Shown here: piece by piece, positions 1-64,000 of the stretch | Layout of the letters: each line of letters opens with the position of its first letter | Numbering within the stretch: position 1 is the first letter of the stretch | From: Gonium pectorale | Lineage: Eukaryota > Chlorophyta > Chlorophyceae > Chlamydomonadales > Volvocaceae | Direction of reading: 5' to 3' | DNA length: 64,000 bases | NCBI GenBank assembly: GCA_001584585.1 | Contig: LSYV01000002.1 | Span: 3,390,124-3,454,123, forward strand | Made by a program: the position numbers and the translations under genes | The notes under the pieces: generated by a model | Databases searched by the model: none | The model's input: only the letters and a program-made list of their open reading frames with translations | What the model was told of the DNA's origin: nothing

Positions 1-52
1 GGCGTTGCCACGATTATTGGCGCCTCTCAGGTGGACTAGTGCCTAAAATAGC

Positions 53-3000
53 ATGTCAGCCAAGAGCGTCGTGTGGAGCACCCGGCATAACACAGAACGC
101 CATGTCTTTCCACTTGCCCTTGCTGTACTTCCTGCCTTTCCTGAACTGGCATCGCCAACCGTCCTCGGTCTAGGGATGGAGGCGGCTGGCGGGGCTGCCA
201 CTGGCCATGTGTTCGGCGTGTGGCGAGTGGCCCCCGAGTCTGCGGCGGCGGAGGCACCAGGCCTCCCCAGCCCGGACCCTTACACCACGCTCGATGCCAG
301 CAGTGAGGCTGCCATGATGGCTGCCCTCCATGCGATGGCGGACAGGCACGCAGCCAGTATCAAGGTGCGGCGCCCCTGCTCGCGGCGTGGCGCGGTGTTT
401 GGGGCATGTTAATACTGCAAGGGCCAGCTGCCAGATATGGCATGAAAGTCTTGCTGCTGCTGGTGCCGCTAGCTAGTTAGCCGCATCTCTGCGCCCCCGG
501 CTGCTGTTCTCCAGGCTGGCGTCGACGCAGGTGGCTCTGCGGCGGAGGTGCTCCCCCTGCAAGCGGAGGCGGGGGACCAGCGGTTGTGGCCACCGGACCA
601 CATGGTGCGATGGGATGGTGCCGCTCAGGTTATGACGGTCGCTATTGATTCGGTCGGGGCTGATTAGGGTGAGCCGCTGCGCATGTCCCCCGTTCGATTA
701 GACGGCTGCCCCTCTTATCTACCGGGGAAACGCATGCAATGACCGCACGGAAACCTCGCCTGAACAGGAGCAGTATGCCTGCAGTGGATAAGATACTCCG
801 CATGCTCGGCGCACTCACTCCAGCGTGCTGTTTACACCTGCCTTCCATACCTGCGGGGCCCTTGCAGGTATCCTTGCTCTGGTCCGCTTCCAACAACGGC
901 TCGGGCTCCGTCCTGCAACTGGCGCTTTACCACGTCCCGCTGGCAGCCGCGGCAGGCCCTGATGGAGCCGTCACCCCGAGTCGAACCGAGTCGCCTCGCG
1001 CCCGCGCGGAGCGCCTGCTTGGGCCGGCGCACGGCGGGCCTGGGGGCTCTGAACCGGAGCCAGTAGCCAGCCCCAGCAAGGGTGGCAAGTCCACGGCAGC
1101 CAGGGCGCCAAAGGACGGGGTGGCGCGCCTGCTGGGCTGGGCGAGTGTGCCGCTCGCGCTGATTCCCTCTGCGGGAGGGCTGGGCCCCGGCCAGGTGCGG
1201 CTCAGGGCCTCCGATCCGATCTTGCGATCATGGGCACGCTTGGCCGCTTAGGCATCGCCGCAACACACAGACAGGGCTTTGTGGCAGCGCCCCCAACATG
1301 TGGAGACCCAACCTGCAAGCAGAGGACGAGCGGCAAGGCAGCACCAGCAGACAAACCGAGCCATGAGGCAACGGCCTAGTGCTGCACTCAAGCAGGGACA
1401 TGGCTACTCTTGACGGGTAGCAAACGCGCGCTACGCTGCCGGTAGTGGGAATCGGCACTCACGCGTGCAGCATACTGAGGGGAGTTCGTGTCCGGCGGGC
1501 TGAGGGATGACTGAATGTGCCCGCGCAGGTTCAACTCTTCGAGGGAGTGGAGCTCAAGCGAGCAGCGCCTGCCTCCGCTGTAGCTGCCGATGCGGCCCCG
1601 GGCGGCGCGCAAGCAAACGACGGGGCGGCTGGGTCAGCGGAGGTTGGCCGCGCGATACCGACTGCGTCATTGGAAATCCGCCAGCGGGATACGGCAGCGA
1701 TCGTGGCGACGTTGGAGCAGGAGGTACGTCGCCTCTCGCGTAGCGCAGACCCTGCTTTGCTGCACCGGCGGAGAGCGCAAGAGCCTCCTCACCCGCCACG
1801 CTCCGTGGTCGCATTCCGTAGTACTGAACCATCATAGCACATCTTGTTTGTTCATGTACTGCCTAAGCCGACACGACTGGATAGGAGCTGGGCTAGAAGT
1901 CTCTGGATGCCTTGCTGGCTCCTCCGGCCTCTCGTCCCGACTTTCATCGCCCTCCGTACTTCCTTGTTCTCCGGCAGAGCTCCAGCTACCTCGCACCGGA
2001 TCCACCCGGAGACACCTCGGGCGGCCTGTCTGGAGAGCTCAAGGCCAGCATGGCATGGCAGAGCGCCATCTCAGCGCCGCTTGGCCAGGCCAACGGTCTG
2101 GGTGTGGACGCAGCTACGGCCGGCTCAGTCCTGGAGGCGCTCATTGACCACTGCTTCATTACTCAGGTACTGCCTGACTGTACCGTAAGGCTGACTTTTC
2201 GGCCGTGCTGTTCGTGTGTCGTCGGTGAGCGGCGCTTGACGCCGTCCTGTGTCCTCCGCAATGGAGTCGGCCGTGCCCGGGACTTTGCGTTGGACAATCC
2301 TTTGTATGGCACCGGTCTGAGGTCAGTGAAAAACATTGGGAAAACACAATGTGTCCCTCTTGGGTTATACACAGGGTGCGCTGGGCCGTCTGATACGCCA
2401 GCTCGACATGGCTGCGGCGCAGCAAGAGGTGGCGTCCTGGCGGGTGGCCGACGCTGAAAACCGCTACAGGTGCGGCACCGTAAGGGCGTAAAGCTAGCGG
2501 TGACTGAAGTACCACCTTTTCGGAGGTTCTTGTAGCTTGGGTGCCTTGGACGTATGACTGCTGCGTGACCCCGAGTCCCCTTTGCGCCATGGCGTCTTGC
2601 GACCAGGACATTGTGCGCGGTCATGTCGCGCGTTCAATACTTCATGCGTGTGAAGCGCTGTCATTAAGGTTGTGCGTCGGGCCGCGCGCAGAACCGTTAC
2701 GGATGACAACCACAAGCTGCGGCAACTGCTCCACGAGGAGAAGCAGGTGGGCAGGAGGCACAGTGCAATAGGCAGGATGGGTTGCCGGTTTGTTGTGTAA
2801 GCCTTGGTGCGGTCAACGAGCGTACCAGCGCGCTTCAGTTGTCTCGGCGCGGCACCCATGGACTCCTTAATTGGACTGTTGGCTCACAAGCGGACCTGCG
2901 CCGACCACTGTCAACCCACAGGCCTCGCGCTCGCCTCCACTCCTGCCGGATTCCGCGACGCTGAGCAGGGACGAGTTGATTGTCAGGCGAGTTACCGTCT

Positions 3001-6000
3001 TGCTCCGATTATATCCACCCTGAGTGCAAGCCCGGGCTGCATGCTTCAAGGAACCAGGACACGTACAGACGTAGACCGCCGGTGTCGCTCCGGCCGCTGC
3101 TGCCGTTGCCGCCTTGAGTCTCCACTTCCAGCGCGGGCTGCGCGGCTGACGGTCCGAGGGTTCTCGGCTGGCTGTGCAGGTGCGAGACAGCAATGGCCGC
3201 CTACGGCCGCGAACGCCGCCGCAATGCGGAGCTGGTGCAGCGCTTGCAGCAACTGCACGCTGAACAGGTGGGCCCCGGCCCTCGTGCGCGTGCCCCGTCG
3301 TGCATACGCTCCGGAAGCGGTATTGGCACGAAGGGCCGTTTCAACAGCCCGAGGTTGTAGGGGCCACCTTGCCCCTGCACGCGGGGCCCCTGCACGCGGG
3401 TTGCATGTGGCAGACGCGTCCATCGTATCCCGCGTTTGATGCGCGCAGGTGGACACAATTGAACTGAAGAAGCGGCACCAGCAACTGCAGGAGGCGCACA
3501 TGGAGCAGGTGGGCGTGGAGGAGCTGTTAGGCGGGCGGGCCGGCTGCGCGTTCGGCTTCATGCCGAGGGTTGCATGCCCGCGATGCCTGACGTGCTTGCC
3601 GCCAATGGGCGGGCAAGCTGCCGCCGGGCGAAGGCCGCACGCCCCCGCAGGCAAACTGACTTTGCCTTTTCTGCGGGTCGGTGCCTCAGGCGCGTGCATA
3701 TTCTGAGATTGAGGTGCAGGGCCGCCGCATGGGGCAGCTGCAGGCGACCCTAAAAATGCAGGAGGAGATCATACGCAACCTGGAGGTCGGTGGGGAGGGC
3801 GGCGCTGGTAGGGTGGGGCTGGGACAGTGCGGGTGCCGGGCGGCCACTCGTTGTACGCCGTAATTGGTCGGCAAGCAGTAGCCCGGTGCAGCCATGGACC
3901 CATGGTGCTCTTGCGAGCTTAGGACGTTTCAACCGCCTGTGCGATTTGTTAGCGAGGATAGCATTGGCCGTTGGGGCGTGCAGGGCCTGCTCGCTCAAGC
4001 GGTCGGCAAGGCCAAGTCGGAGGCGTCTGCCGAGCGCAGGTGGGGCACTGCGACGCAAGCGGTCTCGTCTTTGGACCGCTAGCAGCGAGTCGCATGCGCC
4101 ATCCGTGCCCTGCACAACTGTCTCTGTAAATCCTGCGGTCTGCCTGTGGAGCGTGTCAGTTGTTTATGCAACCAGCTGCTTGAGTATAGGCAGTAGCATG
4201 GCATGCAATCTGCAGTGCCGGCTGCATCTGAACCAAATCTCTTCGCTGGAGAACCGGTAACTTGGTCCGCGTCACGCTCTTTACCTTGTGGCCGCCTCCC
4301 GGCTGCAGCCTTCGTACCGACTATGAGCAGCTGTTGGCGGAAGCCCAGCAGCTAGAGGAGCGGTGCAAGGCGCTGGTGAGTCCCCTTTCAAAAGGGGATC
4401 GCTAGGGTGGCTCAAGGGGTGACAACGTATCTGGGTATGCCATGCACGATGTCCCCTGTCACGTTCCTGATGTACAACTTGCCCTGCAGTATACGGAGGG
4501 CCGCTGTAGTGCCCTATCCTCTCCTTCCCTAGCTACACCTTCCCTATCCCCCATTTCACCCGACCGCAGGACGCGCGCGTGCCCGAGTTGGAATCGCAGC
4601 TGGCCGCTGCTCAGCAGCAGCTTGCGGCGCAGGAGGCAGAGCTGGGGGTGCTGCGGCAACACACCACCACTGAGTTCCGCGCCGACGGCACCAGCGGGGA
4701 GCCGGGCCCCGACTACCAGCGCGTCAAGCAGCTGGAGGAGCTGCTAGCGGCGGCGAGGGCGCGCAACAAGGAGCTTGAGGCAGGCGAGGCGGCCAAGCAG
4801 GTGCGGTCGGGCTGCGCAAGGGGGAGGAAGGCTGTCACGGCGCGCGATTGGGTTGGACCCAGGTTGGGCGCATTGCCCCCCGCCTGTGTACGCGCTGCTC
4901 TTCGTCGGACCGGTGGGGTGAGAGGGGGACAGGCGGTTAGTTCTAAGAACGCAAAGGACTTCGTGCGTAGGCTTGTGTCCTCAGGGCTGATCCTGTTGCC
5001 CCACCGGTATCAGTGCCCCCGTCTTGAAACGTCCTTCGCCGTGAAACGATTTCAGCCGTGAAACGTCCCCGCCCGTCCGCCCCGCGCTGTCACCGCATCT
5101 GCCGCGGGTGACCCAGGCTGCAGAGGAGAGCCTGCGCAAGCTCGAGGCGGATGTGGGCAAGCTGGTGGAGGAGAAGACCGCCGCCCTGCTGCGGGCCGAG
5201 TACGCCGAGGGCGCGGCGGCGGCCTCACAGGAGGAGCTGATCGAGGTCACGCGCAAGTGCGTCCCGGGCCGCCCTGGGCTCCTGAACATCAAAGGCTTGC
5301 AAACACCTGCCACTTGATTAGTCACTCGCTCGCTTACGCCAGACCCTCTGTCCTGCACATGGCTCTCACGCGGTATTACCCCAGCTGCGGCATTCATGCC
5401 GGTGGTGGTGGCCTCGTCCCATGCTCCAAAGCCCGCCCTGCTGTCGGTCTGTCGACTTCGCAGGTTCGCTCGGGACATTGCGGAGCTCAAGACGCGGTTG
5501 GCGGAGAAGGACGCGATGCTTATGGGCGGCTTCGGAGACCTGGAGCAGCTGCGTCGCGGCGAGCTGCCGCACTCAGTCGACCCGGGACCCGGCGGCCTGG
5601 GGCCGGGGGCTTTCGACATGGCCAGGTTGGGAATCGGCACTCCGCCCGGCATGATGGTGCACGTGCCTCCCGGGGGCCCGGGGCCCTTGCCCGGCCACAT
5701 TCCGCCCCAGCCGCAGCGCCAGCCATCACAGCGGCGCGCATCCTTTGGGGCTGGTGGGCCCGTTGGGCCTGCGGCCGGGACCCCTGCGGGAGGCCATCTG
5801 CCCGCAGTGGGCGGCTCGGGCCAGGGCCTTGGCGCCGGGGCCCCGCCCGGAGCTGGTGCGACACGGGCACAGTCGGCGGAGGGACAGGAACGGGCCGGCC
5901 GTGGCGGCACCCCACCGGCGGCAGGTTTGTGGCGAATGCGGGCGCTTTGTACTTCGGGGCCAGGGCAGTGCGCGCCGCTGTGATACGCGACGTAGGAGCA

Positions 6001-6555
6001 ATGGCTGCGGTTATTGTGTGCGCGCATATGACTTGCTAAAGCTAGGCCAATCAGTTGGCACTTAGGGGCGCACTCGTTATGCACGAAGCCATGAGTAGGC
6101 ATTGCTCATGACTACATGCTCGCCGCCCGTCTGGCGCGCTTCCAGTGCCGAGGGCGCCTCCCGGTGGAGCTGCACGACCGCCATCCCAAGGCGCCGCGCC
6201 CGGGAGCTTGTCGCCGCCGCTGCTCCCGCCCATCAATGCATCAAGCACGCCCAGCGCGCCGAGCGTCCCCGAGCCCAGTGGCCCGTCACCGCCACCCGAT
6301 GAAGGCTCCTCGCCTCCAGGGCGGGCAAGAGGTCGGATGCGTCTCGCCGACCGCCGGCGTCCAAGCGACCCGCCACCGGCACCGCCGCCACCGCAGGAGC
6401 CTGCGCCGCCACCGCCCCCGCCCCAAGCAGCCCAGCCAGCATCCGCGCCAGATGAGACCCAGGACAGCTCGCCTCCCCCAGCTGCCGACGCTGGGGAAGC
6501 AGCGCAGGAGGGAGGTGGCGGGAGACGGGCGCGCCTCGCTCGAAGACGGAAGTAG
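53..6555 (+). CDS. coiled-coil protein with possible N-terminal C2-like domain
   Basis: I do not recognise a named gene. Exons that splice in phase: 53(?)-364, 515-628, 868-1194, 1529-1723, 1978-2166, 2375-2469, 2692-2746, then 3180-3267, 3449-3508, 3690-3785, 3984-4039, 4309-4375, 4570-4800, 5117-5256, 5464-5924, 6146-6555 (TAG). The stretch LLGWASVPLALIP followed by GGLGPGQVQLF looks like the strand pattern of a C2 fold, distantly like vertebrate CCDC17 (memory only). From about 2375 to 5530 the exons encode heptad-rich helices such as ELVQRLQQLHAEQ and LEELLAAARARNKELE. The C-terminus is disordered and Pro/Gly rich (PPAPPPPQ). The join 2746 to 3180 is out of phase, so a small exon between them is missing from this model. 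The start is uncertain: the ATG at 53 is the first in an open frame, an in-frame ATG at 176 is an alternative, and the gene could begin left of the window. A cilium/centrosome role is only a guess from the architecture. Confidence 0.6.
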
Positions 6556-7779
6556 TTGCGTGCTATGTCGTCTCGAGAACAGCAAGAAGAGGGAAGATGC
6601 GTGGGCGCATTGGACAGTGGCTCCGGAGCGGCAGTGTGGCTGTATCCGCATGTACTGCGTGTGTGTTTGGTTACGGTACTAGCTCACTGCTGTGTTGTAT
6701 TTGCGTGCACATCAAGTTGTAATTTCGCGCTGCTGCCTCAGCCTAGACGACATGGAAACGGGCGTGTCCCACTCCCATTATGATGTACGTAGCATCCAAC
6801 GGCACGGGCTTCTCACCGGTGGAAGGCGACACTGGCTGCCATGCTGTTCGGATGCTGGCTTGCAGTGCGGTTTGCGACGCAGGCAAGCGCCAGCATCTAC
6901 GTACCATGTTACGCGTCTATATCCGGCGGAACGTACGTAGCGGCAGTATGAGCCCCGCAGCACCCATGCCCTCCCTCTGGTCCTCAGGGAAAAGGACAGC
7001 ATCATGACTTGCGGCTTCCACCCGCGGCAACGCGTGCGAGGACTTGACACGCCTCGCTGTAACCCCGCTCGGCCATGGACTGGGAGACACAAGCGCAAGG
7101 CACGGCACGCCAGCTCGCCATGGAATGCAATGGAACCAACGTACCAGTAACGCTTAATTTCCCTACCACCATGTAATCTACAAACGCCCGTCCCTGGACA
7201 GACCTGTAGGAAAAACATGCAGGCGATGCATTGCCGCCCTAACTGCGGACTATGAGCAGCTGTCTCGGGAGTTCAAGAGGGCACACAGTGTCCAGAGTGA
7301 GTGTAATTGTCGTACATGACCTCGAACCTGCCGAACTTAAACCTCCGTCTGTACGCTCCAAACCACTACCACACAATCGTACAACGCCCCCAGTACATGC
7401 CAGGGCTGCAACCGCCCGGGACGACACAAGTAAGCTCGAACATCCATGCGACCGCGTGCCCCTACTGCTACCGGTTCTTTCAGTAAATGTTGACACACCG
7501 CTGTGTACGTATGTTGTACGCTGTGTTCGTGAGGAGGCCCACTCCAAGGACCGCACTCCGCGCACCAGCCGCTCGCTGCGCAGTCAACCCTGCCCATAAC
7601 TAATGAGCGCGCCACGCCGCTGCATACCGCTGTGCGCGACGGAGAGCTCGCCATGGCTACGCCAACACAGCGATACCCTCTTTCGGACTCCATGTGCATG
7701 GGCCCATCGTAACAATAAATGTCAAGTCAGCTCTGCCATCTAGTACTGCCAGCCCCGTTCCCCGCCCCTGCTACCTCTA
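6556..7779. other. spacer between convergent genes, with one exon-like fragment
   Basis: This holds the 3' tails of the plus-strand coiled-coil gene and of the minus-strand low-complexity gene. I see no coding gene. At 7245-7290 the plus strand reads DYEQLSREFKRAH, close to the exon at 4309-4375 (DYEQLLAEAQQLEER). The 18 bases from gactatgag onward are identical in both places. No convincing TGTAA for the minus-strand gene was found here. Confidence 0.4.
6718..6722 (+). promoter_or_regulatory. TGTAA polyadenylation signal of the coiled-coil gene
   Basis: TGTAA lies 163 bases past the TAG stop at 6555. This pentamer is the usual volvocine polyadenylation signal, about 10-20 bases before cleavage. 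Confidence 0.5.
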
Positions 7780-10700
7780 TTACGAGTCCCGCGACTCCTG
7801 CCGCAACATGTCCACCGTACGCGCCAGATCCTCGTCAAGAAGGTTTATCTCAGCGTCCGCGTCTGCATCTGCGCCCGCGTCCCCGTTGCTGCCGTTCGCC
7901 CCTCCGCCGTCGCCTTGCCAGCGCTGGTCGGCCTGGTGCTGCCGCCCAGCCGCCTTCAGCCGCTGCCGCCGATGCCCTCGCATACCCAGTGGCACCAGCG
8001 GCGGAGCGTAGCCCGGGGGCGGTGGCCCTGGCCAATGCGCCAGAGCCTCGGTGGGGCTCACCGATTGTTGCTGCAGGTGCGGATGGCTCGGTCCCGGCGG
8101 TACCTCGGGACCGTATCCCGTAGCAGCTGCTGCGGCCGACGCGCTAGCCCTGTTTGCGGGCCGCGCGGGCGGGGGCTTAGGGAGCACCAGCCGCGGCCGC
8201 TGCGGCTTCTGCTCTAGACCCCCCGGGCGGACGGGCTTCGGGGCGTCGGGGCGTGCAGGCACCTGACCCGGCACGCTGGTGCTTGTGCCTGCATGTTCTT
8301 GCGCCGATGCTACCTTCTGTTGTTTCTGCTGCTGCTGCGGCTGTTGTGACGGTTGCGCAAGTGGTTTCTGCTGCTGCTGCTGCTGCACAGGCTGCTGCTG
8401 CTGCTGTTGCGGCGGTTGTTGTGCAAGCTGCTGAATACCCTGTTGTTGCTGTTGCCGTGGTTGCTGTTGCGCAGGCTGTTGCGTTAGCGGCTGTCGCTGC
8501 TGGGGCTGTTGCTGCAGCAGAGGCGGCTGGGCCTTGTCCTCCCGATGCTGCTGCGGCGGATGCGCCGGAGCTCCAGGGTGCCGGTTGCTTCCAGCCATCA
8601 GGTTTGCCAGCGCAGCGGCGACAGAGGGCTTACCGCCTGCGTATGGCGGCCGAGCGCTCGGTTCTGGAGCGTGCGGTGGATGGGCAGGGGCCGGGGCTGG
8701 GATCGGGGCTGAGCATGCAGCTACTGCCCCAATCGCTGTGGGGCCGTGTCCATCGCCTGGTCGATCGTAGCGTCCGAGCCCAGTGCTTCCACTGCCAGCT
8801 GCTGGCTGCGTCGGGCCCGCTTGCGCCGCCGCTGGACCAATGACTCCACCGGCGGCCGCGCCTCGGTCCAACCCATAGGCCGGTCTGCTCGTGCGGGGGA
8901 ACACGCGGATAGGCTGGGCCGCAGCGCCTGGCTGGCACGTGCGGCTGTCGCTGGCCATGGCCTCCGCCACCGCCACCACCTCGGCTACTGCCGCTGCTGC
9001 CACCACTGCGTCGCGTGCAGCGGCTGCTTCGCCAACGCCAGAGTCGTCGACGGTCTCGACTTTCACAGGTACGCCCGCCGCCGCACCCGCCACCGCAGCC
9101 ATCGCAGCCGCCGCGGGCGTCAAGACCGCCTCGGCGGCGCTCTTCTGCGCCGGCAACAGGCTCGCATCCTTGCGCTCCGCCTCCCAGCGCTGCCACAGCT
9201 GCTCCGCCACAATGTTGGGAGCCTGGTCTGCGGCACCCAGTCCGCCTGGTGGCCCTTTTGCGCGGGACTGTTCGCGTTCGCGCTTGCCGCGCCGCTGCCG
9301 CTTCTGCTTCGGCAGCTGCGCGCCCTCGGGCTTGCTTTCTGGCTGCTCCATTTGCTCCTCCGCTTGGCGCTTCGACCCGGCCCCGGGCGACGGTCGCTCC
9401 GGGCGCGTCTTTTTCTGGTGCTCCTGCCCTTTCGCGTTGTTTGGCGCCTTCTCGGGTTTGCCGTCCGTCTCCGACTGTGGTGGGTCTGGCGGCCGCTGGG
9501 GTGATACCCGATCCTGGCTGTCCTGCTGTCGCCGCTGACGCTTCTGCTCCTGACGCTGCCCCTGCCGCCGCTGCTGAGGCTGCTCCTTCTGGTGCGACCG
9601 GCCCTGGCCACTTTGCTGTGGGGATGGGCCTGGCCCCGGGCTGTCCGGCCGTTGGTGCGCACGATTGTTGCGCCCTTGGACGTCTGCGGCTGCCGTCACA
9701 AGGCTCTCCGCCGCGGCCATCGCCTCCGGCGCGAATCGCCGACGCTGGCTCGCTCCGGCATTGCCAGCAGCTTCACCGCGCTCTCCCGACACCTCTGCAC
9801 GCGTGGTCGCGGCTGCCTCCGCCCCTGCCTTCGCGGCTGCCTCCGCCTCCGCCTTCGTGGCAGCCTCTGCCTCCGCCCCTGCCTTCGCGGTCTTCGCGGC
9901 CTGCTCCCTCGCCTTCGCGGCCGCCGCGGCCTCCTCCCTCGCCTTCGCGGCCGCCGCGGCCTCCTCCCTCGCCTTCGCGGCGGCCGTTGCCTCCTCCCTC
10001 GCCTTCGCGGCGGCCGTTGCCTCCTCCCTCGCCTTCGCGGCGGCCGCTGCCTCCTCCCTCGCCTTCGCGGCGGCCGCTGCCTCTTCCCTCGCCTTCGCGG
10101 CCGCCGCTGCCTCCTCCCTCGTCCTCACGGCCTCCTCCCTCGCCTTCACGGCCTCCGCTGCCTCCTCCCTCGCCTTCACGGCCGCCGCTGCCTCCTCCCT
10201 CGCCTTCGCGGCTTCTGCCTCCGCCTTCGCTGCCTCCGCTGCCACCGCCTCCGCCCTGGCGGCCTCCGGTGCCTCCGCCTCCACCTTTGCGGCCTCCGCT
10301 GCCTCCGCCCCCACCTTTGCAGCCGCCGCTACCTCCGCCTCCACCTTGGCGACTGCCGCTACCTCCGCCCCCGCCTTGGCGGCCGCTGCTGCCTCTGCAC
10401 CCGCCTTGGCAGCATCTGCATCCGTGCCTTCTTTGCGTCGAGCCTGTGCCATCCTGCTGAAGTACTCCTCCTCCTCTCTGGGGCACAAGCCGTCGCTGTA
10501 GTCTGAGCTGTAGTCCGTGGCTTCAGTCGCAGCACCCACCGGCTGCTTTGTTGCCGCCGCCACCGGCTGCTCGGCCGCCGCCACGACGGGCTGTTCGGCT
10601 GCCGCCGCCGCCGGCTGTTGGGCCGCCGCCACCGGCTCCTTTGCCACCGCGGCCACCACCCGCTGCTCGGCCGCCGTGCCGCTGCGCTTGTTGCCGCCAC

Positions 10701-12709
10701 GGAGCGCTCTGCAAGGTGGCAGGCTCTCTGCGGCTCCCCGGGCATTGGAAGCAGCATTATCGGGTGGGCTGGCCGCGGCCGCTTGCTGATCTACAGGCGG
10801 GGATGTATCGCCATTACCGTTAGGACCGGCCGGGGCATCCCGCTCCCCACCCCGCCGCCCAGCCGCCTTATAGCGGCCGCCACGGCCGGAGGGCTCCTTA
10901 TCCGCCTCGGTCCGCGGCCTCTTGCTTGTCTCACGCTCCGACCCGCGCTGCTGGCGGTCTTGCTCCCGACCGTTGTCCGGCCGCCGCTTACGCTCCCGGC
11001 CTACTGGGTCCCGGCCCGGGCTATGTTCGCCCTTTCCGACCGGGTCCTGATCGCCCTCTTGGTCCAAAGCGGAGTCCTGCTCGCGCTCGCGGTCCCTGAC
11101 CGGGTCCCGAAGTCGCTGGCGATTGCGGCTTCTCCGGCCGTTCTCCGGGGCATCCTCACCCTCCCGGCCCCGGTCCTTGTCTTGCTCACGATGCCTCTCC
11201 TCGCACGGGAAGGACGCGGACTCAAGGTCGCGCCCATGATCCTGCTGTCGGCGCAGTCCCACTGCAACGCCACCGCTGGCGTCTCGGGGCTTTCCCGCAG
11301 GTATGCCCCGCCCTCGATGGGGCGACACATCGCGGGAGCCCCCCGGTGGGGAGTCAAGGCCTGGGCTCCTGACCGCCCTGTTTCGGTTTGCTTGGCGGGC
11401 TGACGGGACTGGGCTGGCTGTTTGGGCCCCGGCGCTGGCCCCGGCGTCACCACCACCAGCACTGCGGCCGTCGCCACAGGCACCAGGCTGCTGTACGGTG
11501 CGGGTTTCAACGGCAGGTGGCAGGGGCTGCTGCGACGGCTGTGGATGCTGCGCCGGCGCCTCGGGTAGCATGGGCTCAGCTACGATGGGCTCGGCGACAG
11601 GACCGGCCGCAGAGCCAAGTACGCCCCCTACGTCAATGGGCTCCGCCTTGACAGGGGCGAACACCGCAGCATGTGCCGGCTGCTCGAAGCCTCCCGCCGT
11701 GCCTGCACCTGCAGCAACTGCGGCTTCGACGGTTGGCATAAGCGCGGGGTGCTGCTGCTGTTGCTGCAGTTGCTCCTGTTGTTGTTGCTGCTGCTCCTTT
11801 GCTTGGTCCATCTCGAGGCGCGCCGCCAGCAGCCTTTTGGGAAGGTCGAGCGCACGGGGTCAACGATGATCTCTAACATGAATCAAGTATCGATGCAACG
11901 CACCATAAACAGTTAACGCGCAGATCCATATGTGACGTCACGTCTTGCGCGTTCCAGGCACCCCGTGGCGCTTCCTACGGAAACTAGTTTTTTCTGCTCC
12001 CCCCGTTCTCCTTTCCCCGTCTGCTCACCTCTCCCGCAGCTCCTCGTGCACCGCCCGCAGCGTGAGGTACTGCTGTCCGCACTGAGCACGAAGTGCCTCC
12101 AGGCGCGCCTCGGAGTCTGCGACAGCGCGCTCGCGCTGCAGCAGGACCTCCGAGTCCGCCCCAACCTGCAGTAGCAGCGACCCAGATTGATAATGCCGGC
12201 GGCAAAAGGGAGGGGACACTGGCAGCAGAATACACATCGGCGTGACGAGCGCGGATCAGCGCATGCTCAAAGCCACTCCACACAGAGGGGAAACCACGCC
12301 CCACAGCTGTCCACGAATGCCCCGAAGCCGTGCGCTGTGTGTAGCTCTGCAACAGACCGTGCATCGGCTCTCGCCTACGTACCTTGCGCTCGCGTTGCGC
12401 AAGATCATCTGCACGCTGTTGCAGCTCCACCGCCCGCTGGTCCAGCCGCCGCTGCTCGGTCACCAGCTCCCGCTGCTGCAGCCGAACCGCCTCCGCCAGC
12501 TGCAGAAGCTCCAGCTGCTGCTGGGCCAGTAGCGCCTGCTGCTGCGCCACTTGTCGTTGCATCACGGCCATGGCAGATTCGGCCGCGGGCGGCGCGGGCG
12601 GGCCAGGGCCGGGTGCCGGCCCTAGGTAGGTCTCCGGCACCAACGGCGCTCCGGCCACTGCAGGCGCCAAGCCTGCCACCAAGGGGCCCGCCGTCGCCGT
12701 CACCTCCAT
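7780..12709 (-). CDS. low-complexity protein with coiled-coil N-terminus, polyQ and 10-residue repeats (1505 aa)
   Basis: The family is not recognised. Three exons on the minus strand splice in phase: 12709-12383, 12165-12029, 11833-7780. The total is 4518 nt, or 1505 residues. The first two exons encode a Gln/Leu/Glu-rich coiled coil (LLAQQQLELLQLAEAVRLQQ; HEELRER). The third, of 4054 nt, starts with polyQ, passes through RD/ER-rich charged stretches, an EQPV-AAA repeat near 10530-10640 and a decapeptide array at 9885-10216, then basic KRQRRGKRE-type stretches and further polyQ. It ends in a short non-repetitive tail, INLLDEDLARTVDMLRQES. The acceptor of exon 3 (AAAAG at 11834-11838) is poor but is the only site past an in-frame TGA that keeps phase. 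Basic clusters and glutamine tracts would fit a nuclear or RNA-associated protein, but that is inference. The opposite strand is also open for long stretches because of composition only. Confidence 0.6.
8310..8530 (-). repeat. CTG/TTG-rich microsatellite (polyQ tract)
   Basis: On the plus strand, repeated ctg and ttg triplets make CAG/CAA on the coding strand. They encode several Gln runs separated by Pro and Leu in the C-terminal third of the low-complexity protein. Confidence 0.8.
9885..10216 (-). repeat. 30-bp tandem repeat encoding REEAAAAAKA units
   Basis: Eleven copies of a 10-codon unit lie inside exon 3 of the low-complexity gene. The consensus on the coding strand is R-E-E-A-A-A-A-A-K-A, with Thr or Val replacing Ala in some copies and one shortened copy (AVRTREE). 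The copies around 9900-10090 are almost identical in DNA, which points to recent expansion. Confidence 0.85.
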
Positions 12710-13356
12710 CTCCAAGGCTCCTCAGGCACCGAAGGCGTACGTTCGCCGTCCCATCCCCCACCAAGGCAGCGCAACGCCGAGATTTGGCCCGCGGCGCAGC
12801 AGATTTACAAGTGAAGTTTACAGACAATTGACAAGCTCTTAGAGAGTATGCGGAGACCTCTGCAGCCAGAGTGGCCAGGGTACAACGGCTACCAGCAGTG
12901 TTTCCTTTTGATTCTTCAGAGAAATCATGCATGTGCAGAAACATAATCACGGACAAGTCCTTATCGGCGGTGTAGTTTTCGGAGCAGTCGTAAGTTTTGA
13001 CCAAAGCGTCCTCTTCAAGTTCCCGCAACAACAACAACGTAAGCAACCTTGTTGTTTTCAGGGCTCTGACTGTCTATTTCGGAATACGGCACATGGCACA
13101 TCCCAAATAGATGCCCCTTCATATATAAACCAAAGAGATTGCCGCGTGCTGGTTATTCAGTCGCCTAGCTAGAAGCCCCCTTCCCCTGACCATTATTGTT
13201 GTGTCCCGTGTCGGCCGGACTTGATGGCCACCCGATAGGATCAGTATTGCACATCTAGTTGTCCATTCCTAGCCCTAGTTTAGGTAAGGAAAGGCGTGGG
13301 TTCACGCTGGAAATCGGGGCCCGGCCCATCATACCGGCCATACTCGCCACGCCTGC
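12710..13356. promoter_or_regulatory. divergent promoter region, low-complexity gene / VIP1
   Basis: This 647-base spacer separates the start codons of the minus-strand low-complexity gene (12709) and plus-strand VIP1 (13357), so it should hold both promoters. A TATA-like element is annotated separately. No other motif could be called. Confidence 0.5.
13121..13130 (+). promoter_or_regulatory. TATA-like box upstream of VIP1
   Basis: ATATATAAAC stands out from the GC-rich surroundings, 227 bases upstream of the VIP1 ATG. That leaves about 200 bases for a 5' UTR. Assignment is by position only. Confidence 0.45.
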
Positions 13357-16300
13357 GTGCAGGCTAGCGACATCATGAGGCGGCTCTTTAAAGGCCTGTT
13401 CCGAAGCGGTGCGGATGTGCAGCCAAACCTGCCTAAACTCCGGGTGGGTGTGTGCGCCATGGATAAGAAGGCGCGCAGCAAGCCCATGAAGGAGATTCTG
13501 GAGCGCCTCACGGCGTGGGGGGAGTTCGAGGTCGTCATCTTCGGCGACGACGTCATCCTGGACAAGCCCACGGAGGAGTGGCCCCTGGTCGAGTGCCTCC
13601 TGTGCTGGCACTCCGACGGGTTTCCCCTCAAGAAGGCGCAGGAGTACATCCTCAATCGGCGGCCCTTCCTCGTGAACGACGTGTTTATGCAGGCATGCGG
13701 GTTCCGAAGGACAAGCGGGGTCCTGCGTAACGCGTTCGCCATTACAGCGGCAGCGGGAACTTGGGCCTGCTTGCCAGCCCTTCGCCATCAGCGTGTCAGC
13801 ACTGCAACTGTCTTCTGCCGCACACATCGACAGTGCTTGAAACTATGCTTTTTGCACGGATCGGTGCCCTTGCCGTGGCACAGTGATGGGGCCTTCTCCA
13901 TCTCAGTCGTGCTGAGCTCTTGTGCATAACGCGCTGCGCGGTTGGCCGTTCTCGCCACAACGCAGGACGCACTCCTGGACCGCCGACGGGTGTACAAGCT
14001 GCTCGTCGAGAAGAACATCCCCGTTCCGACCCACATCATCGTGGAGAGGAGCGGCCTCCCTGAGGGTGCGTTGTGAGGGCCGGAAGTTGTGATTGGACGG
14101 GGCTTGGGGCTCCTGCCTCGTTACATGGGGCTCCTGCCGCGCTGTTACAGCAGTTCCCAACTAGATGACAGCGGGTTCATCTAAGGGGCAGGGGAGGTTC
14201 AGGAGACGCGCACGGCGAGCTGCTGCATGCCCGCATGCAGCAATTCCCGCGGCCGATGCCTATATGTGCAATCGGACCACTTGTATGCATGGGCTTCGGC
14301 GCCGGGGCCAGAATGCTTCCGAGTGCAGATCAAGCATTTCACTTGGCGTGCGAAGGCTAGTCAGGCCCGTTTTTGGCCCCATACTTGCAGGCGTTACCGA
14401 CCCGCCAGGGTTTATGGAGGACGAGGATTATGTTGAGCTGAACGGCCAGCGCATCTACAAGCCCTTCGTAGAGAAACCCGTCAGCGGAGAGGACCACAAC
14501 ATCTGGGTCTACTATCCGCACTCCATGGTGGGTTCTGCGTGTTACGTAAGCGCCATCGGAAGACTTGCTTTGAAGACTATGTACCCCGCCCCACCAACGC
14601 AAAAGAACGACCCTGGCCCACTCCTTGATGGCTGGCGGACGGACGCGTCCCGTGCTGCATCCCAGCGGTTGCCGGAGCTGAAGGGCACCCCTTCGGTTTG
14701 GCTGAGTGCTGTTTTAGATGGGAAGGGCGTACATGCTTTTTTGAGGAAGTAACGCCGGCTCCCGCGGCGTAGCTGCATCCTTGCTGTGGTGTGCCCTCCA
14801 GGCCGGTGGCCCTGCAAACTCCTCTGCGGGGACCGTTGGGTCTATCAAGCCAGCGGTGACCCTGCATTACCTAGTCGCCCATGACATACTAACCAAGTAG
14901 CCATCTTGGGCAGGGCGCGACGTGATTGCGCAGGTTTGCAGCGCGTTTGGTTGATGTGGTCACCGCGCCTCTGTCGAGGCGTACCTGATGCTCTTGCGCC
15001 GCGCCCGCCTTCCCTCTCCAGGGTGGCGGCGTGAAGTACCTGTTCCGGAAAGTGGACGACAAGGCCTCCAAGTATGATAGCGGCCACCCGGGCCGTGTTC
15101 GCCGCGACGGGTCTTACATCTATGAGGAGTTCCTGCCCACGGGCGGCACGGACGTGAAGGTGTACACCGTGGGGCCGAGGTGAGCCTTGCCGCATGGTTT
15201 CAACCGGATCAAGCGCAATAGGGCCCTGGTGAAGAGTGTCACTCCCACCTACCACGACTGTGACCCCCACCCGGTTGTCTTACACTTCTCACATTCGAGG
15301 CTTCGGCCCACCGGCTCAACATCCCGTGCCCCGGCCCCTGCTTGCCTGCAGGTACGCCCATGCCGAGGCGCGCAAGTCGCCGGTGGTGGACGGCAAGGTT
15401 CTCCGCAGCGCCGACGGCAAGGAGATGCGCTTTCCGGTGCTGCTGAGCCCGCAGGAGAAGGAGATTGCGCGCATGGTGTGCCTGGCTTTTGGCCAAAAGG
15501 TGTGCGGCTTTGACCTGCTGCGCTCCGAGAAGGGCCGCTCTTACGTCTGCGACGTCAATGGCTGGAGCTTTGTGAAGAACAGCAAGAAGTACTATGACGA
15601 CGCGGCCGGCATCCTGCGCTCCATCATCCTCTCCGCGCTGGCGCCGCATCGCCTCAACGTGCAGCCACACCTGCCCACGGCGCCCTCGGGGCTGACGAAC
15701 CCGGAGACCGGCAGCGCGGTCGTGGTGCGTGCGGGTGTTGGGGGCAATGTGCGGGACAGCGTCTGTCTTCAGAATGGAGTGCAATTGCGTCAAGATGGTG
15801 CAGGGTTTGGATACAGGACGGCACATGGCTCACCGCACCGGTATGAGTGCGTTGTCTGGATCCAGTATCTCTTTCCTGTGATAGGTTGCAAAGACGCCGC
15901 GCCTGAATCCGGTAGTCCTGAACCTGACCCCCGCCAGACCTTGTTGAGCTGCGTCCGCGGATGACGCTGTGTTGTTATATCTTAACAAGCTGGGATTGTT
16001 ATAGTATTCGGCCGTGCATCCCACCAACACACCTACCGGCAGAGCGACGACGAGGACGACGACGACGCGCTGGTGCCGGGCATGGACGTGAGCGAGGTGC
16101 GCCACACGGCCAAGCGCAGCCAGAAGGAGGAGTTGCGCTGCGTGCTGGCGGTCGTCCGGCACGGAGGTGAGCGGAGGCGCCCGGCTGCCGTAGGGCAACA
16201 GGGGACATGGAGACAAGGCGGGGGGCGACGGCTTGGGCACAGGGTGGCAAGGTCAAGGCACGGTGTCTCCTGATTCTCTGGGCTGCACGGAACGGCCGAC

Positions 16301-19300
16301 GCACGAACGGCCCTGCATGGGTCCAGACGGTGAGGCTGAAGCTAAGAGCCCTCCCCCTCTGCCCCGTGGCCCCGTGTGACGACCGCCCCGCTGTTCAGAC
16401 CGCACGCCCAAGCAGAAGCTGAAGGTGATGGTGANNNNNNNNNNNNNNNNNNNNNNNNNNNNNNNNNNNNNNNNNNNNNNNNNNNNNNNNNNNNNNNNNN
16501 NNNNNNNNNNNNNNNNNNNNNNNNNNNNNNNNNNNNNNNNNNNNNNNNNNNNNNNNNNNNNNNNNNNNNNNNNNNNNNNNNNNNNNNNNNNNNNNNNNNN
16601 NNNNNNNNNNNNNNNNNNNNNNNNNNNNNNNNNNNNNNNNNNNNNNNNNNNNNNNNNNNNNNNNNNNNNNNNNNNNNNNNNNNNNNNNNNNNNNNNNNNN
16701 NNNNNNNNNNCGCGAAGGGCAAGCAGGCCAAGCTCAAGTCGCCCCTGCAGCTGCAGGAGCTGCTGGACATTACGCGGCAGCTTGTCAAGGTGTGCGGAGG
16801 AACGGTTGCGGCGCATACGTCCTGCGCAAGGAACCGTGCATGACGAGGTTGTTCTCGCTGTAGTTGAAAGCATGAAGTAGCCCATGTTGGAAAATATGAA
16901 GGAGGGACTCACAGGTTTCTTTTGTGGTAGGGTCGATAAGGGGCCAGCAAGTGGCCGTGTTGGCGCAGTTCGGAGATGCTCCTGTCCGAGTGGCCTTGCT
17001 GATTCCGGCGCTTACTGTTTGCTTTGCCGCCCATGTACTGGTTCTCTCATCGCTTCCCTGTTGTCCCAACGAATACCCGCGCAGGACGCAGAGCGTCGCG
17101 ACGACGAGAAGGAGGGAGCCGCGGCGGGCGGGGCACCGGGCGACGACCAGGCCGCGCGGGAGGCGGCACAGGAGATGCGCAGCAAGCTGCGCATCATGCA
17201 GACCGTGCTGGAGAGCGGCGGTCAGTTCTCCGGCATCAACCGTAAGGTCCAGATCAAGCCGCTGCGTTGGGGGCTTCCGGCGGACAGCACCCAGGCTGCG
17301 GCCGCCAGCTCGGCCACCCCGCAGACAGCGGGGAGCGGCAACGGCCCGATTGTGGGCGCAGGCGGCTCCACAGACGTGCTGGCTGGCTTTGGTTCAAGCA
17401 CAGGTGGGTTGCCGAGCTCAACACACTACTTGCCGCGTGGTGGGCACACGCAGCGCTAGGTGCACATCGCCGCCAGAATTGTTCATGGTGCAGTACGCGT
17501 TGCAAAAGTACAGTGAGCGATTTAATTGGGAGGCGCAGAGAGGTTCACCCGCCGGGACTCGTTTGTGGCCCCAGGCTTACGATTGCCTCTCTCCCCACCC
17601 GCACTTTCTCCCGCTCGATTGTCGCCGCGCAGAGCCGGGATCTTCGGCGCAGCTGCAGGGCCTGCCCTCCGGCACCCCCGTGCTGGAGGAGGGGCTGTTG
17701 ATTCTCAAATGGGGCGGCGTGCTCACCCACGCGGGCCGGCAGCAGGCCGAGGACCTGGGCAAGATCTACCGTATGGTCATGTACCCGAGGTGCGGGGCCT
17801 CCCTGCCGATCAGCTTTAATACGAAATCTTGGAAAGTGGTTGTCACATACCGACATACGGTAAACAGGGGCAGAGCCGAGGTGCCGTGCGCCGTGCTGGC
17901 GGCGTGCACCAACATCCACAGACCCAAGTGCATGCAGCAGCAACAGCACCGTCGGCCATTCATTCGCATTGGACGCCGCTTCCGCTTCCCCAGCGGCTGC
18001 ATGGGAGGTTAAGCGCTGACGTGTAATCCCCTCGCGCGACGGAACGCCCGCTTCCGCAGCGGTGGCAATGGGCTGCTGCGCCTGCACTCGACCTACCGGC
18101 ACGACCTCAAGATCTACTCGTCGGATGAGGGCCGCGTACAGGTGCGGGGGTTGGCCTTCGTGGCCGCCCGGCGCGGGGCAATCGGGCTGTCTAGTGGCTA
18201 CGTGAGGCGCTTCAGTCTCCCGCAAGGGCCTCTGTCATCCTGCGGTCCCAGCACACGTATAAAAGCGTGCGCACATTGTGTACGGTACGGTTTCGTACGT
18301 AGGCTTGGACCCACAATCGTGCATAGGCGGCGTGGAGTGCCCCAACCCGTCATGCGTCACCCTGTGTGTGCGCCACCTAGTGCGACACGTTCCGTTCGCG
18401 CCAAACGGCTGTCGTGCTTAAAGCCCCGAGCCGCCCTGCCATCTGCAGACCTCCGCGGCCGCCTTCACCAAGGCCATGCTGGACCTGGAGGGCAGCAGCC
18501 TGACGCCCATCCTGGTGTCGCTGGTCAACAAGGATGCGTCCATGCTGGAGGCGTTTGGCAAGGGCGCGTCCGACGACATCGCGGAGACCAAGGAGGCGCT
18601 GTACCAGGTGCGGGGCCGGTGCGCTTGTGTATCGGGCGTTGAAAACCTTGGCTAGGTTCGTATGGCCGGATAAAAGGCCAGTCCTGCACGGCGACGAAGC
18701 TGCAAAGCACGGTAAGTTACGGTCTTACCTGCTCGGATTGAATGCGTGCCGACCTCGGCAGCCCCCGCCTCACGCCTGGTAACCTCTGCCATCTCCGGTG
18801 AAAAGGATTAACCTCTGCAAGTTCACATTACTGGATCCCCTGGGCAAAACCACGTGCAGGCGATGACCTGGGATCCCGAGAAGCCGGCCATGGCCCCCCT
18901 GGCGGTCAGCAAGCTCTCCCACACGCCCATGATCAGCCCGCCGCTCTCGCCGAAGGTCAGCCGCACCTCCTCCTTCGCCACCGCCAAGGGCATGGTGGCC
19001 GCGGCGGCGGCCAGCAGCGCGGCGGCGGCGGCCAGCACCAGCGCAGCAGCGGCTGGCGCGCAGCTCATTCTGCAGGCCTCCGGCGACGCCGGGTCTGCAA
19101 CCGGCGGCGGCGCCACGCCGACTGGTTCCGGCTCCCAGCCGTCAGCTGTGCTGCCCGTTCTGCAGCGCATGATGGATAGGCTGCAGGCCCTTAAGGCCGC
19201 GGCGCGAGAGCGGGAAGCTGAGCTGGAGTTGGAGCGCGAGCGCGAGCGTGAAGCGGCGCGAGGGCACGCTGAGGCAGCAGCGGCATCCGCAGCGGCCGCT

Positions 19301-22300
19301 GCGGAGGCAGCTGCGGCAGCCGATGCCGCAAGCGCGGAGGCGAGCGACCAGACGGAGGCAGAGAGGCCGGAGGATGCGGAGCCGCAGCTGGCTGCGGCAG
19401 CAGACGAGAACGCTGCGGACGGGGCGGCGCCAGTGGGCGCCGAGGAGGATGCCGCAGTGGAGGCGCCGTCTCCCGCAGACGGCGCCGCTGAGGTGCCCGC
19501 AACTGAAACAGAGTCCTCGCCAGCCCCACCGCCTCCCCAACCTGAGCACGGCGCAGCACGCCCCCACGCGAACACGGCGGCCGCATATGGCGGGGGCGCC
19601 CACCGGCCCAGCCCGCTCTCGAAGCGGTCCATGGAGCCCGCCTCGTACGCAGCCGGCTCCGCCACGCAGCACTCGCTGCTGCGTGCCAACTCGGCGCCCT
19701 CCATTGTGGCCAACCTGCCCGACACGCCGCTGGGGCTGCTGCGGCGGCTTGTTGAGCTACTGAAGAAACTGGAGGACCGGCTGCGCCAGCTGGTGCGGGA
19801 GGAGGGGGACAAGTGGCGTGCCGGCGGTGGCCCCGCCAAGTACAGCTCGCTGAGCATGGATCCCAAGGAGCGCGTGCACGAGGAGGGGCAGCCCTGCGGC
19901 GGGGAGAAAATGCTGCTCATGTTCGACAGGTGGGAGCGGTGCAGCGGTCGGGCCGGGGCGGCTGGGCGTGGGGCACCGTGCCGTTTGTGAAGAGGGTGGC
20001 CTTGATGAATGCGGGCTGGTGCGCGATGGCGGGCCCAGGTCTGTGGCTGTTGCATGGTGCATGGGGGCGTTGGTTCTGACGTAAGGGTGGACTGTGGACT
20101 CACGCGTTCGGGCATTCCTCATGGACTCGCCGCCACGGTGTGGCGCCCGGCCGGGCCGAGGCGTGCAGGTGGCACAAGCTGCTGAAGTCGTTCTACCACG
20201 AAAAGAAGGACCGCTTCGACATCTCCAAGGTGCCCGACATCTACGACAGCGCAAAGTACGATGCCATCCACAATGCGCACCTTGGGCTCGAGGTGCTCGA
20301 GGTGAGGGCTGACGGCACCAGCGCGCCACCCTCCCTGTCATCGCTTATCGGGCCTTACAAGGAACGAACACGTGCACCTTGCTCGCCCAGCTCATGCGGT
20401 GCCGTCATTTCGTTGCTCCCTGTACCTTGAACCGTTGATGCTGATCATTCACAACCGTTGCCTTGTGCCCGCACAGGAGCTGTACGTTGTGGCCAAGCTG
20501 CTGGCGGACATTGTGATCCCGTGCGAGTACGGTCTGGATGCGGGCGGCAAGCTGCGCATCGGCTCCAAGATTGCCAACGAGCTGCTGGGCAAGCTGCTCA
20601 TCGACCTGGCGTCCATGCGCGAGGAGAGCATGGCCACCGCAAGCATGGAGCCGCCCGGCGGGCGCGGGGGCGCGGGGACACCCACCATCGGCTTCAATTA
20701 CGACCAGCTGGAGGGCGACGTGGGCAGGTGCGATGCCGGTGGCTTAGGCAGTGGGCAGGCAGCAACGGAGGGCCTGGCGAGGATCCTTGATGCGCTTCGG
20801 GGCACAACAGGTTGCGCGCATTGTGCAGGTTGCCCTATTCATGTGTGCGCGCGAGGCGTTTCAGCACGCACAATCGTGGTAACTTGGTTTCAAGTGGTGG
20901 GGGTGTGCAGATGCGCGATGTGTCTAAACCCCATGTGCCCGATCGGGACCCATGCGCAGGATCTCGCTGCAGGACGAGGCCATGGTGAAGAGTGGCACGG
21001 GCATGCGCGGGTCTGCGTCCTGTGTCAGCAGCTCTCGCGGCGGCGGACCCATGGGTCGCGAGGGGGAGCCGGAGGGCGCCGCTGGGGGCGACATGGAGCA
21101 GGCCGAGACCGAGACCATCCACCGGCTATGCCCGACCTACGCCTCGGACATCAACTCGCCGCTGCGCCACGTCCGCACGCGCATCTACTTTACGTCCGAA
21201 TCACACATGCACTCGCTGGTCAACGTGCTCCGCTGGTGCCACCTCGGGCCGGAGGCCGCCAACTGCGGCGCGCCGCCGCCCCCGACGCCGCCGTCGGGCA
21301 CCGGCGGCGCATCCAGTCCCGACCTCCGCGCGTCCACCGGCGGTGCGCCGACAGCGACGGCCGCCGCGGCGGCGGCGGCGGCGGCGTACGTGCGCGCTGG
21401 CGGTGTCAGCGCCGGCAGCGGAGCGGACGGCACGTCGTCGCCCATGGGCATGGCTGCCGGGACGCTGCCGGGCGGCGCGGCGTACGGTCGGCAGTTTGAC
21501 AACTCGCCGCTGCTGAGCGAGGCGGCTTGCGCACAGCTGGACGAGACGACGGAGCTGGACTACCTGACGCAGGTGCGGCGGCGCTACGTCCTCCGGGGTA
21601 GGGCAACTATGTGCCCCAGCGCCACATGAGCCATGTTGCTGCATCCCTCACACCATTACATGCCCTCACTCCTCATCGAACCGCTTGCCTGCTAGGTGGT
21701 GTTTCGCATGTACGAGAACAAGACGGTGCCCGTGGACAGCCCCGAGCGCTTCCGCGTCGAGGTGCTCTTCTCGCCCGGCGCCAACTACAACCCCTTCAAC
21801 TTCAACATGCCGCTGCACAACAACCACGTGCTGCCCACCATCCCGCGCACCTCACTACACAAGAACGACGGCATCACGCTGGCCGAGATGGAGGAGAAGC
21901 TGTTGCCCTTCTCGCAGGTGTGCCGGAGGGGGTGCTGCAGCTTGATGGGGTCAGGGAAGTTTGATGTGGTGTTGGGTGCCGCGATAGGCAAGAGGGTAAG
22001 GTGCGCAGGCTTGAAGGACAGGCGTTGCGCCTTTAGAATAGTGCGGAGCATCCTCTACTGTGTGATGTCGGCCTGTCCAGAACAAACCACACCGCATATT
22101 TGCTGAGAACTGCCAACGGGCTATGATGGTACGGTCTTTCCGTTGAGCCCCTGTCGTCTTGTCTCAACCATCCCGCCGGCCTTCCTCGGTCGGCCGCTGC
22201 GCAGACGCGCAAGTTCAACAAGTGCAGCTACGCGCTGCAGTACAGCCTGCGAGCACCGCACCTGCAGAACAGCCGCTACGGCAGCGTGGCCAACCTGGGC

Positions 22301-22411
22301 CACAACGCGCGGAGCACCGCATCAATGCCCGGCAACGACAGCCAAGGAGACATCCCGAGGGCCGCCGCGGTGGCGGGTACCGTGCCTAGCGGAGCCGCGG
22401 TGGACGCCTGA
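13357..22411 (+). CDS. VIP1: inositol hexakisphosphate / diphosphoinositol-pentakisphosphate kinase (VIP1, PPIP5K)
   Basis: Makes 1-position inositol pyrophosphates (InsP6 to InsP7, InsP7 to InsP8), cytosolic signals of phosphate and TOR/nutrient status. Exons: 13357-13692, 13966-14065, 14391-14527, 15022-15179, 15352-15724, 16043-16166, 16399 into the gap, gap to 16789, 17085-17403, 17633-17789, 18060-18141, 18449-18607, 18860-19929, 20169-20301, 20477-20727, 20960-21572, 21696-21917, 22205-22411; phases agree at every readable junction. The N-terminal ATP-grasp kinase shows [35 protein letters not shown] and [12 protein letters not shown]. The histidine-phosphatase-like domain has RHGDRTPKQK, with RHGD split by an intron, then [20 protein letters not shown] and [10 protein letters not shown]. 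About 1520 residues are visible, plus what the gap hides. A 356-codon exon (18860-19929) inserts Ala/Glu-rich sequence into the phosphatase domain. Intron 1 probably uses a GC donor. Family assignment is very secure. Confidence 0.96.
16435..16710. other. assembly gap (276 N) inside VIP1
   Basis: The gap begins just after the codons for [14 protein letters not shown] and ends inside the exon for [10 protein letters not shown]. By family comparison only about 20-30 residues and perhaps one intron are missing. The frame is open on both sides. Confidence 0.99.
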
Positions 22412-22932
22412 AAGGTGCCCTCCGCGGGGCGGCTGCTGGTTGGTATGGCGCGTGCTTGGTCATATGGGGTGGTGCTTTGCATGAGCTGGGCGATGCGTAT
22501 TAGGTATTCAAATCTGAACGAAACGAAACGAGTTGGCGCGGGCCCACGTGGCGGCAGTGCGTCGGCTATGCGGCCGTAGTGTCTTAACTGGCTCAAGGAA
22601 GCACTTGACGAGGACCCGCTGTCTTGACGTTTTCGGAGTCGGCGCGTCGGCGCAGGAGGAAACAGAATGGCATCGAAGCCAGAGCCATGCGTCCTTTCTT
22701 GTGCAGGGCCTGATGGTCGGGGCAACGTGATTCATTGTACTGCATGCGAGCGACCGAGTCGCATGCGGCGCTTGCTGTGACGCGGAAGCTTGGCTGCCAA
22801 ACCAACGCGTTCCTTCGTAGAGGCTCGCGATGCGCTTCAGTGCCCATTAGGCGTGGCGAAAGGGGAGAATGAAATGGGGATGGACATCGTGAACATGGTG
22901 TTCCTGTACGGCAACAGCCGAACATAATGTGC

Positions 22933-22937
22933 TGTAA
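22933..22937 (+). promoter_or_regulatory. TGTAA polyadenylation signal of VIP1
   Basis: TGTAA lies 522 bases after the VIP1 stop. A second TGTAA at 22999-23003 could serve instead or as well. Confidence 0.5.
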
Positions 22938-23563
22938 GGTTAATGGAACAGCACGAGGGGACAGTCGTTTCGACTCGGTGACAGCTGTGGAGCATTTATG
23001 TAAGGCGGCGACGGCATTTTGCAGGGTGACGCCACATTATCACACATGCACACTTCATTCATTCATCCAGCAGTATTAGTGTACCAAGAGGAATGTTGCC
23101 TCCTGCATTCTCCGTTTCACTGGGTGTGTCGTTTCTATATGGCATCAGGCAAGAGTGGTATGATCACTTCATCCGCAAGCTGGCCCACTAGGAGCTTTCC
23201 AAGTACTCATGAGACATTTCACGCGTCCTAAACCCGCATCACTTCACACCTCAGCGAGCGCGCTCGCCATTATAGCGACGCTTGGTGAATGGATGAGCCG
23301 AACCTGTGGACCCGATAGTGCTTTCCATGCCCGTAGCTAGTAACCAAATTTGGGTTTGGGTGGAGAACATACGGTGAAGATTACATGTTGGCCGCTTTAT
23401 ACGGCGCAGCTTCTGGCCCACCGCAGATGGTCCAAAATCCACTCACTCAACATCGACAGACACCCGACAGTCGACGGCCCATGAACGGGCCCCCTTTCCA
23501 AAATTGCGTGATGCCGGTACCGTGGTCAAACACACGCGTCACAGCCCGCTCACGTACGCTTTT

Positions 23564-23568
23564 TTACA
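23564..23568 (-). promoter_or_regulatory. TGTAA polyadenylation signal of SBPase
   Basis: TTACA on the plus strand (TGTAA on the minus strand) lies 143 bases past the SBPase stop. Another copy at 23381-23385 is a possible distal site. Confidence 0.45.
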
Positions 23569-23710
23569 AGCGATGCACAACCCACCGCACTCCTCTCCAC
23601 ACCCCCTGGCGGAGACTGCTCCGATTCAGGTCAGTATGTCACACAAGTACAAAACCACGGGTCAAAATCTGCAAAACTGCAGTCACCGACGCGCCACGGC
23701 GCGGCTCCGT

Positions 23711-26457
23711 TTAGGCAGCCACCTGGCTGAAGCGAGGCGAGTGGCCTACGAAGGGCAGCAAGATCGAGGACGAACAATTTAGCGACAATGCACCGAGGAA
23801 CTTTACCTGGCTGGAGAGTAACCGATATGACTCAGCGCAAGTGTAAACTTTGACCAAACTGAGCCTACCGCCCTGTCATCACTCACCGTACATGTACTCC
23901 TCGAAGCGGCGGACCTCGCCGACCGAGCCGTAGCAGATCTGCGTGCGCTGGTCGCAGTTGTAGATGGGGATGTCCAGAGCCGACACCTGCTTACCGTCGC
24001 AGCTCGACGCACCGCCGGCCTTCTCGACCTGCAGTCAGAAAATACCGGCAGCGCCTCCACGTAAGGCAATGGCCAATACCAACCGGGCCCTCGGAAGCAC
24101 CGGGCTTCATGATCGAAGCAAAAGCTGCTTGGTCGTATCCCAGTCAACAGGCCGAAATTACTGATTTGGCCAGAGCGCCAGCCAAGTCCCATCTAAGCTA
24201 AGTACACAGCCCGCGCTCACCAGCAGGGCCAGGGGGGCAACCTCGAAGAGGATGCGGAGCTTGGCCTTGGTGGTGGGTGAGGTCACGTTGGTGAACACAC
24301 CCTTCTCCTTGACGATGATCTGGAACACGTCGGGCACCATGCCGCCGGTGTAGCGCAGGGTGTACTTCTCGCCCAGGTAGAAGTTGATCAGGCGCTCGTA
24401 GGCGGGGTTGTCGAAGGTGGCGCGGAGGTTGCCGGGGGCGAACATCTTGCCCTCGCCTGCGGAGAGTCGAGAGCGTGGTAGGGCGCAAGAGTTCAGGGTG
24501 GGGCACGGGGAGGGAGTCGGGGCAGGGCGGCAGGGCGCACGGGTTGGAGCGTGCGACGGGCGGCAAAAGGCAGACACAGCCAAGAGCGGGGCGCCTGTAG
24601 TCCCCCGCCAGTCGCAAATGCCTAATGAACGCGCAATCTTGAGCGGGGAAAGCAGCACAGGTTGCCACAGGTAGCGGCTGCTGCTGTCTCTAATGCCTTC
24701 GAAACATCCACAGCCAAGGCAATCCGTGGCGCTACAGGATCGCCGCCCTATTCTTTGCCAGCCTAAAACGTGGCTGTTTACTCACCAATCTCGGTGGTCT
24801 CCTTCACGTGCATCCACTTGCCGTCGTCCATGAGCAGGAACTCGTGGCAGGCGGGGGCGTCCTTGAGGGCAATGCAGAACACCGTGCGGGGGCCGTAGAT
24901 GCCCATGCCGGCGGCGACCTGGTAGGTGGGGACGAGGAAGACGTGCAAGTGAGGTCAGGTGGGTCCAGTCGGGGGTGCAAACTCTTCCAGTAAGGGGAGG
25001 GTCACAGTGGCGAAGCACAGATCAAAGGTCTACATCACCCAGTCCTGCCATTTCTGCCAGTGTGGGGACCCAGCCGATACGGGGATGCTGATCGACAGGT
25101 CCGAGTGAGTTCCTCGAAGCTGGGCATCTTGGGATCCAGTTCAGGCTAATCCCTGCAATATCCCGTAGAATCCAGCGCACGGTCCTGTAGAGTGGTGCCG
25201 TGATACGACACACAGCTCACCGCCGCACTATCACATGTTACGCCCATTGTATCAAGCCTCTACACATCCCGATGTGCATCCAACAAACGTGTCAATGACC
25301 CCACTACGCATACCCGTACAGGCCATACGCAGCATGTGGTCCGTTCGCCCACTAGGCTCACCCCTTGGTCCGCAACCCCACCTGCTCACGGCCGGTGATG
25401 CCGGTCAGCTTGTCGCCGGGCCACACACCGAAGATGGTGCCGACCGAAAAGTTAGTGTCAACGATGGACGAGCCATCCAGGGGGTCGAAAGCGACGCAGA
25501 AGCCCTCCCCGCCCATGTCCACGGGCTCGGGCACCTCCTCCGAGCAGGCCAGCTTGCAGACGTGCTACAGGCCCAAAGAGTTACAACGGGTAACTGTTAG
25601 CAAACCACATGACAAAAGGGAAGCGAAGGAGAATGCTGGCTGTTTATCACAGAAACAGCCAGTGACGGGCGCCCCTGATTGCGATGACAGTGCCCGGCAC
25701 CCTGGTGGGGGATATCCGGACCCCGTGTAATCCCTATCCCAATGCAGCCACCCCCCATACTTCCACCAACCCATAGGCGCATGGCTCACCGAGTACTTCA
25801 GGGCCTCGAACAGGAGCTTGTCCGCAACCATGTCCACGGCCAGCTGCTCATCGCCGAAGCTGTTCACGCAGGCCGTGCCGGCGCACGAAGCAGTGCGGAC
25901 CTACATAATCGATGGCCGAGTATCAAACAAAGGGTCCACTTTGGCGCACGTTACCCATTTTCTGTGTTTCCGATCACCTTGTGGCCGATGGTGCGCACGG
26001 CCTCGGCCATGCTCATCATCAGCTGGCGCAGCTTCGGGTCGGGGGTTGCCTCAACCAGGAACTCGGCCAGGCTGTCGCCGATCTGCGCGGCAAGCAGTAG
26101 TCATGAGCATCCGGCGCGACGCCTGCAAGCAGACGCTCGGGCACTTGCCTTGGCCTGGGTCATGACAGCCGTGCGGCGGGACTGCACACGCGCAGAGCGA
26201 ACAGAGCGCTTCACGCGTGCGGCCACAGCGGCGCCCTTGAAGGCCGAGGCGTTCGCCGAGGCGACGACAACCGGGGCGGTCGCCGCGCGGCCCATCTACG
26301 TGGCAACCAAGAAAGCAATTGTGTTAATGGGTCTGGCATGGAGACTGGTCTGCCGGGTTTCCCTAAGGCCGTTGAGCCTGACCTTGGGGACCGCCACAGC
26401 GCGGCGCTCGCCGGCGACGGCACCGGCAACCTTCTGGCGCATCATGGTAGCGGCCAT
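23711..26457 (-). CDS. SBP1: sedoheptulose-1,7-bisphosphatase, chloroplast precursor (388 aa)
   Basis: Hydrolyses sedoheptulose-1,7-bisphosphate to sedoheptulose-7-phosphate in the regeneration phase of the Calvin-Benson cycle, in the plastid stroma. Nine exons, all in phase: 26457-26383, 26295-26149, 26082-25978, 25900-25790, 25564-25382, 24918-24786, 24456-24221, 24028-23887, 23745-23711; 1167 nt in total, equal to the usual algal length. Exons 1-2 give an Ala/Arg/Val-rich transit peptide. The mature part shows CAGTAC, the CxxxxC pair of thioredoxin-regulated SBPases. It also shows the metal/active-site motif DPLDGSS, and [26 protein letters not shown] and [18 protein letters not shown]-type family residues appear as [18 protein letters not shown], which separates it from fructose bisphosphatase. 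The last exon is only 35 nt and ends in SPRFSQVAA. Intron 2 has a GC donor. Light/redox activation is expected from the cysteine pair. Confidence 0.96.
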
Positions 26458-29327
26458 TTTAAAGTCAGACCCGAAAGCAGCCTGGGAAGTCTGCTCAATG
26501 GCTATAAGAAGTCGTCACGGCCGTACGGTGTTATCCTTTCGCTAGTTGGGTTGGGCATTCCGTTGAATTCGGGGATAATGGCTCACAGTCACCGTGCATC
26601 ATTCTTTTGCTGAATGTTCTGCGACAGGTCTGCAAGCACACGGCGTCGCTGTGCAAGTCGTCGACGCTGCACCCGCGTTGCATCTGCATTTGTGCAGCCA
26701 GGCATATGTGCATAAATTTGCACTCACTGTGCCTTTTGAACGGTGGAAAGCGAGACACCGGATAGGGCCATGCGGAATCGGCTTCCTCGCCTGCTTCATT
26801 CTGTGCTGCCGTTAGAGGTACAAGGAAATGTGCCGATAACATGTCGCCGAAAACATTATCCTTGGTGCTGCTTGTCCCTACGATGGAAGGCAGAGCAACT
26901 GTGCTGATGGAAGGCCAACATGCGTCGACAGTCGACAGTGCACAACAACAGTGCACACCAACACAACTTCGTCCAGCTCTGCGTTTTCCTATGCAGCTCT
27001 CAGACTGTGGTTTGCACCGATATGCAACGCCCTGAGACTCCAGGTCCTGTCCCTAACCCTTCTTTGCAGCACTCTGGTGAGGTCGCCGACTTTGCCTTGT
27101 TCCCAACCCACCCGCCTAGCACTTAGCACCCATGGGTATTGAGTATGCAAGCGGGCTGCTTGGAATCTTGACAAGCAAAATCAGGTAGCGAGGAATGCAC
27201 CTTCGGCTTGTGCGTCCGAGAGATGGATTCCTCGTTCGTCATAGATTTTGTTTCCTGCCGCAGCCTCCCGGAGTCCCGTTGATGCGGCCTCTGTTGCATC
27301 GTCAGTGTAGACTCTCCAGTCTTTGCGCCCGAGACCCACCTTCCTGTGACTACTCCCGCCCTGCAACTCCGGGCGGACCCACGGGTCAGAGGCCCAGCAG
27401 GGGTCCATGTGCGGGTGCACACGTACAACGCCGGGCAAGACGTACTGCGCCACGTGTGCACATGTATTGTGCTGAGCGTGCGAGCCGAGGGGCCCTATTC
27501 ACGACATGGCAACATTTGTGGCAGCTTGCGAGCAGTCCGCTATAAAGGAATCCAAGACCTCCAGCCCGGACCCAGTACCGTATGCATTCTCCTGGACGCA
27601 GCCCTTCCAACGTGTTCACGAAGGCTGCAGGCTCGCAGAGGGAGGCAAACATGGTAAATGCTTCAAGCACTTCTTGATACGCGCAAGGTGTTACCCGGAA
27701 CTGACAAACTTTCCGGAGACGTACAGGGCAGTACTGGCAGCATCGGAGCCAGACGATCCAATCCGGCACAACGCGCACAAGACGCGCATCAGAGAGAGCA
27801 GAGTGAACCACCAGTGCGAAGCGTAACAAGGGCTTGCCCATCGGGGCAGGTTGTTGGTAGTGTGCGAGATTACAGCGCCGGCATGCACACTGAACACCAA
27901 CACCACACTGAGAGCAAGCGCACGATCCCGGAAGGGAACTTACACCGCAGGTACGCTTTCTCATCGATCGCGTCTGAGGCGAGCCTGACGACCGTCTTTA
28001 GGGCAGACAAAGGAAACGGCTTTACAGGCAAAGGACAAGGCAGTGATGCACAAAATGCCCATACAGGCGGGCTTTCCTGCCGTGCTACCATGTGCTACCA
28101 CACTCACGAAAAGCAACAGAGCACCAAAAGGGGCCGCTTCAGGGTGCCGGAGCCAAACGACAGCGACGACGCTCTATGGCCTCTGTACACGGACCGAAGC
28201 ACTACATTCTCGAACAACGATGGCACGGACAACGGCCACTAGCCATCCGTCGGACCAGGACTCCTGATCACTGGGCTCCATGCGCAGCACCTGAAGGGTG
28301 CGCACCTTGTGGCTAGCACCCACAGACAGCTGCCACTAGTGCCTGCGGCGGTGAATGTGCTCTCGGCGTGGTCCGCACAAGTGAACGTAATAACGACATA
28401 AACTCACCCGTACCTGCAGGGGCCATATGTAGCCCATTCAATAGCAAACACGTCAAATGTGCAACCCTATCCACATAAGTCGTGCGACTGGCGGCTGAGT
28501 GATCCCGATATGCCATTGCAGTAGAGACAAGCCTTTCAAGTACACCCGTCCTGCCTCGCGTCTGTGCTAAGAAGCGCACAACATACAACTACAAAGCTTC
28601 GGAACGAGCACAGTGTGTGCATCATAGTCCTGATCCCGCGCGAACGCCGTGAGATATGTAGACGACACACCACAGGGCAGGTCTCTCAAGTGTTTGTCCG
28701 CCGCTAGCGCCCTATTCGGATGGAGCAGCCTTAAGGTCCTGGGTCCTGTTTGTACAACATGCAGAGTCCCACCGAGCTCCATGTATCCGTGTATCCCGTG
28801 TCCCGTGCAAGCGCAACAATAGCACCACGCACCCGCTCCGTCCTGTCTTTTGTTCAACTTCCAACAACTACATCAAGTGTTTTTGGGTAGGGCTCCTCTT
28901 CCCTCAAAATGCGAGTCCGGCCACCGTGAGTCGGCGACGCATCGCCCTACGTCACCCTCTCGCGCTTTGGGGCGATGCACCGTGCTCAAGTGAAGAGCGT
29001 GTCCAATCCAGTCGAGTCTAGGCCGATCGATGCCTTCGAGCGTTGCGGCCGCGTGGAATGTCCACACGTGGCGCAAGACGTTCGATTGAGCTCCAGCAGA
29101 GATGCCGGCCCCGCAATGGGCCCGACGCCCGCAGCTCCAGCTGCTAGCCCTTCAAAATGCCCGATATCCGTCTAATGACAACAGGTAACCAATCCACGGT
29201 GATGATGGAAAGAATCGCTCTCCGCTTGGGTGTCCTTGCCGTTCACAGCAGCTGCGCTGGCGCACTGCCATACTGCGGAGCGTCATTACCGAGTCCTATA
29301 ACAAACACATGGTTTGGTCTTGCGCAG
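26458..29327. other. 2.9-kb spacer upstream of SBPase, no supported gene
   Basis: The right side carries the 3' UTR of the minus-strand kinase gene; minus-strand TGTAA candidates lie at 28022-28026 and 27940-27944. The left side carries the SBPase promoter. A CTTATAG element on the minus strand lies about 45 bases before the SBPase ATG. The sequence is visibly less GC-rich than the genes. Open frames such as 27658-28242 (+) have no recognisable motif and no repeat composition like the neighbours. I found no tRNA, rRNA or transposon terminus. Confidence 0.5.
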
Positions 29328-32300
29328 CTAAGCTCCATCGCCTGACTGACTAAAAACTCCGATCACCTCTGTGTCGCGCGCAGTGGGCGTCATGCAGCCC
29401 TGGTTATACATCCCCGTTGCTGTTACGGCAGGATCTCCGAATCTTGGAATTGAAGTAAGGACAGCCTCCAGATCCTCCGTCGTGAACATGCGGCTGTGCT
29501 GACGCAGCTTCTGTCGCGCCACACCAAACGACGAGGTCGAGTTGTAGCCCTGCGACTGCCGAGCCAGCGTCGTCACCGACGCGGGCGCCCCCGGCGCCGG
29601 CGCCGCGCCGGCTGCCATATTGCCGTACATAGAACCGCTGTCGAACATCGCCGCCGGCTCGCAGTCCGGACGCGCGGGACTCTGCGTGTGGTGCCGCAAA
29701 GCCGCCGCGGGATTGAAGCCGCTGCGCTCACCACGAGGGCTCGACATGCGCTGCTGCGCCCGCGGGGACTCCGCTACACCGCCGGCTGCGCCCCGCTCTG
29801 CCCCGCCTGGCGCGCGCAGCGCGCTGGACCCCAACGATGACGTGCGCAGGGGCATCTGCGATGGCAGCCCCTGCCACGGGCCTGTTCCACTGGCTCCGGC
29901 CGCGGGCAAGGGGCTGTGTGGCGCTGGCGGCGGAGCATAGCTCGCATACAGGGGCGCGGATGACACGGGGGAGACGCCCGCTGGGGGCGCTGCCTGGCCG
30001 TAGCTGGAATATGCATGCGCGTTGTGCACGCCGCCGCCACCGCCCACAGAGACGCGCTCCAAGCCCGCACCCAAGGCCCCGAGGCTACTGCCGCAGTGGC
30101 GCAGCTGCGGACCGCCACGCCCGACGGCAAACCCCTCGGCGGAGGGTCCAACCGCCGTCTGACTGATGGCAAACCGCGCGTACTTGCCGCCGTTGAGGTA
30201 GAGTCTCTGCAACCGATCTGCCGAGTCCGTATGGCGACACGCCGACTGCATTTCTGCCATGACGACTGATGTTACCTGGGGGCTGAGATCGCCAGCGGCC
30301 GCAAAGTAGGACACTTCCGTCAGCGTGCTCGCGCGCCGCGGGGCCCCGCCGCCCGGCGTGGCTTGAGGGGTGTCGACATAGGCATCGAGGCCCGAGGCAC
30401 TTTGCGCATACGAGACCAGCCCGCCGTCGCCGCTGCTGGCCTGGCCTGCGATGGCCCCGTCGTTGGGGCCGCCATGCGCTGCCGAGGGAGACGGTGGCGG
30501 CAGCGGGACGCGCGAGCCGGGAATGTCCAGGGGTGGCAGCATCTCCACCAAGGCCGAGGTGGAAGCGTCCAGTGGGCAGGGGTCCAAGAAGGGCATGTGC
30601 GGCGCCGCCGGCGGCTCGCGCAGTTGCTCTGGGCGCAGGTGCAGGTGACAGGACTCCATTTCCGGCAGCGGCTCGAGCCGCATCGAGGGCGGCTCGTGGT
30701 GGGCGCTGGCAGTGCGGCGCGTGTGACGGGTTGGCGTTCCGGAGGCGTAGCCCTGCAGCTGTCCGGACCCGCTCCCGGCGGCCGCAGCGATAACCCCGCC
30801 GGCCGGCGCGCCGGCCACGGAGAGAGCGGTCCCGACGGTGCCCCGTGACCACCCGCTGCTGGCCTGGGCCAGGGCATCGCTGCCGTGTGGGGCACGTAGC
30901 GAGCCCTGGCGCGACACCGACGCGTCCGGCGTGTTCACGGCGGCCACGGAGCGCTCCGACATCAGGGCCACCGCGGTGCTGGACGAGAAGGGGCTGGGCG
31001 CGCCCCAGGGCCACTCGCAGCCCGAGCCGCGGCTGCCGTGCGACCCACGGGTCCTGGAGCTCGCGAACACGGACCGCAACGGCGCGGCGTCCGCCACGCC
31101 GTTTGAGACGCCCTCCACGCCCGCGCTGCCCAGCCCGCCGCCCTGCTCCGCCTGCAGCTCATCCCCGCTGCCCCCATGGGCCCGGTTGAGCGACACAGCG
31201 CTGATGTTGCGCGAGCTGGCGGTGAGGCGCTGCACCGCCGGCCACGGGAAGGGAAGGCCGAACTGAAGCTCTGGCCGCCCACTGCCCGCGGGCAGGTGCT
31301 GTGCGTGCGGCTGCTGCTGCAGGGGCCCCAGCGACGGCGGCAAGCCCATGAGGAGCGCAGCCGAGAGCTCATCTTCGCACAGCATGCGGGAGCTGGGCTT
31401 GCCAGACTGGATGGTGGCGCTCGCGGTCAGGTTCCCGATGCTTCGCACCGAGGTGCTGCTGGACGCAAAGGTGGTAACGCTGGTGTGGTGGGGCAGCACA
31501 GTTGTGGTGGCGGCGGGCGACACGACTGAGGTGTCCCCGGTCCGGGACCCCATCGGGCAGGAGAAATTGCTATGGAAGGGGACGCCGGCGCGGGCGCAGT
31601 CTTCGCCCCGCGGGACAGATGGGTCCTCGGACATCCGCGGCCGAGCGAGCGGCATCAGCAACCGTCCCGACGCGCTGGTATCGCTGATGGCGGCGGGGGG
31701 CGCAGCCGAGCCGGCGACTGCCCAGTTTCCGATCGCGGGCCCGCCAGGGGCGGCGCCCATCAGAGCGGGTGGAAGGGCTGGCATCGGCGGGAGCGGGAGC
31801 TGGCCCTGTCGCACCGCGGAGGTGGCCCGCGCCGGCACGGGTCCATACACATAGTCACGCAGGACCTCGGCCTCGTGGCACACCCGGGGTGAGGCAGCGG
31901 GCGAGGTCGCCTGTAGCTGCGTGCTTGGCCCTGTGACAGGCACCATGCCGGTGCCGGTGGTGGGGGCCGTGCATGCGAGATCCGGCAAGGCCATGAACCC
32001 GGGGTCCACCACGACGGTGCGGCCGAACCTGCTGCCGGCCGAGCGCTGCAGTCGCCCCTGCGGCAGCGTCATGATTGCCTCGCCGCTCGCGCCCCCGACC
32101 TCCTCCATGGACATGGTCGGGAGCTCGTCCCCCATGCCCTCCGCAGCCTCGAGCTCCGTGAGGTCGGTGTCCGCGGCGATGGTGGTCGGCGGGCAGAGCT
32201 CCACGTGCGGCAGGTGTGCGCGGCACAGCTCGCTGAGAGCCGTGACGATCACATCCAGGGGCGGGCGCTCCCCAGGCGCCAGCCAGCAGCGGCGGCACAA

Positions 32301-35300
32301 GCCGGCGTACTCTTGCGGCCAGGTGTCAGGGACTGTCAGCACCTGCTCGGTCGGCAGGTTGCGCTTGGCCGCCATCACCTCGCCGGCAGTGCGGTACTTG
32401 TCGTACGGCTTACGGCCGCCGTACAGCTCCCACAGCACGACGCCTGCGCGAGGGTTAAGGCGGGGCGACCGGTCAAGGCTCTGGTGGCCAAGCACTCCTT
32501 CTGATGGAACTTCCGCCAAGCTACATCTAAACCGACGCCAGCACGGCCAGGCGCTGGTCCAACAGACCGGCACAAGCAGCTCACCTAGCTGCGGGTGGCT
32601 TCAGGGCATATGTCCGTCAGGGCCCCAGGGTGGCCATGGACAATGCGCGGATACCGGTAGCAGCGTGGGGCAAAGGCTCACCTAGCGAGTAGATGTCGGA
32701 CTGCATGGTCGGCATCGCTCCCTCCTCGAACAGCTCCGGCGCAGCATGGGAGGACGAGACGTCGGCCGCGCCGGCGGCGCCGCTGGTCTCTCGCAGGCGG
32801 CGTAGGGCGAGCTCGACCTGATAGCTGTGGCTGAAGTCGGCGACCTGAGAGGACGGCAGGCGGCACCAGTGCCTTCAGTTGATCGACATGCCAGGCTCTA
32901 ACCTGATTGCAAGCAGTCAACGACGCAAAACTGATGCGGACACGCGACTTCAACACTTCATGCGTACAACGCAGGAGGTCTGTATGCTGACTAGGAGCGC
33001 AGTTGCCCTACCTTGGCGGTGTACGATGGCTTGCCCTTGGTGGCTTGTGCCCGGGGGGTCGGCGCCGGCGAGCTAGGCTCCATGCCCTGGGACGCCTGTG
33101 CCGTCGGGCCGGCCAGCCACGCAGAGTCCAGCTCGGAGTCGGGCGGCGACGACGCAGCCTCCGACAGCATGACGTTGGCCGCCTTCAGGTCTCCATGCAC
33201 CACGCCGTTGGCATGGAGGTACTGCAGCGCGCACGCGACCTCCCACGCCAGCGGCAGCACCTGCAGCGCCCACACCGAGCCGCACAGCGCAGGTCACCCG
33301 TCAGGCACTTGGTGAGCGCTCGTCTTGCCTTCTGTTACGTCAGGCAAGTGCTGACCAATTTCCACACGAATTAACTTTCGGCAAAGCACTGAAGACTCAG
33401 GAAACTGCGTGCAGGCACCCGTGGACCCACCTCGTGCATCCTGGGCGCACCACGCTTATCGTGCAGCTTCTTGCTGTCCAGAGCCGACCGAAGCGAGCCG
33501 CGCTGACATAGCTCCATAACGATAAACGTTGTCCACATGGCACCGCCACCACCAGCACCACCGAAGCCAGCGATGCCGCCGGGTCCTGAGGCTGCTGGAG
33601 ACGGGCACAGGTCTACGAGGTGGCCGGACCCACCGCCGCCGCGCACCGCTGGGCTGCCGGGCGCCATCGAGACTGATAGGAAGCCGCTGGAAGCTGCGGC
33701 CGGCAGCTGCGCGAGCCAGGAAGCGTTGGCCAGACTGCGACCGCCGAGGTTGCTCCCTGCAGCGCCATACGCTGCTCCTGCAGCCGCAGCTCCGGCAGCA
33801 CTGTTAACCGAGCCGCCGCGCGCGAGGCGCGGATCCTGCGCCGGCTGCGGCTGCTGATGTTGAAGGTCCTCTGATTGTGCGGCCCACAGGCGGCTCCTAC
33901 CGGAGGCCTGTCGGGAGACGGGGCGGCTGCTGAGGCCGCTCCCACGGGGCGGGCTGTGGCCGACGGCAGCGTGCGCACAGGTGGCCTGCGTGGCAGCTGG
34001 GGACGCCAGCGAGTGGCTGTGGGAGTAGCCGCCGCGGGTCCCAGCTTGCTGCTGTTGCTGCTCTTGCTGGAAGGGATATTGCGGGTTGGCATGTGGCTGC
34101 AGGGAACGCGACCTTGGCGGCGCAGCCCCGCTGTAGGGCGCGCCGCGCAGCTGCGGAACGCGGTCGAGGCTCAGCGAGTGCAGGTGCAAGGCCTGGTAGC
34201 CGGCAGTGGAGCTCTGGCGGCTGAGCGCTCCTTGCGGCGGCTGCAGCTGCAGCTGTGGCGAAGTGACGGTGGTGAAGGCCGCATAGGTGGCCACGATGTT
34301 GGGGTGGTCCAGGCAGATGCCGAGCGCGGCCTCCTGCTCGATCTTCTTGATCTGCGGCGGATGCGACGGACAGCGGTGGCGTCGAGCGAGGAGCAAACAG
34401 AACAGCACAGGCGACGCATACGTGCATGTATGTACCATGATCAGGTCGCCGCATCATCCTCAGAACATCGGAGAGCGTTACGGGCCAGCTCTCGATGACT
34501 AAGACAGACTGGCGCGGCTCAACGAGGAGTTCAGCGGTAGGCGTCACCGTGGGGGGGTGTGGTACTAGTCTAATTGCCGTACCCGCTCGTCCTGCGGCTG
34601 TTGTGCGTCGGCTTGTGGATGCGTGATGACCTTGATGGCCACCAGCTGGTCCCGCCAGGTGCCTTTGTACACGCGGCCCGCGCAACCCTGGCCGATAAGT
34701 TTGTGCAGCACCACCTCGGAGGGGCAGGAGATCTGCGTCACAACACGCAAACGGCAACAGCGCGCGGGCAGGGCACCTTCAGCTGCGCGCTGGGGAGTGA
34801 TCAGGCACTTGGGTGGCCCCCAAGGCACTTTTGACCGCAGCGGCAGCAGCGGGTGGCCCAACACAGCTGGGCTGGGCATGCATATTCTGGGCGTTATGCA
34901 TAAAGCTTTAGATAGAGGAATCTGCAGAGAAAGAGCGAGTCCACCTCCACGTTCATACACGCCCGAAGGCGCGACCTGTCCAGTAGGGCGGGCGGGTACA
35001 ATGCAAGGCATGTGACGTTCGTCCCGCCAGCCAAAGCTGCACATGCGCCTGCCAATCGGCATGCGGCTTGGTCATGGACACAAAGCCTGGGCAAGTATGG
35101 GGAGACAAACGTCCATCTGGGAAAGTGTTTGCCGCCGAGATGGTGCAGCACATCTGCCGCGCACCTGAAGAACGTGACTCTGCTGTCGCGAGAAGGGGGG
35201 CGCGCCGCCTGCCAGTAGCTGCGGCCGTAGGACAGGGCTGGCCAGCCCAAGCGCCAGCGCCCCGCTGTCCATGTCGAACAGCACGCTGTTGTCGTTGAAC

Positions 35301-38300
35301 AGCCGGGATGGCCACGCGGAAGATGCCGAGGGCGAGCCCGCATGGAAGATAGACACAGCGGAAGCGGCGGCCGCAGTGGCCGTCCGGGGTGTGAGGTTCA
35401 GGCAGCTATGCTCCGAGGGCGCGCCACCGCTGCTGCCCCGCAGCTGACCCCGCGCTTCGACGCCAGCGGGGAGGAAGGGCACCGGCAGCCCAGACAACAG
35501 CCGCCGGCTGGTGCCGGCCTGGCTCGAAATCAGGTCCTCGGCGACTCCGGGTCCATGCACAGTGGCGGCGGAGGCCGGCACCGGCTGCAGGGAACTTTCG
35601 TTGCAGACTGGACCCGGTACGCTGACCCAAGCCATGCGTTCCGGTACTGTCGCAGATGCGTCCGCGCGCGGCAGCCCTGCCGCGAGCGCAACGGCGTTCG
35701 CAGGGTTTGCTTTAGGCGCGCCGTCAGCTGTGGCCCCGACGGCGGCCTGGACCGCCGCTGGACAGCTGTCGCCCGCTGCCGCTCCCGACGGGACCATAAT
35801 TAGCGAGCCCAGCCCAGACTCCGAGGTGCGGGGGATCTGCAGCCGCGGCAGCCGCATCCTGGCCCAATCCAAGGTCAAGCTGGCGTCTTGCGGCACGGAC
35901 GCCACCATCGACGCCGGCCTGGCGGCGTCGGCTGAGCGCGTCTGGGCCAGCGGCGCCACGGTTGGGGCTGGCAGCTTCGCCGTCGCCTCGCCACCCGGTT
36001 CGGCGCCAACACCATCGCCACGTGGGACTCCTAAGCGGCCGGCTTCGCCTCCCGCCTTGGCGCCGAGCTCCTGATTGACCTGCTGCAGGCTAACGGGGTG
36101 TGCGTGAACAAGCTTGGCGAACGCGCCGTCGGTGCCCACGCCTCCGTCTGCCGAGCCGCCGTGCAGACAAGCACCAAGGCCGCCTGCTGGGCTTGCAATG
36201 CCAGTCAGCCGCTGCGGCTCGGGCGCAGGTGGCAGCTGGCCGAGGAGCGCCGAGTCGGAGCCGGGGCCGAAGGTGTCGACCAGCACCGTGCCGGCGTACT
36301 CGTTATCGGCGTGCGCTGGCTGCTCGCAAGAGCCGCAGCTGTGGCGATGGGCGGCGACCTCCAGTGGCTGCGTGGTGGCGGTGGCCGGTGGAGACCGGGG
36401 GTCCTCTTCTGGCACGTACGAGAGAATGGAGGACGCGGGGGCCCTGCGGGGAGGTGGGCGCGTCGCAGCGAGCAAAGGGTGGTTGTGCGGGTCGCCGCGT
36501 TTATGCCCTGCGACACCGCGACCGGAGCGCAGCCAGCACCCAGCTATTAAGTAAACACGTCACGGATTTTAAAATCGTACAGCACGCACAGTACAGCCCG
36601 TACAGCACGAACCTTCTGCCAATGGAGCGGATCTTGCTCCAGCTGCTGCTCTTCAGCCGCGACAGCGGGCCCAGCAGCGAGCCGGCAGGCGAGACTCCGC
36701 CGACCTGTGCGAAAGCATTCGGGCTGTCGAGGGTCCCCGCCGTCGCCACGTCATTCGCCCCGGGGGAGGTGTCGCCGCTTGCAGCGTTGCCACTGGGGGA
36801 CTGTGCCGTCGATACCTGTTGCGGGAGTCCGAAAGGACGCCACGTGGCTGCCGGTGACGCGGAGGCGAAGGGGGTGTCGGGGCTCGAGCCCTTGTTGCTG
36901 GCGTCTCCGAGGGCGCAACCAGGGGCGACGGTCGCGCCGACAGCCCTGCAGCAGCAAGGGGAGTTGCAAGACCACACGGTATGAAACGCACATTGCCGCC
37001 CAGACTCTAAAGCCAGGATCTTGCGATCAAATCATAGGGAGGGGGACCCAGGCAGCTGTCATGCCAGGAACACATCCAGTTCCGCCCATGTCCTCCCAGC
37101 CCACACCCGCCAGGCCGCGAGCGCACCTGCTGGCCGCCGCGTACACACCCAACGACAGCGCTGGCGACAACAGATCCTCGCCGCTGGGCAGGCCGACACT
37201 GGAGCCCAGCCCGGCCGCCGAGGTCTGGGCGCTGAGCTGCGGCTGCAGCGGCGGCGGCGGGCGGCCCAGCGGCGACGGCGGCTGAGACCGCTCCGGGCTG
37301 ATGCCGCCGCCGATGCTGGTTGCCATGCCGGGGCCTCCACCCAGGCCCATGCCCATGCCCATGCCGTAGCCGAGGCCCATGCCCATGCCGCCTGGTGCGC
37401 GCCAACCGGCGCCCTTCATGAGGTCAGCGTACCCGAGGCCCCCTTCCTCCATCATGCTTGGCCGAGTGGCCAGCAGCGGAAGTTGGTACGTGCCAGCACT
37501 CGCGTATGAGCCGACAGTTGAGAGCTCGTCGCCTCCCAGTGTGGACAGGTGCTCTCGATCGGCCCCGTGCCCCATGCGGCCCGGGCCGGTGGCAGTTGCG
37601 GTCGCCAGCAGGTCCCGCGGCGTCATGAGGAGCAGGGCACTTGAAGTGGAGGCGCGGCCGGGTGCCAGTCCCACGCCTGCGGCGCCCAGCGACGCGCCGT
37701 CTTCTTCTTCGGCGTTGCAGACGCCGCCGGCCACTGCGCTGACGACGCTGGAGGAGGTCGCACGGTCGCGGCGACCACGGGGGCCGCCGGCGACCGCCGG
37801 CGTGCTGCAGACGCTGCCGACAAAGACGCCGGCGGCACCACCGGGGCCGGCGGCCATGGCCGCGCTGCTGCTGTTGATCGGCGCGTTGGTGACGGCAGTG
37901 GTCACGGTGTTCACGGATGAGGCGCCGCTGAGGCGACTGGGCAGGCGGAGACTATTGACAGACGGGACGCTCGCCCCGCTGCCTGTGAGAGGGAGCGGGA
38001 CCGGCGGGCCAACATCTTGGAACGACGGCCTCAGCGGCTTGCGGACGGGGCCGCTGGCGGGCTGGTCGCCGGAGCCCCCTAGGCGAAACGGAGTCTGGAG
38101 GAGGTTCCCGTCTTGGTGCAATAGTTTCTGGGAGCCTGTACAGGGGACACCATGTGCATGGCAGTGACCTGGCATCATGGACAGGCACGACGGAGACAGG
38201 GCAGATGCAGGGCCGTGCACGCACACGACGATGCATCATATCTGCCTATGTCATAAAGACATGCATGTGGGCAGCATGCACGACAACCCAGGCTGAGGGT

Positions 38301-39055
38301 CACGCGCTCGAGCCCCAAAGCCCCCGCATCCCTTTCGACACACCACACAGCAGCTTACCGTCCAGCTGACTGTGTGGAGCGGCGTTCGCTTCCTGTATGC
38401 TGCTACAGGCTAGTCCAGAGATCCGCCGGTCCGAGCGGTTACTAGTCCCAGCGGCACAGTTGCTAGCTCTTGTCGCAGGTTCGACGGCGCAGCATGAGGC
38501 ACAGCCACTGCAGCCGGCACATTGATACAATCGCCCTGGCGTAGGAGGCTGCGCCGTTTCATGGGTGCAAGCCTCGCCGTCGGGGAGTCCCGTTGCATGG
38601 GGGTCGTTGAGAAGGCCGCAAGGAGGGTTTTGGTCGCAGCAGCCAGCGGGGAGCGCGCCACCCATGGATACATGCGCAGCAGCCGAAGCCGTCGCGTCTC
38701 CGACTTGCCCACCGCGAAGCTGCTGAGCTTGTTGGGCCTGCGATGATTGGCCGTTTGGAGAGGATGACTCCGGGCGCAACCAAAGCGGCAAGCAAATCGC
38801 TCAACATGAAAAAGAACCCCTGAGGACGAACCACGACGCTGAAACCAGCAACCTCGGGATCCTGCTTGTCGCCATTATGCACGCCAACGAACCACGCATA
38901 ACACTCACCTGTTCGCCGCGCGACGGAGCCACATCGCTGGGCACACTCTCATGGACGTTTGATTTCAATCCTGAGGGTGACTCCTTAAAGCCACTCCCAC
39001 AGAGGCAGGCCCAGCGCAGGCGCCAGCCACGTTTCCCACTGCCTTCGCGGCGCAT
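29328..39055 (-). CDS. large Raf/TKL-like protein kinase (about 2581 aa)
   Basis: A Ser/Thr protein kinase of the tyrosine-kinase-like group; substrate unknown. Ten minus-strand exons join in phase: 39055-38909, 38737-38359, 38135-37127, 36945-36613, 36443-35165, 34732-34583, 34351-33431, 33260-33012, 32844-32682, 32443-29328. About 1050 disordered Ser/Ala/Gly-rich residues come first. The kinase domain follows: glycine loop GQGCAGRVYKG, lysine strand VAIKVI, helix C KIEQEAALGICLDHPNIV, hinge FIVMELCQRGSL, catalytic loop VVHGDLKAANVM (HGD instead of HRD), VADFS (DFS instead of DFG), AAPELFEEG, SDIYSLGVVLWELYGGRKPY and CWLAPGERPPLDVI. The catalytic Lys, Glu and both Asp are present, so activity is plausible. 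Roughly 240 low-complexity residues are inserted between helix C and the hinge. A tail of about 950 disordered residues follows the domain. Intron 34733-35164 contains a dispersed repeat. The N-terminal exons are less certain than the kinase core. Confidence 0.85.
34922..35024 (+). repeat. dispersed repeat copy A, inside a kinase intron
   Basis: About 103 bases in the intron 34733-35164. They match, in inverted orientation, 40095-40199 with roughly 80% identity by eye. The shared core includes catacacgcccgaaggcgcg and atgtgacgttcgtcc. Probably a short non-autonomous mobile element or SINE-like fragment. Confidence 0.7.
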
Positions 39056-39754
39056 GACGCTCAGTCACCTATAGAGAGAAAGCCGCGCAAAGCTGAACAT
39101 GGACTTCGTGATGAGGGGTAGACGGGCCACAAGCTAGGCAACTGTGGCCGGTTAGCTTACCTTTCAGCCTCACCGGTTGCTCACCGGTCGTTTTCAGGCC
39201 TTGTCTGGGCCATTGACTGACACGGTTGAAATTCCTACTTGTCAAGAGGTCGAGCGAGCTTCACCACCTGTGTAGTATGTTCCCCTCACAGTGACAATAC
39301 TACAGGTCATAGGCCTGTCAATTCTACTTAATTCAGCCAAAGTTCACAATAAGTCTGCCTCCCGGCAAAAGGCGGGAAGCAAGATGCCGCAGTTTTGCCC
39401 AATGTATACGTAAGTAGAGTCACTGTTTACTGGTGAAAGTTCTTGTTGTCACATGGCATGTTTTGAGAAATATCTCACCGATTTTTGTGTTCGTGTTGTA
39501 CATGGCCGATGTGGCCGTTCATCTCCCCGCGCCTGGGTACCTGCAGAGAGGGTATAATCGAGAACATATCGACAGAAAAGATAACCAATTACTTTGCAAT
39601 TAGCGCGCAGCTGTTCTGGTGGAAGAACAGCTCCTATCCAACCACCTGCCCTGACCCGCCCTGCTGGCTTGCTGGCTTGCCTGGAAAGGAGTTGGCTCTC
39701 GGACTATCTACCGAACAATCTACCCATGGCCGCACAGGCTTTCACGGGTACATG

Positions 39755-39773
39755 TAACCTAACCTAACCTAAC
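39755..39773 (+). repeat. short TAACC pentamer run
   Basis: Three perfect TAACC units followed by TAAC. This is not the green-algal telomere unit (TTTTAGGG in Chlamydomonas), so it is probably an ordinary microsatellite. Confidence 0.7.
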
Positions 39774-40094
39774 GTTGCGGTCGCAAGCACCCCTCATCCT
39801 CGCACAACCTGCCCCGTCACGCTTCTCTCCTGTGTAAATGGCTATCGGAAGGAGAGGTTACGACACAGGAAGCCCTTCCGGTTTAGAAGCCGTGCCCAAA
39901 TCCCAACGGCAACTTACGGGCAGTCCACCCCGTAGCCCCCCCCTCCGGAAGCTTAACAGTTTTCCATGAACACACAGCTGTCATGTTACATTGCGCGTTA
40001 CGCCGTGGATCTAGTTACATGCATGCTCGGCGGCTACATTGCCTGTACTGATGACACAGGTGTGCACAGGTGGTTGGCCGGTCTTTTGGGGGCT

Positions 40095-40199
40095 GGACGA
40101 ACGTCACATGTCTTGCCCTGTACCCGCCCGCCGTATTGAAAACGTCGCGCCTTCGGGCGTGTATGGCCGTAGAGGCAGGCTCCCTCTTTCTGTGCAGGT
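40095..40199 (-). repeat. dispersed repeat copy B, intergenic
   Basis: Inverted partner of the repeat at 34922-35024. The reverse complement shares the same order of blocks across the whole length: the cagaaagag block, the catacacgcccgaag block, ggcgggcgggtaca, then tgtgacgttcgtcc. Confidence 0.7.
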
Positions 40200-40504
40200 A
40201 GCAGGTTTCGCTTGTTTGCACAGGGAACATGTCATGCCGACCGCTTTTGCCAGCGTAGGCCCTCGTAGGCCAGCGCAGTGAACCACACGCGGCTGCCTAA
40301 CGCTAAATCGCTTCAACCCAGCAGCAGTACATAACGTACACAACGAGCAAGAAGCCGTGCCGCGTTGCTCCATGTGTCAAAGTGCGGTTTCGTGTCGGTT
40401 GGGAACCACGGTTGGGAACAGAGCCCCATGGCTCGGTTGCATACGCAGACTCTCATCTAACCCAGCCAGCTCAGGAAACGTAGGATACCGACTGCAGCCT
40501 TCAC

Positions 40505-40509
40505 TTACA
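40505..40509 (-). promoter_or_regulatory. TGTAA polyadenylation signal of the CobW gene
   Basis: TTACA on the plus strand, 405 bases past the CobW stop at 40914. This is the nearest such motif downstream. Confidence 0.45.
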
Positions 40510-40913
40510 GCGTCCGTCGATACAGGGAGAAGCCAAAACAAAAGCAGGCAGCGTGAGACCAGACGCATACGGGACCGACATACAGACAAGGCAACGGACA
40601 GTACGAATACCGCACGGGATTTATCTCCCATGCATGCAGCTCAGAACCCAGTTTCGTATATAATCCCTTTAGCCAATGGTCATGGGGTCGAACCCGTCCC
40701 TGCCCGGCACCAGTGGGCTCCTACCGGCAGCCGTAACCCCTGTTAGCCTGCAGATCTGCGCACGACCCACTGCAAGACAAGGGAACCCCATCGGTGGCGC
40801 CAACTGGCGGGGGCAACGGCCAGCCAATCACCAGCTTCAAGGCACCTGCCAGTCCGGCGCAAACAACCCCACGTGCATCGGGCCATCCCACCTGCCCTCC
40901 GCTTGGGTTGCCA

Positions 40914-43900
40914 TCAGCCCTGCAGCGCCTGCATCGCGCTGGCCACGTCGCACTTGCAGTTGTGCACGTGGGCATAGGCGCGACGCAGCAGCGGCTCAGC
41001 GGTGTCGAGCAGCGCCTGCGCCTGCAGCTCTGCATCCCAAGCGTCCGGCGCCACCGGGAGCAGGAGCGACACAACCCTGCACCGCCGCCACCACCAGCAC
41101 AAGGGCACGGGAGGTTCCGGCGATGGAAAAGCGAAGCACAGAGGACCGGTCGCGAGCGTCCTAGCTCACGGGAGCGGAGCGTCGGGTGCGAACCTTCGCA
41201 GGGATGGGCGCGGTATGCGTACGCGTGAGAGGAGAGAGGACAGCGAGCAAGTGGCGCGCCCCGGAGTCCCGCGTGAATCCGGCCGCCGGCGAGGCAGCAC
41301 GCAACCACACATTACATGCGCAACCGCCGGCGGCCCACCGGCGGCTCATAGCAAGTCCACCGGCGGCCCACCGTGACTTTCGCACGGTGCGAATCGATCG
41401 GCGCGCATGGCCCACTCTCGCCAGCCCGACCGCCCTTGCAGCCCCACGCACCCTGGCTCTTGCAGCCGCACCCTCGCCCTCCCACCCCTCGCCTCTCACA
41501 CCCTCGCAGACCCCGACATTGCGACCCCACACACCTGTCCCGAGACTGCATGTTGTTCACCGCGCTGACGACCCCCGGCGCCGTGACTCCCGCCAGCATC
41601 AGCGCTCCCGTCGCGTTGACTCGCCGCTGCAGCTCCGCGTTGAGCTCCTCGGACCGGATGCCGTGAAGCACCGACCCGCGGGCCGTGAAGTGCACAATGC
41701 CGACTCCCGCCCCATCGCCGGCACCGGCCCTTCCACTGCCGTAACTGCTGCTGGCGGCGCCGGGGGCTGCAGCTTGGTGGCTGCCCTCGGCCTCTGCTGC
41801 GCTGCACCCACTGCCCTGCGCTGCAATCGGCGTAGAGCCAGCTGCCGATTCCGTGGCACGCACCGGCGCCGATGACACCGTGGCTACCGTGCCCCCGCTG
41901 CCCAGCAGCTCAAGCCTCTCATTAGAAGCAATCCGGGCCATCAGAGAGGAGGTGCCAGAACGCGCGCCACACGAGTTGCCAGACGAGAACTGGACTGGCC
42001 CCTGGGTCGCTGGACCTGCCTCGCCGCCCTGGCCCTCCCCTTCTTGTCGCTGGGCGTCCGCCGCGGCAGCGCCTGACCCCTGATCCACCGGCGAAGGGAA
42101 GGGGAAAGGCTCCACAACTGCTGCTTGGGCCGCTCCAAGGACCTCGGTGTTGAAGTGCTCGCGCAGGCGCTGCATGGCACCCGCGTCGGTGCCGATGAAG
42201 ACAAGCTGCGAGGACGGCGGGCCCTCCCAGGGCCCCTCCTGGGAGCAGTCCACCCGGCGGCGGCCGCTGAGGTGGAAGGTGAAGCGGTAGGGTCGCCGCT
42301 CGGCGAACCACATGACGCCCTTGCTGCGGAGCAGTGCTGTGGGGGGAGTGAGGGACGGACGAGCACAGACGAGATACTCACGTGTCACTGGCACGCTGGT
42401 GACAGTGCAGCGCAGCCGCACATGAGGCCGTAAACGCCAACGCCGCAGCCACTACAAACTCAAGCGCACGGTACGTGACTGTTTTGCAGACGGCAATGGT
42501 CAACTGGGATACCAGCAACGGCCGTGGGAAAGAGCACGCCGGCGTCTATGAAGCGGGCCAAGGGACGAGGCGCGTGCGCGCTCAAGGGACTTGGGCTGGT
42601 GAACGCTTTCCAGGCCTGCACTATGCATCACGACGGTAGGACCCCCCGGAAGTCCCTTCGGAAGTCCCTTCACGAATGCGTCCACGTCTCGAATGAGTTC
42701 ACCACCGGGTGCCCACGTTGGCACTCTTCCCCCGGCGAGCAGGGCGCCGCACCTGGCTCCCGCACCAGGCGGCGCGTCACAAAGACGGCGAAGGCCACGA
42801 GGCTGTACGGCGCCCCCTCAGCCACCACCGACACGGTGTGGAAGCCGCTGTGCAGGCGCGCGTGGTGGGCAGGGTGAGGGTGGTGGCCGGCGGGCTGCTG
42901 CTGCTGCTGCGAAGACGACGGCGCGTGCTCCTGTTCCCCGTTATCGTGCCGGTGGTGTCCACTGTCGAGCTCCCCGTGCGGATGTGGTTGTGGGTGTGGG
43001 TGCTGGTGGCGCTCGCCCGGGGTAGCAGTGTGTTCAGCGCCGGGGGAGGCCCCCGTAACAGCGTCACCCGCCACCGGCGATTGACCTGGGCCCGTGCTGG
43101 GCCCCGGTCGGGGCGCGCGGCGCTTGGCGTGCTTGGAGCTGCCAACAGCCAGGCCGTCGACAGTGAGCGGACCTGGGGGGTGGGGTGGGGCCGGGCAGCT
43201 TTCAGGCAGGTTGGCGGAAAGAGAGAAGGGCCCTGCGGGACAGCCGGTCGGCCGTTTATGTGTTAACCCTCTTGGGGTCGCGAGCGCCTCGCGTTTTGGG
43301 ATCCTTGCTGGGGAGGATCAACCCGCCGGAGCTGCGGTTGCCTGTATGGTAGCCTCGGAGCGAGCCGCGCGGCAGGAACACCACGGCGACAGCAGCGCCA
43401 CCGGCCACTTCACGCCAGCACAGCGATTCCAACGAGGGGCGGATGGCTCCGAGAGCAAACAAGAAGCCCGCAGGGGAGGCTGTGAGCTGTGTGCTGCAGA
43501 CCACCGTACCTCCTTTGGCGAGACGGTACCCTCCGCCTCCGGCGCCTCCCATCAGCGACGGCACGGACTCGTGGGACATGAAGCCCGCACCGTCGCCCGC
43601 CGTCTGGGCGGCGGGCACCTCAACTGCTCCTGCGGCTGCCCCAGGCCCCGGCGGCGGCGCGGCGGATGGCTCCACTGGCTCCACATCCAGTACGGTGGTG
43701 AGGGGCACCTGAGGGCGGCGCCACAAAGGAGCGAGCCGTGGGGCGGCGGAAGCGAGTAGGCGGGGAATAGACTGTTTGCTGGAGGTTAGGAGTTTAGGTG
43801 TCCGCCGATGACCCCGCGCCCTTCCAGGTCCCAGGCTCTCGCACGTCACTGACAACCCGGAGGCCCAACGCCTGTCAGGCCGGGCCGTGCGGGCCAACGT

Positions 43901-46489
43901 GTACACGGCCCGCCATCCCTCCCGGTATATGAAACTCCTGACAGGATGGCTTCTGCCAGAAGCCCGTCCTGGCCTCCTGCCACCCTCCTTCCTGCCCCAG
44001 GCCCCGCCTCCGCTGCCCCGCACCCCGGGCCCCGCACTCACCTCCCCGAACCGCGCGCGGACCACCCTCACGCCCGGTGCCATCACCTCCAGCGCGTCCT
44101 CCAGGTCCGCAAGCCAGCCCAGGCCCCCGCCGGGCGAGCCGACCAGGTCGCACTTGTTGAGCACCACCACGTCAGCGCAGCCCACCTGAGGGCGCCACGG
44201 CCGTGGCAGTACGCTATGACAAATACGACCGCGCCAGAGTACCATGTTCCCGTTACTACGGAGGGGAGTTCTATCAAGCTGCTGTGCAGCCAGTTGGCGC
44301 GCCAGGTCCGGTCAGGCCACCGCACGCCTGCTCCGCACGCCCACGGCGCCCACGGACTGCGCCCCCGCCTGCACTCACGCATGACGACCTCGTGCTGAAC
44401 TGCCCGGTCTCACACATCGTCGTGGGCTCATGGACGTTAGTGCGGCTGCGCCTTGTCCCCACCTGCGCCTTTCCCCCACCTGCGCCTTTCCCCCACCTGC
44501 GCCTTTCCCCCACCTGCGCCTTTCCCCCACCTGCGCCTGCGCGACCGGGTGCCTCAGCGCCTCGGGCCCCAGCTCTGCGTCCACCACCGCCACCACGCAG
44601 TCTAGGCGGAAGCCGGCGCCCACCAGCGCGTCCGCCAGCGGGCCCGCGTCCGCCGCGCCGGAGGTCTGCACGGCCCCGCGGCGAGGGAAAGCACCAGCAG
44701 AACGGCGGGGCGGCGGATTGGCGGCGGGCTCGGCAGGATAGCACTCATCTGCGTGCGTTGCGTGGGCGGGGTGATGCGCCGCAACGTGGCCCAAACCGGC
44801 CAATGTGCGCTGCCCGCTCGCAACAGCAGCTCGGAGGCCTGCAGGAGATAATCCAAGCGACCCAAACGGCTGGGCCAGCATGGTTGCCCGGTCGCGCTAT
44901 CCCGGCCGTATCATAAGTATATACGAGGAGGGTGTTGCCAGGCCGATTCCGTCCCAAGTGTGCTCATTGGTGCGGGGGCGACGCGGGGCCCTGCATGCGG
45001 CAGCCCCGGTGCTGCAAGGCACCGCCCCGCGACCTACGCCTCTCCGGGACGACTCGGCAAGCTAGCGCCCCGCCTCCATCCAGCCCCCCGTCCCGCCATG
45101 AGCCTTCACGCCTCAAGTCCTCGCAACGAGGTACGCCTCACCTCTACCAGCAGGTAGTCGCACGGAGCCCCGCCGGCCGCGCCGCCCGCCGCGCCGCCGG
45201 CGCCCGAGGCGGGCTGGGAGCGGATGCGGCGAAGCGCGGCCGCGAGGTCTTCGGAGCGGGAGCAGCACACGCAGCCGCCCGACAGGTCCGCGGCTGGCAG
45301 GCCCAGGGCGGCATTGCCCTGAGGGCCGTTACACGCGGGCGGGTGCGCAGGAACTGATTTGAGCAACGCGGTCCTGGAGGCGGCAGCCGCCTGCAGCATG
45401 TTGCGCGCCCGTGGCGCGGGCGGCGGCGGAGCAGAACGGTACCCGTTGCCTAGTACACGGCGGCAAGCCGCGGCTTTGTGCAACACAGCCACCAGGGTCA
45501 CGAAGGACCTCCAATCAACGGACGCGGGACTGCCGGGATCGCCCGCAGGGTACGCAACTGGTAATGGCCTGCAGCCGGCCTTGCCCCCGTCCCCGACCCC
45601 GTCCACCTGCTTTGCGTTGACAAGCTTGGAGTCGACGTCCACCTCCCCCACCTCGTTGACCAGGACCGCGATGCGCAAGGAGCCCCTGCATTGGGGCGAT
45701 GGTGGGAGGCGGGGAGTTGTGATAGGGGGTGCAAGGCGAGCAGCTGTGATAGGGGATGTGAGCTGCCGGCACCACGTGTGTGGTTGTAACCTTTAACCCT
45801 GAACCCAATCTAGGGGACAGGGGACAGCATGGCGGTGGATGTGGGGGTGTGCGCGGAAACCGCCAACAGAAAGACCCAGCTGCAGAGAATCGCACCGCCA
45901 TGCCCTCCGCGCGAGGCGGCAGCTCGGCCTAGCGTACGGCTCGGCAAGCTCTGCATGACTATGGGTGTGGCCCAAGGCAACAGCACGCTGTCGGGATTGC
46001 CGTTGCGTAATCTCCAGCGCTCCGATGCTCCGCCACAAGCCCACGCAGTCCTGCCCGTACCTGTTACGCAGGATGTGCTGCACCAAGGTGGTCTTGCCGC
46101 TCCCCAGCCAGCCAGTGATGATGACCGCCGGAATGACTGAGAGGCAGAAAGGAGGGCAAGGTAGGGGTTACAGCTATAGTAACAGGTACCCTTCTAAGCC
46201 GGGGGGGGGTCATGGGTAGATTGGGAGTGCACACACGCGCTCGGCGCGCCTCCTCACGCGAGACCCCTGATGCACCTTGAACCACTCTTCGTTGCGCCAA
46301 CACCCACACCTGATATGCTGTTGCCAAGCAATGTTACAGTGTAAATCGCGACGCCACGTGGGCAACCAGGGGTCTCCGGAACCGGCACGCCTGAACACGC
46401 TTACCTGTGTTTCGGTCCGCATCCCCTGCCAAGAGCCTCTGCTCATATCTGGCAAACAGGTTCAATTGGTGCTCCTCTGCGCTGGTCAT
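40914..46489 (-). CDS. CobW/G3E-family GTPase metallochaperone with His-rich domain (about 759 aa)
   Basis: GTP-driven metal insertase/chaperone of the COG0523 family; metal and client not known. Ten exons in phase: 46489-46405, 46136-46061, 45685-45607, 45318-45142, 44665-44531, 44185-44042, 43708-43510, 43172-42753, 42336-41535, 41076-40914. The P-loop reads ITGWLGSGKTTLVQHIL, then VLVNEVGEVDVDSKLV, the metal-binding GGCVCC motif, ETSGAAD across a junction, and the guanine motif NKCDLVG. A His-rich segment follows (HQHPHPQPHPH, HHRHDN, near 42890-43040), then a CobW_C-type domain (SKGVMWFAERRPYRFTFHLS; QLVFIGTDAGAMQRLREHF), a low-complexity stretch and a short helical C-terminus. An in-frame ATG at 46519 would add ten residues. 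No obvious transit peptide. The exon ending at 44531 runs into a 17-bp repeat with five possible donors. The last exon was chosen because its acceptor alone keeps phase. Confidence 0.92.
44457..44535 (-). repeat. 17-bp tandem repeat spanning an exon end in the CobW gene
   Basis: Four to five copies of a 17-bp unit (plus strand gcctttcccccacctgc). On the coding strand each copy carries a CAG/GTGGGG donor. Donors fall after 44531, 44514, 44497, 44480 and 44463. Confidence 0.85.
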
Positions 46490-46793
46490 GATGTGATGCG
46501 ATGCAATCGCCCTATTCACAGGTGGTTTACTACCATTAGGGCTGTCCCCGGGATCCCATGCCAGTCGTCAGCAGGCCCATACCAAAATACCTCCAGAAAA
46601 GGAACGTGATTGCTCTTGTGGGTGTTCCTGTATATTACTGTCTATTTATGAGGCTTGGGGCATTTCCGTAGTTTCGGCGTGCTGTTTAGCAAATATACAT
46701 AATGAGTTGATGAAATTGCGGGTCCCAACATCATCCTTTGTACTACCAATAAAGGCCTTGCCCGTCTAGGCCCCTAGCTCCAGAAGTTCGCTC
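46490..46793. other. short spacer, RsmE 3' side / CobW 5' side
   Basis: Both flanking genes are on the minus strand. This should hold the RsmE 3' UTR and the CobW promoter. No TGTAA on the minus strand was found in it; the nearest (46335-46339) lies inside the first CobW intron. Confidence 0.4.
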
Positions 46794-49323
46794 TCACGCC
46801 ACCACCGCCTCCTCCATCTCCTCCGTTAGCAAGCACGCCGCGAGGATGCCAATGGCTGCTGTTTCCGTCCTCAGGCGGTTGGCCCCCAGCCCCACGGGTC
46901 GCGCCCCCGCCTCCACGAGTGCTGACAGCTCTGCGGGCGTGAAGTCACCCTCGGGCCCGATGAACAGCATCCGCAGCGGCGGCTCGCCGCCCCCGGCCCC
47001 GCTTCGACCGACGCCACTACTCTCCCCTGCCGCCTCTCTCCTCCGGCTCGCCGGCCCGTCGCCCCTCAGCTCGCGCAGGACTGCTGACAGCGGCGGCGCC
47101 CCCGCCACTGCCACTAGGCCAAACCCACCGCCCCCGACGCGGCCGCCAGCGCTTCCACAGCAGCCCGCAGCTGCTCCCTGCGCTCCGGCGCCTGCGCCGC
47201 TCGCCCCACCCTCTTGCCCAATGCCACTCCCACACCCGCTCGCGCTCGCCGCACCACCGCCACCGCTGCTGGCAGCAGCCGTCCCGGCGATGCTTCGGAG
47301 CAATGGCAGCACGTCCCGAAGCGGCGTGGGGGGAGCAAAGTGGAGCGCGTGCGGTCGCAGGCTCTGCTTGGTGGCCGCGATGGCGACGCGCTCCAGCCGG
47401 CCCGGCTGGTAGTCTCCCTCCGAGTCGTCGCCGTCACTGCCGGCCGCCGAGGCGCGGGAGGAGCCAGAGCCGCCGCGAGTACGGAACTTAGCTTTCCCGC
47501 CGGCCTGCGGCGGGCGGGGCCGGGACGGGGCAGCGCATGGAGGAGCGGGGGTAGGGAGGGGGCGTCCGGAGGGGCGTGAGGGGGGTGGAAGGAGGTGGCA
47601 TAGAAAACGAGCACGGGGGCGAGGACGGCATTCGCCCCGGGGGGGGCACTGTCGTGGGAAGCCGAGTCGCTCAGCCGCGCAGCAGTCCCGGGCCCCCTCG
47701 CGATCCCGCTCCTTCCCTCTCTACGCCACAATATCGAAACTACGCGGCATCTACAATGAAACCCGTCCAATGCCCCATCTGCAACGCTGGCCGCTCCTCC
47801 GCCTCTACACGTGCGGCGCCGGCCCATTGCTACACGCATGCCAGTACCCCGTCCAGCCTGACCGCGTCTAACGTCGCCTGTCCCCTTTCCAAACCGAAGA
47901 CACCTGTCCATGTCTCCAGTACACGCACCCGTTTCCTGGTTTACCTGTACTGTCGGTTCCATTGATTCGCAACATGCCGGTGTGCGTACACGGCATCCGC
48001 AGATTCCGCACCCACCTGCGACCGCTCCGTGACCAGCGGCACCATCATGTAGGCGCCCAGCTCCGTGAGCTTCTCCACCAGCCACTCGGAGCGCCCGCCC
48101 TTGAGCGTGGTGCACGCCACAGCTACCACCCAGCGCGGCCCGCGCCACGGCACGAAACGCGAGGGGCCGTCCGTGCTCACCTGCGGCCCACACGGCAGCG
48201 GCAGCGCCGTCCCCTCAGCGGGCCACACTTGCTTCCTGTACGGCGGACCTTGCCGATGGCCATCGGAGCGGGGAGTCATCCAACCTGCGTAAATGATGCT
48301 CAGAGAATTCCAAGGAAGCATCCCAGTCCAGGACCAGAGGGACCAGGGGCCACGTGGCAAAGACGGTGACTTGGCGCTTCAAGACCAACGAAGCGACCGG
48401 CCCTTCCAGCCTGTGGCCACTTCCTGATAGCCGCCCTCCCACCGCTTCCCTGATGCTGCCTCGCCGCCCCGTTGGCCGCTTTCATAACCCCTCTCACTCC
48501 AGCCCCGTGACCGCGTTCGCTGCCTTCTCTGATAGCCACGCCCTCCAGCCCTCTGCTAGCCAGGCGTGCCCTCCGCCCTCCACCCCCCACTCACCCACAC
48601 CCGCTGCTTGTCCGACCCGCTCACGAAGCCCTCCGCCACGTTGCCCCGCCCGTCACACAGCTCCACCCGGTCCCCCACGCCCAGCCGCAGCGAGCGGGAG
48701 GCGTGGCGGGCCTCCTCGCCCTCCAGCACCACGGTCGCCGCGACGGGGGCAGCGGCAGGGCTCGCCGTGCCAGCGGCACCGGCGGCGCCGTCGAGTCCTT
48801 TGGCGGCGCCACGGGGGATGGGCGCCGAGGCCATGCTGGCGCTGGGCCTGGTCAGGGCTTCGAGTGAGGGCGGCCCCGGCGCGGGGCCGAGGGGCTGGGA
48901 CACATAGAAGCGATGGAGCCGGGAGGTGGCTTGCTTCTGCGGGGGATGGCGGAATGGCAGCAGGAGCGGTCATGGGAGGCCGGCGGCGCCTGGGTTTGAG
49001 TGCTGCACCGGGCGCGGCGTGTCATGGGTGCAGGACCCTAGCCAAGTCCCAGCCCCTTGACGTCAACCCGCCTGCAGCGCTCCAAACTCCTGCTCGCTCC
49101 AAGCCTGGCCCCCACTTCCGCCATCGGCAGTGGCTGACGCCGCAGGTATCCGCAGGTGACGCGACGGCGGCGGCGCCGGGGCGCAGACGGTGGGCGACGG
49201 GGGTTGTGTGCTCAGAGGCCGCAGCTGCTGCAGACAAGGTCTGTTATATGGATTGTGAGAGGCCAATGCGGCTATGTGCGGCATGCAGCGACCCGGCCAG
49301 CAAGCAGCGGCTGCCATGAGCAT
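46794..49323 (-). CDS. RsmE-type 16S rRNA (uracil1498-N3)-methyltransferase, probably organellar (489 aa)
   Basis: SPOUT-class, S-adenosylmethionine-dependent methylation of U1498 in small-subunit rRNA; in an alga the likely substrate is the plastid or mitochondrial ribosome. Four exons, in phase: 49323-49072, 48936-48595, 48180-48016, 47504-46794 (1470 nt). Exon 1 encodes an Ala/Arg/Ser/Pro-rich presequence (MLMAAAACWPGRC). Then come the N-terminal PUA-like region (HRFYVSQPLGP; EEARHASRSLRLGVGDRVEL), VAVACTTLKGGRSEWLVEKL and VPLVTERS. The knotted SAM site is LFIGPEGDFTPAELSALVEA and GLGANRLRTETAAIGILA. A Gly/Ala/Ser-rich insert of about 90 residues (47020-47300) lies before the SAM motif and is absent from bacterial RsmE. 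Intron 1 only works in frame with a GC donor. Bacterial RsmE is about 240 residues; the excess is the presequence and inserts. Confidence 0.93.
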
Positions 49324-49852
49324 CGACCTGTCAGCCGCAAAATTCGCGCAGTAAGAGCATTAAAGTCCAGTATACTGTTTAAGCAAGGCCCCTTACATGC
49401 ACACATACGCTATACAGCATGCTGGCGATGCCAGCGTTACGACTGGTTCCGACGCTTCAGTTCCTTTGCGTTCGCGAAAAACCGGGCAAGCAAGCTTGGC
49501 CACATGCCTTCAATTGGCGCTTCGTGGATTATGCTATACAGGCAAGCTAGGAACAGCTCTACACTCAAACCTGCCCTGGGCTTGATCACCCCCAACCACA
49601 CTGACGATCACTCGCTGTCGCCGTGCCAGATCGAGCAGCGGACTCCTGCGCGCTGCGACATTCCGGAGCCTCCCGCCAGTCACAGCCAGTTGGTCGCGCC
49701 ACCCTGCGCCAACCCTACTTATCGCTCCAGCACTGCAAACCCGCTCCGTCGGGGTCCCCTGCGGATATTCCAGTCAAGCAGCCGACCGCGGCGTCCTTGG
49801 GTTTGTGTCCCCGCCGGGTGTGCCTCGGGCGAGGATCGTTAGGACCGCTTCC
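49324..49852. promoter_or_regulatory. divergent promoter region, RsmE / AP endonuclease
   Basis: 529 bases separate the two start codons (RsmE minus strand, AP endonuclease plus strand). Both promoters should lie here. No clear TATA box was recognised. Confidence 0.45.
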
Positions 49853-52800
49853 ATGAAACGAGGCGCCGCGAAGGAGCAGCCGGAGCCCGCCGACGCGGCC
49901 GCAGGGGCTGCGGAAGCGGCCGGGGAGGAATCAGCCCCGGCTGCTAAACGGGCAAGGACCTCTAAAGCCAAGTAAGTGCTCTGCAGGCGGTGGATAACAC
50001 GTGAACCGGTCAGCGCCACGCCTTCAGCTGCAGCCTTCTCCAGAGAGGCAGGGGGCACGTGCTCGCATCGCCAGCCATAGGTTTCCCGAGCCCTGCGCCT
50101 CCGGCCCATGCCCTCGCCGTCGTGCACCGCCGGCCGCAGGGCTCCAGCGACGAAGCGGAAGGCCGCGGCTGCGGCTGTGGTCGCCGGCGAGGAATCATCG
50201 GGCGAGGAGCCCGACGAGGCAGCCGAAGCGGCCCAGCCAGCGCGTGCGAAGAAGCCCCGGTGGGTGGGATCATGGCAGAAGCGGCTCGCCTATGGATTGT
50301 GCGCCTTGGCAGTCCCTCGAGCGCACGCCGACCTCGGCGCTTGTCATGGGGCCGTACATGCAAACGGCGTGGAGGGTGCCGCGTGTGTCCGCCCGGCGGA
50401 GGCGCCTTGCCGCGTGCTACCCGACATTATGGGCCACGCCAGAGGCGAACGCGTCCTTTAATGCGGGAAAGCGCTCTTGGGCGCCGGCCGAGCTGGGCGG
50501 ACGCGTTGGCTCGGCTGGCCTTGTGGAATGGGTGGATGGGCTCGAGGGAGCACTTGGCCGAAACCGCCTGTCTTGCCTGGAAGCTGGCGGCGTGAAGGCG
50601 GATGCGCCCGACATGAAGCATTACTACGCTCGCAACCAGGGTTGGGGCGGTGTGCGAACATCCACCCATCTTGCTGCGGTTACGTCGGTGATGTTTGCTT
50701 GCCTTGCAAAGCAGGTCAAAGGCGGCTTCCAAGGCGGGAGGCGGAGCCGCGGCGGCCAAGGCTGGCGAGGAGGCCGAGGAGCCGCAAGCAGCCGAGCCCG
50801 CGAAGCCCAAGGCCAAGCGCGGCAAGAAGGAGCCCGAGCCCGTGCGTAAGTTCCCTGTTACGCTCGGTTACCAATCCGGGTCCACAGGGGTGGCCCTACC
50901 TAGACCCGTGCGCGTGCCTGCGCGCCGCAACCCGCAAGGAGCGTATCCCTGCGGCAGGCAGGCAAGCAGCATGCTCAGAACGTGCCATGTGCGGTAGGGC
51001 CTGTGAGGGGCGAATGGACGCCGCAGCGGGCAGTGTGTGCTCCTCCTGCTTGCCGTTGAAGCCTCGAGCGCCATACCCAGCTCGGCCTTGCCGGTGTAGA
51101 AGACTTGCCTTGCCGGGCCTTGTCGCTACCGCCGCTGCTTCCTGCCTGTTGCGTTGCATCGTCGAGCGCCTCCTGGCCTTGGGCCGCGCCCCCCGTGCCC
51201 AAGTTGCGCCCAGTATGCATCAGTGCATGGTTGAAAGCCGTGAAGTCCTGCACTGGACTACGGCAGGTGCCCCGCCCCGCTATGACTAACGGCCTAGCGC
51301 TGGGATTCTGTAATGCAGTATGGTTCTGCGGTCCCTTGCTGCAGTGCCCTGCTACACGATGGCGATGCGCAAGCCGCCGCCCCCCGAGGGCTCCAAGGCG
51401 CTCAAGATCCTCAGCTGGAATGTGGCGGGCCTGAGGGCGCTGGTCAAGAAGGTGCGCAGCGTGCGGCCTCAAGAGCCGACCCACGGGTCTCCCTCGCGGC
51501 GCCGCTGCAACTGCTGCTGCGAACGGTCCGTAATGCCTTACGTTTTCTGCCGCCCTGCCCCATTCCTGTGGCCCTCTATCCGTGTCTCTTAACATGAATA
51601 TGTTCATGTATGTACTCGTCTTCGCGTCTGCCGCCCTCAACTCCACCGCCTTCGCCTTACCCGGCGCAGACGCCGGACTCATTGTCCAAGCTGGTTGATC
51701 GGGAGGGCGTGGACGTCGTGTGTCTGCAAGAACACAAGCTGCAGGGCGACCATACAGCAGAGTTGGAAAAGTCGCTGGGGCTGCAGGTTCGTGCGGGCGG
51801 CCTTGGCGGGGCTTTTAGGTTGGGAAAAGTGGGCGGGTTGGGGACACCTGCCATCCGCTGCAGAGACTGTGAACTTCGAGGTGAGGTGTCAGCGCTTGGC
51901 AGGCCGCATCAGTAAGGCTTGCTTGGGAGACCAGGGCGTGCCATAAACGCTTGCCGCATGCCCATGCCGCCTTGGCCTACGGATGTCCGCCTTTCCGCCC
52001 TTTTCCCCCTTTCTTGCAATCCCCCATGCCCTCCGCTTTCGCTTACCCTTTTCCCGTCCCCCCCATTCCCCCGCTCCCCGTCTCCGCCCTGACCAGGGCT
52101 GGTCTCACCACTGGGCCTGCTCCACCGCCAAGCTCGGCTACTCCGGCGTCTCCGTCCACACCCGCACGCCGCCCCTCTCCGTCTCGGTCGGCCTGGGCGG
52201 CCCCGATGGCTCCGGCCCCGAGCCGGACCCCGAGCACGAGGCCGAGGGCCGCGTGGTGACGGTGGAGCTGCCGGACCTGTTTGTGGTGTGCGCCTACGTG
52301 CCGAACAGCGGGGAGGGGCTCAAGCGGCTGGACTACCGGATCAAGAGGTGGGACGGAGCGTTCGCGGCGTACATCACCGGCCTGGAGGCGCGCGGAAAGC
52401 CGGTGCGGTTGGGCAGTGGGGGTGCGGGTCGGGAGGCCGCTGGGAGGCGGGAGGGCAAGGCGGGTGGGGGGCGGGAAAGCGATGCGGGACAAGGGATGGG
52501 GGGTAAGGAGCGGCGAGGGGTGAGAGGAAGGAGTGCCTGCTGGCTGGTGGGTTGGGTGGGTAATAAAGAAGGGGAAACGGGTCGGGTGGGTTGGGTGGGT
52601 AATAAAGAAAGGGAAACGGGTCGGGTGGGGTGGGTGGGTAGTACAGAAGGGGAAATGGGTCGGGTTGAGGTGGGTGGGATGGCATGCCGGTGCGCCCCTG
52701 CACAGGGGTTGGCCTGTTGGTGCCCTGAAAGACGGTCGATGTAGAACACACGGGCCGCTGCGCGTGACGCGAGCCGGCGATAGGCGGGCCAATCTGGAAA

Positions 52801-54014
52801 GCCAGAATTGTCAAGATGTGTGGGCGTAGCCGCCGACGGCTGGCCAGGGGGCGCCCTGCCGGTCCTGGTCCCATGCCGCTTATAGCTGCCCCTCGGCCGC
52901 GTTGCTTCCTTGCGTCCTGGACCCGCTCCCCGGATCCATTTGCCCCGAGCTAACGGCCGCTGCTGCAACCGCGTGGCGATGCCCGGGCCAATCGCCGGCC
53001 TTGCCGTCGCAGGTGGTGCTGACGGGCGACCTCAACTGCGCGCACAAGGAGATCGACATCCACGCGCCCAAAACTAACCTCAAGTCCGCAGGATTCACGC
53101 CGGTACGCGTGTCTTGGCGATGACTTGAAGTGTCCCAGCCTGCATTCACGGGGGCGGGACACGACCGTCGCAGTGTACATTGTATGTATGCAGCCTGGTA
53201 TGCAGCCTGGTACCAAAGTCAATACTCAGTCGTCAGCAGCAAGTAAGTGTATGGCGGATATGCGTGCGCGGTGGACACTCCCCTCACCGGTGATGCTGTG
53301 GTGCACGCATCGACTCTGATTGACACCCCTGCCGTCCAGCCCAACCCGCCAGCCATAGCCCTTGCAACACCGCTCTCCGCCCCAATCACTTTGGTGTGCG
53401 CCTCCCTGCTCCGCTTCGCAGGAGGAGCGCGAGAGCTTCAGCCGGCTGCTGCTTGGGGAGGTGGGGCTGGTGGACACCTTCCGCACCCTGTTTCCCGACA
53501 CCGTCGCCTACACCTACTTCACCAAGCGCTTCAACTGCCGCGAGAAGAATAAGGTGCGAGGGGTGCGGGCACGCCCTGGGACCGGGTGCAGGTTCGGGCG
53601 TCGGGGTGTGGACGTGTGGTGTATGGTGGCTTGGGAGTTGAGACCACGGAGTTGTGCAGCTGCCAGCGACAGTTCCGTGAATTCTGAATCAGCGTTCGTA
53701 TGGGCGGTTCCCCAGCGAATGAGGCACTGGGGAGGGAGTCGGCTGCGGAGTTCAGTTGAGGAGGCTGTGGGCACAGTTTTCGACATAGGTCGGTGCTTGA
53801 CATGGCGCGCCGCGAATTTCTCCGGCCTCAGGGATGGCGACTGGACTACTTTCTGACCTCCTCCACCATGATGCCGGAGGCGGCGGCGCCGCAGCGCAAG
53901 GCGCCGGCGCCGCCCAGCAAGTGGCGGGTGTACGACAGCTGGATTCTGCAGGACGTGTACGGGCCGGACCACCTGCCGCTGGGGCTCACGCTCGTACGGA
54001 ACGACGATGACTGA
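49853..54014 (+). CDS. AP endonuclease, exonuclease III / APE1 family (434 aa)
   Basis: Cuts DNA 5' of abasic sites in base-excision repair. Nine exons in phase: 49853-49971, 50140-50259, 50715-50845, 51345-51451, 51670-51786, 52097-52402, 53013-53102, 53422-53553, 53832-54014 (1305 nt). The first three exons encode a Lys/Arg/Ala/Glu-rich extension ([30 protein letters not shown]) that could act as a nuclear localisation or DNA-binding tail, as in APE1. The catalytic EEP domain follows with all hallmark blocks: [15 protein letters not shown] (Asn), [10 protein letters not shown] (metal-binding Glu), [12 protein letters not shown] (Tyr), [15 protein letters not shown] (Asp/Asn), RRIDYFL-like WRLDYFLTS and the terminal [12 protein letters not shown] (Asp-His). 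Intron 52403-53012 holds a 39-bp minisatellite. No TGTAA was found within about 450 bases downstream. Nuclear versus plastid targeting cannot be decided from the sequence. Confidence 0.95.
52554..52670 (+). repeat. 39-bp G-rich minisatellite in an intron of the AP endonuclease gene
   Basis: Three tandem copies of a 39-bp unit beginning gggtgggtaataaagaa. The third copy has diverged (agtacag in place of aataaag). It lies wholly inside intron 52403-53012. Confidence 0.8.
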
Positions 54015-55280
54015 CGGGTTACTTGGGACTTCAGTGAGGATTGCGTGCATTGTGTTGTTGCCTACCGCTGATGTGACTGGGAGGAAGGAGACCGAGGGGC
54101 AAAGGTGCGCCCACCACGGGCTCCGCCTGCAGCTGATGGCGTGATGGGGCGGATGGTACGGAAGCCCGTCCAGCGCCTGGTTTTAACTTGCGCAGGGCGG
54201 CCATCGCCGTGCGTTAGGTCGTTCAATCGGCATCAGGCTATGACAGGCACGCTGCGGGCATCTGGTGCAAGTGTGTAGCGGGCAGGTGTGCCATTTGCTT
54301 GTAGCTACCCCGGAAGCTAGCCGCTTGACGCGGTGGTCACTTGACGGTCCGGCGCGGGGAGCTTCGGTATGCATTGGTCTAGTAGGCACGGACTGACGCC
54401 TGGCGATGTGGGGAACGTTGTTGACGCAGAAGTTGTTTCAAGGCACGCATCATGGTCGGACGGTTGCCACGGTTGCTGTTTTCATGGTGGGAGTACGGTA
54501 CGTGTTGGCACACGCTTGACGCTCAAAAGCGTCTGACATGAGTACGCCGTCCCATCTGACACAGGTCTTACTTTGCAACACATTGTTGTCACTTGGTGCG
54601 AGTCTTTGCCGTCCATGATTGCCTCCGCAACAGCCAACAGGTGTGCCTCATAGGCGGCCATTTCTTGCATCACGTGGTTGACCGCCTCTTGGCTCTTGCG
54701 GTCGGGCGCCAAGACGATGAATGCGCAGCCCAAGCATGAGCGCGTGTGACAGCACAGGCACGCACAAGAGCACGCAACGGGCAAAGCTCTAGGAACACAC
54801 CGTGCACACACCGTACACGCACATGCGGACAGCTGCCTGATGTGCCCATGGAGGCGACAGCCTTGCCCGGCAGTTGTGACGGTTACCCAAGTAAGCACGC
54901 GTCGGCCCGGATCCGCAGCTTCGCATGCATATGTGTGCGTACGATGTGGACGTGCCTCGTAGCAAGCAGTTGGTCCGTACGCGTCCATCTTATGTATACA
55001 CAGATAGAGAACATGCCACATACTCGGCAGCGCACACACACAGTTCTGACCCTTCACCCCAAACAAAAATCCACACCATCTGCACCTGCCCCGCTTGCAC
55101 ATTCTCGCACCGTAACCGTCGCTCGATACGCTAATATCACGTTAACCGCGACCGTTGCGCCATAGAAACCCAAGTTACGGCCCTGTGCAGCACAGGGAGT
55201 TCGGTTCGCCCGCCCCCATCCAGTCAGCCACACTCTTCCAGAGCCTCAAACGCACGCATCACATCTCGCACCACAACTCG
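54015..55280. other. convergent spacer with an unassigned open frame
   Basis: This holds the 3' tails of the AP endonuclease gene (+) and the HRGP membrane-protein gene (-). An open frame on the minus strand (55102-54482) has one stretch that looks protein-like, APDRKSQEAVNHVMQEM followed by AAYEAHLLAVAEAIMDGKD (about 54610-54720). The rest is Cys/His-rich noise. I cannot assign it; a transposon remnant is possible. Confidence 0.35.
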
Positions 55281-58200
55281 TTAAACACTTGTCAGGCGGG
55301 ACCGCTCAAACAGGTCGGCCGCCATCGTCAGGAACGACGACTGCTCCGTCATGGCCCGCGGCCGCCCAGAGCCCTCCGCGCCCCACTCCTCGGGCGCCTG
55401 GGGCCGGGAGCGGCGCGCCAGCTCGGCCCGTGCGCGGCCCTCCTCCGCCAAGGCCCGGGCGCGCAGCTGACCCGGCGTCAGCGCCGCGCCTGTGTCCATT
55501 CCGAGCGCGCCCAGCAGAGGCCCACCAGCGGCAGCCTCCGTCCTGCGGAACATCTCGCCAGGCACGGCGTTGGTCCGCCAGCCTGCGCCGCCGCCGCCAC
55601 CGTCTTGACCGTTGCTGTACTCACTCTCTCGGTGTGAGTGAGTCGGGACGAACGGCGCCCCATCCCGCTCCCGCTCCCTCTCCCGCGCCTGCTGATGCTG
55701 ATGCTGGCCCTGACCGGCTTCCTCCAAGTCACTCGTCGTACCGTACGGCTGTCGGTCGCCGTACATTGGTGTGGATGGCTGGGTCACGCCATATACGTGC
55801 TGGCTGCCAGCGCGGCTGCCGACGCCGTCGCCGACAGAGCCCGCGGAGCCGCCCGGACCCACCGGACCCGACGCCGACAAGAAGGGCATGCGAGGCTGGG
55901 GGGGCGGCTCCAAGGAGTACCGCTGAGTCGATGGGCTAGGCGCGCTGGGCGCTTGGTGCGGCCGGATGTGCTGCGCCGTGAAGGATGCGACCGTCGTCAG
56001 CTCCTGCTCGGCGGCAGCATCGTAGGCGACCCGCGGGTCGGCGTACGGCCGCAGAACCGGCTGATCGTGTTGGAGTTGGTGTTGGGGGTGCGCTTGTCGC
56101 AACTGCTGTCGGGATTGCTCATCCCAGAGCCACTGCCCGGCGGAGGATGCGTCGCCGCCGCCGCCGCCAGGAAGCGGCGCTCCCTCGTCCGTCAGGCTGG
56201 AGAGTGAAGGGCTCATGGGGCGAGCGTACGGCTCGTACGGCGTTTGTACGGCAGACGGCGACTGCATGTCGTGGGCCACAGACGCATGGCGGGTGCTGCT
56301 GCGGTAGGCGTCTTGCCCGGCCCACGCTGCGGGCGCCCTCGGCGAAGCCACATCGCCTGAGGGGTAGCCTTGCACGGAGGGCGGCCGCGGCGTCTGCTGC
56401 TGCTGTGGCTGCGACGACACCGTCCTCCCTAGGCGGCTGCTCCCGAGCAGCTGCGCGTGGGGCGAGAGGGGCGCTTCGCGCTGCGAGGCCTCGGCGGCGA
56501 TGGAGGCGTCCCGGCCGTCCCGGCCGGCACTAGCCGAGGACGACCCGGAGCCGTTGGAGCCGCGCGGTGTTTCCGGGGCCTTCAGGTCTACCTGATAGGG
56601 TCCGGGAGGACATGGGCAGGGCCAGGCGCAAGGAGCCTTTAAGGGGGGGGTACGTGGTTGGACGGTGTGCCGCGCCAACAAAGCGATAATTGGAAACCGC
56701 GCATTGGGGGTGCAATCTGCAGCACGAGTAAGCAAATACGGGCAATCAGCCCTCGATACGTGCCTTCGGCTGGCCTCCATGCCCGTGTCGCACCAGTTGG
56801 TCTACAGTTGCGCAAACGACGGCCTGCACCGCCCACCGTGCAGACCGCACACCCTACTCCCAAAGCTCCCCTCCCGCCTCACGCCCCGCACGCCATCCGG
56901 CCCACCTGTCGCTGGGCGCTCGGTGGCTGCCCCACCCCCACCCCCGCCGTGTGCACGTGCGCGAGCCGCGGCGCGAAGGTATGCAGCCGCACCGCCGCGT
57001 CAGTGGCCATCGTCGCCAGGGAGCGCAGCTTGTCACTCAGGGTCAGCACACTCGACTCCCGGGGCCGGCCAAAGCCGCCGCCGCCGCCGCCGACGCGGCC
57101 GTCTCCCTCGGTTTCTCTTTTTTCCTCGCCGCTGCCGCCGCTAGCCATGCCGGTGCGGGGGCCGCGGCCGCTGGCGCCATCACCGCTGTTGCTGGCACGG
57201 GTAGCTGACGTCATGGCGACGCTCTCATGGCGCAGGCTGGGGCTACTGGGTGCCTTGGGGTGGCGAGCTTCCGCCCCCGTGGCGTCGCGATCGTCGCCGC
57301 TGCCGGCCCTCCGACCGTAGCCCATCGACGGGAGCGGCAGGCGGCCCAGGGAGCTCTGCTGAAGCCTTGCAGCCTGCGCCTGCGCCGCCCCGGCGCCGCC
57401 ACCGCTGCCGCCACCATTGCCGCCACGGCCGCCGCCGGCCCCGTCACCGTAGTCAGAGTCATCGCTTCGGCCCTCCTCGCCGCCGGATCCGTCGTACAGC
57501 GGTTGGCTGACGCCGACGCCCAGTGCCGACGCCACCTCCCAGGCCAGCTCGGGAGTCAGGGAGCTGAACAGCACGTCGGACAGAAGAGGCTGTGCGCGCG
57601 TCTCTCCGCTGCCGGGTCCCGAGCCATGCCTGCTCGACTGCGCGGCCCTGTAGTTCGCAGTGGCGGCGGAGGCGGCGCGCAGTGGGCTGGCGGGCGCGGA
57701 CAGCGCGGCGTGACCGGCCGCCATGCCGTACCCACCGGCGCCGTCGTACGGTGGCGTGCCCGGCGCCGAAGCCGCCGGGGCCGCCGTCATCCCGTCGCCG
57801 TGCTCGGCCAGCGGGTTGTCGAAGGTGACAAAGCGATGGCTGCCAGAAAGGGGGGAGTGGAAGGACGGGGCGCGGTGCGCAGCGCCGGGGTAGCCCTGGG
57901 CGGCGGACACCGAGAGGAAGGTGTGCCCACCGCGGGCCCGCCCGCCGACCGCGTCCGACTCTGCCCCGGGACCCCCGGCGCGGAGGCTGCCCATCCGCGA
58001 CGCCAGCCGCGGCGGAGACGAGACCGCGCGTTCCCGCTCCAAAAGATAGTACTCACGGTACTGCCGGTCGAGCTCGTCCTCCTCCGTGCTCCGTGCACCG
58101 CTGTAGTCGCCGTACGGCGCCGGTGGCTGACCCGGACTGCCGTGCAAACCGGCGGAGGAGTGGTAGGGGCTGCCGCCGGCGCCGGCGCGCATGGAGAAGG

Positions 58201-61200
58201 AGCCGGCGCCGACTGAGGAGGCGCGGCCGGGCGACGGGGAGCGGACCGGCAGCGGCGCCGCCGGGGGCGAGGCGTGGGAGGCGAGGCGGCCCAGGGCAGC
58301 GCGTGTGGTCTCCTCCACGTGTCGCCCGATTTCGGTGATGTCTGAGATGCCCGACAGGCTGCTGCGGTGCGGCAGCGGGAGCGACAGCATGGGTAGCGGT
58401 TCGATGGCCGCCGCGGCAGCAGCGGCGGCGGCGGCGGCAGCGACGGCGGCCTCGGAGAGCCGCACGCTGGTAACGCTCGCGTCGCCGGCGACGCTGACGC
58501 CGCCAGCCACGGGGCCGTCGAAGGAACCCACTGGCGAGCCGGCCCTGGCGATCTCCCTCGACTGCTGCTGCTCCCCCGGCACGCCTCCGGCCTTGGCGCC
58601 GGCGCCACCGCTGCCCGCACCGCCGGCACCGGCTCCGGTGCTGCCACCCACGCCGACGCCGCCGGCGCCGCCGCTGGCGATGCTGGCCCCTGCGTTCCTG
58701 GACGCGGCTGCCATGTCCACGATCATGCTGTTGACTTGGCGGAGCAGCTCCTGCACGTAGCTCTCGTCCGTCATATCCACGGCCGACGTCGACCCGTCGT
58801 CGCCGTCGCCACCGCCGTCCTCCCCCTGCTGCTGTTGCCGCTTTTTCTTCTGCTGTTGCTTCGGCTTGGAGCGCCGCCGGTCGCCGCTGCCCTTGCGGCT
58901 CCGTCGGCCACCGCTGTTGCCGCCCTTGCGCCGGTCGCGTCCCCGGCTCCGGTCGACGCTGCTGCCGCGCGACGAGCCGCTGTCGCTGCCGCTGCCGGTC
59001 TCATCGCTGCTGCCAGCCGTGTCGCTACCGCTGCTGCTCCTGTCGCTGCTGCGGCTGCGGCTGCGGCTGCTCCGACGGCGTTGGCGGCGGCCGTCACGGC
59101 GGCGACCGCTCGTGCTCTGGCGCCGGCTGGCGGCTCGGCTGCGGCCATCGGCATCCTCCTGATGCCGGCGACGGTTGCCACCGCTTGGCGCTGGGTTGAC
59201 CGCCGAGTCGGCATCAGCTCCGGCACTACCGCCGGCGCCGCTGCCTTGTTGAGGCTGTGGAACGCTCGGACGCATACTCGAGGCTACCGGCGGGGCTGCT
59301 GATCTGATGGGCGCCGGTGGCGGCGGCGGCGCCGGTGGCGGAAGAGTGGGTGGGGGTGGCGGTGCCGCAGCCTGGGCAGGCCTAGCGGCAGGGATCGGGC
59401 TGATGCGGAGGAGGAGGCGGTGGCGGAGGCGGAGGCGCCGGCACAAGCGCCCGCAGTGTCGGCTGCGGCGGCTGTGGCGGCTGCGGCTGCTGTTGTGGCA
59501 TTGTCTGCTGGGAGCTCGGCGGCTGTGCCGGTGGGGACTGCCCATAGGCGTGTCCACTCTCGGTCACGACTCCTGCGCCGTACATTGTGCCGTACCCGGT
59601 CCCTGAGGTGCTGGCGAGCCCCTCCTGGCGGCGCTGCGGCTGCTGGTCTTCCCACTGGACTGACCGTGCGGCCTGCACGCTGCGTGGCCGTACGGGCGTG
59701 ATCTCATTGTACGGCGGTACGCCGTGCTCTGCACTGCCGTACTGCTCGTCATCCGGCAGGGCCATGACGACGGCGCGGCGCGGCGTAGAGGGCTGCATGC
59801 GCGGGGGCGGGACGGACTCCGGTGGCGGCGGGCACGGCGCGGGCGGCGGCGGCGCCAGGGGCGGTGCCGGCAGCCGAGGCGAGCCGCTCCCGCCAGGCGC
59901 GGACATCTCACGGCGATCCCTCCGCGGCTCGCCGGCCTCTGGTTGCCGCCGAACCTGCGGCGAGCGAGGCGGTTCCCTCTCCCGCTCCCGCTCCCGCTGA
60001 GCATGGTAGCTGCTGGAAGGCTGCTGCGAGCGCGGCGGCGACGGCGGCGGCTGGTCCGCAACGGTCCGGCGGTGCTGCCGGTGCTGTCGCTGCTGCAGCT
60101 CCCGCATCACCTGCTCGTGGCGGCGGTACGGCGCCGCCTCCGACTGGCGCGAGTGCCAGTCCCGTGGGTCGAGCGAGGACCCGCCCTCGAGGGTGCTACT
60201 GCCGTCGTACAGGCCGCACATGCTGGCGGTTTCGGCGCCGCTGCCGGTCGTGCCGTCGTCAAGGTCCGCCTGGCACTTTTTATTTGATACCATCTGTGGC
60301 CGGCTTGGCGCGCGGCCCTCTGGTATCAGCATCCCGTACGCCAGACCGCCGCCGCCGCCGTACGGGTACGGATCGGCAGCGGGCCCGCCGTACGGGCCGT
60401 ACGGACTGTCTTGCAGCTGATGGTGGTTGATCCCGTTGGCTGGCCGCTCGTACAGATTGTTGTAAAACATGAGCCTGCCGTCGACTTTGTCCACTCGGGA
60501 CCCGGTGCCCCCGGCATCACCGTAGCGGACTTCGGGGCCGCCGCAGCACGGACCCGCAAAGCAGCCGCCGCCACCGCCACCGCCACCACCATCGCCACTG
60601 GGCACAGGGCGTCCGGTGGGCTGGCGTAAGGGCAGCGGCGGCGAAGGCGGCAGCGGGCCCATCCCGGCGCGCTCGGGACCCCACGGCCGACCCACAGGTC
60701 CACGGGGCTCGAGCTCCGCTGGGCCGTAGAGACCCTGCCCGCCTGCGCCGATCTCGAAGTCCCTGCCGCGGCTGGTGGGGCCGGGACTCATGTCTCTGCC
60801 GCCGTAGCCGCCATAGCCGCCTCCGCTGCCGCCATCCATCACGTTGCCGATGTAGGCATACGTGTCGCCGGAGGGCGGAGCGTCTTGGAAGCCGCGCGGG
60901 GGGCGGGCGACCGCGGCGGGTAGTCGGGGCTCGGTCCGTGCTGTGGGTAGGGGTAACCCTCGTCCTCAGAGTCCTTGGGCGCGCGGTCGTAGTGCCGGCT
61001 GCGGCTGCGGAGCGGGCTGGCGCCGCCGCCCGGGGCGGCGGGCCCGGGCCCATACCAGGGACGCACGCCCTCGCCGTCGTCCTCGCCGCCGTAGGCCCTA
61101 GCGCCGCTGCGGTATTCTCGGCTGGGGCTGGAGCCGCCTCCTCGGTAGGGTGGCGGCGACGGTGGGGCGTGCTCGCGCCCCAGCGAGCGCTGCGGGCCGC

Positions 61201-64000
61201 CGTTGCCGTAAGCGCCGGGCTTGCCACCAACCGGCGCGCGGCCGGCCTGGATGCCCTTTTCGTGTTGGCTCCATTGGTAGGCCAGGGCCGGATCCTGTCG
61301 GCGTTCCAGTTGCGCGGCGGGAGCGGAAGGCGCGCGTGTGAGGCGAGGGCAAGCACTCGTGCACGCGCTGGCTGCGGTGGGGATACATAGAATGTGTGTG
61401 AAAAGTGTTACGCATGCGCGCGTAGCCGTACTGCTGTAGGTGTTCCCCCTGTCCGTACCGTACGCTCGCGTCCTGCCGTGCGTTGTACCTGATAATGCCC
61501 GTACGGCGGCGGCTGCTCCTCGATCCGCTCCTGCAGCCTCTCCTGGACCCATTGCTCCCGTCGCCCACGGCCGCACCAGTTCATACAGCTCGCGGCCATG
61601 ACTATCAGGCCCAGGACGATCGCCCCTCCGACGCTGCCAACGATAATAGCGATGACCTGGCGGTCGGTAAGGCCACCTGGGTTGGCGCTGGCACGGCCGA
61701 CGGGCGCTGGTGGCGGTGGCGACGGCGGGGTCGGGGAGGCGGGCGGCAGGCGCGCTGACTGGGTGTCTCCAGAACGTCCTGAAGGTGGGCGGGGCGAGGG
61801 TTGGCAGGGCGCGTGGGAGGGGCCGGGCGCGAGGTCAGATCAGCGGCGTGGATTGAGCCAGGGTCGGGGCTCGGGAGAACCGTAATGTGATGTAATGGTC
61901 AATATAAAGTTTAAGGTATAAAAAGCGGATGGAGGCGGACTTGCGATGGAGGTTCGTGTGTTCTGTCTGATCACATAGAAGGCCTTGTGTGTGGGGAATG
62001 TCCACAAGGAAGCGAGGGGGCCCATGCCGGGGCATGGACCAAGCGGAGAGATCGGAGGATATCCAAGAGCCAGAAGAAAAGGCGGTGTTGGCAGGGAGCT
62101 CCCAGCTGGGAGCGGACCCCAGCTGCGGCCAGACCGCACGGAGTCGACCGCGCGACGCGCGGGCTCTGATACTCTTGGGCCGCACCTGTGTCGGGTCCGG
62201 GAGGGGACAGCGGATGCGGAGGGGCAGACGGGGTCTCTGGAGTGCTGGCGGGGGAAGCGTCAGGCGGCGACGGCTCCGCTGGCGGCAGGCCTCCGCGGCC
62301 GAGTGCGTCCCTTACGGGCCCCGGCTGCGGCGGGCTGTTGCTGCCGGCTGGCTGGTCCGTAGGATGGGTGGCAGGGCCCGGCGGTCGGGGTGGTGGCTGT
62401 GGCGCCGGCTGCGACGGTGCGGGTGCAGGGTCCGGCGGGCTTGGTGGCCGGGGCGGAACCGGCGCGGGCGGGACTGGCTTCCTAGGAGCAGGTTGCGGCG
62501 GTGTGGAAGGCGAAGGCGGTTTAGGCGATGGTGGGCTGAATGGCCGCGGGCTGGGCAAAGGGGGTGGCGGGCTTGGCGGCCCGGGGCTTGAGGTTGGGGA
62601 CGGCGGCACGGGGCTGGGCGGCCGAGGGGCTGGCGGCGTCGGTGAGGGAGGCTGAGGGCTAGGCGGGGGGGACGGTGGGGGAGGGAGGCTCAGGTTGGTC
62701 GTGGGGCGCGTTTACGGGCAGCACGGGAGGGGGTCGAGGGCGTGGGCGGCGAACGGAGTAGGCGGCGCCGGGGACGGAGGCCGAGGACTGGGCGGAGGCG
62801 GAGGCGGAGACGCCGGGGATGGAGGCCGAGGGCTGGGCGGCAGCGGCACGGGAGGGGACTGTTGTGCAGGAGTGGAGCTGGGGGGTGGCGCGCTCAAGGA
62901 GCTGGGTGGCGTAGTCTGCGGGCTAGGCTGCTGCTGCGTGGGTGGCGGCTGAGGGATGGGAGATGAAGGCTGAGATGGCGCCTGAACGGGCGGCTGCCCC
63001 TGCGGTGGCGGCGCTGGAGATGGGCTGTTGGGGGTCGGGAGCCGGGCCGGCGGCTCCGGTGAGGACTGGGCTGGGCCCTCGGGGCGCGGAGGGGTAGCGT
63101 CTGGCTGCGGCGACGGCTGTCCCGAAGATGGCGGGAGGAGAGGCGGCCGGCCCGGCAGCTCAGACAGGCTCGGGTGTGGCACTGGCGAAGACCCTGGCGC
63201 TAGTGGCGGCCGGACCTCTGGGACAGGTGTAGGAGCTGGGGTGCTTGGAGCCCACGGAGCTGGAGGCGTTGGAGCAGCCGGAGGCGGTTTACTTGGAGGA
63301 GGCCATGGGAGTGGACTCGTCGGTGGGCTAGGCGGCTGGTATTGAGGTGGGCTTGGCGGAAGGCTCGGGGCTGGTGATGGCGGGCTTGGTACCGGGGGCC
63401 TAGGACGCGGCGGCGGGCGCGGCGGGCGCGGCGAGGGTGGAGGAGCTGGCGACGGCGATAGCTTGACCGAACACACCTGCGCCCCTGGCGGGCCATCCGG
63501 GCAGGGGCGCACAGTGTAAGAGCCAGTTTGCGGGGCGCCGTACGATGGTGGCACATACATCAAAGGCATCGATGGTGCGCTAGTGACGGGTAGACCACCG
63601 CAGCCGTAACATGGTATAAAGGCCGGTTTGTTCGGTTGAGCTGGAAAAGGTGGTTTGCCTGATGCACTAGGATTTAGAGCTGAGTTTTCAGAGATGTCAG
63701 TATAGTTGTTGCCTAACAAAGTGTCGTTGCGACTGGCATTGTTTGGGCTGGCGCTCTCCGGCAGGAAAGGAGAGTTAAATGTCCCCGGGGAAGGATATGG
63801 CGGCGCCGGCGAGGGCGGGTAGGGAGGCGCGGGCGACGGCGGCTCGGGGCTGGGCGGCGCCGGCGAGGGCGGGTAGGGAGGCGCGGGCGACGGCGGCTCG
63901 GGGCTGGGCGGCGCCGGCGAGGGCGGGTAGGGAGGCGCGGGCGACGGCGGCTCGGGGCTGGGCGGCGGCGGCGAGGGCGGGTAGGGAGGCGCGGGCGACG
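55281..64000 (-). CDS. hydroxyproline-rich membrane protein with a long disordered cytoplasmic tail (5' part outside the window)
   Basis: Not a named gene to me. The minus-strand reading enters at 64000. The exon ending at 62716 has 18-residue PSPAPPYPP-type repeats, a Cys-containing island (CYGCGGLP; VRPCPDGPPGAQVC) and Asn-glycosylation sites (NNAS, NDT, NNYT), then SP/PP repeats typical of wall HRGPs. It continues at 62658-62186 after a probable 57-nt intron. Exon 61778-61489 gives one membrane span (61575-61656) and a basic anchor (CGRGRREQW). Exon 61294 onward begins DPALAYQWSQHEK, followed by Gly/Tyr/Pro-rich cytoplasmic sequence with PPPY motifs. Exon 59371-56906 carries an Arg/Ser-rich stretch and Gln/Lys tracts, and 56591-55281 ends in ERSRLTSV. 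The frame changes near 60897-60904, and again at 59372-59444 unless a 73-nt intron is accepted. Orientation (wall outside, tail inside) follows from the HRGP and the positive anchor. A wall-to-cytoplasm linker or sensor is inference. Confidence 0.7.
61575..61656 (-). other. predicted transmembrane segment of the HRGP membrane protein
   Basis: About 25 hydrophobic residues (VIAIIVGSVGGAIVLGLIVM and on) lie between an SP/PP-rich side and an Arg-rich side. The positive-inside rule places the C-terminal part in the cytoplasm. Confidence 0.85.
61870..61960 (+). other. AT-rich island with TATA-like motif in an intron of the HRGP gene
   Basis: In the intron 61779-62185, a short AT-rich patch contains ggtataaaaagc (plus strand, about 61915-61926) and other A/T runs. 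The surroundings are strongly GC-rich. It could be an antisense promoter, an intron branch region or chance. Confidence 0.35.
63799..64000 (-). repeat. 54-bp tandem repeat encoding PSPAPPYPPSPAPPSPEP
   Basis: About 3.7 nearly identical copies of a 54-bp (18-codon) unit run off the right end of the window. They form part of the Pro-rich ectodomain. Confidence 0.9.

What the first reader, a model, noticed from the sequence alone, without database searches (positions are those of the whole stretch)
55281..64000. A wall-type hydroxyproline-rich ectodomain fused to a membrane span and a cytoplasmic tail of more than 1500 residues
HRGPs and pherophorins are normally secreted. Here a phase-consistent junction (62186 to 61778) joins SP/PP repeats to a clear membrane helix. 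It is followed by a very long tail rich in PPPY motifs, Tyr/Gly repeats and an Arg/Ser stretch. The architecture suggests a physical link or sensor between the cell wall and the cytoplasm, with PPxY sites that WW-domain proteins could bind. I know no described family with this layout.
Basis: partly seen in the sequence, partly recalled or inferred. Interest (0 to 1): 0.75.

Follow-up and report, generated by a model that had tools for sequence, protein, structure and literature searches.

The report
Algal surface protein with long tail
A green-algal gene most likely makes a proline-rich surface protein that crosses the membrane once and carries a very long, floppy inner tail with short conserved patches; that general build is already known in algae and plants, but no known protein family was found in this tail.

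Summary
The observation mostly holds. On the minus strand a hydroxyproline-rich frame (63998-62187, 43% Pro) is joined by the best-scoring phase-consistent intron (62185-61779) to an exon with its own Pro stalk, a clear membrane helix (61659-61573) and then a ~1,926-residue tail ending at 55281. The tail's largest exon is real protein: two database proteins of unnamed origin (E 1e-28 and 1.7e-27) align along it as one open frame whose ends match my splice sites, with conserved islands between poorly conserved linkers.

The N-terminus lies in 18,469 N beyond the window. The tail has two PPxY (0.72 expected); the Arg/Ser run is absent from the relatives. The layout has precedents: Chlamydomonas MAR1 and SAG1, plant class I formins and PERKs.

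Best reading: a single-pass HRGP whose disordered tail is a docking scaffold, acting as wall/matrix tether or adhesion receptor. Sensor role and WW binding are inference. No relative containing the membrane helix was found, so the HRGP-helix-tail link rests on anatomy. New variant of a known kind.

The parts
62186..64000 (-). HRGP ectodomain frame (SP/PPSP repeats), open at its 5' end into an N stretch; spacer with 3 N-glycosylation sequons (63740-63705) and 4 Cys (63611-63471)
   Evidence: 43% Pro, 27 PPSP, sequons and Cys; 54-bp tandem repeat of 3.7 copies at 63799-64000; N beyond 64000
62712..62714 (-). in-frame TAA in the HRGP frame, probably from two compensating one-base slips (inference: the neighbouring frame is Pro-rich there)
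   Evidence: no good intron removes it
61779..62185 (-). predicted intron HRGP to TM exon, CAG|GTGCGG ... CCACCTTCAG|G, 407 nt
   Evidence: phase kept, best score 8.0 vs 5.1, GC 0.62
61489..61778 (-). TM exon: Pro stalk, membrane helix 61659-61573, basic/amphipathic juxtamembrane segment ending PPPYGHYQ
61295..61488 (-). predicted intron TM exon to tail exon, 194 nt, weak own splice score but phase 0; its acceptor matches the start of homology in P0001/P0002
   Evidence: (score about -0.9)
56906..61294 (-). large tail exon; one-base frame breaks near 60.90 kb and 59.39 kb
   Evidence: P0001/P0002 align along it as one open frame; frames; GC3
60258..60305 (-). conserved island (SRPQMVSNKKCQADLD)
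   Evidence: masked tblastn E 0.007
58709..58771 (-). conserved island (TDESYVQELLRQVNSMIVDMA)
   Evidence: masked tblastn E 0.001; helix in the low-confidence model
56963..58351 (-). conserved block with the islands GISDITEIGRHVEETTRAALGRLASHASP, LSGSHRFVTFDNPLA, PLLSDVLFSSLTPELAWEVASALG, TLSDKLRSLATMATDAAVRLHTFAPRL
   Evidence: masked tblastn E 2.2e-19; alignment
56592..56905 (-). predicted last intron, donor CAG|GTGGGC; acceptor is one of several candidates
   Evidence: the relatives' frames also run out just after a Q-V at this place
55281..56591 (-). last exon, 436 residues and stop; no homologue seen
   Evidence: open frame, high GC3 in most of it

Best explanation
One gene of a close relative of Chlamydomonas for a single-pass cell-surface protein. 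Shown: an HRGP frame; a membrane helix with a Pro stalk in the same exon; a long tail whose largest exon is conserved in two relatives. Inferred: the HRGP rod stands in the glycoprotein wall or matrix, the helix anchors it in the plasma membrane, and the ~1,900-residue tail is an intrinsically disordered scaffold whose short conserved islands (some helix-forming) dock cytoplasmic partners, so that the protein tethers the membrane to wall, matrix or a partner cell and can pass on contact or tension. Tether or adhesion is likelier than a dedicated integrity sensor.
For: HRGP composition. Phase-keeping, best-scoring junction. Pro stalk and helix in one exon without a start codon. Two relatives at E 1e-28 and 1.7e-27, aligned over the tail exon with 408 of 1063 and 413 of 1056 identical residues, matching raw window DNA on both sides of the 59.4 kb break, and beginning and ending where the predicted splice sites lie. 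Conservation in islands, 72% disorder-promoting residues in the tail. Same layout in MAR1 and in three other frames of this genome (L014, L016, L019).
Against: No transcript evidence. Searches with the juxtamembrane tail and with the TM exon found no relative, and the relatives found cover only the tail exon, so conservation of the HRGP-helix-tail link is not shown. Three frame faults in the window copy. N-terminus unseen. Net charge is +1 on both sides of the helix within 15 residues, so charge does not fix the topology. No TGTAA polyadenylation signal (motif recalled) within 1.8 kb after the stop. The disorder model is from two sequences, mean pLDDT 33.
Confidence: 0.5

Rival explanations
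1. A gamete or ciliary adhesion receptor of the MAR1/SAG1 sort: the HRGP rod recognises a partner cell and the tail serves trafficking or fusion signalling, rather than contact with the cell's own wall.
For: MAR1 has PPSPX repeats, one membrane span and a long tail and is lineage-specific; SAG1 is an HRGP with an integral membrane C-terminal piece that moves to the cilium.
Against: MAR1 is 1018 residues in the review, while this tail alone has about 1,900. No sequence comparison with MAR1 or SAG1 was made: neither sequence was at hand. No expression data.
Confidence: 0.25
2. Two genes: a secreted HRGP ending near 62.7 or 62.0 kb, and a separate gene for the helix and tail.
For: In-frame stop at 62714-62712 in the HRGP part; no transcript data; no relative spans the junction.
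Against: The HRGP frame goes on in the same frame after that stop to the donor at 62186. The TM exon has its own HRGP-like stalk, no Met before the helix, and the best acceptor at its start.
Confidence: 0.12
3. A decaying copy (pseudogene) whose intact relatives encode the working protein.
For: Three faults in about 4 kb of coding sequence, while the relatives are open through the tail exon.
Against: The two tail breaks cancel, and the frame between them is open for over 500 codons with high GC3 and a conserved island. The 60.9 kb break lies at a C run. The TM exon occurs once in the genome. The 59.4 kb break could also be an intron (59665 to 59399 or 59381), though the relatives read through there.
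Confidence: 0.1
4. PPxY motifs as a platform for WW-domain proteins.
For: 2 PPPY, reached by 2 of 300 shuffles; a PPPY at a similar offset (47 vs 55 residues into the exon) in both relatives.
Against: Only 2 PPxY in all, reached by 49 of 300 shuffles; the alignment does not superpose the shared one; it is not among the strongest islands.
Confidence: 0.1

Closest known systems
MAR1 of Chlamydomonas reinhardtii (minus-gamete adhesion protein)
   Same: Single-pass, proline-rich PPSPX ectodomain, long cytoplasmic tail, lineage-specific (review PMC8777248, passages)
   Different: 1018 residues, gamete-specific; here over 2,500 residues are visible and expression is unknown; sequences not compared
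SAG1 / SAG1-C65 of Chlamydomonas reinhardtii (plus agglutinin)
   Same: HRGP repeats plus an integral membrane C-terminal polypeptide (PMC4362204, passages)
   Different: Cleaved into two polypeptides; called multi-pass in PMC8777248; sequences not compared
Plant class I formins (AtFH1, AtFH3, AtFH5)
   Same: Pro-rich HRGP-like ectodomain, membrane span, cytoplasmic part that acts on the cell cortex (PMC9232206, passages)
   Different: Defined by FH1/FH2; no Pfam family in the tail pieces here
PERK receptor kinases
   Same: Extensin-like N-terminal part and plasma-membrane location (PMC4769139, passages)
   Different: Kinase domain, absent here; PERKs were not found in C. reinhardtii or V. carteri in that survey
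Yeast Wsc1 and Mid2 wall sensors
   Same: One membrane span and an O-glycosylated rod-like ectodomain (PMC6704257, passages): works-like comparison only
   Different: Ser/Thr-rich rather than HRGP ectodomain; shorter tails (recalled); no homology tested

Membership tests
HRGP (volvocine type) | Long SP/PPSPX-type proline-rich stretches | tested here: met
   43% Pro, 27 PPSP, 51 SP in 604 codons
HRGP (volvocine type) | Secretion signal peptide | not testable with these tools
   N-terminus lies in 18,469 N beyond the window
Pherophorin | Pherophorin domain | tested here: inconclusive
   No Pfam family at E up to 1 in the two visible HRGP frames; the N-terminal part is not visible
Single-pass membrane protein | One hydrophobic helix, none in the tail | tested here: met
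   Hydropathy 2.75 in the TM exon; the tail has one segment at 1.41 only, an Ala-rich stretch, below the 1.6 usual cut
MAR1 | Sequence homology to MAR1 | not tested
   No MAR1 sequence at hand; Pinello et al. 2021 (PMC8794015) not held
MAR1 | Proline-rich PPSPX ectodomain, one span, long tail | tested here: met
   the link rests on a predicted intron
SAG1 | Sequence homology and proteolytic split into agglutinin and membrane piece | not tested
   No SAG1 sequence at hand
Class I formin | FH2 domain in the tail | tested here: not met
   0 Pfam families at E up to 1 in the four tail frames and in P0001/P0002
PERK | Protein kinase domain in the tail | tested here: not met
   Same scans
WW-ligand scaffold | PPxY motifs above chance and conserved | tested here: inconclusive
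   2 PPxY (49 of 300 shuffles reach it); both PPPY (2 of 300); similar offset in relatives but not aligned

The most novel reading that the evidence does not exclude
A lineage-specific wall- or matrix-integrity sensor: a new family in which an HRGP rod built into the algal wall is joined through the membrane to a nearly 2,000-residue disordered hub, whose conserved islands recruit the still unknown signalling partners of the algal wall-repair response.
Probability: 0.15. Interest if true: 0.75.

Novelty: new variant of a known kind. Interest (0 to 1): 0.42.

Why it matters
Chlamydomonas reacts to wall removal, but the study of that response reports no CrRLK1L or WAK homologues there and gives its wall sensors only as candidates (passages of PMC6704257). 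A single-pass HRGP with a conserved scaffold tail is a concrete candidate for a link between wall and cytoplasm, and the conserved islands give defined peptides to use as bait for partners. If it is an adhesion receptor instead, it is a much larger protein of MAR1-like layout.

Tried and rejected
Protein searches: joined tail, residues 40-500: 7,983 candidates scored, none at 1e-3. TM-exon frame: 362 candidates, none at E 1. Residues 250-880 of the 894-aa frame: 2 hits among 7,978 candidates scored. Prokaryote and viral DNA collections: 20 and 14 stretches matched a pattern, none a relative, as expected for an alga.

Intron readings of the frame faults: none good for the HRGP stop or the 60.9 kb break; a possible one for the 59.4 kb break, disfavoured because both relatives read through. 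PPxY richness rejected. Formin and PERK membership rejected. Sub-threshold Pfam matches of the TM-exon frame (best E 0.019, below the curated cut-off) were taken as chance.

Unmasked tblastn of P0001/P0002 gives many low-complexity matches elsewhere in the window, down to E 1.2e-7 outside this gene and 1.1e-8 in the HRGP part; I rely on the masked run. The match to the first part of the tail exon (61297-60905) appears only unmasked, at E 3.9e-6 and 3.4e-7, no better than those, so the frame ahead of the 60.9 kb break rests on the visible WSQ..KG.QAG similarity.

Base rate of the layout: not obtained. In 93,631 held bases a scan for Pro stalk plus helix found the target and one frame at 16066 (-), by eye a chance frame opposite another gene. 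Of 24 own-genome matches to the TM exon at E up to 10, 8 including the target have stalk and helix in one frame near the match; 3 of the 23 others (L014, L016, L019) also have 281 or more residues after the helix; several of the rest look like chance frames. They were picked by similarity, so this is no rate.

AlphaFold of P0001 with two sequences: mean pLDDT 33, no fold search made.

Full report
Setting. The window is G000:C2:3390124-3454123 of a 128.9-Mb genome in 352 contigs. An SBPase exon at 25361-25564 is 60 of 63 residues identical to PDB 7b2o over the aligned part; the C. reinhardtii SBPase gene is Cre03.g185550 (one passage of PMC11961124). This is a close relative of Chlamydomonas, probably volvocine; the species was not identified.

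Ectodomain. The minus-strand frame 63998-62187 is 43% Pro and 14% Ser with 27 PPSP, begins in a 54-bp tandem repeat of 3.7 copies and has a spacer with three N-glycosylation sequons and four Cys. The 18,469 bases after the window read N, a gap or a withheld stretch, so start and signal peptide are unknown. An in-frame TAA lies at 62714-62712. There the neighbouring frame reads RPRPRPPPVLPVNAPHDQPEPPSPTVPP, which suggests two compensating one-base slips; no good intron removes the stop.

Membrane exon. Exon 61778-61489 carries PPASPTPPSPPPPAP, has no Met before the helix and a TGA upstream, so it should be internal. The helix reaches 2.75 on the hydropathy scale, above the maximum of 2.38 in 2000 shuffles. 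Net charge within 15 residues is +1 on each side, so the HRGP-outside topology is inferred from the ectodomain, not from charge.

Tail. Joined across introns of 194 and 314 nt and two one-base frame changes it has 1,926 residues. Two proteins match: P0001 (1116 aa, E 1e-28) and P0002 (1104 aa, E 1.7e-27), the only two at E up to 1 among 7,978 candidates scored. They are 89% identical to each other, and 408 of 1063 and 413 of 1056 aligned residues are identical to the joined tail. Without the join, masked tblastn on the raw window finds 58351-56963 (E 2.2e-19) and 58771-58709 (E 0.001) in one frame and 60305-60258 (E 0.007) in another, on either side of the 59.4 kb break, where the relatives have one open frame. 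Their homology begins at EPTKGYHWSQ just after a Q and ends soon after SQV, as expected from my acceptor before 61294 (DPALAYQWSQ) and donor after 56906 (RQ, then V if read on). The splice score of the 61489|61294 intron by itself is poor (about -0.9). Conservation sits in islands, the strongest in SVLTLSDKLRSLATMATDAAVRLHTFAPRL and GETRAQPLLSDVLFSSLTPELAWEVASALG (25 of 30 residues identical in all three). The last exon has no homologue here, and its acceptor is one of several candidates.

No known domain. Pfam reports 0 families at E up to 1 for the four tail frames and for both relatives, the PDB sequences 0 for P0001 at E up to 1. The AlphaFold model of P0001 from two sequences has mean pLDDT 33, with helices at three of the islands: compatible with disorder, weak as evidence.

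PPxY: 2 against 0.72 (49 of 300 shuffles reach it); PPPY: 2 against 0.10 (2 of 300); GY/YG: 31 against 17.0 (0 of 300); tandem RS/SR: 7 against 0.87 (0 of 300). In the tail exon of the relatives PPxY is 2 and 1, tandem RS/SR 0 and 0, and Tyr in the first 330 residues 23 and 22 against 23 here. The Tyr-rich composition is kept; the Arg/Ser run is not.

How it may work. Rod in wall or matrix, one span, disordered inner hub with docking islands: inference from anatomy. Precedents for the layout are MAR1, SAG1, class I formins and PERKs. In this genome L014, L016 and L019 also join a Pro-rich stalk, a helix and a long tail; L014 and L019 show a kinase-like stretch by eye, which Pfam did not report at E up to 0.1. 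In C. reinhardtii TRP-family proteins with HRGP domains have been proposed to sense wall stress like Wsc1 and Mid2 (passages of PMC6704257).

Verdict. A real gene with a conserved, unclassified tail; the layout as such is not new. That HRGP, helix and tail form one protein is likely, not proven. My paper searches (open-licence papers only; listings, and passages of the papers named above) showed no description of this protein, but none of them could search by sequence.

Noticed in passing
L006:1620-2183 (-), C2:3474119-3474682, beyond the N stretch: Cys-rich, extracellular-looking open frame on the same strand, without a Pfam family; could be an N-terminal part of this gene or another gene.
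   Followed up: partly
window 63475-63775 (-): The HRGP spacer has GC at third positions down to 0.38 (150-base slice around 63625), far below most of the gene; unexplained.
   Followed up: no
window 7783-11859 (-): 1359-residue open frame; part of the stretch shows Gly/Glu/Arg repeats in an overlapping frame. Not identified.
   Followed up: no
L014, L016, L019 (C7, C9, C7 of the same genome): Frames of 829-953 residues with Pro-rich stalk, helix and long tail; L014 and L019 look like paralogues with a kinase-like stretch by eye.
   Followed up: partly
window 13288-16270 (+) and 51314-54011 (+): By eye, exons of a PPIP5K/VIP1-like gene and of an exonuclease III/APE1-like gene; no family search made on them.
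   Followed up: no
window 25361-25564 (-): SBPase exon, 60 of 63 residues identical to 7b2o.
   Followed up: yes
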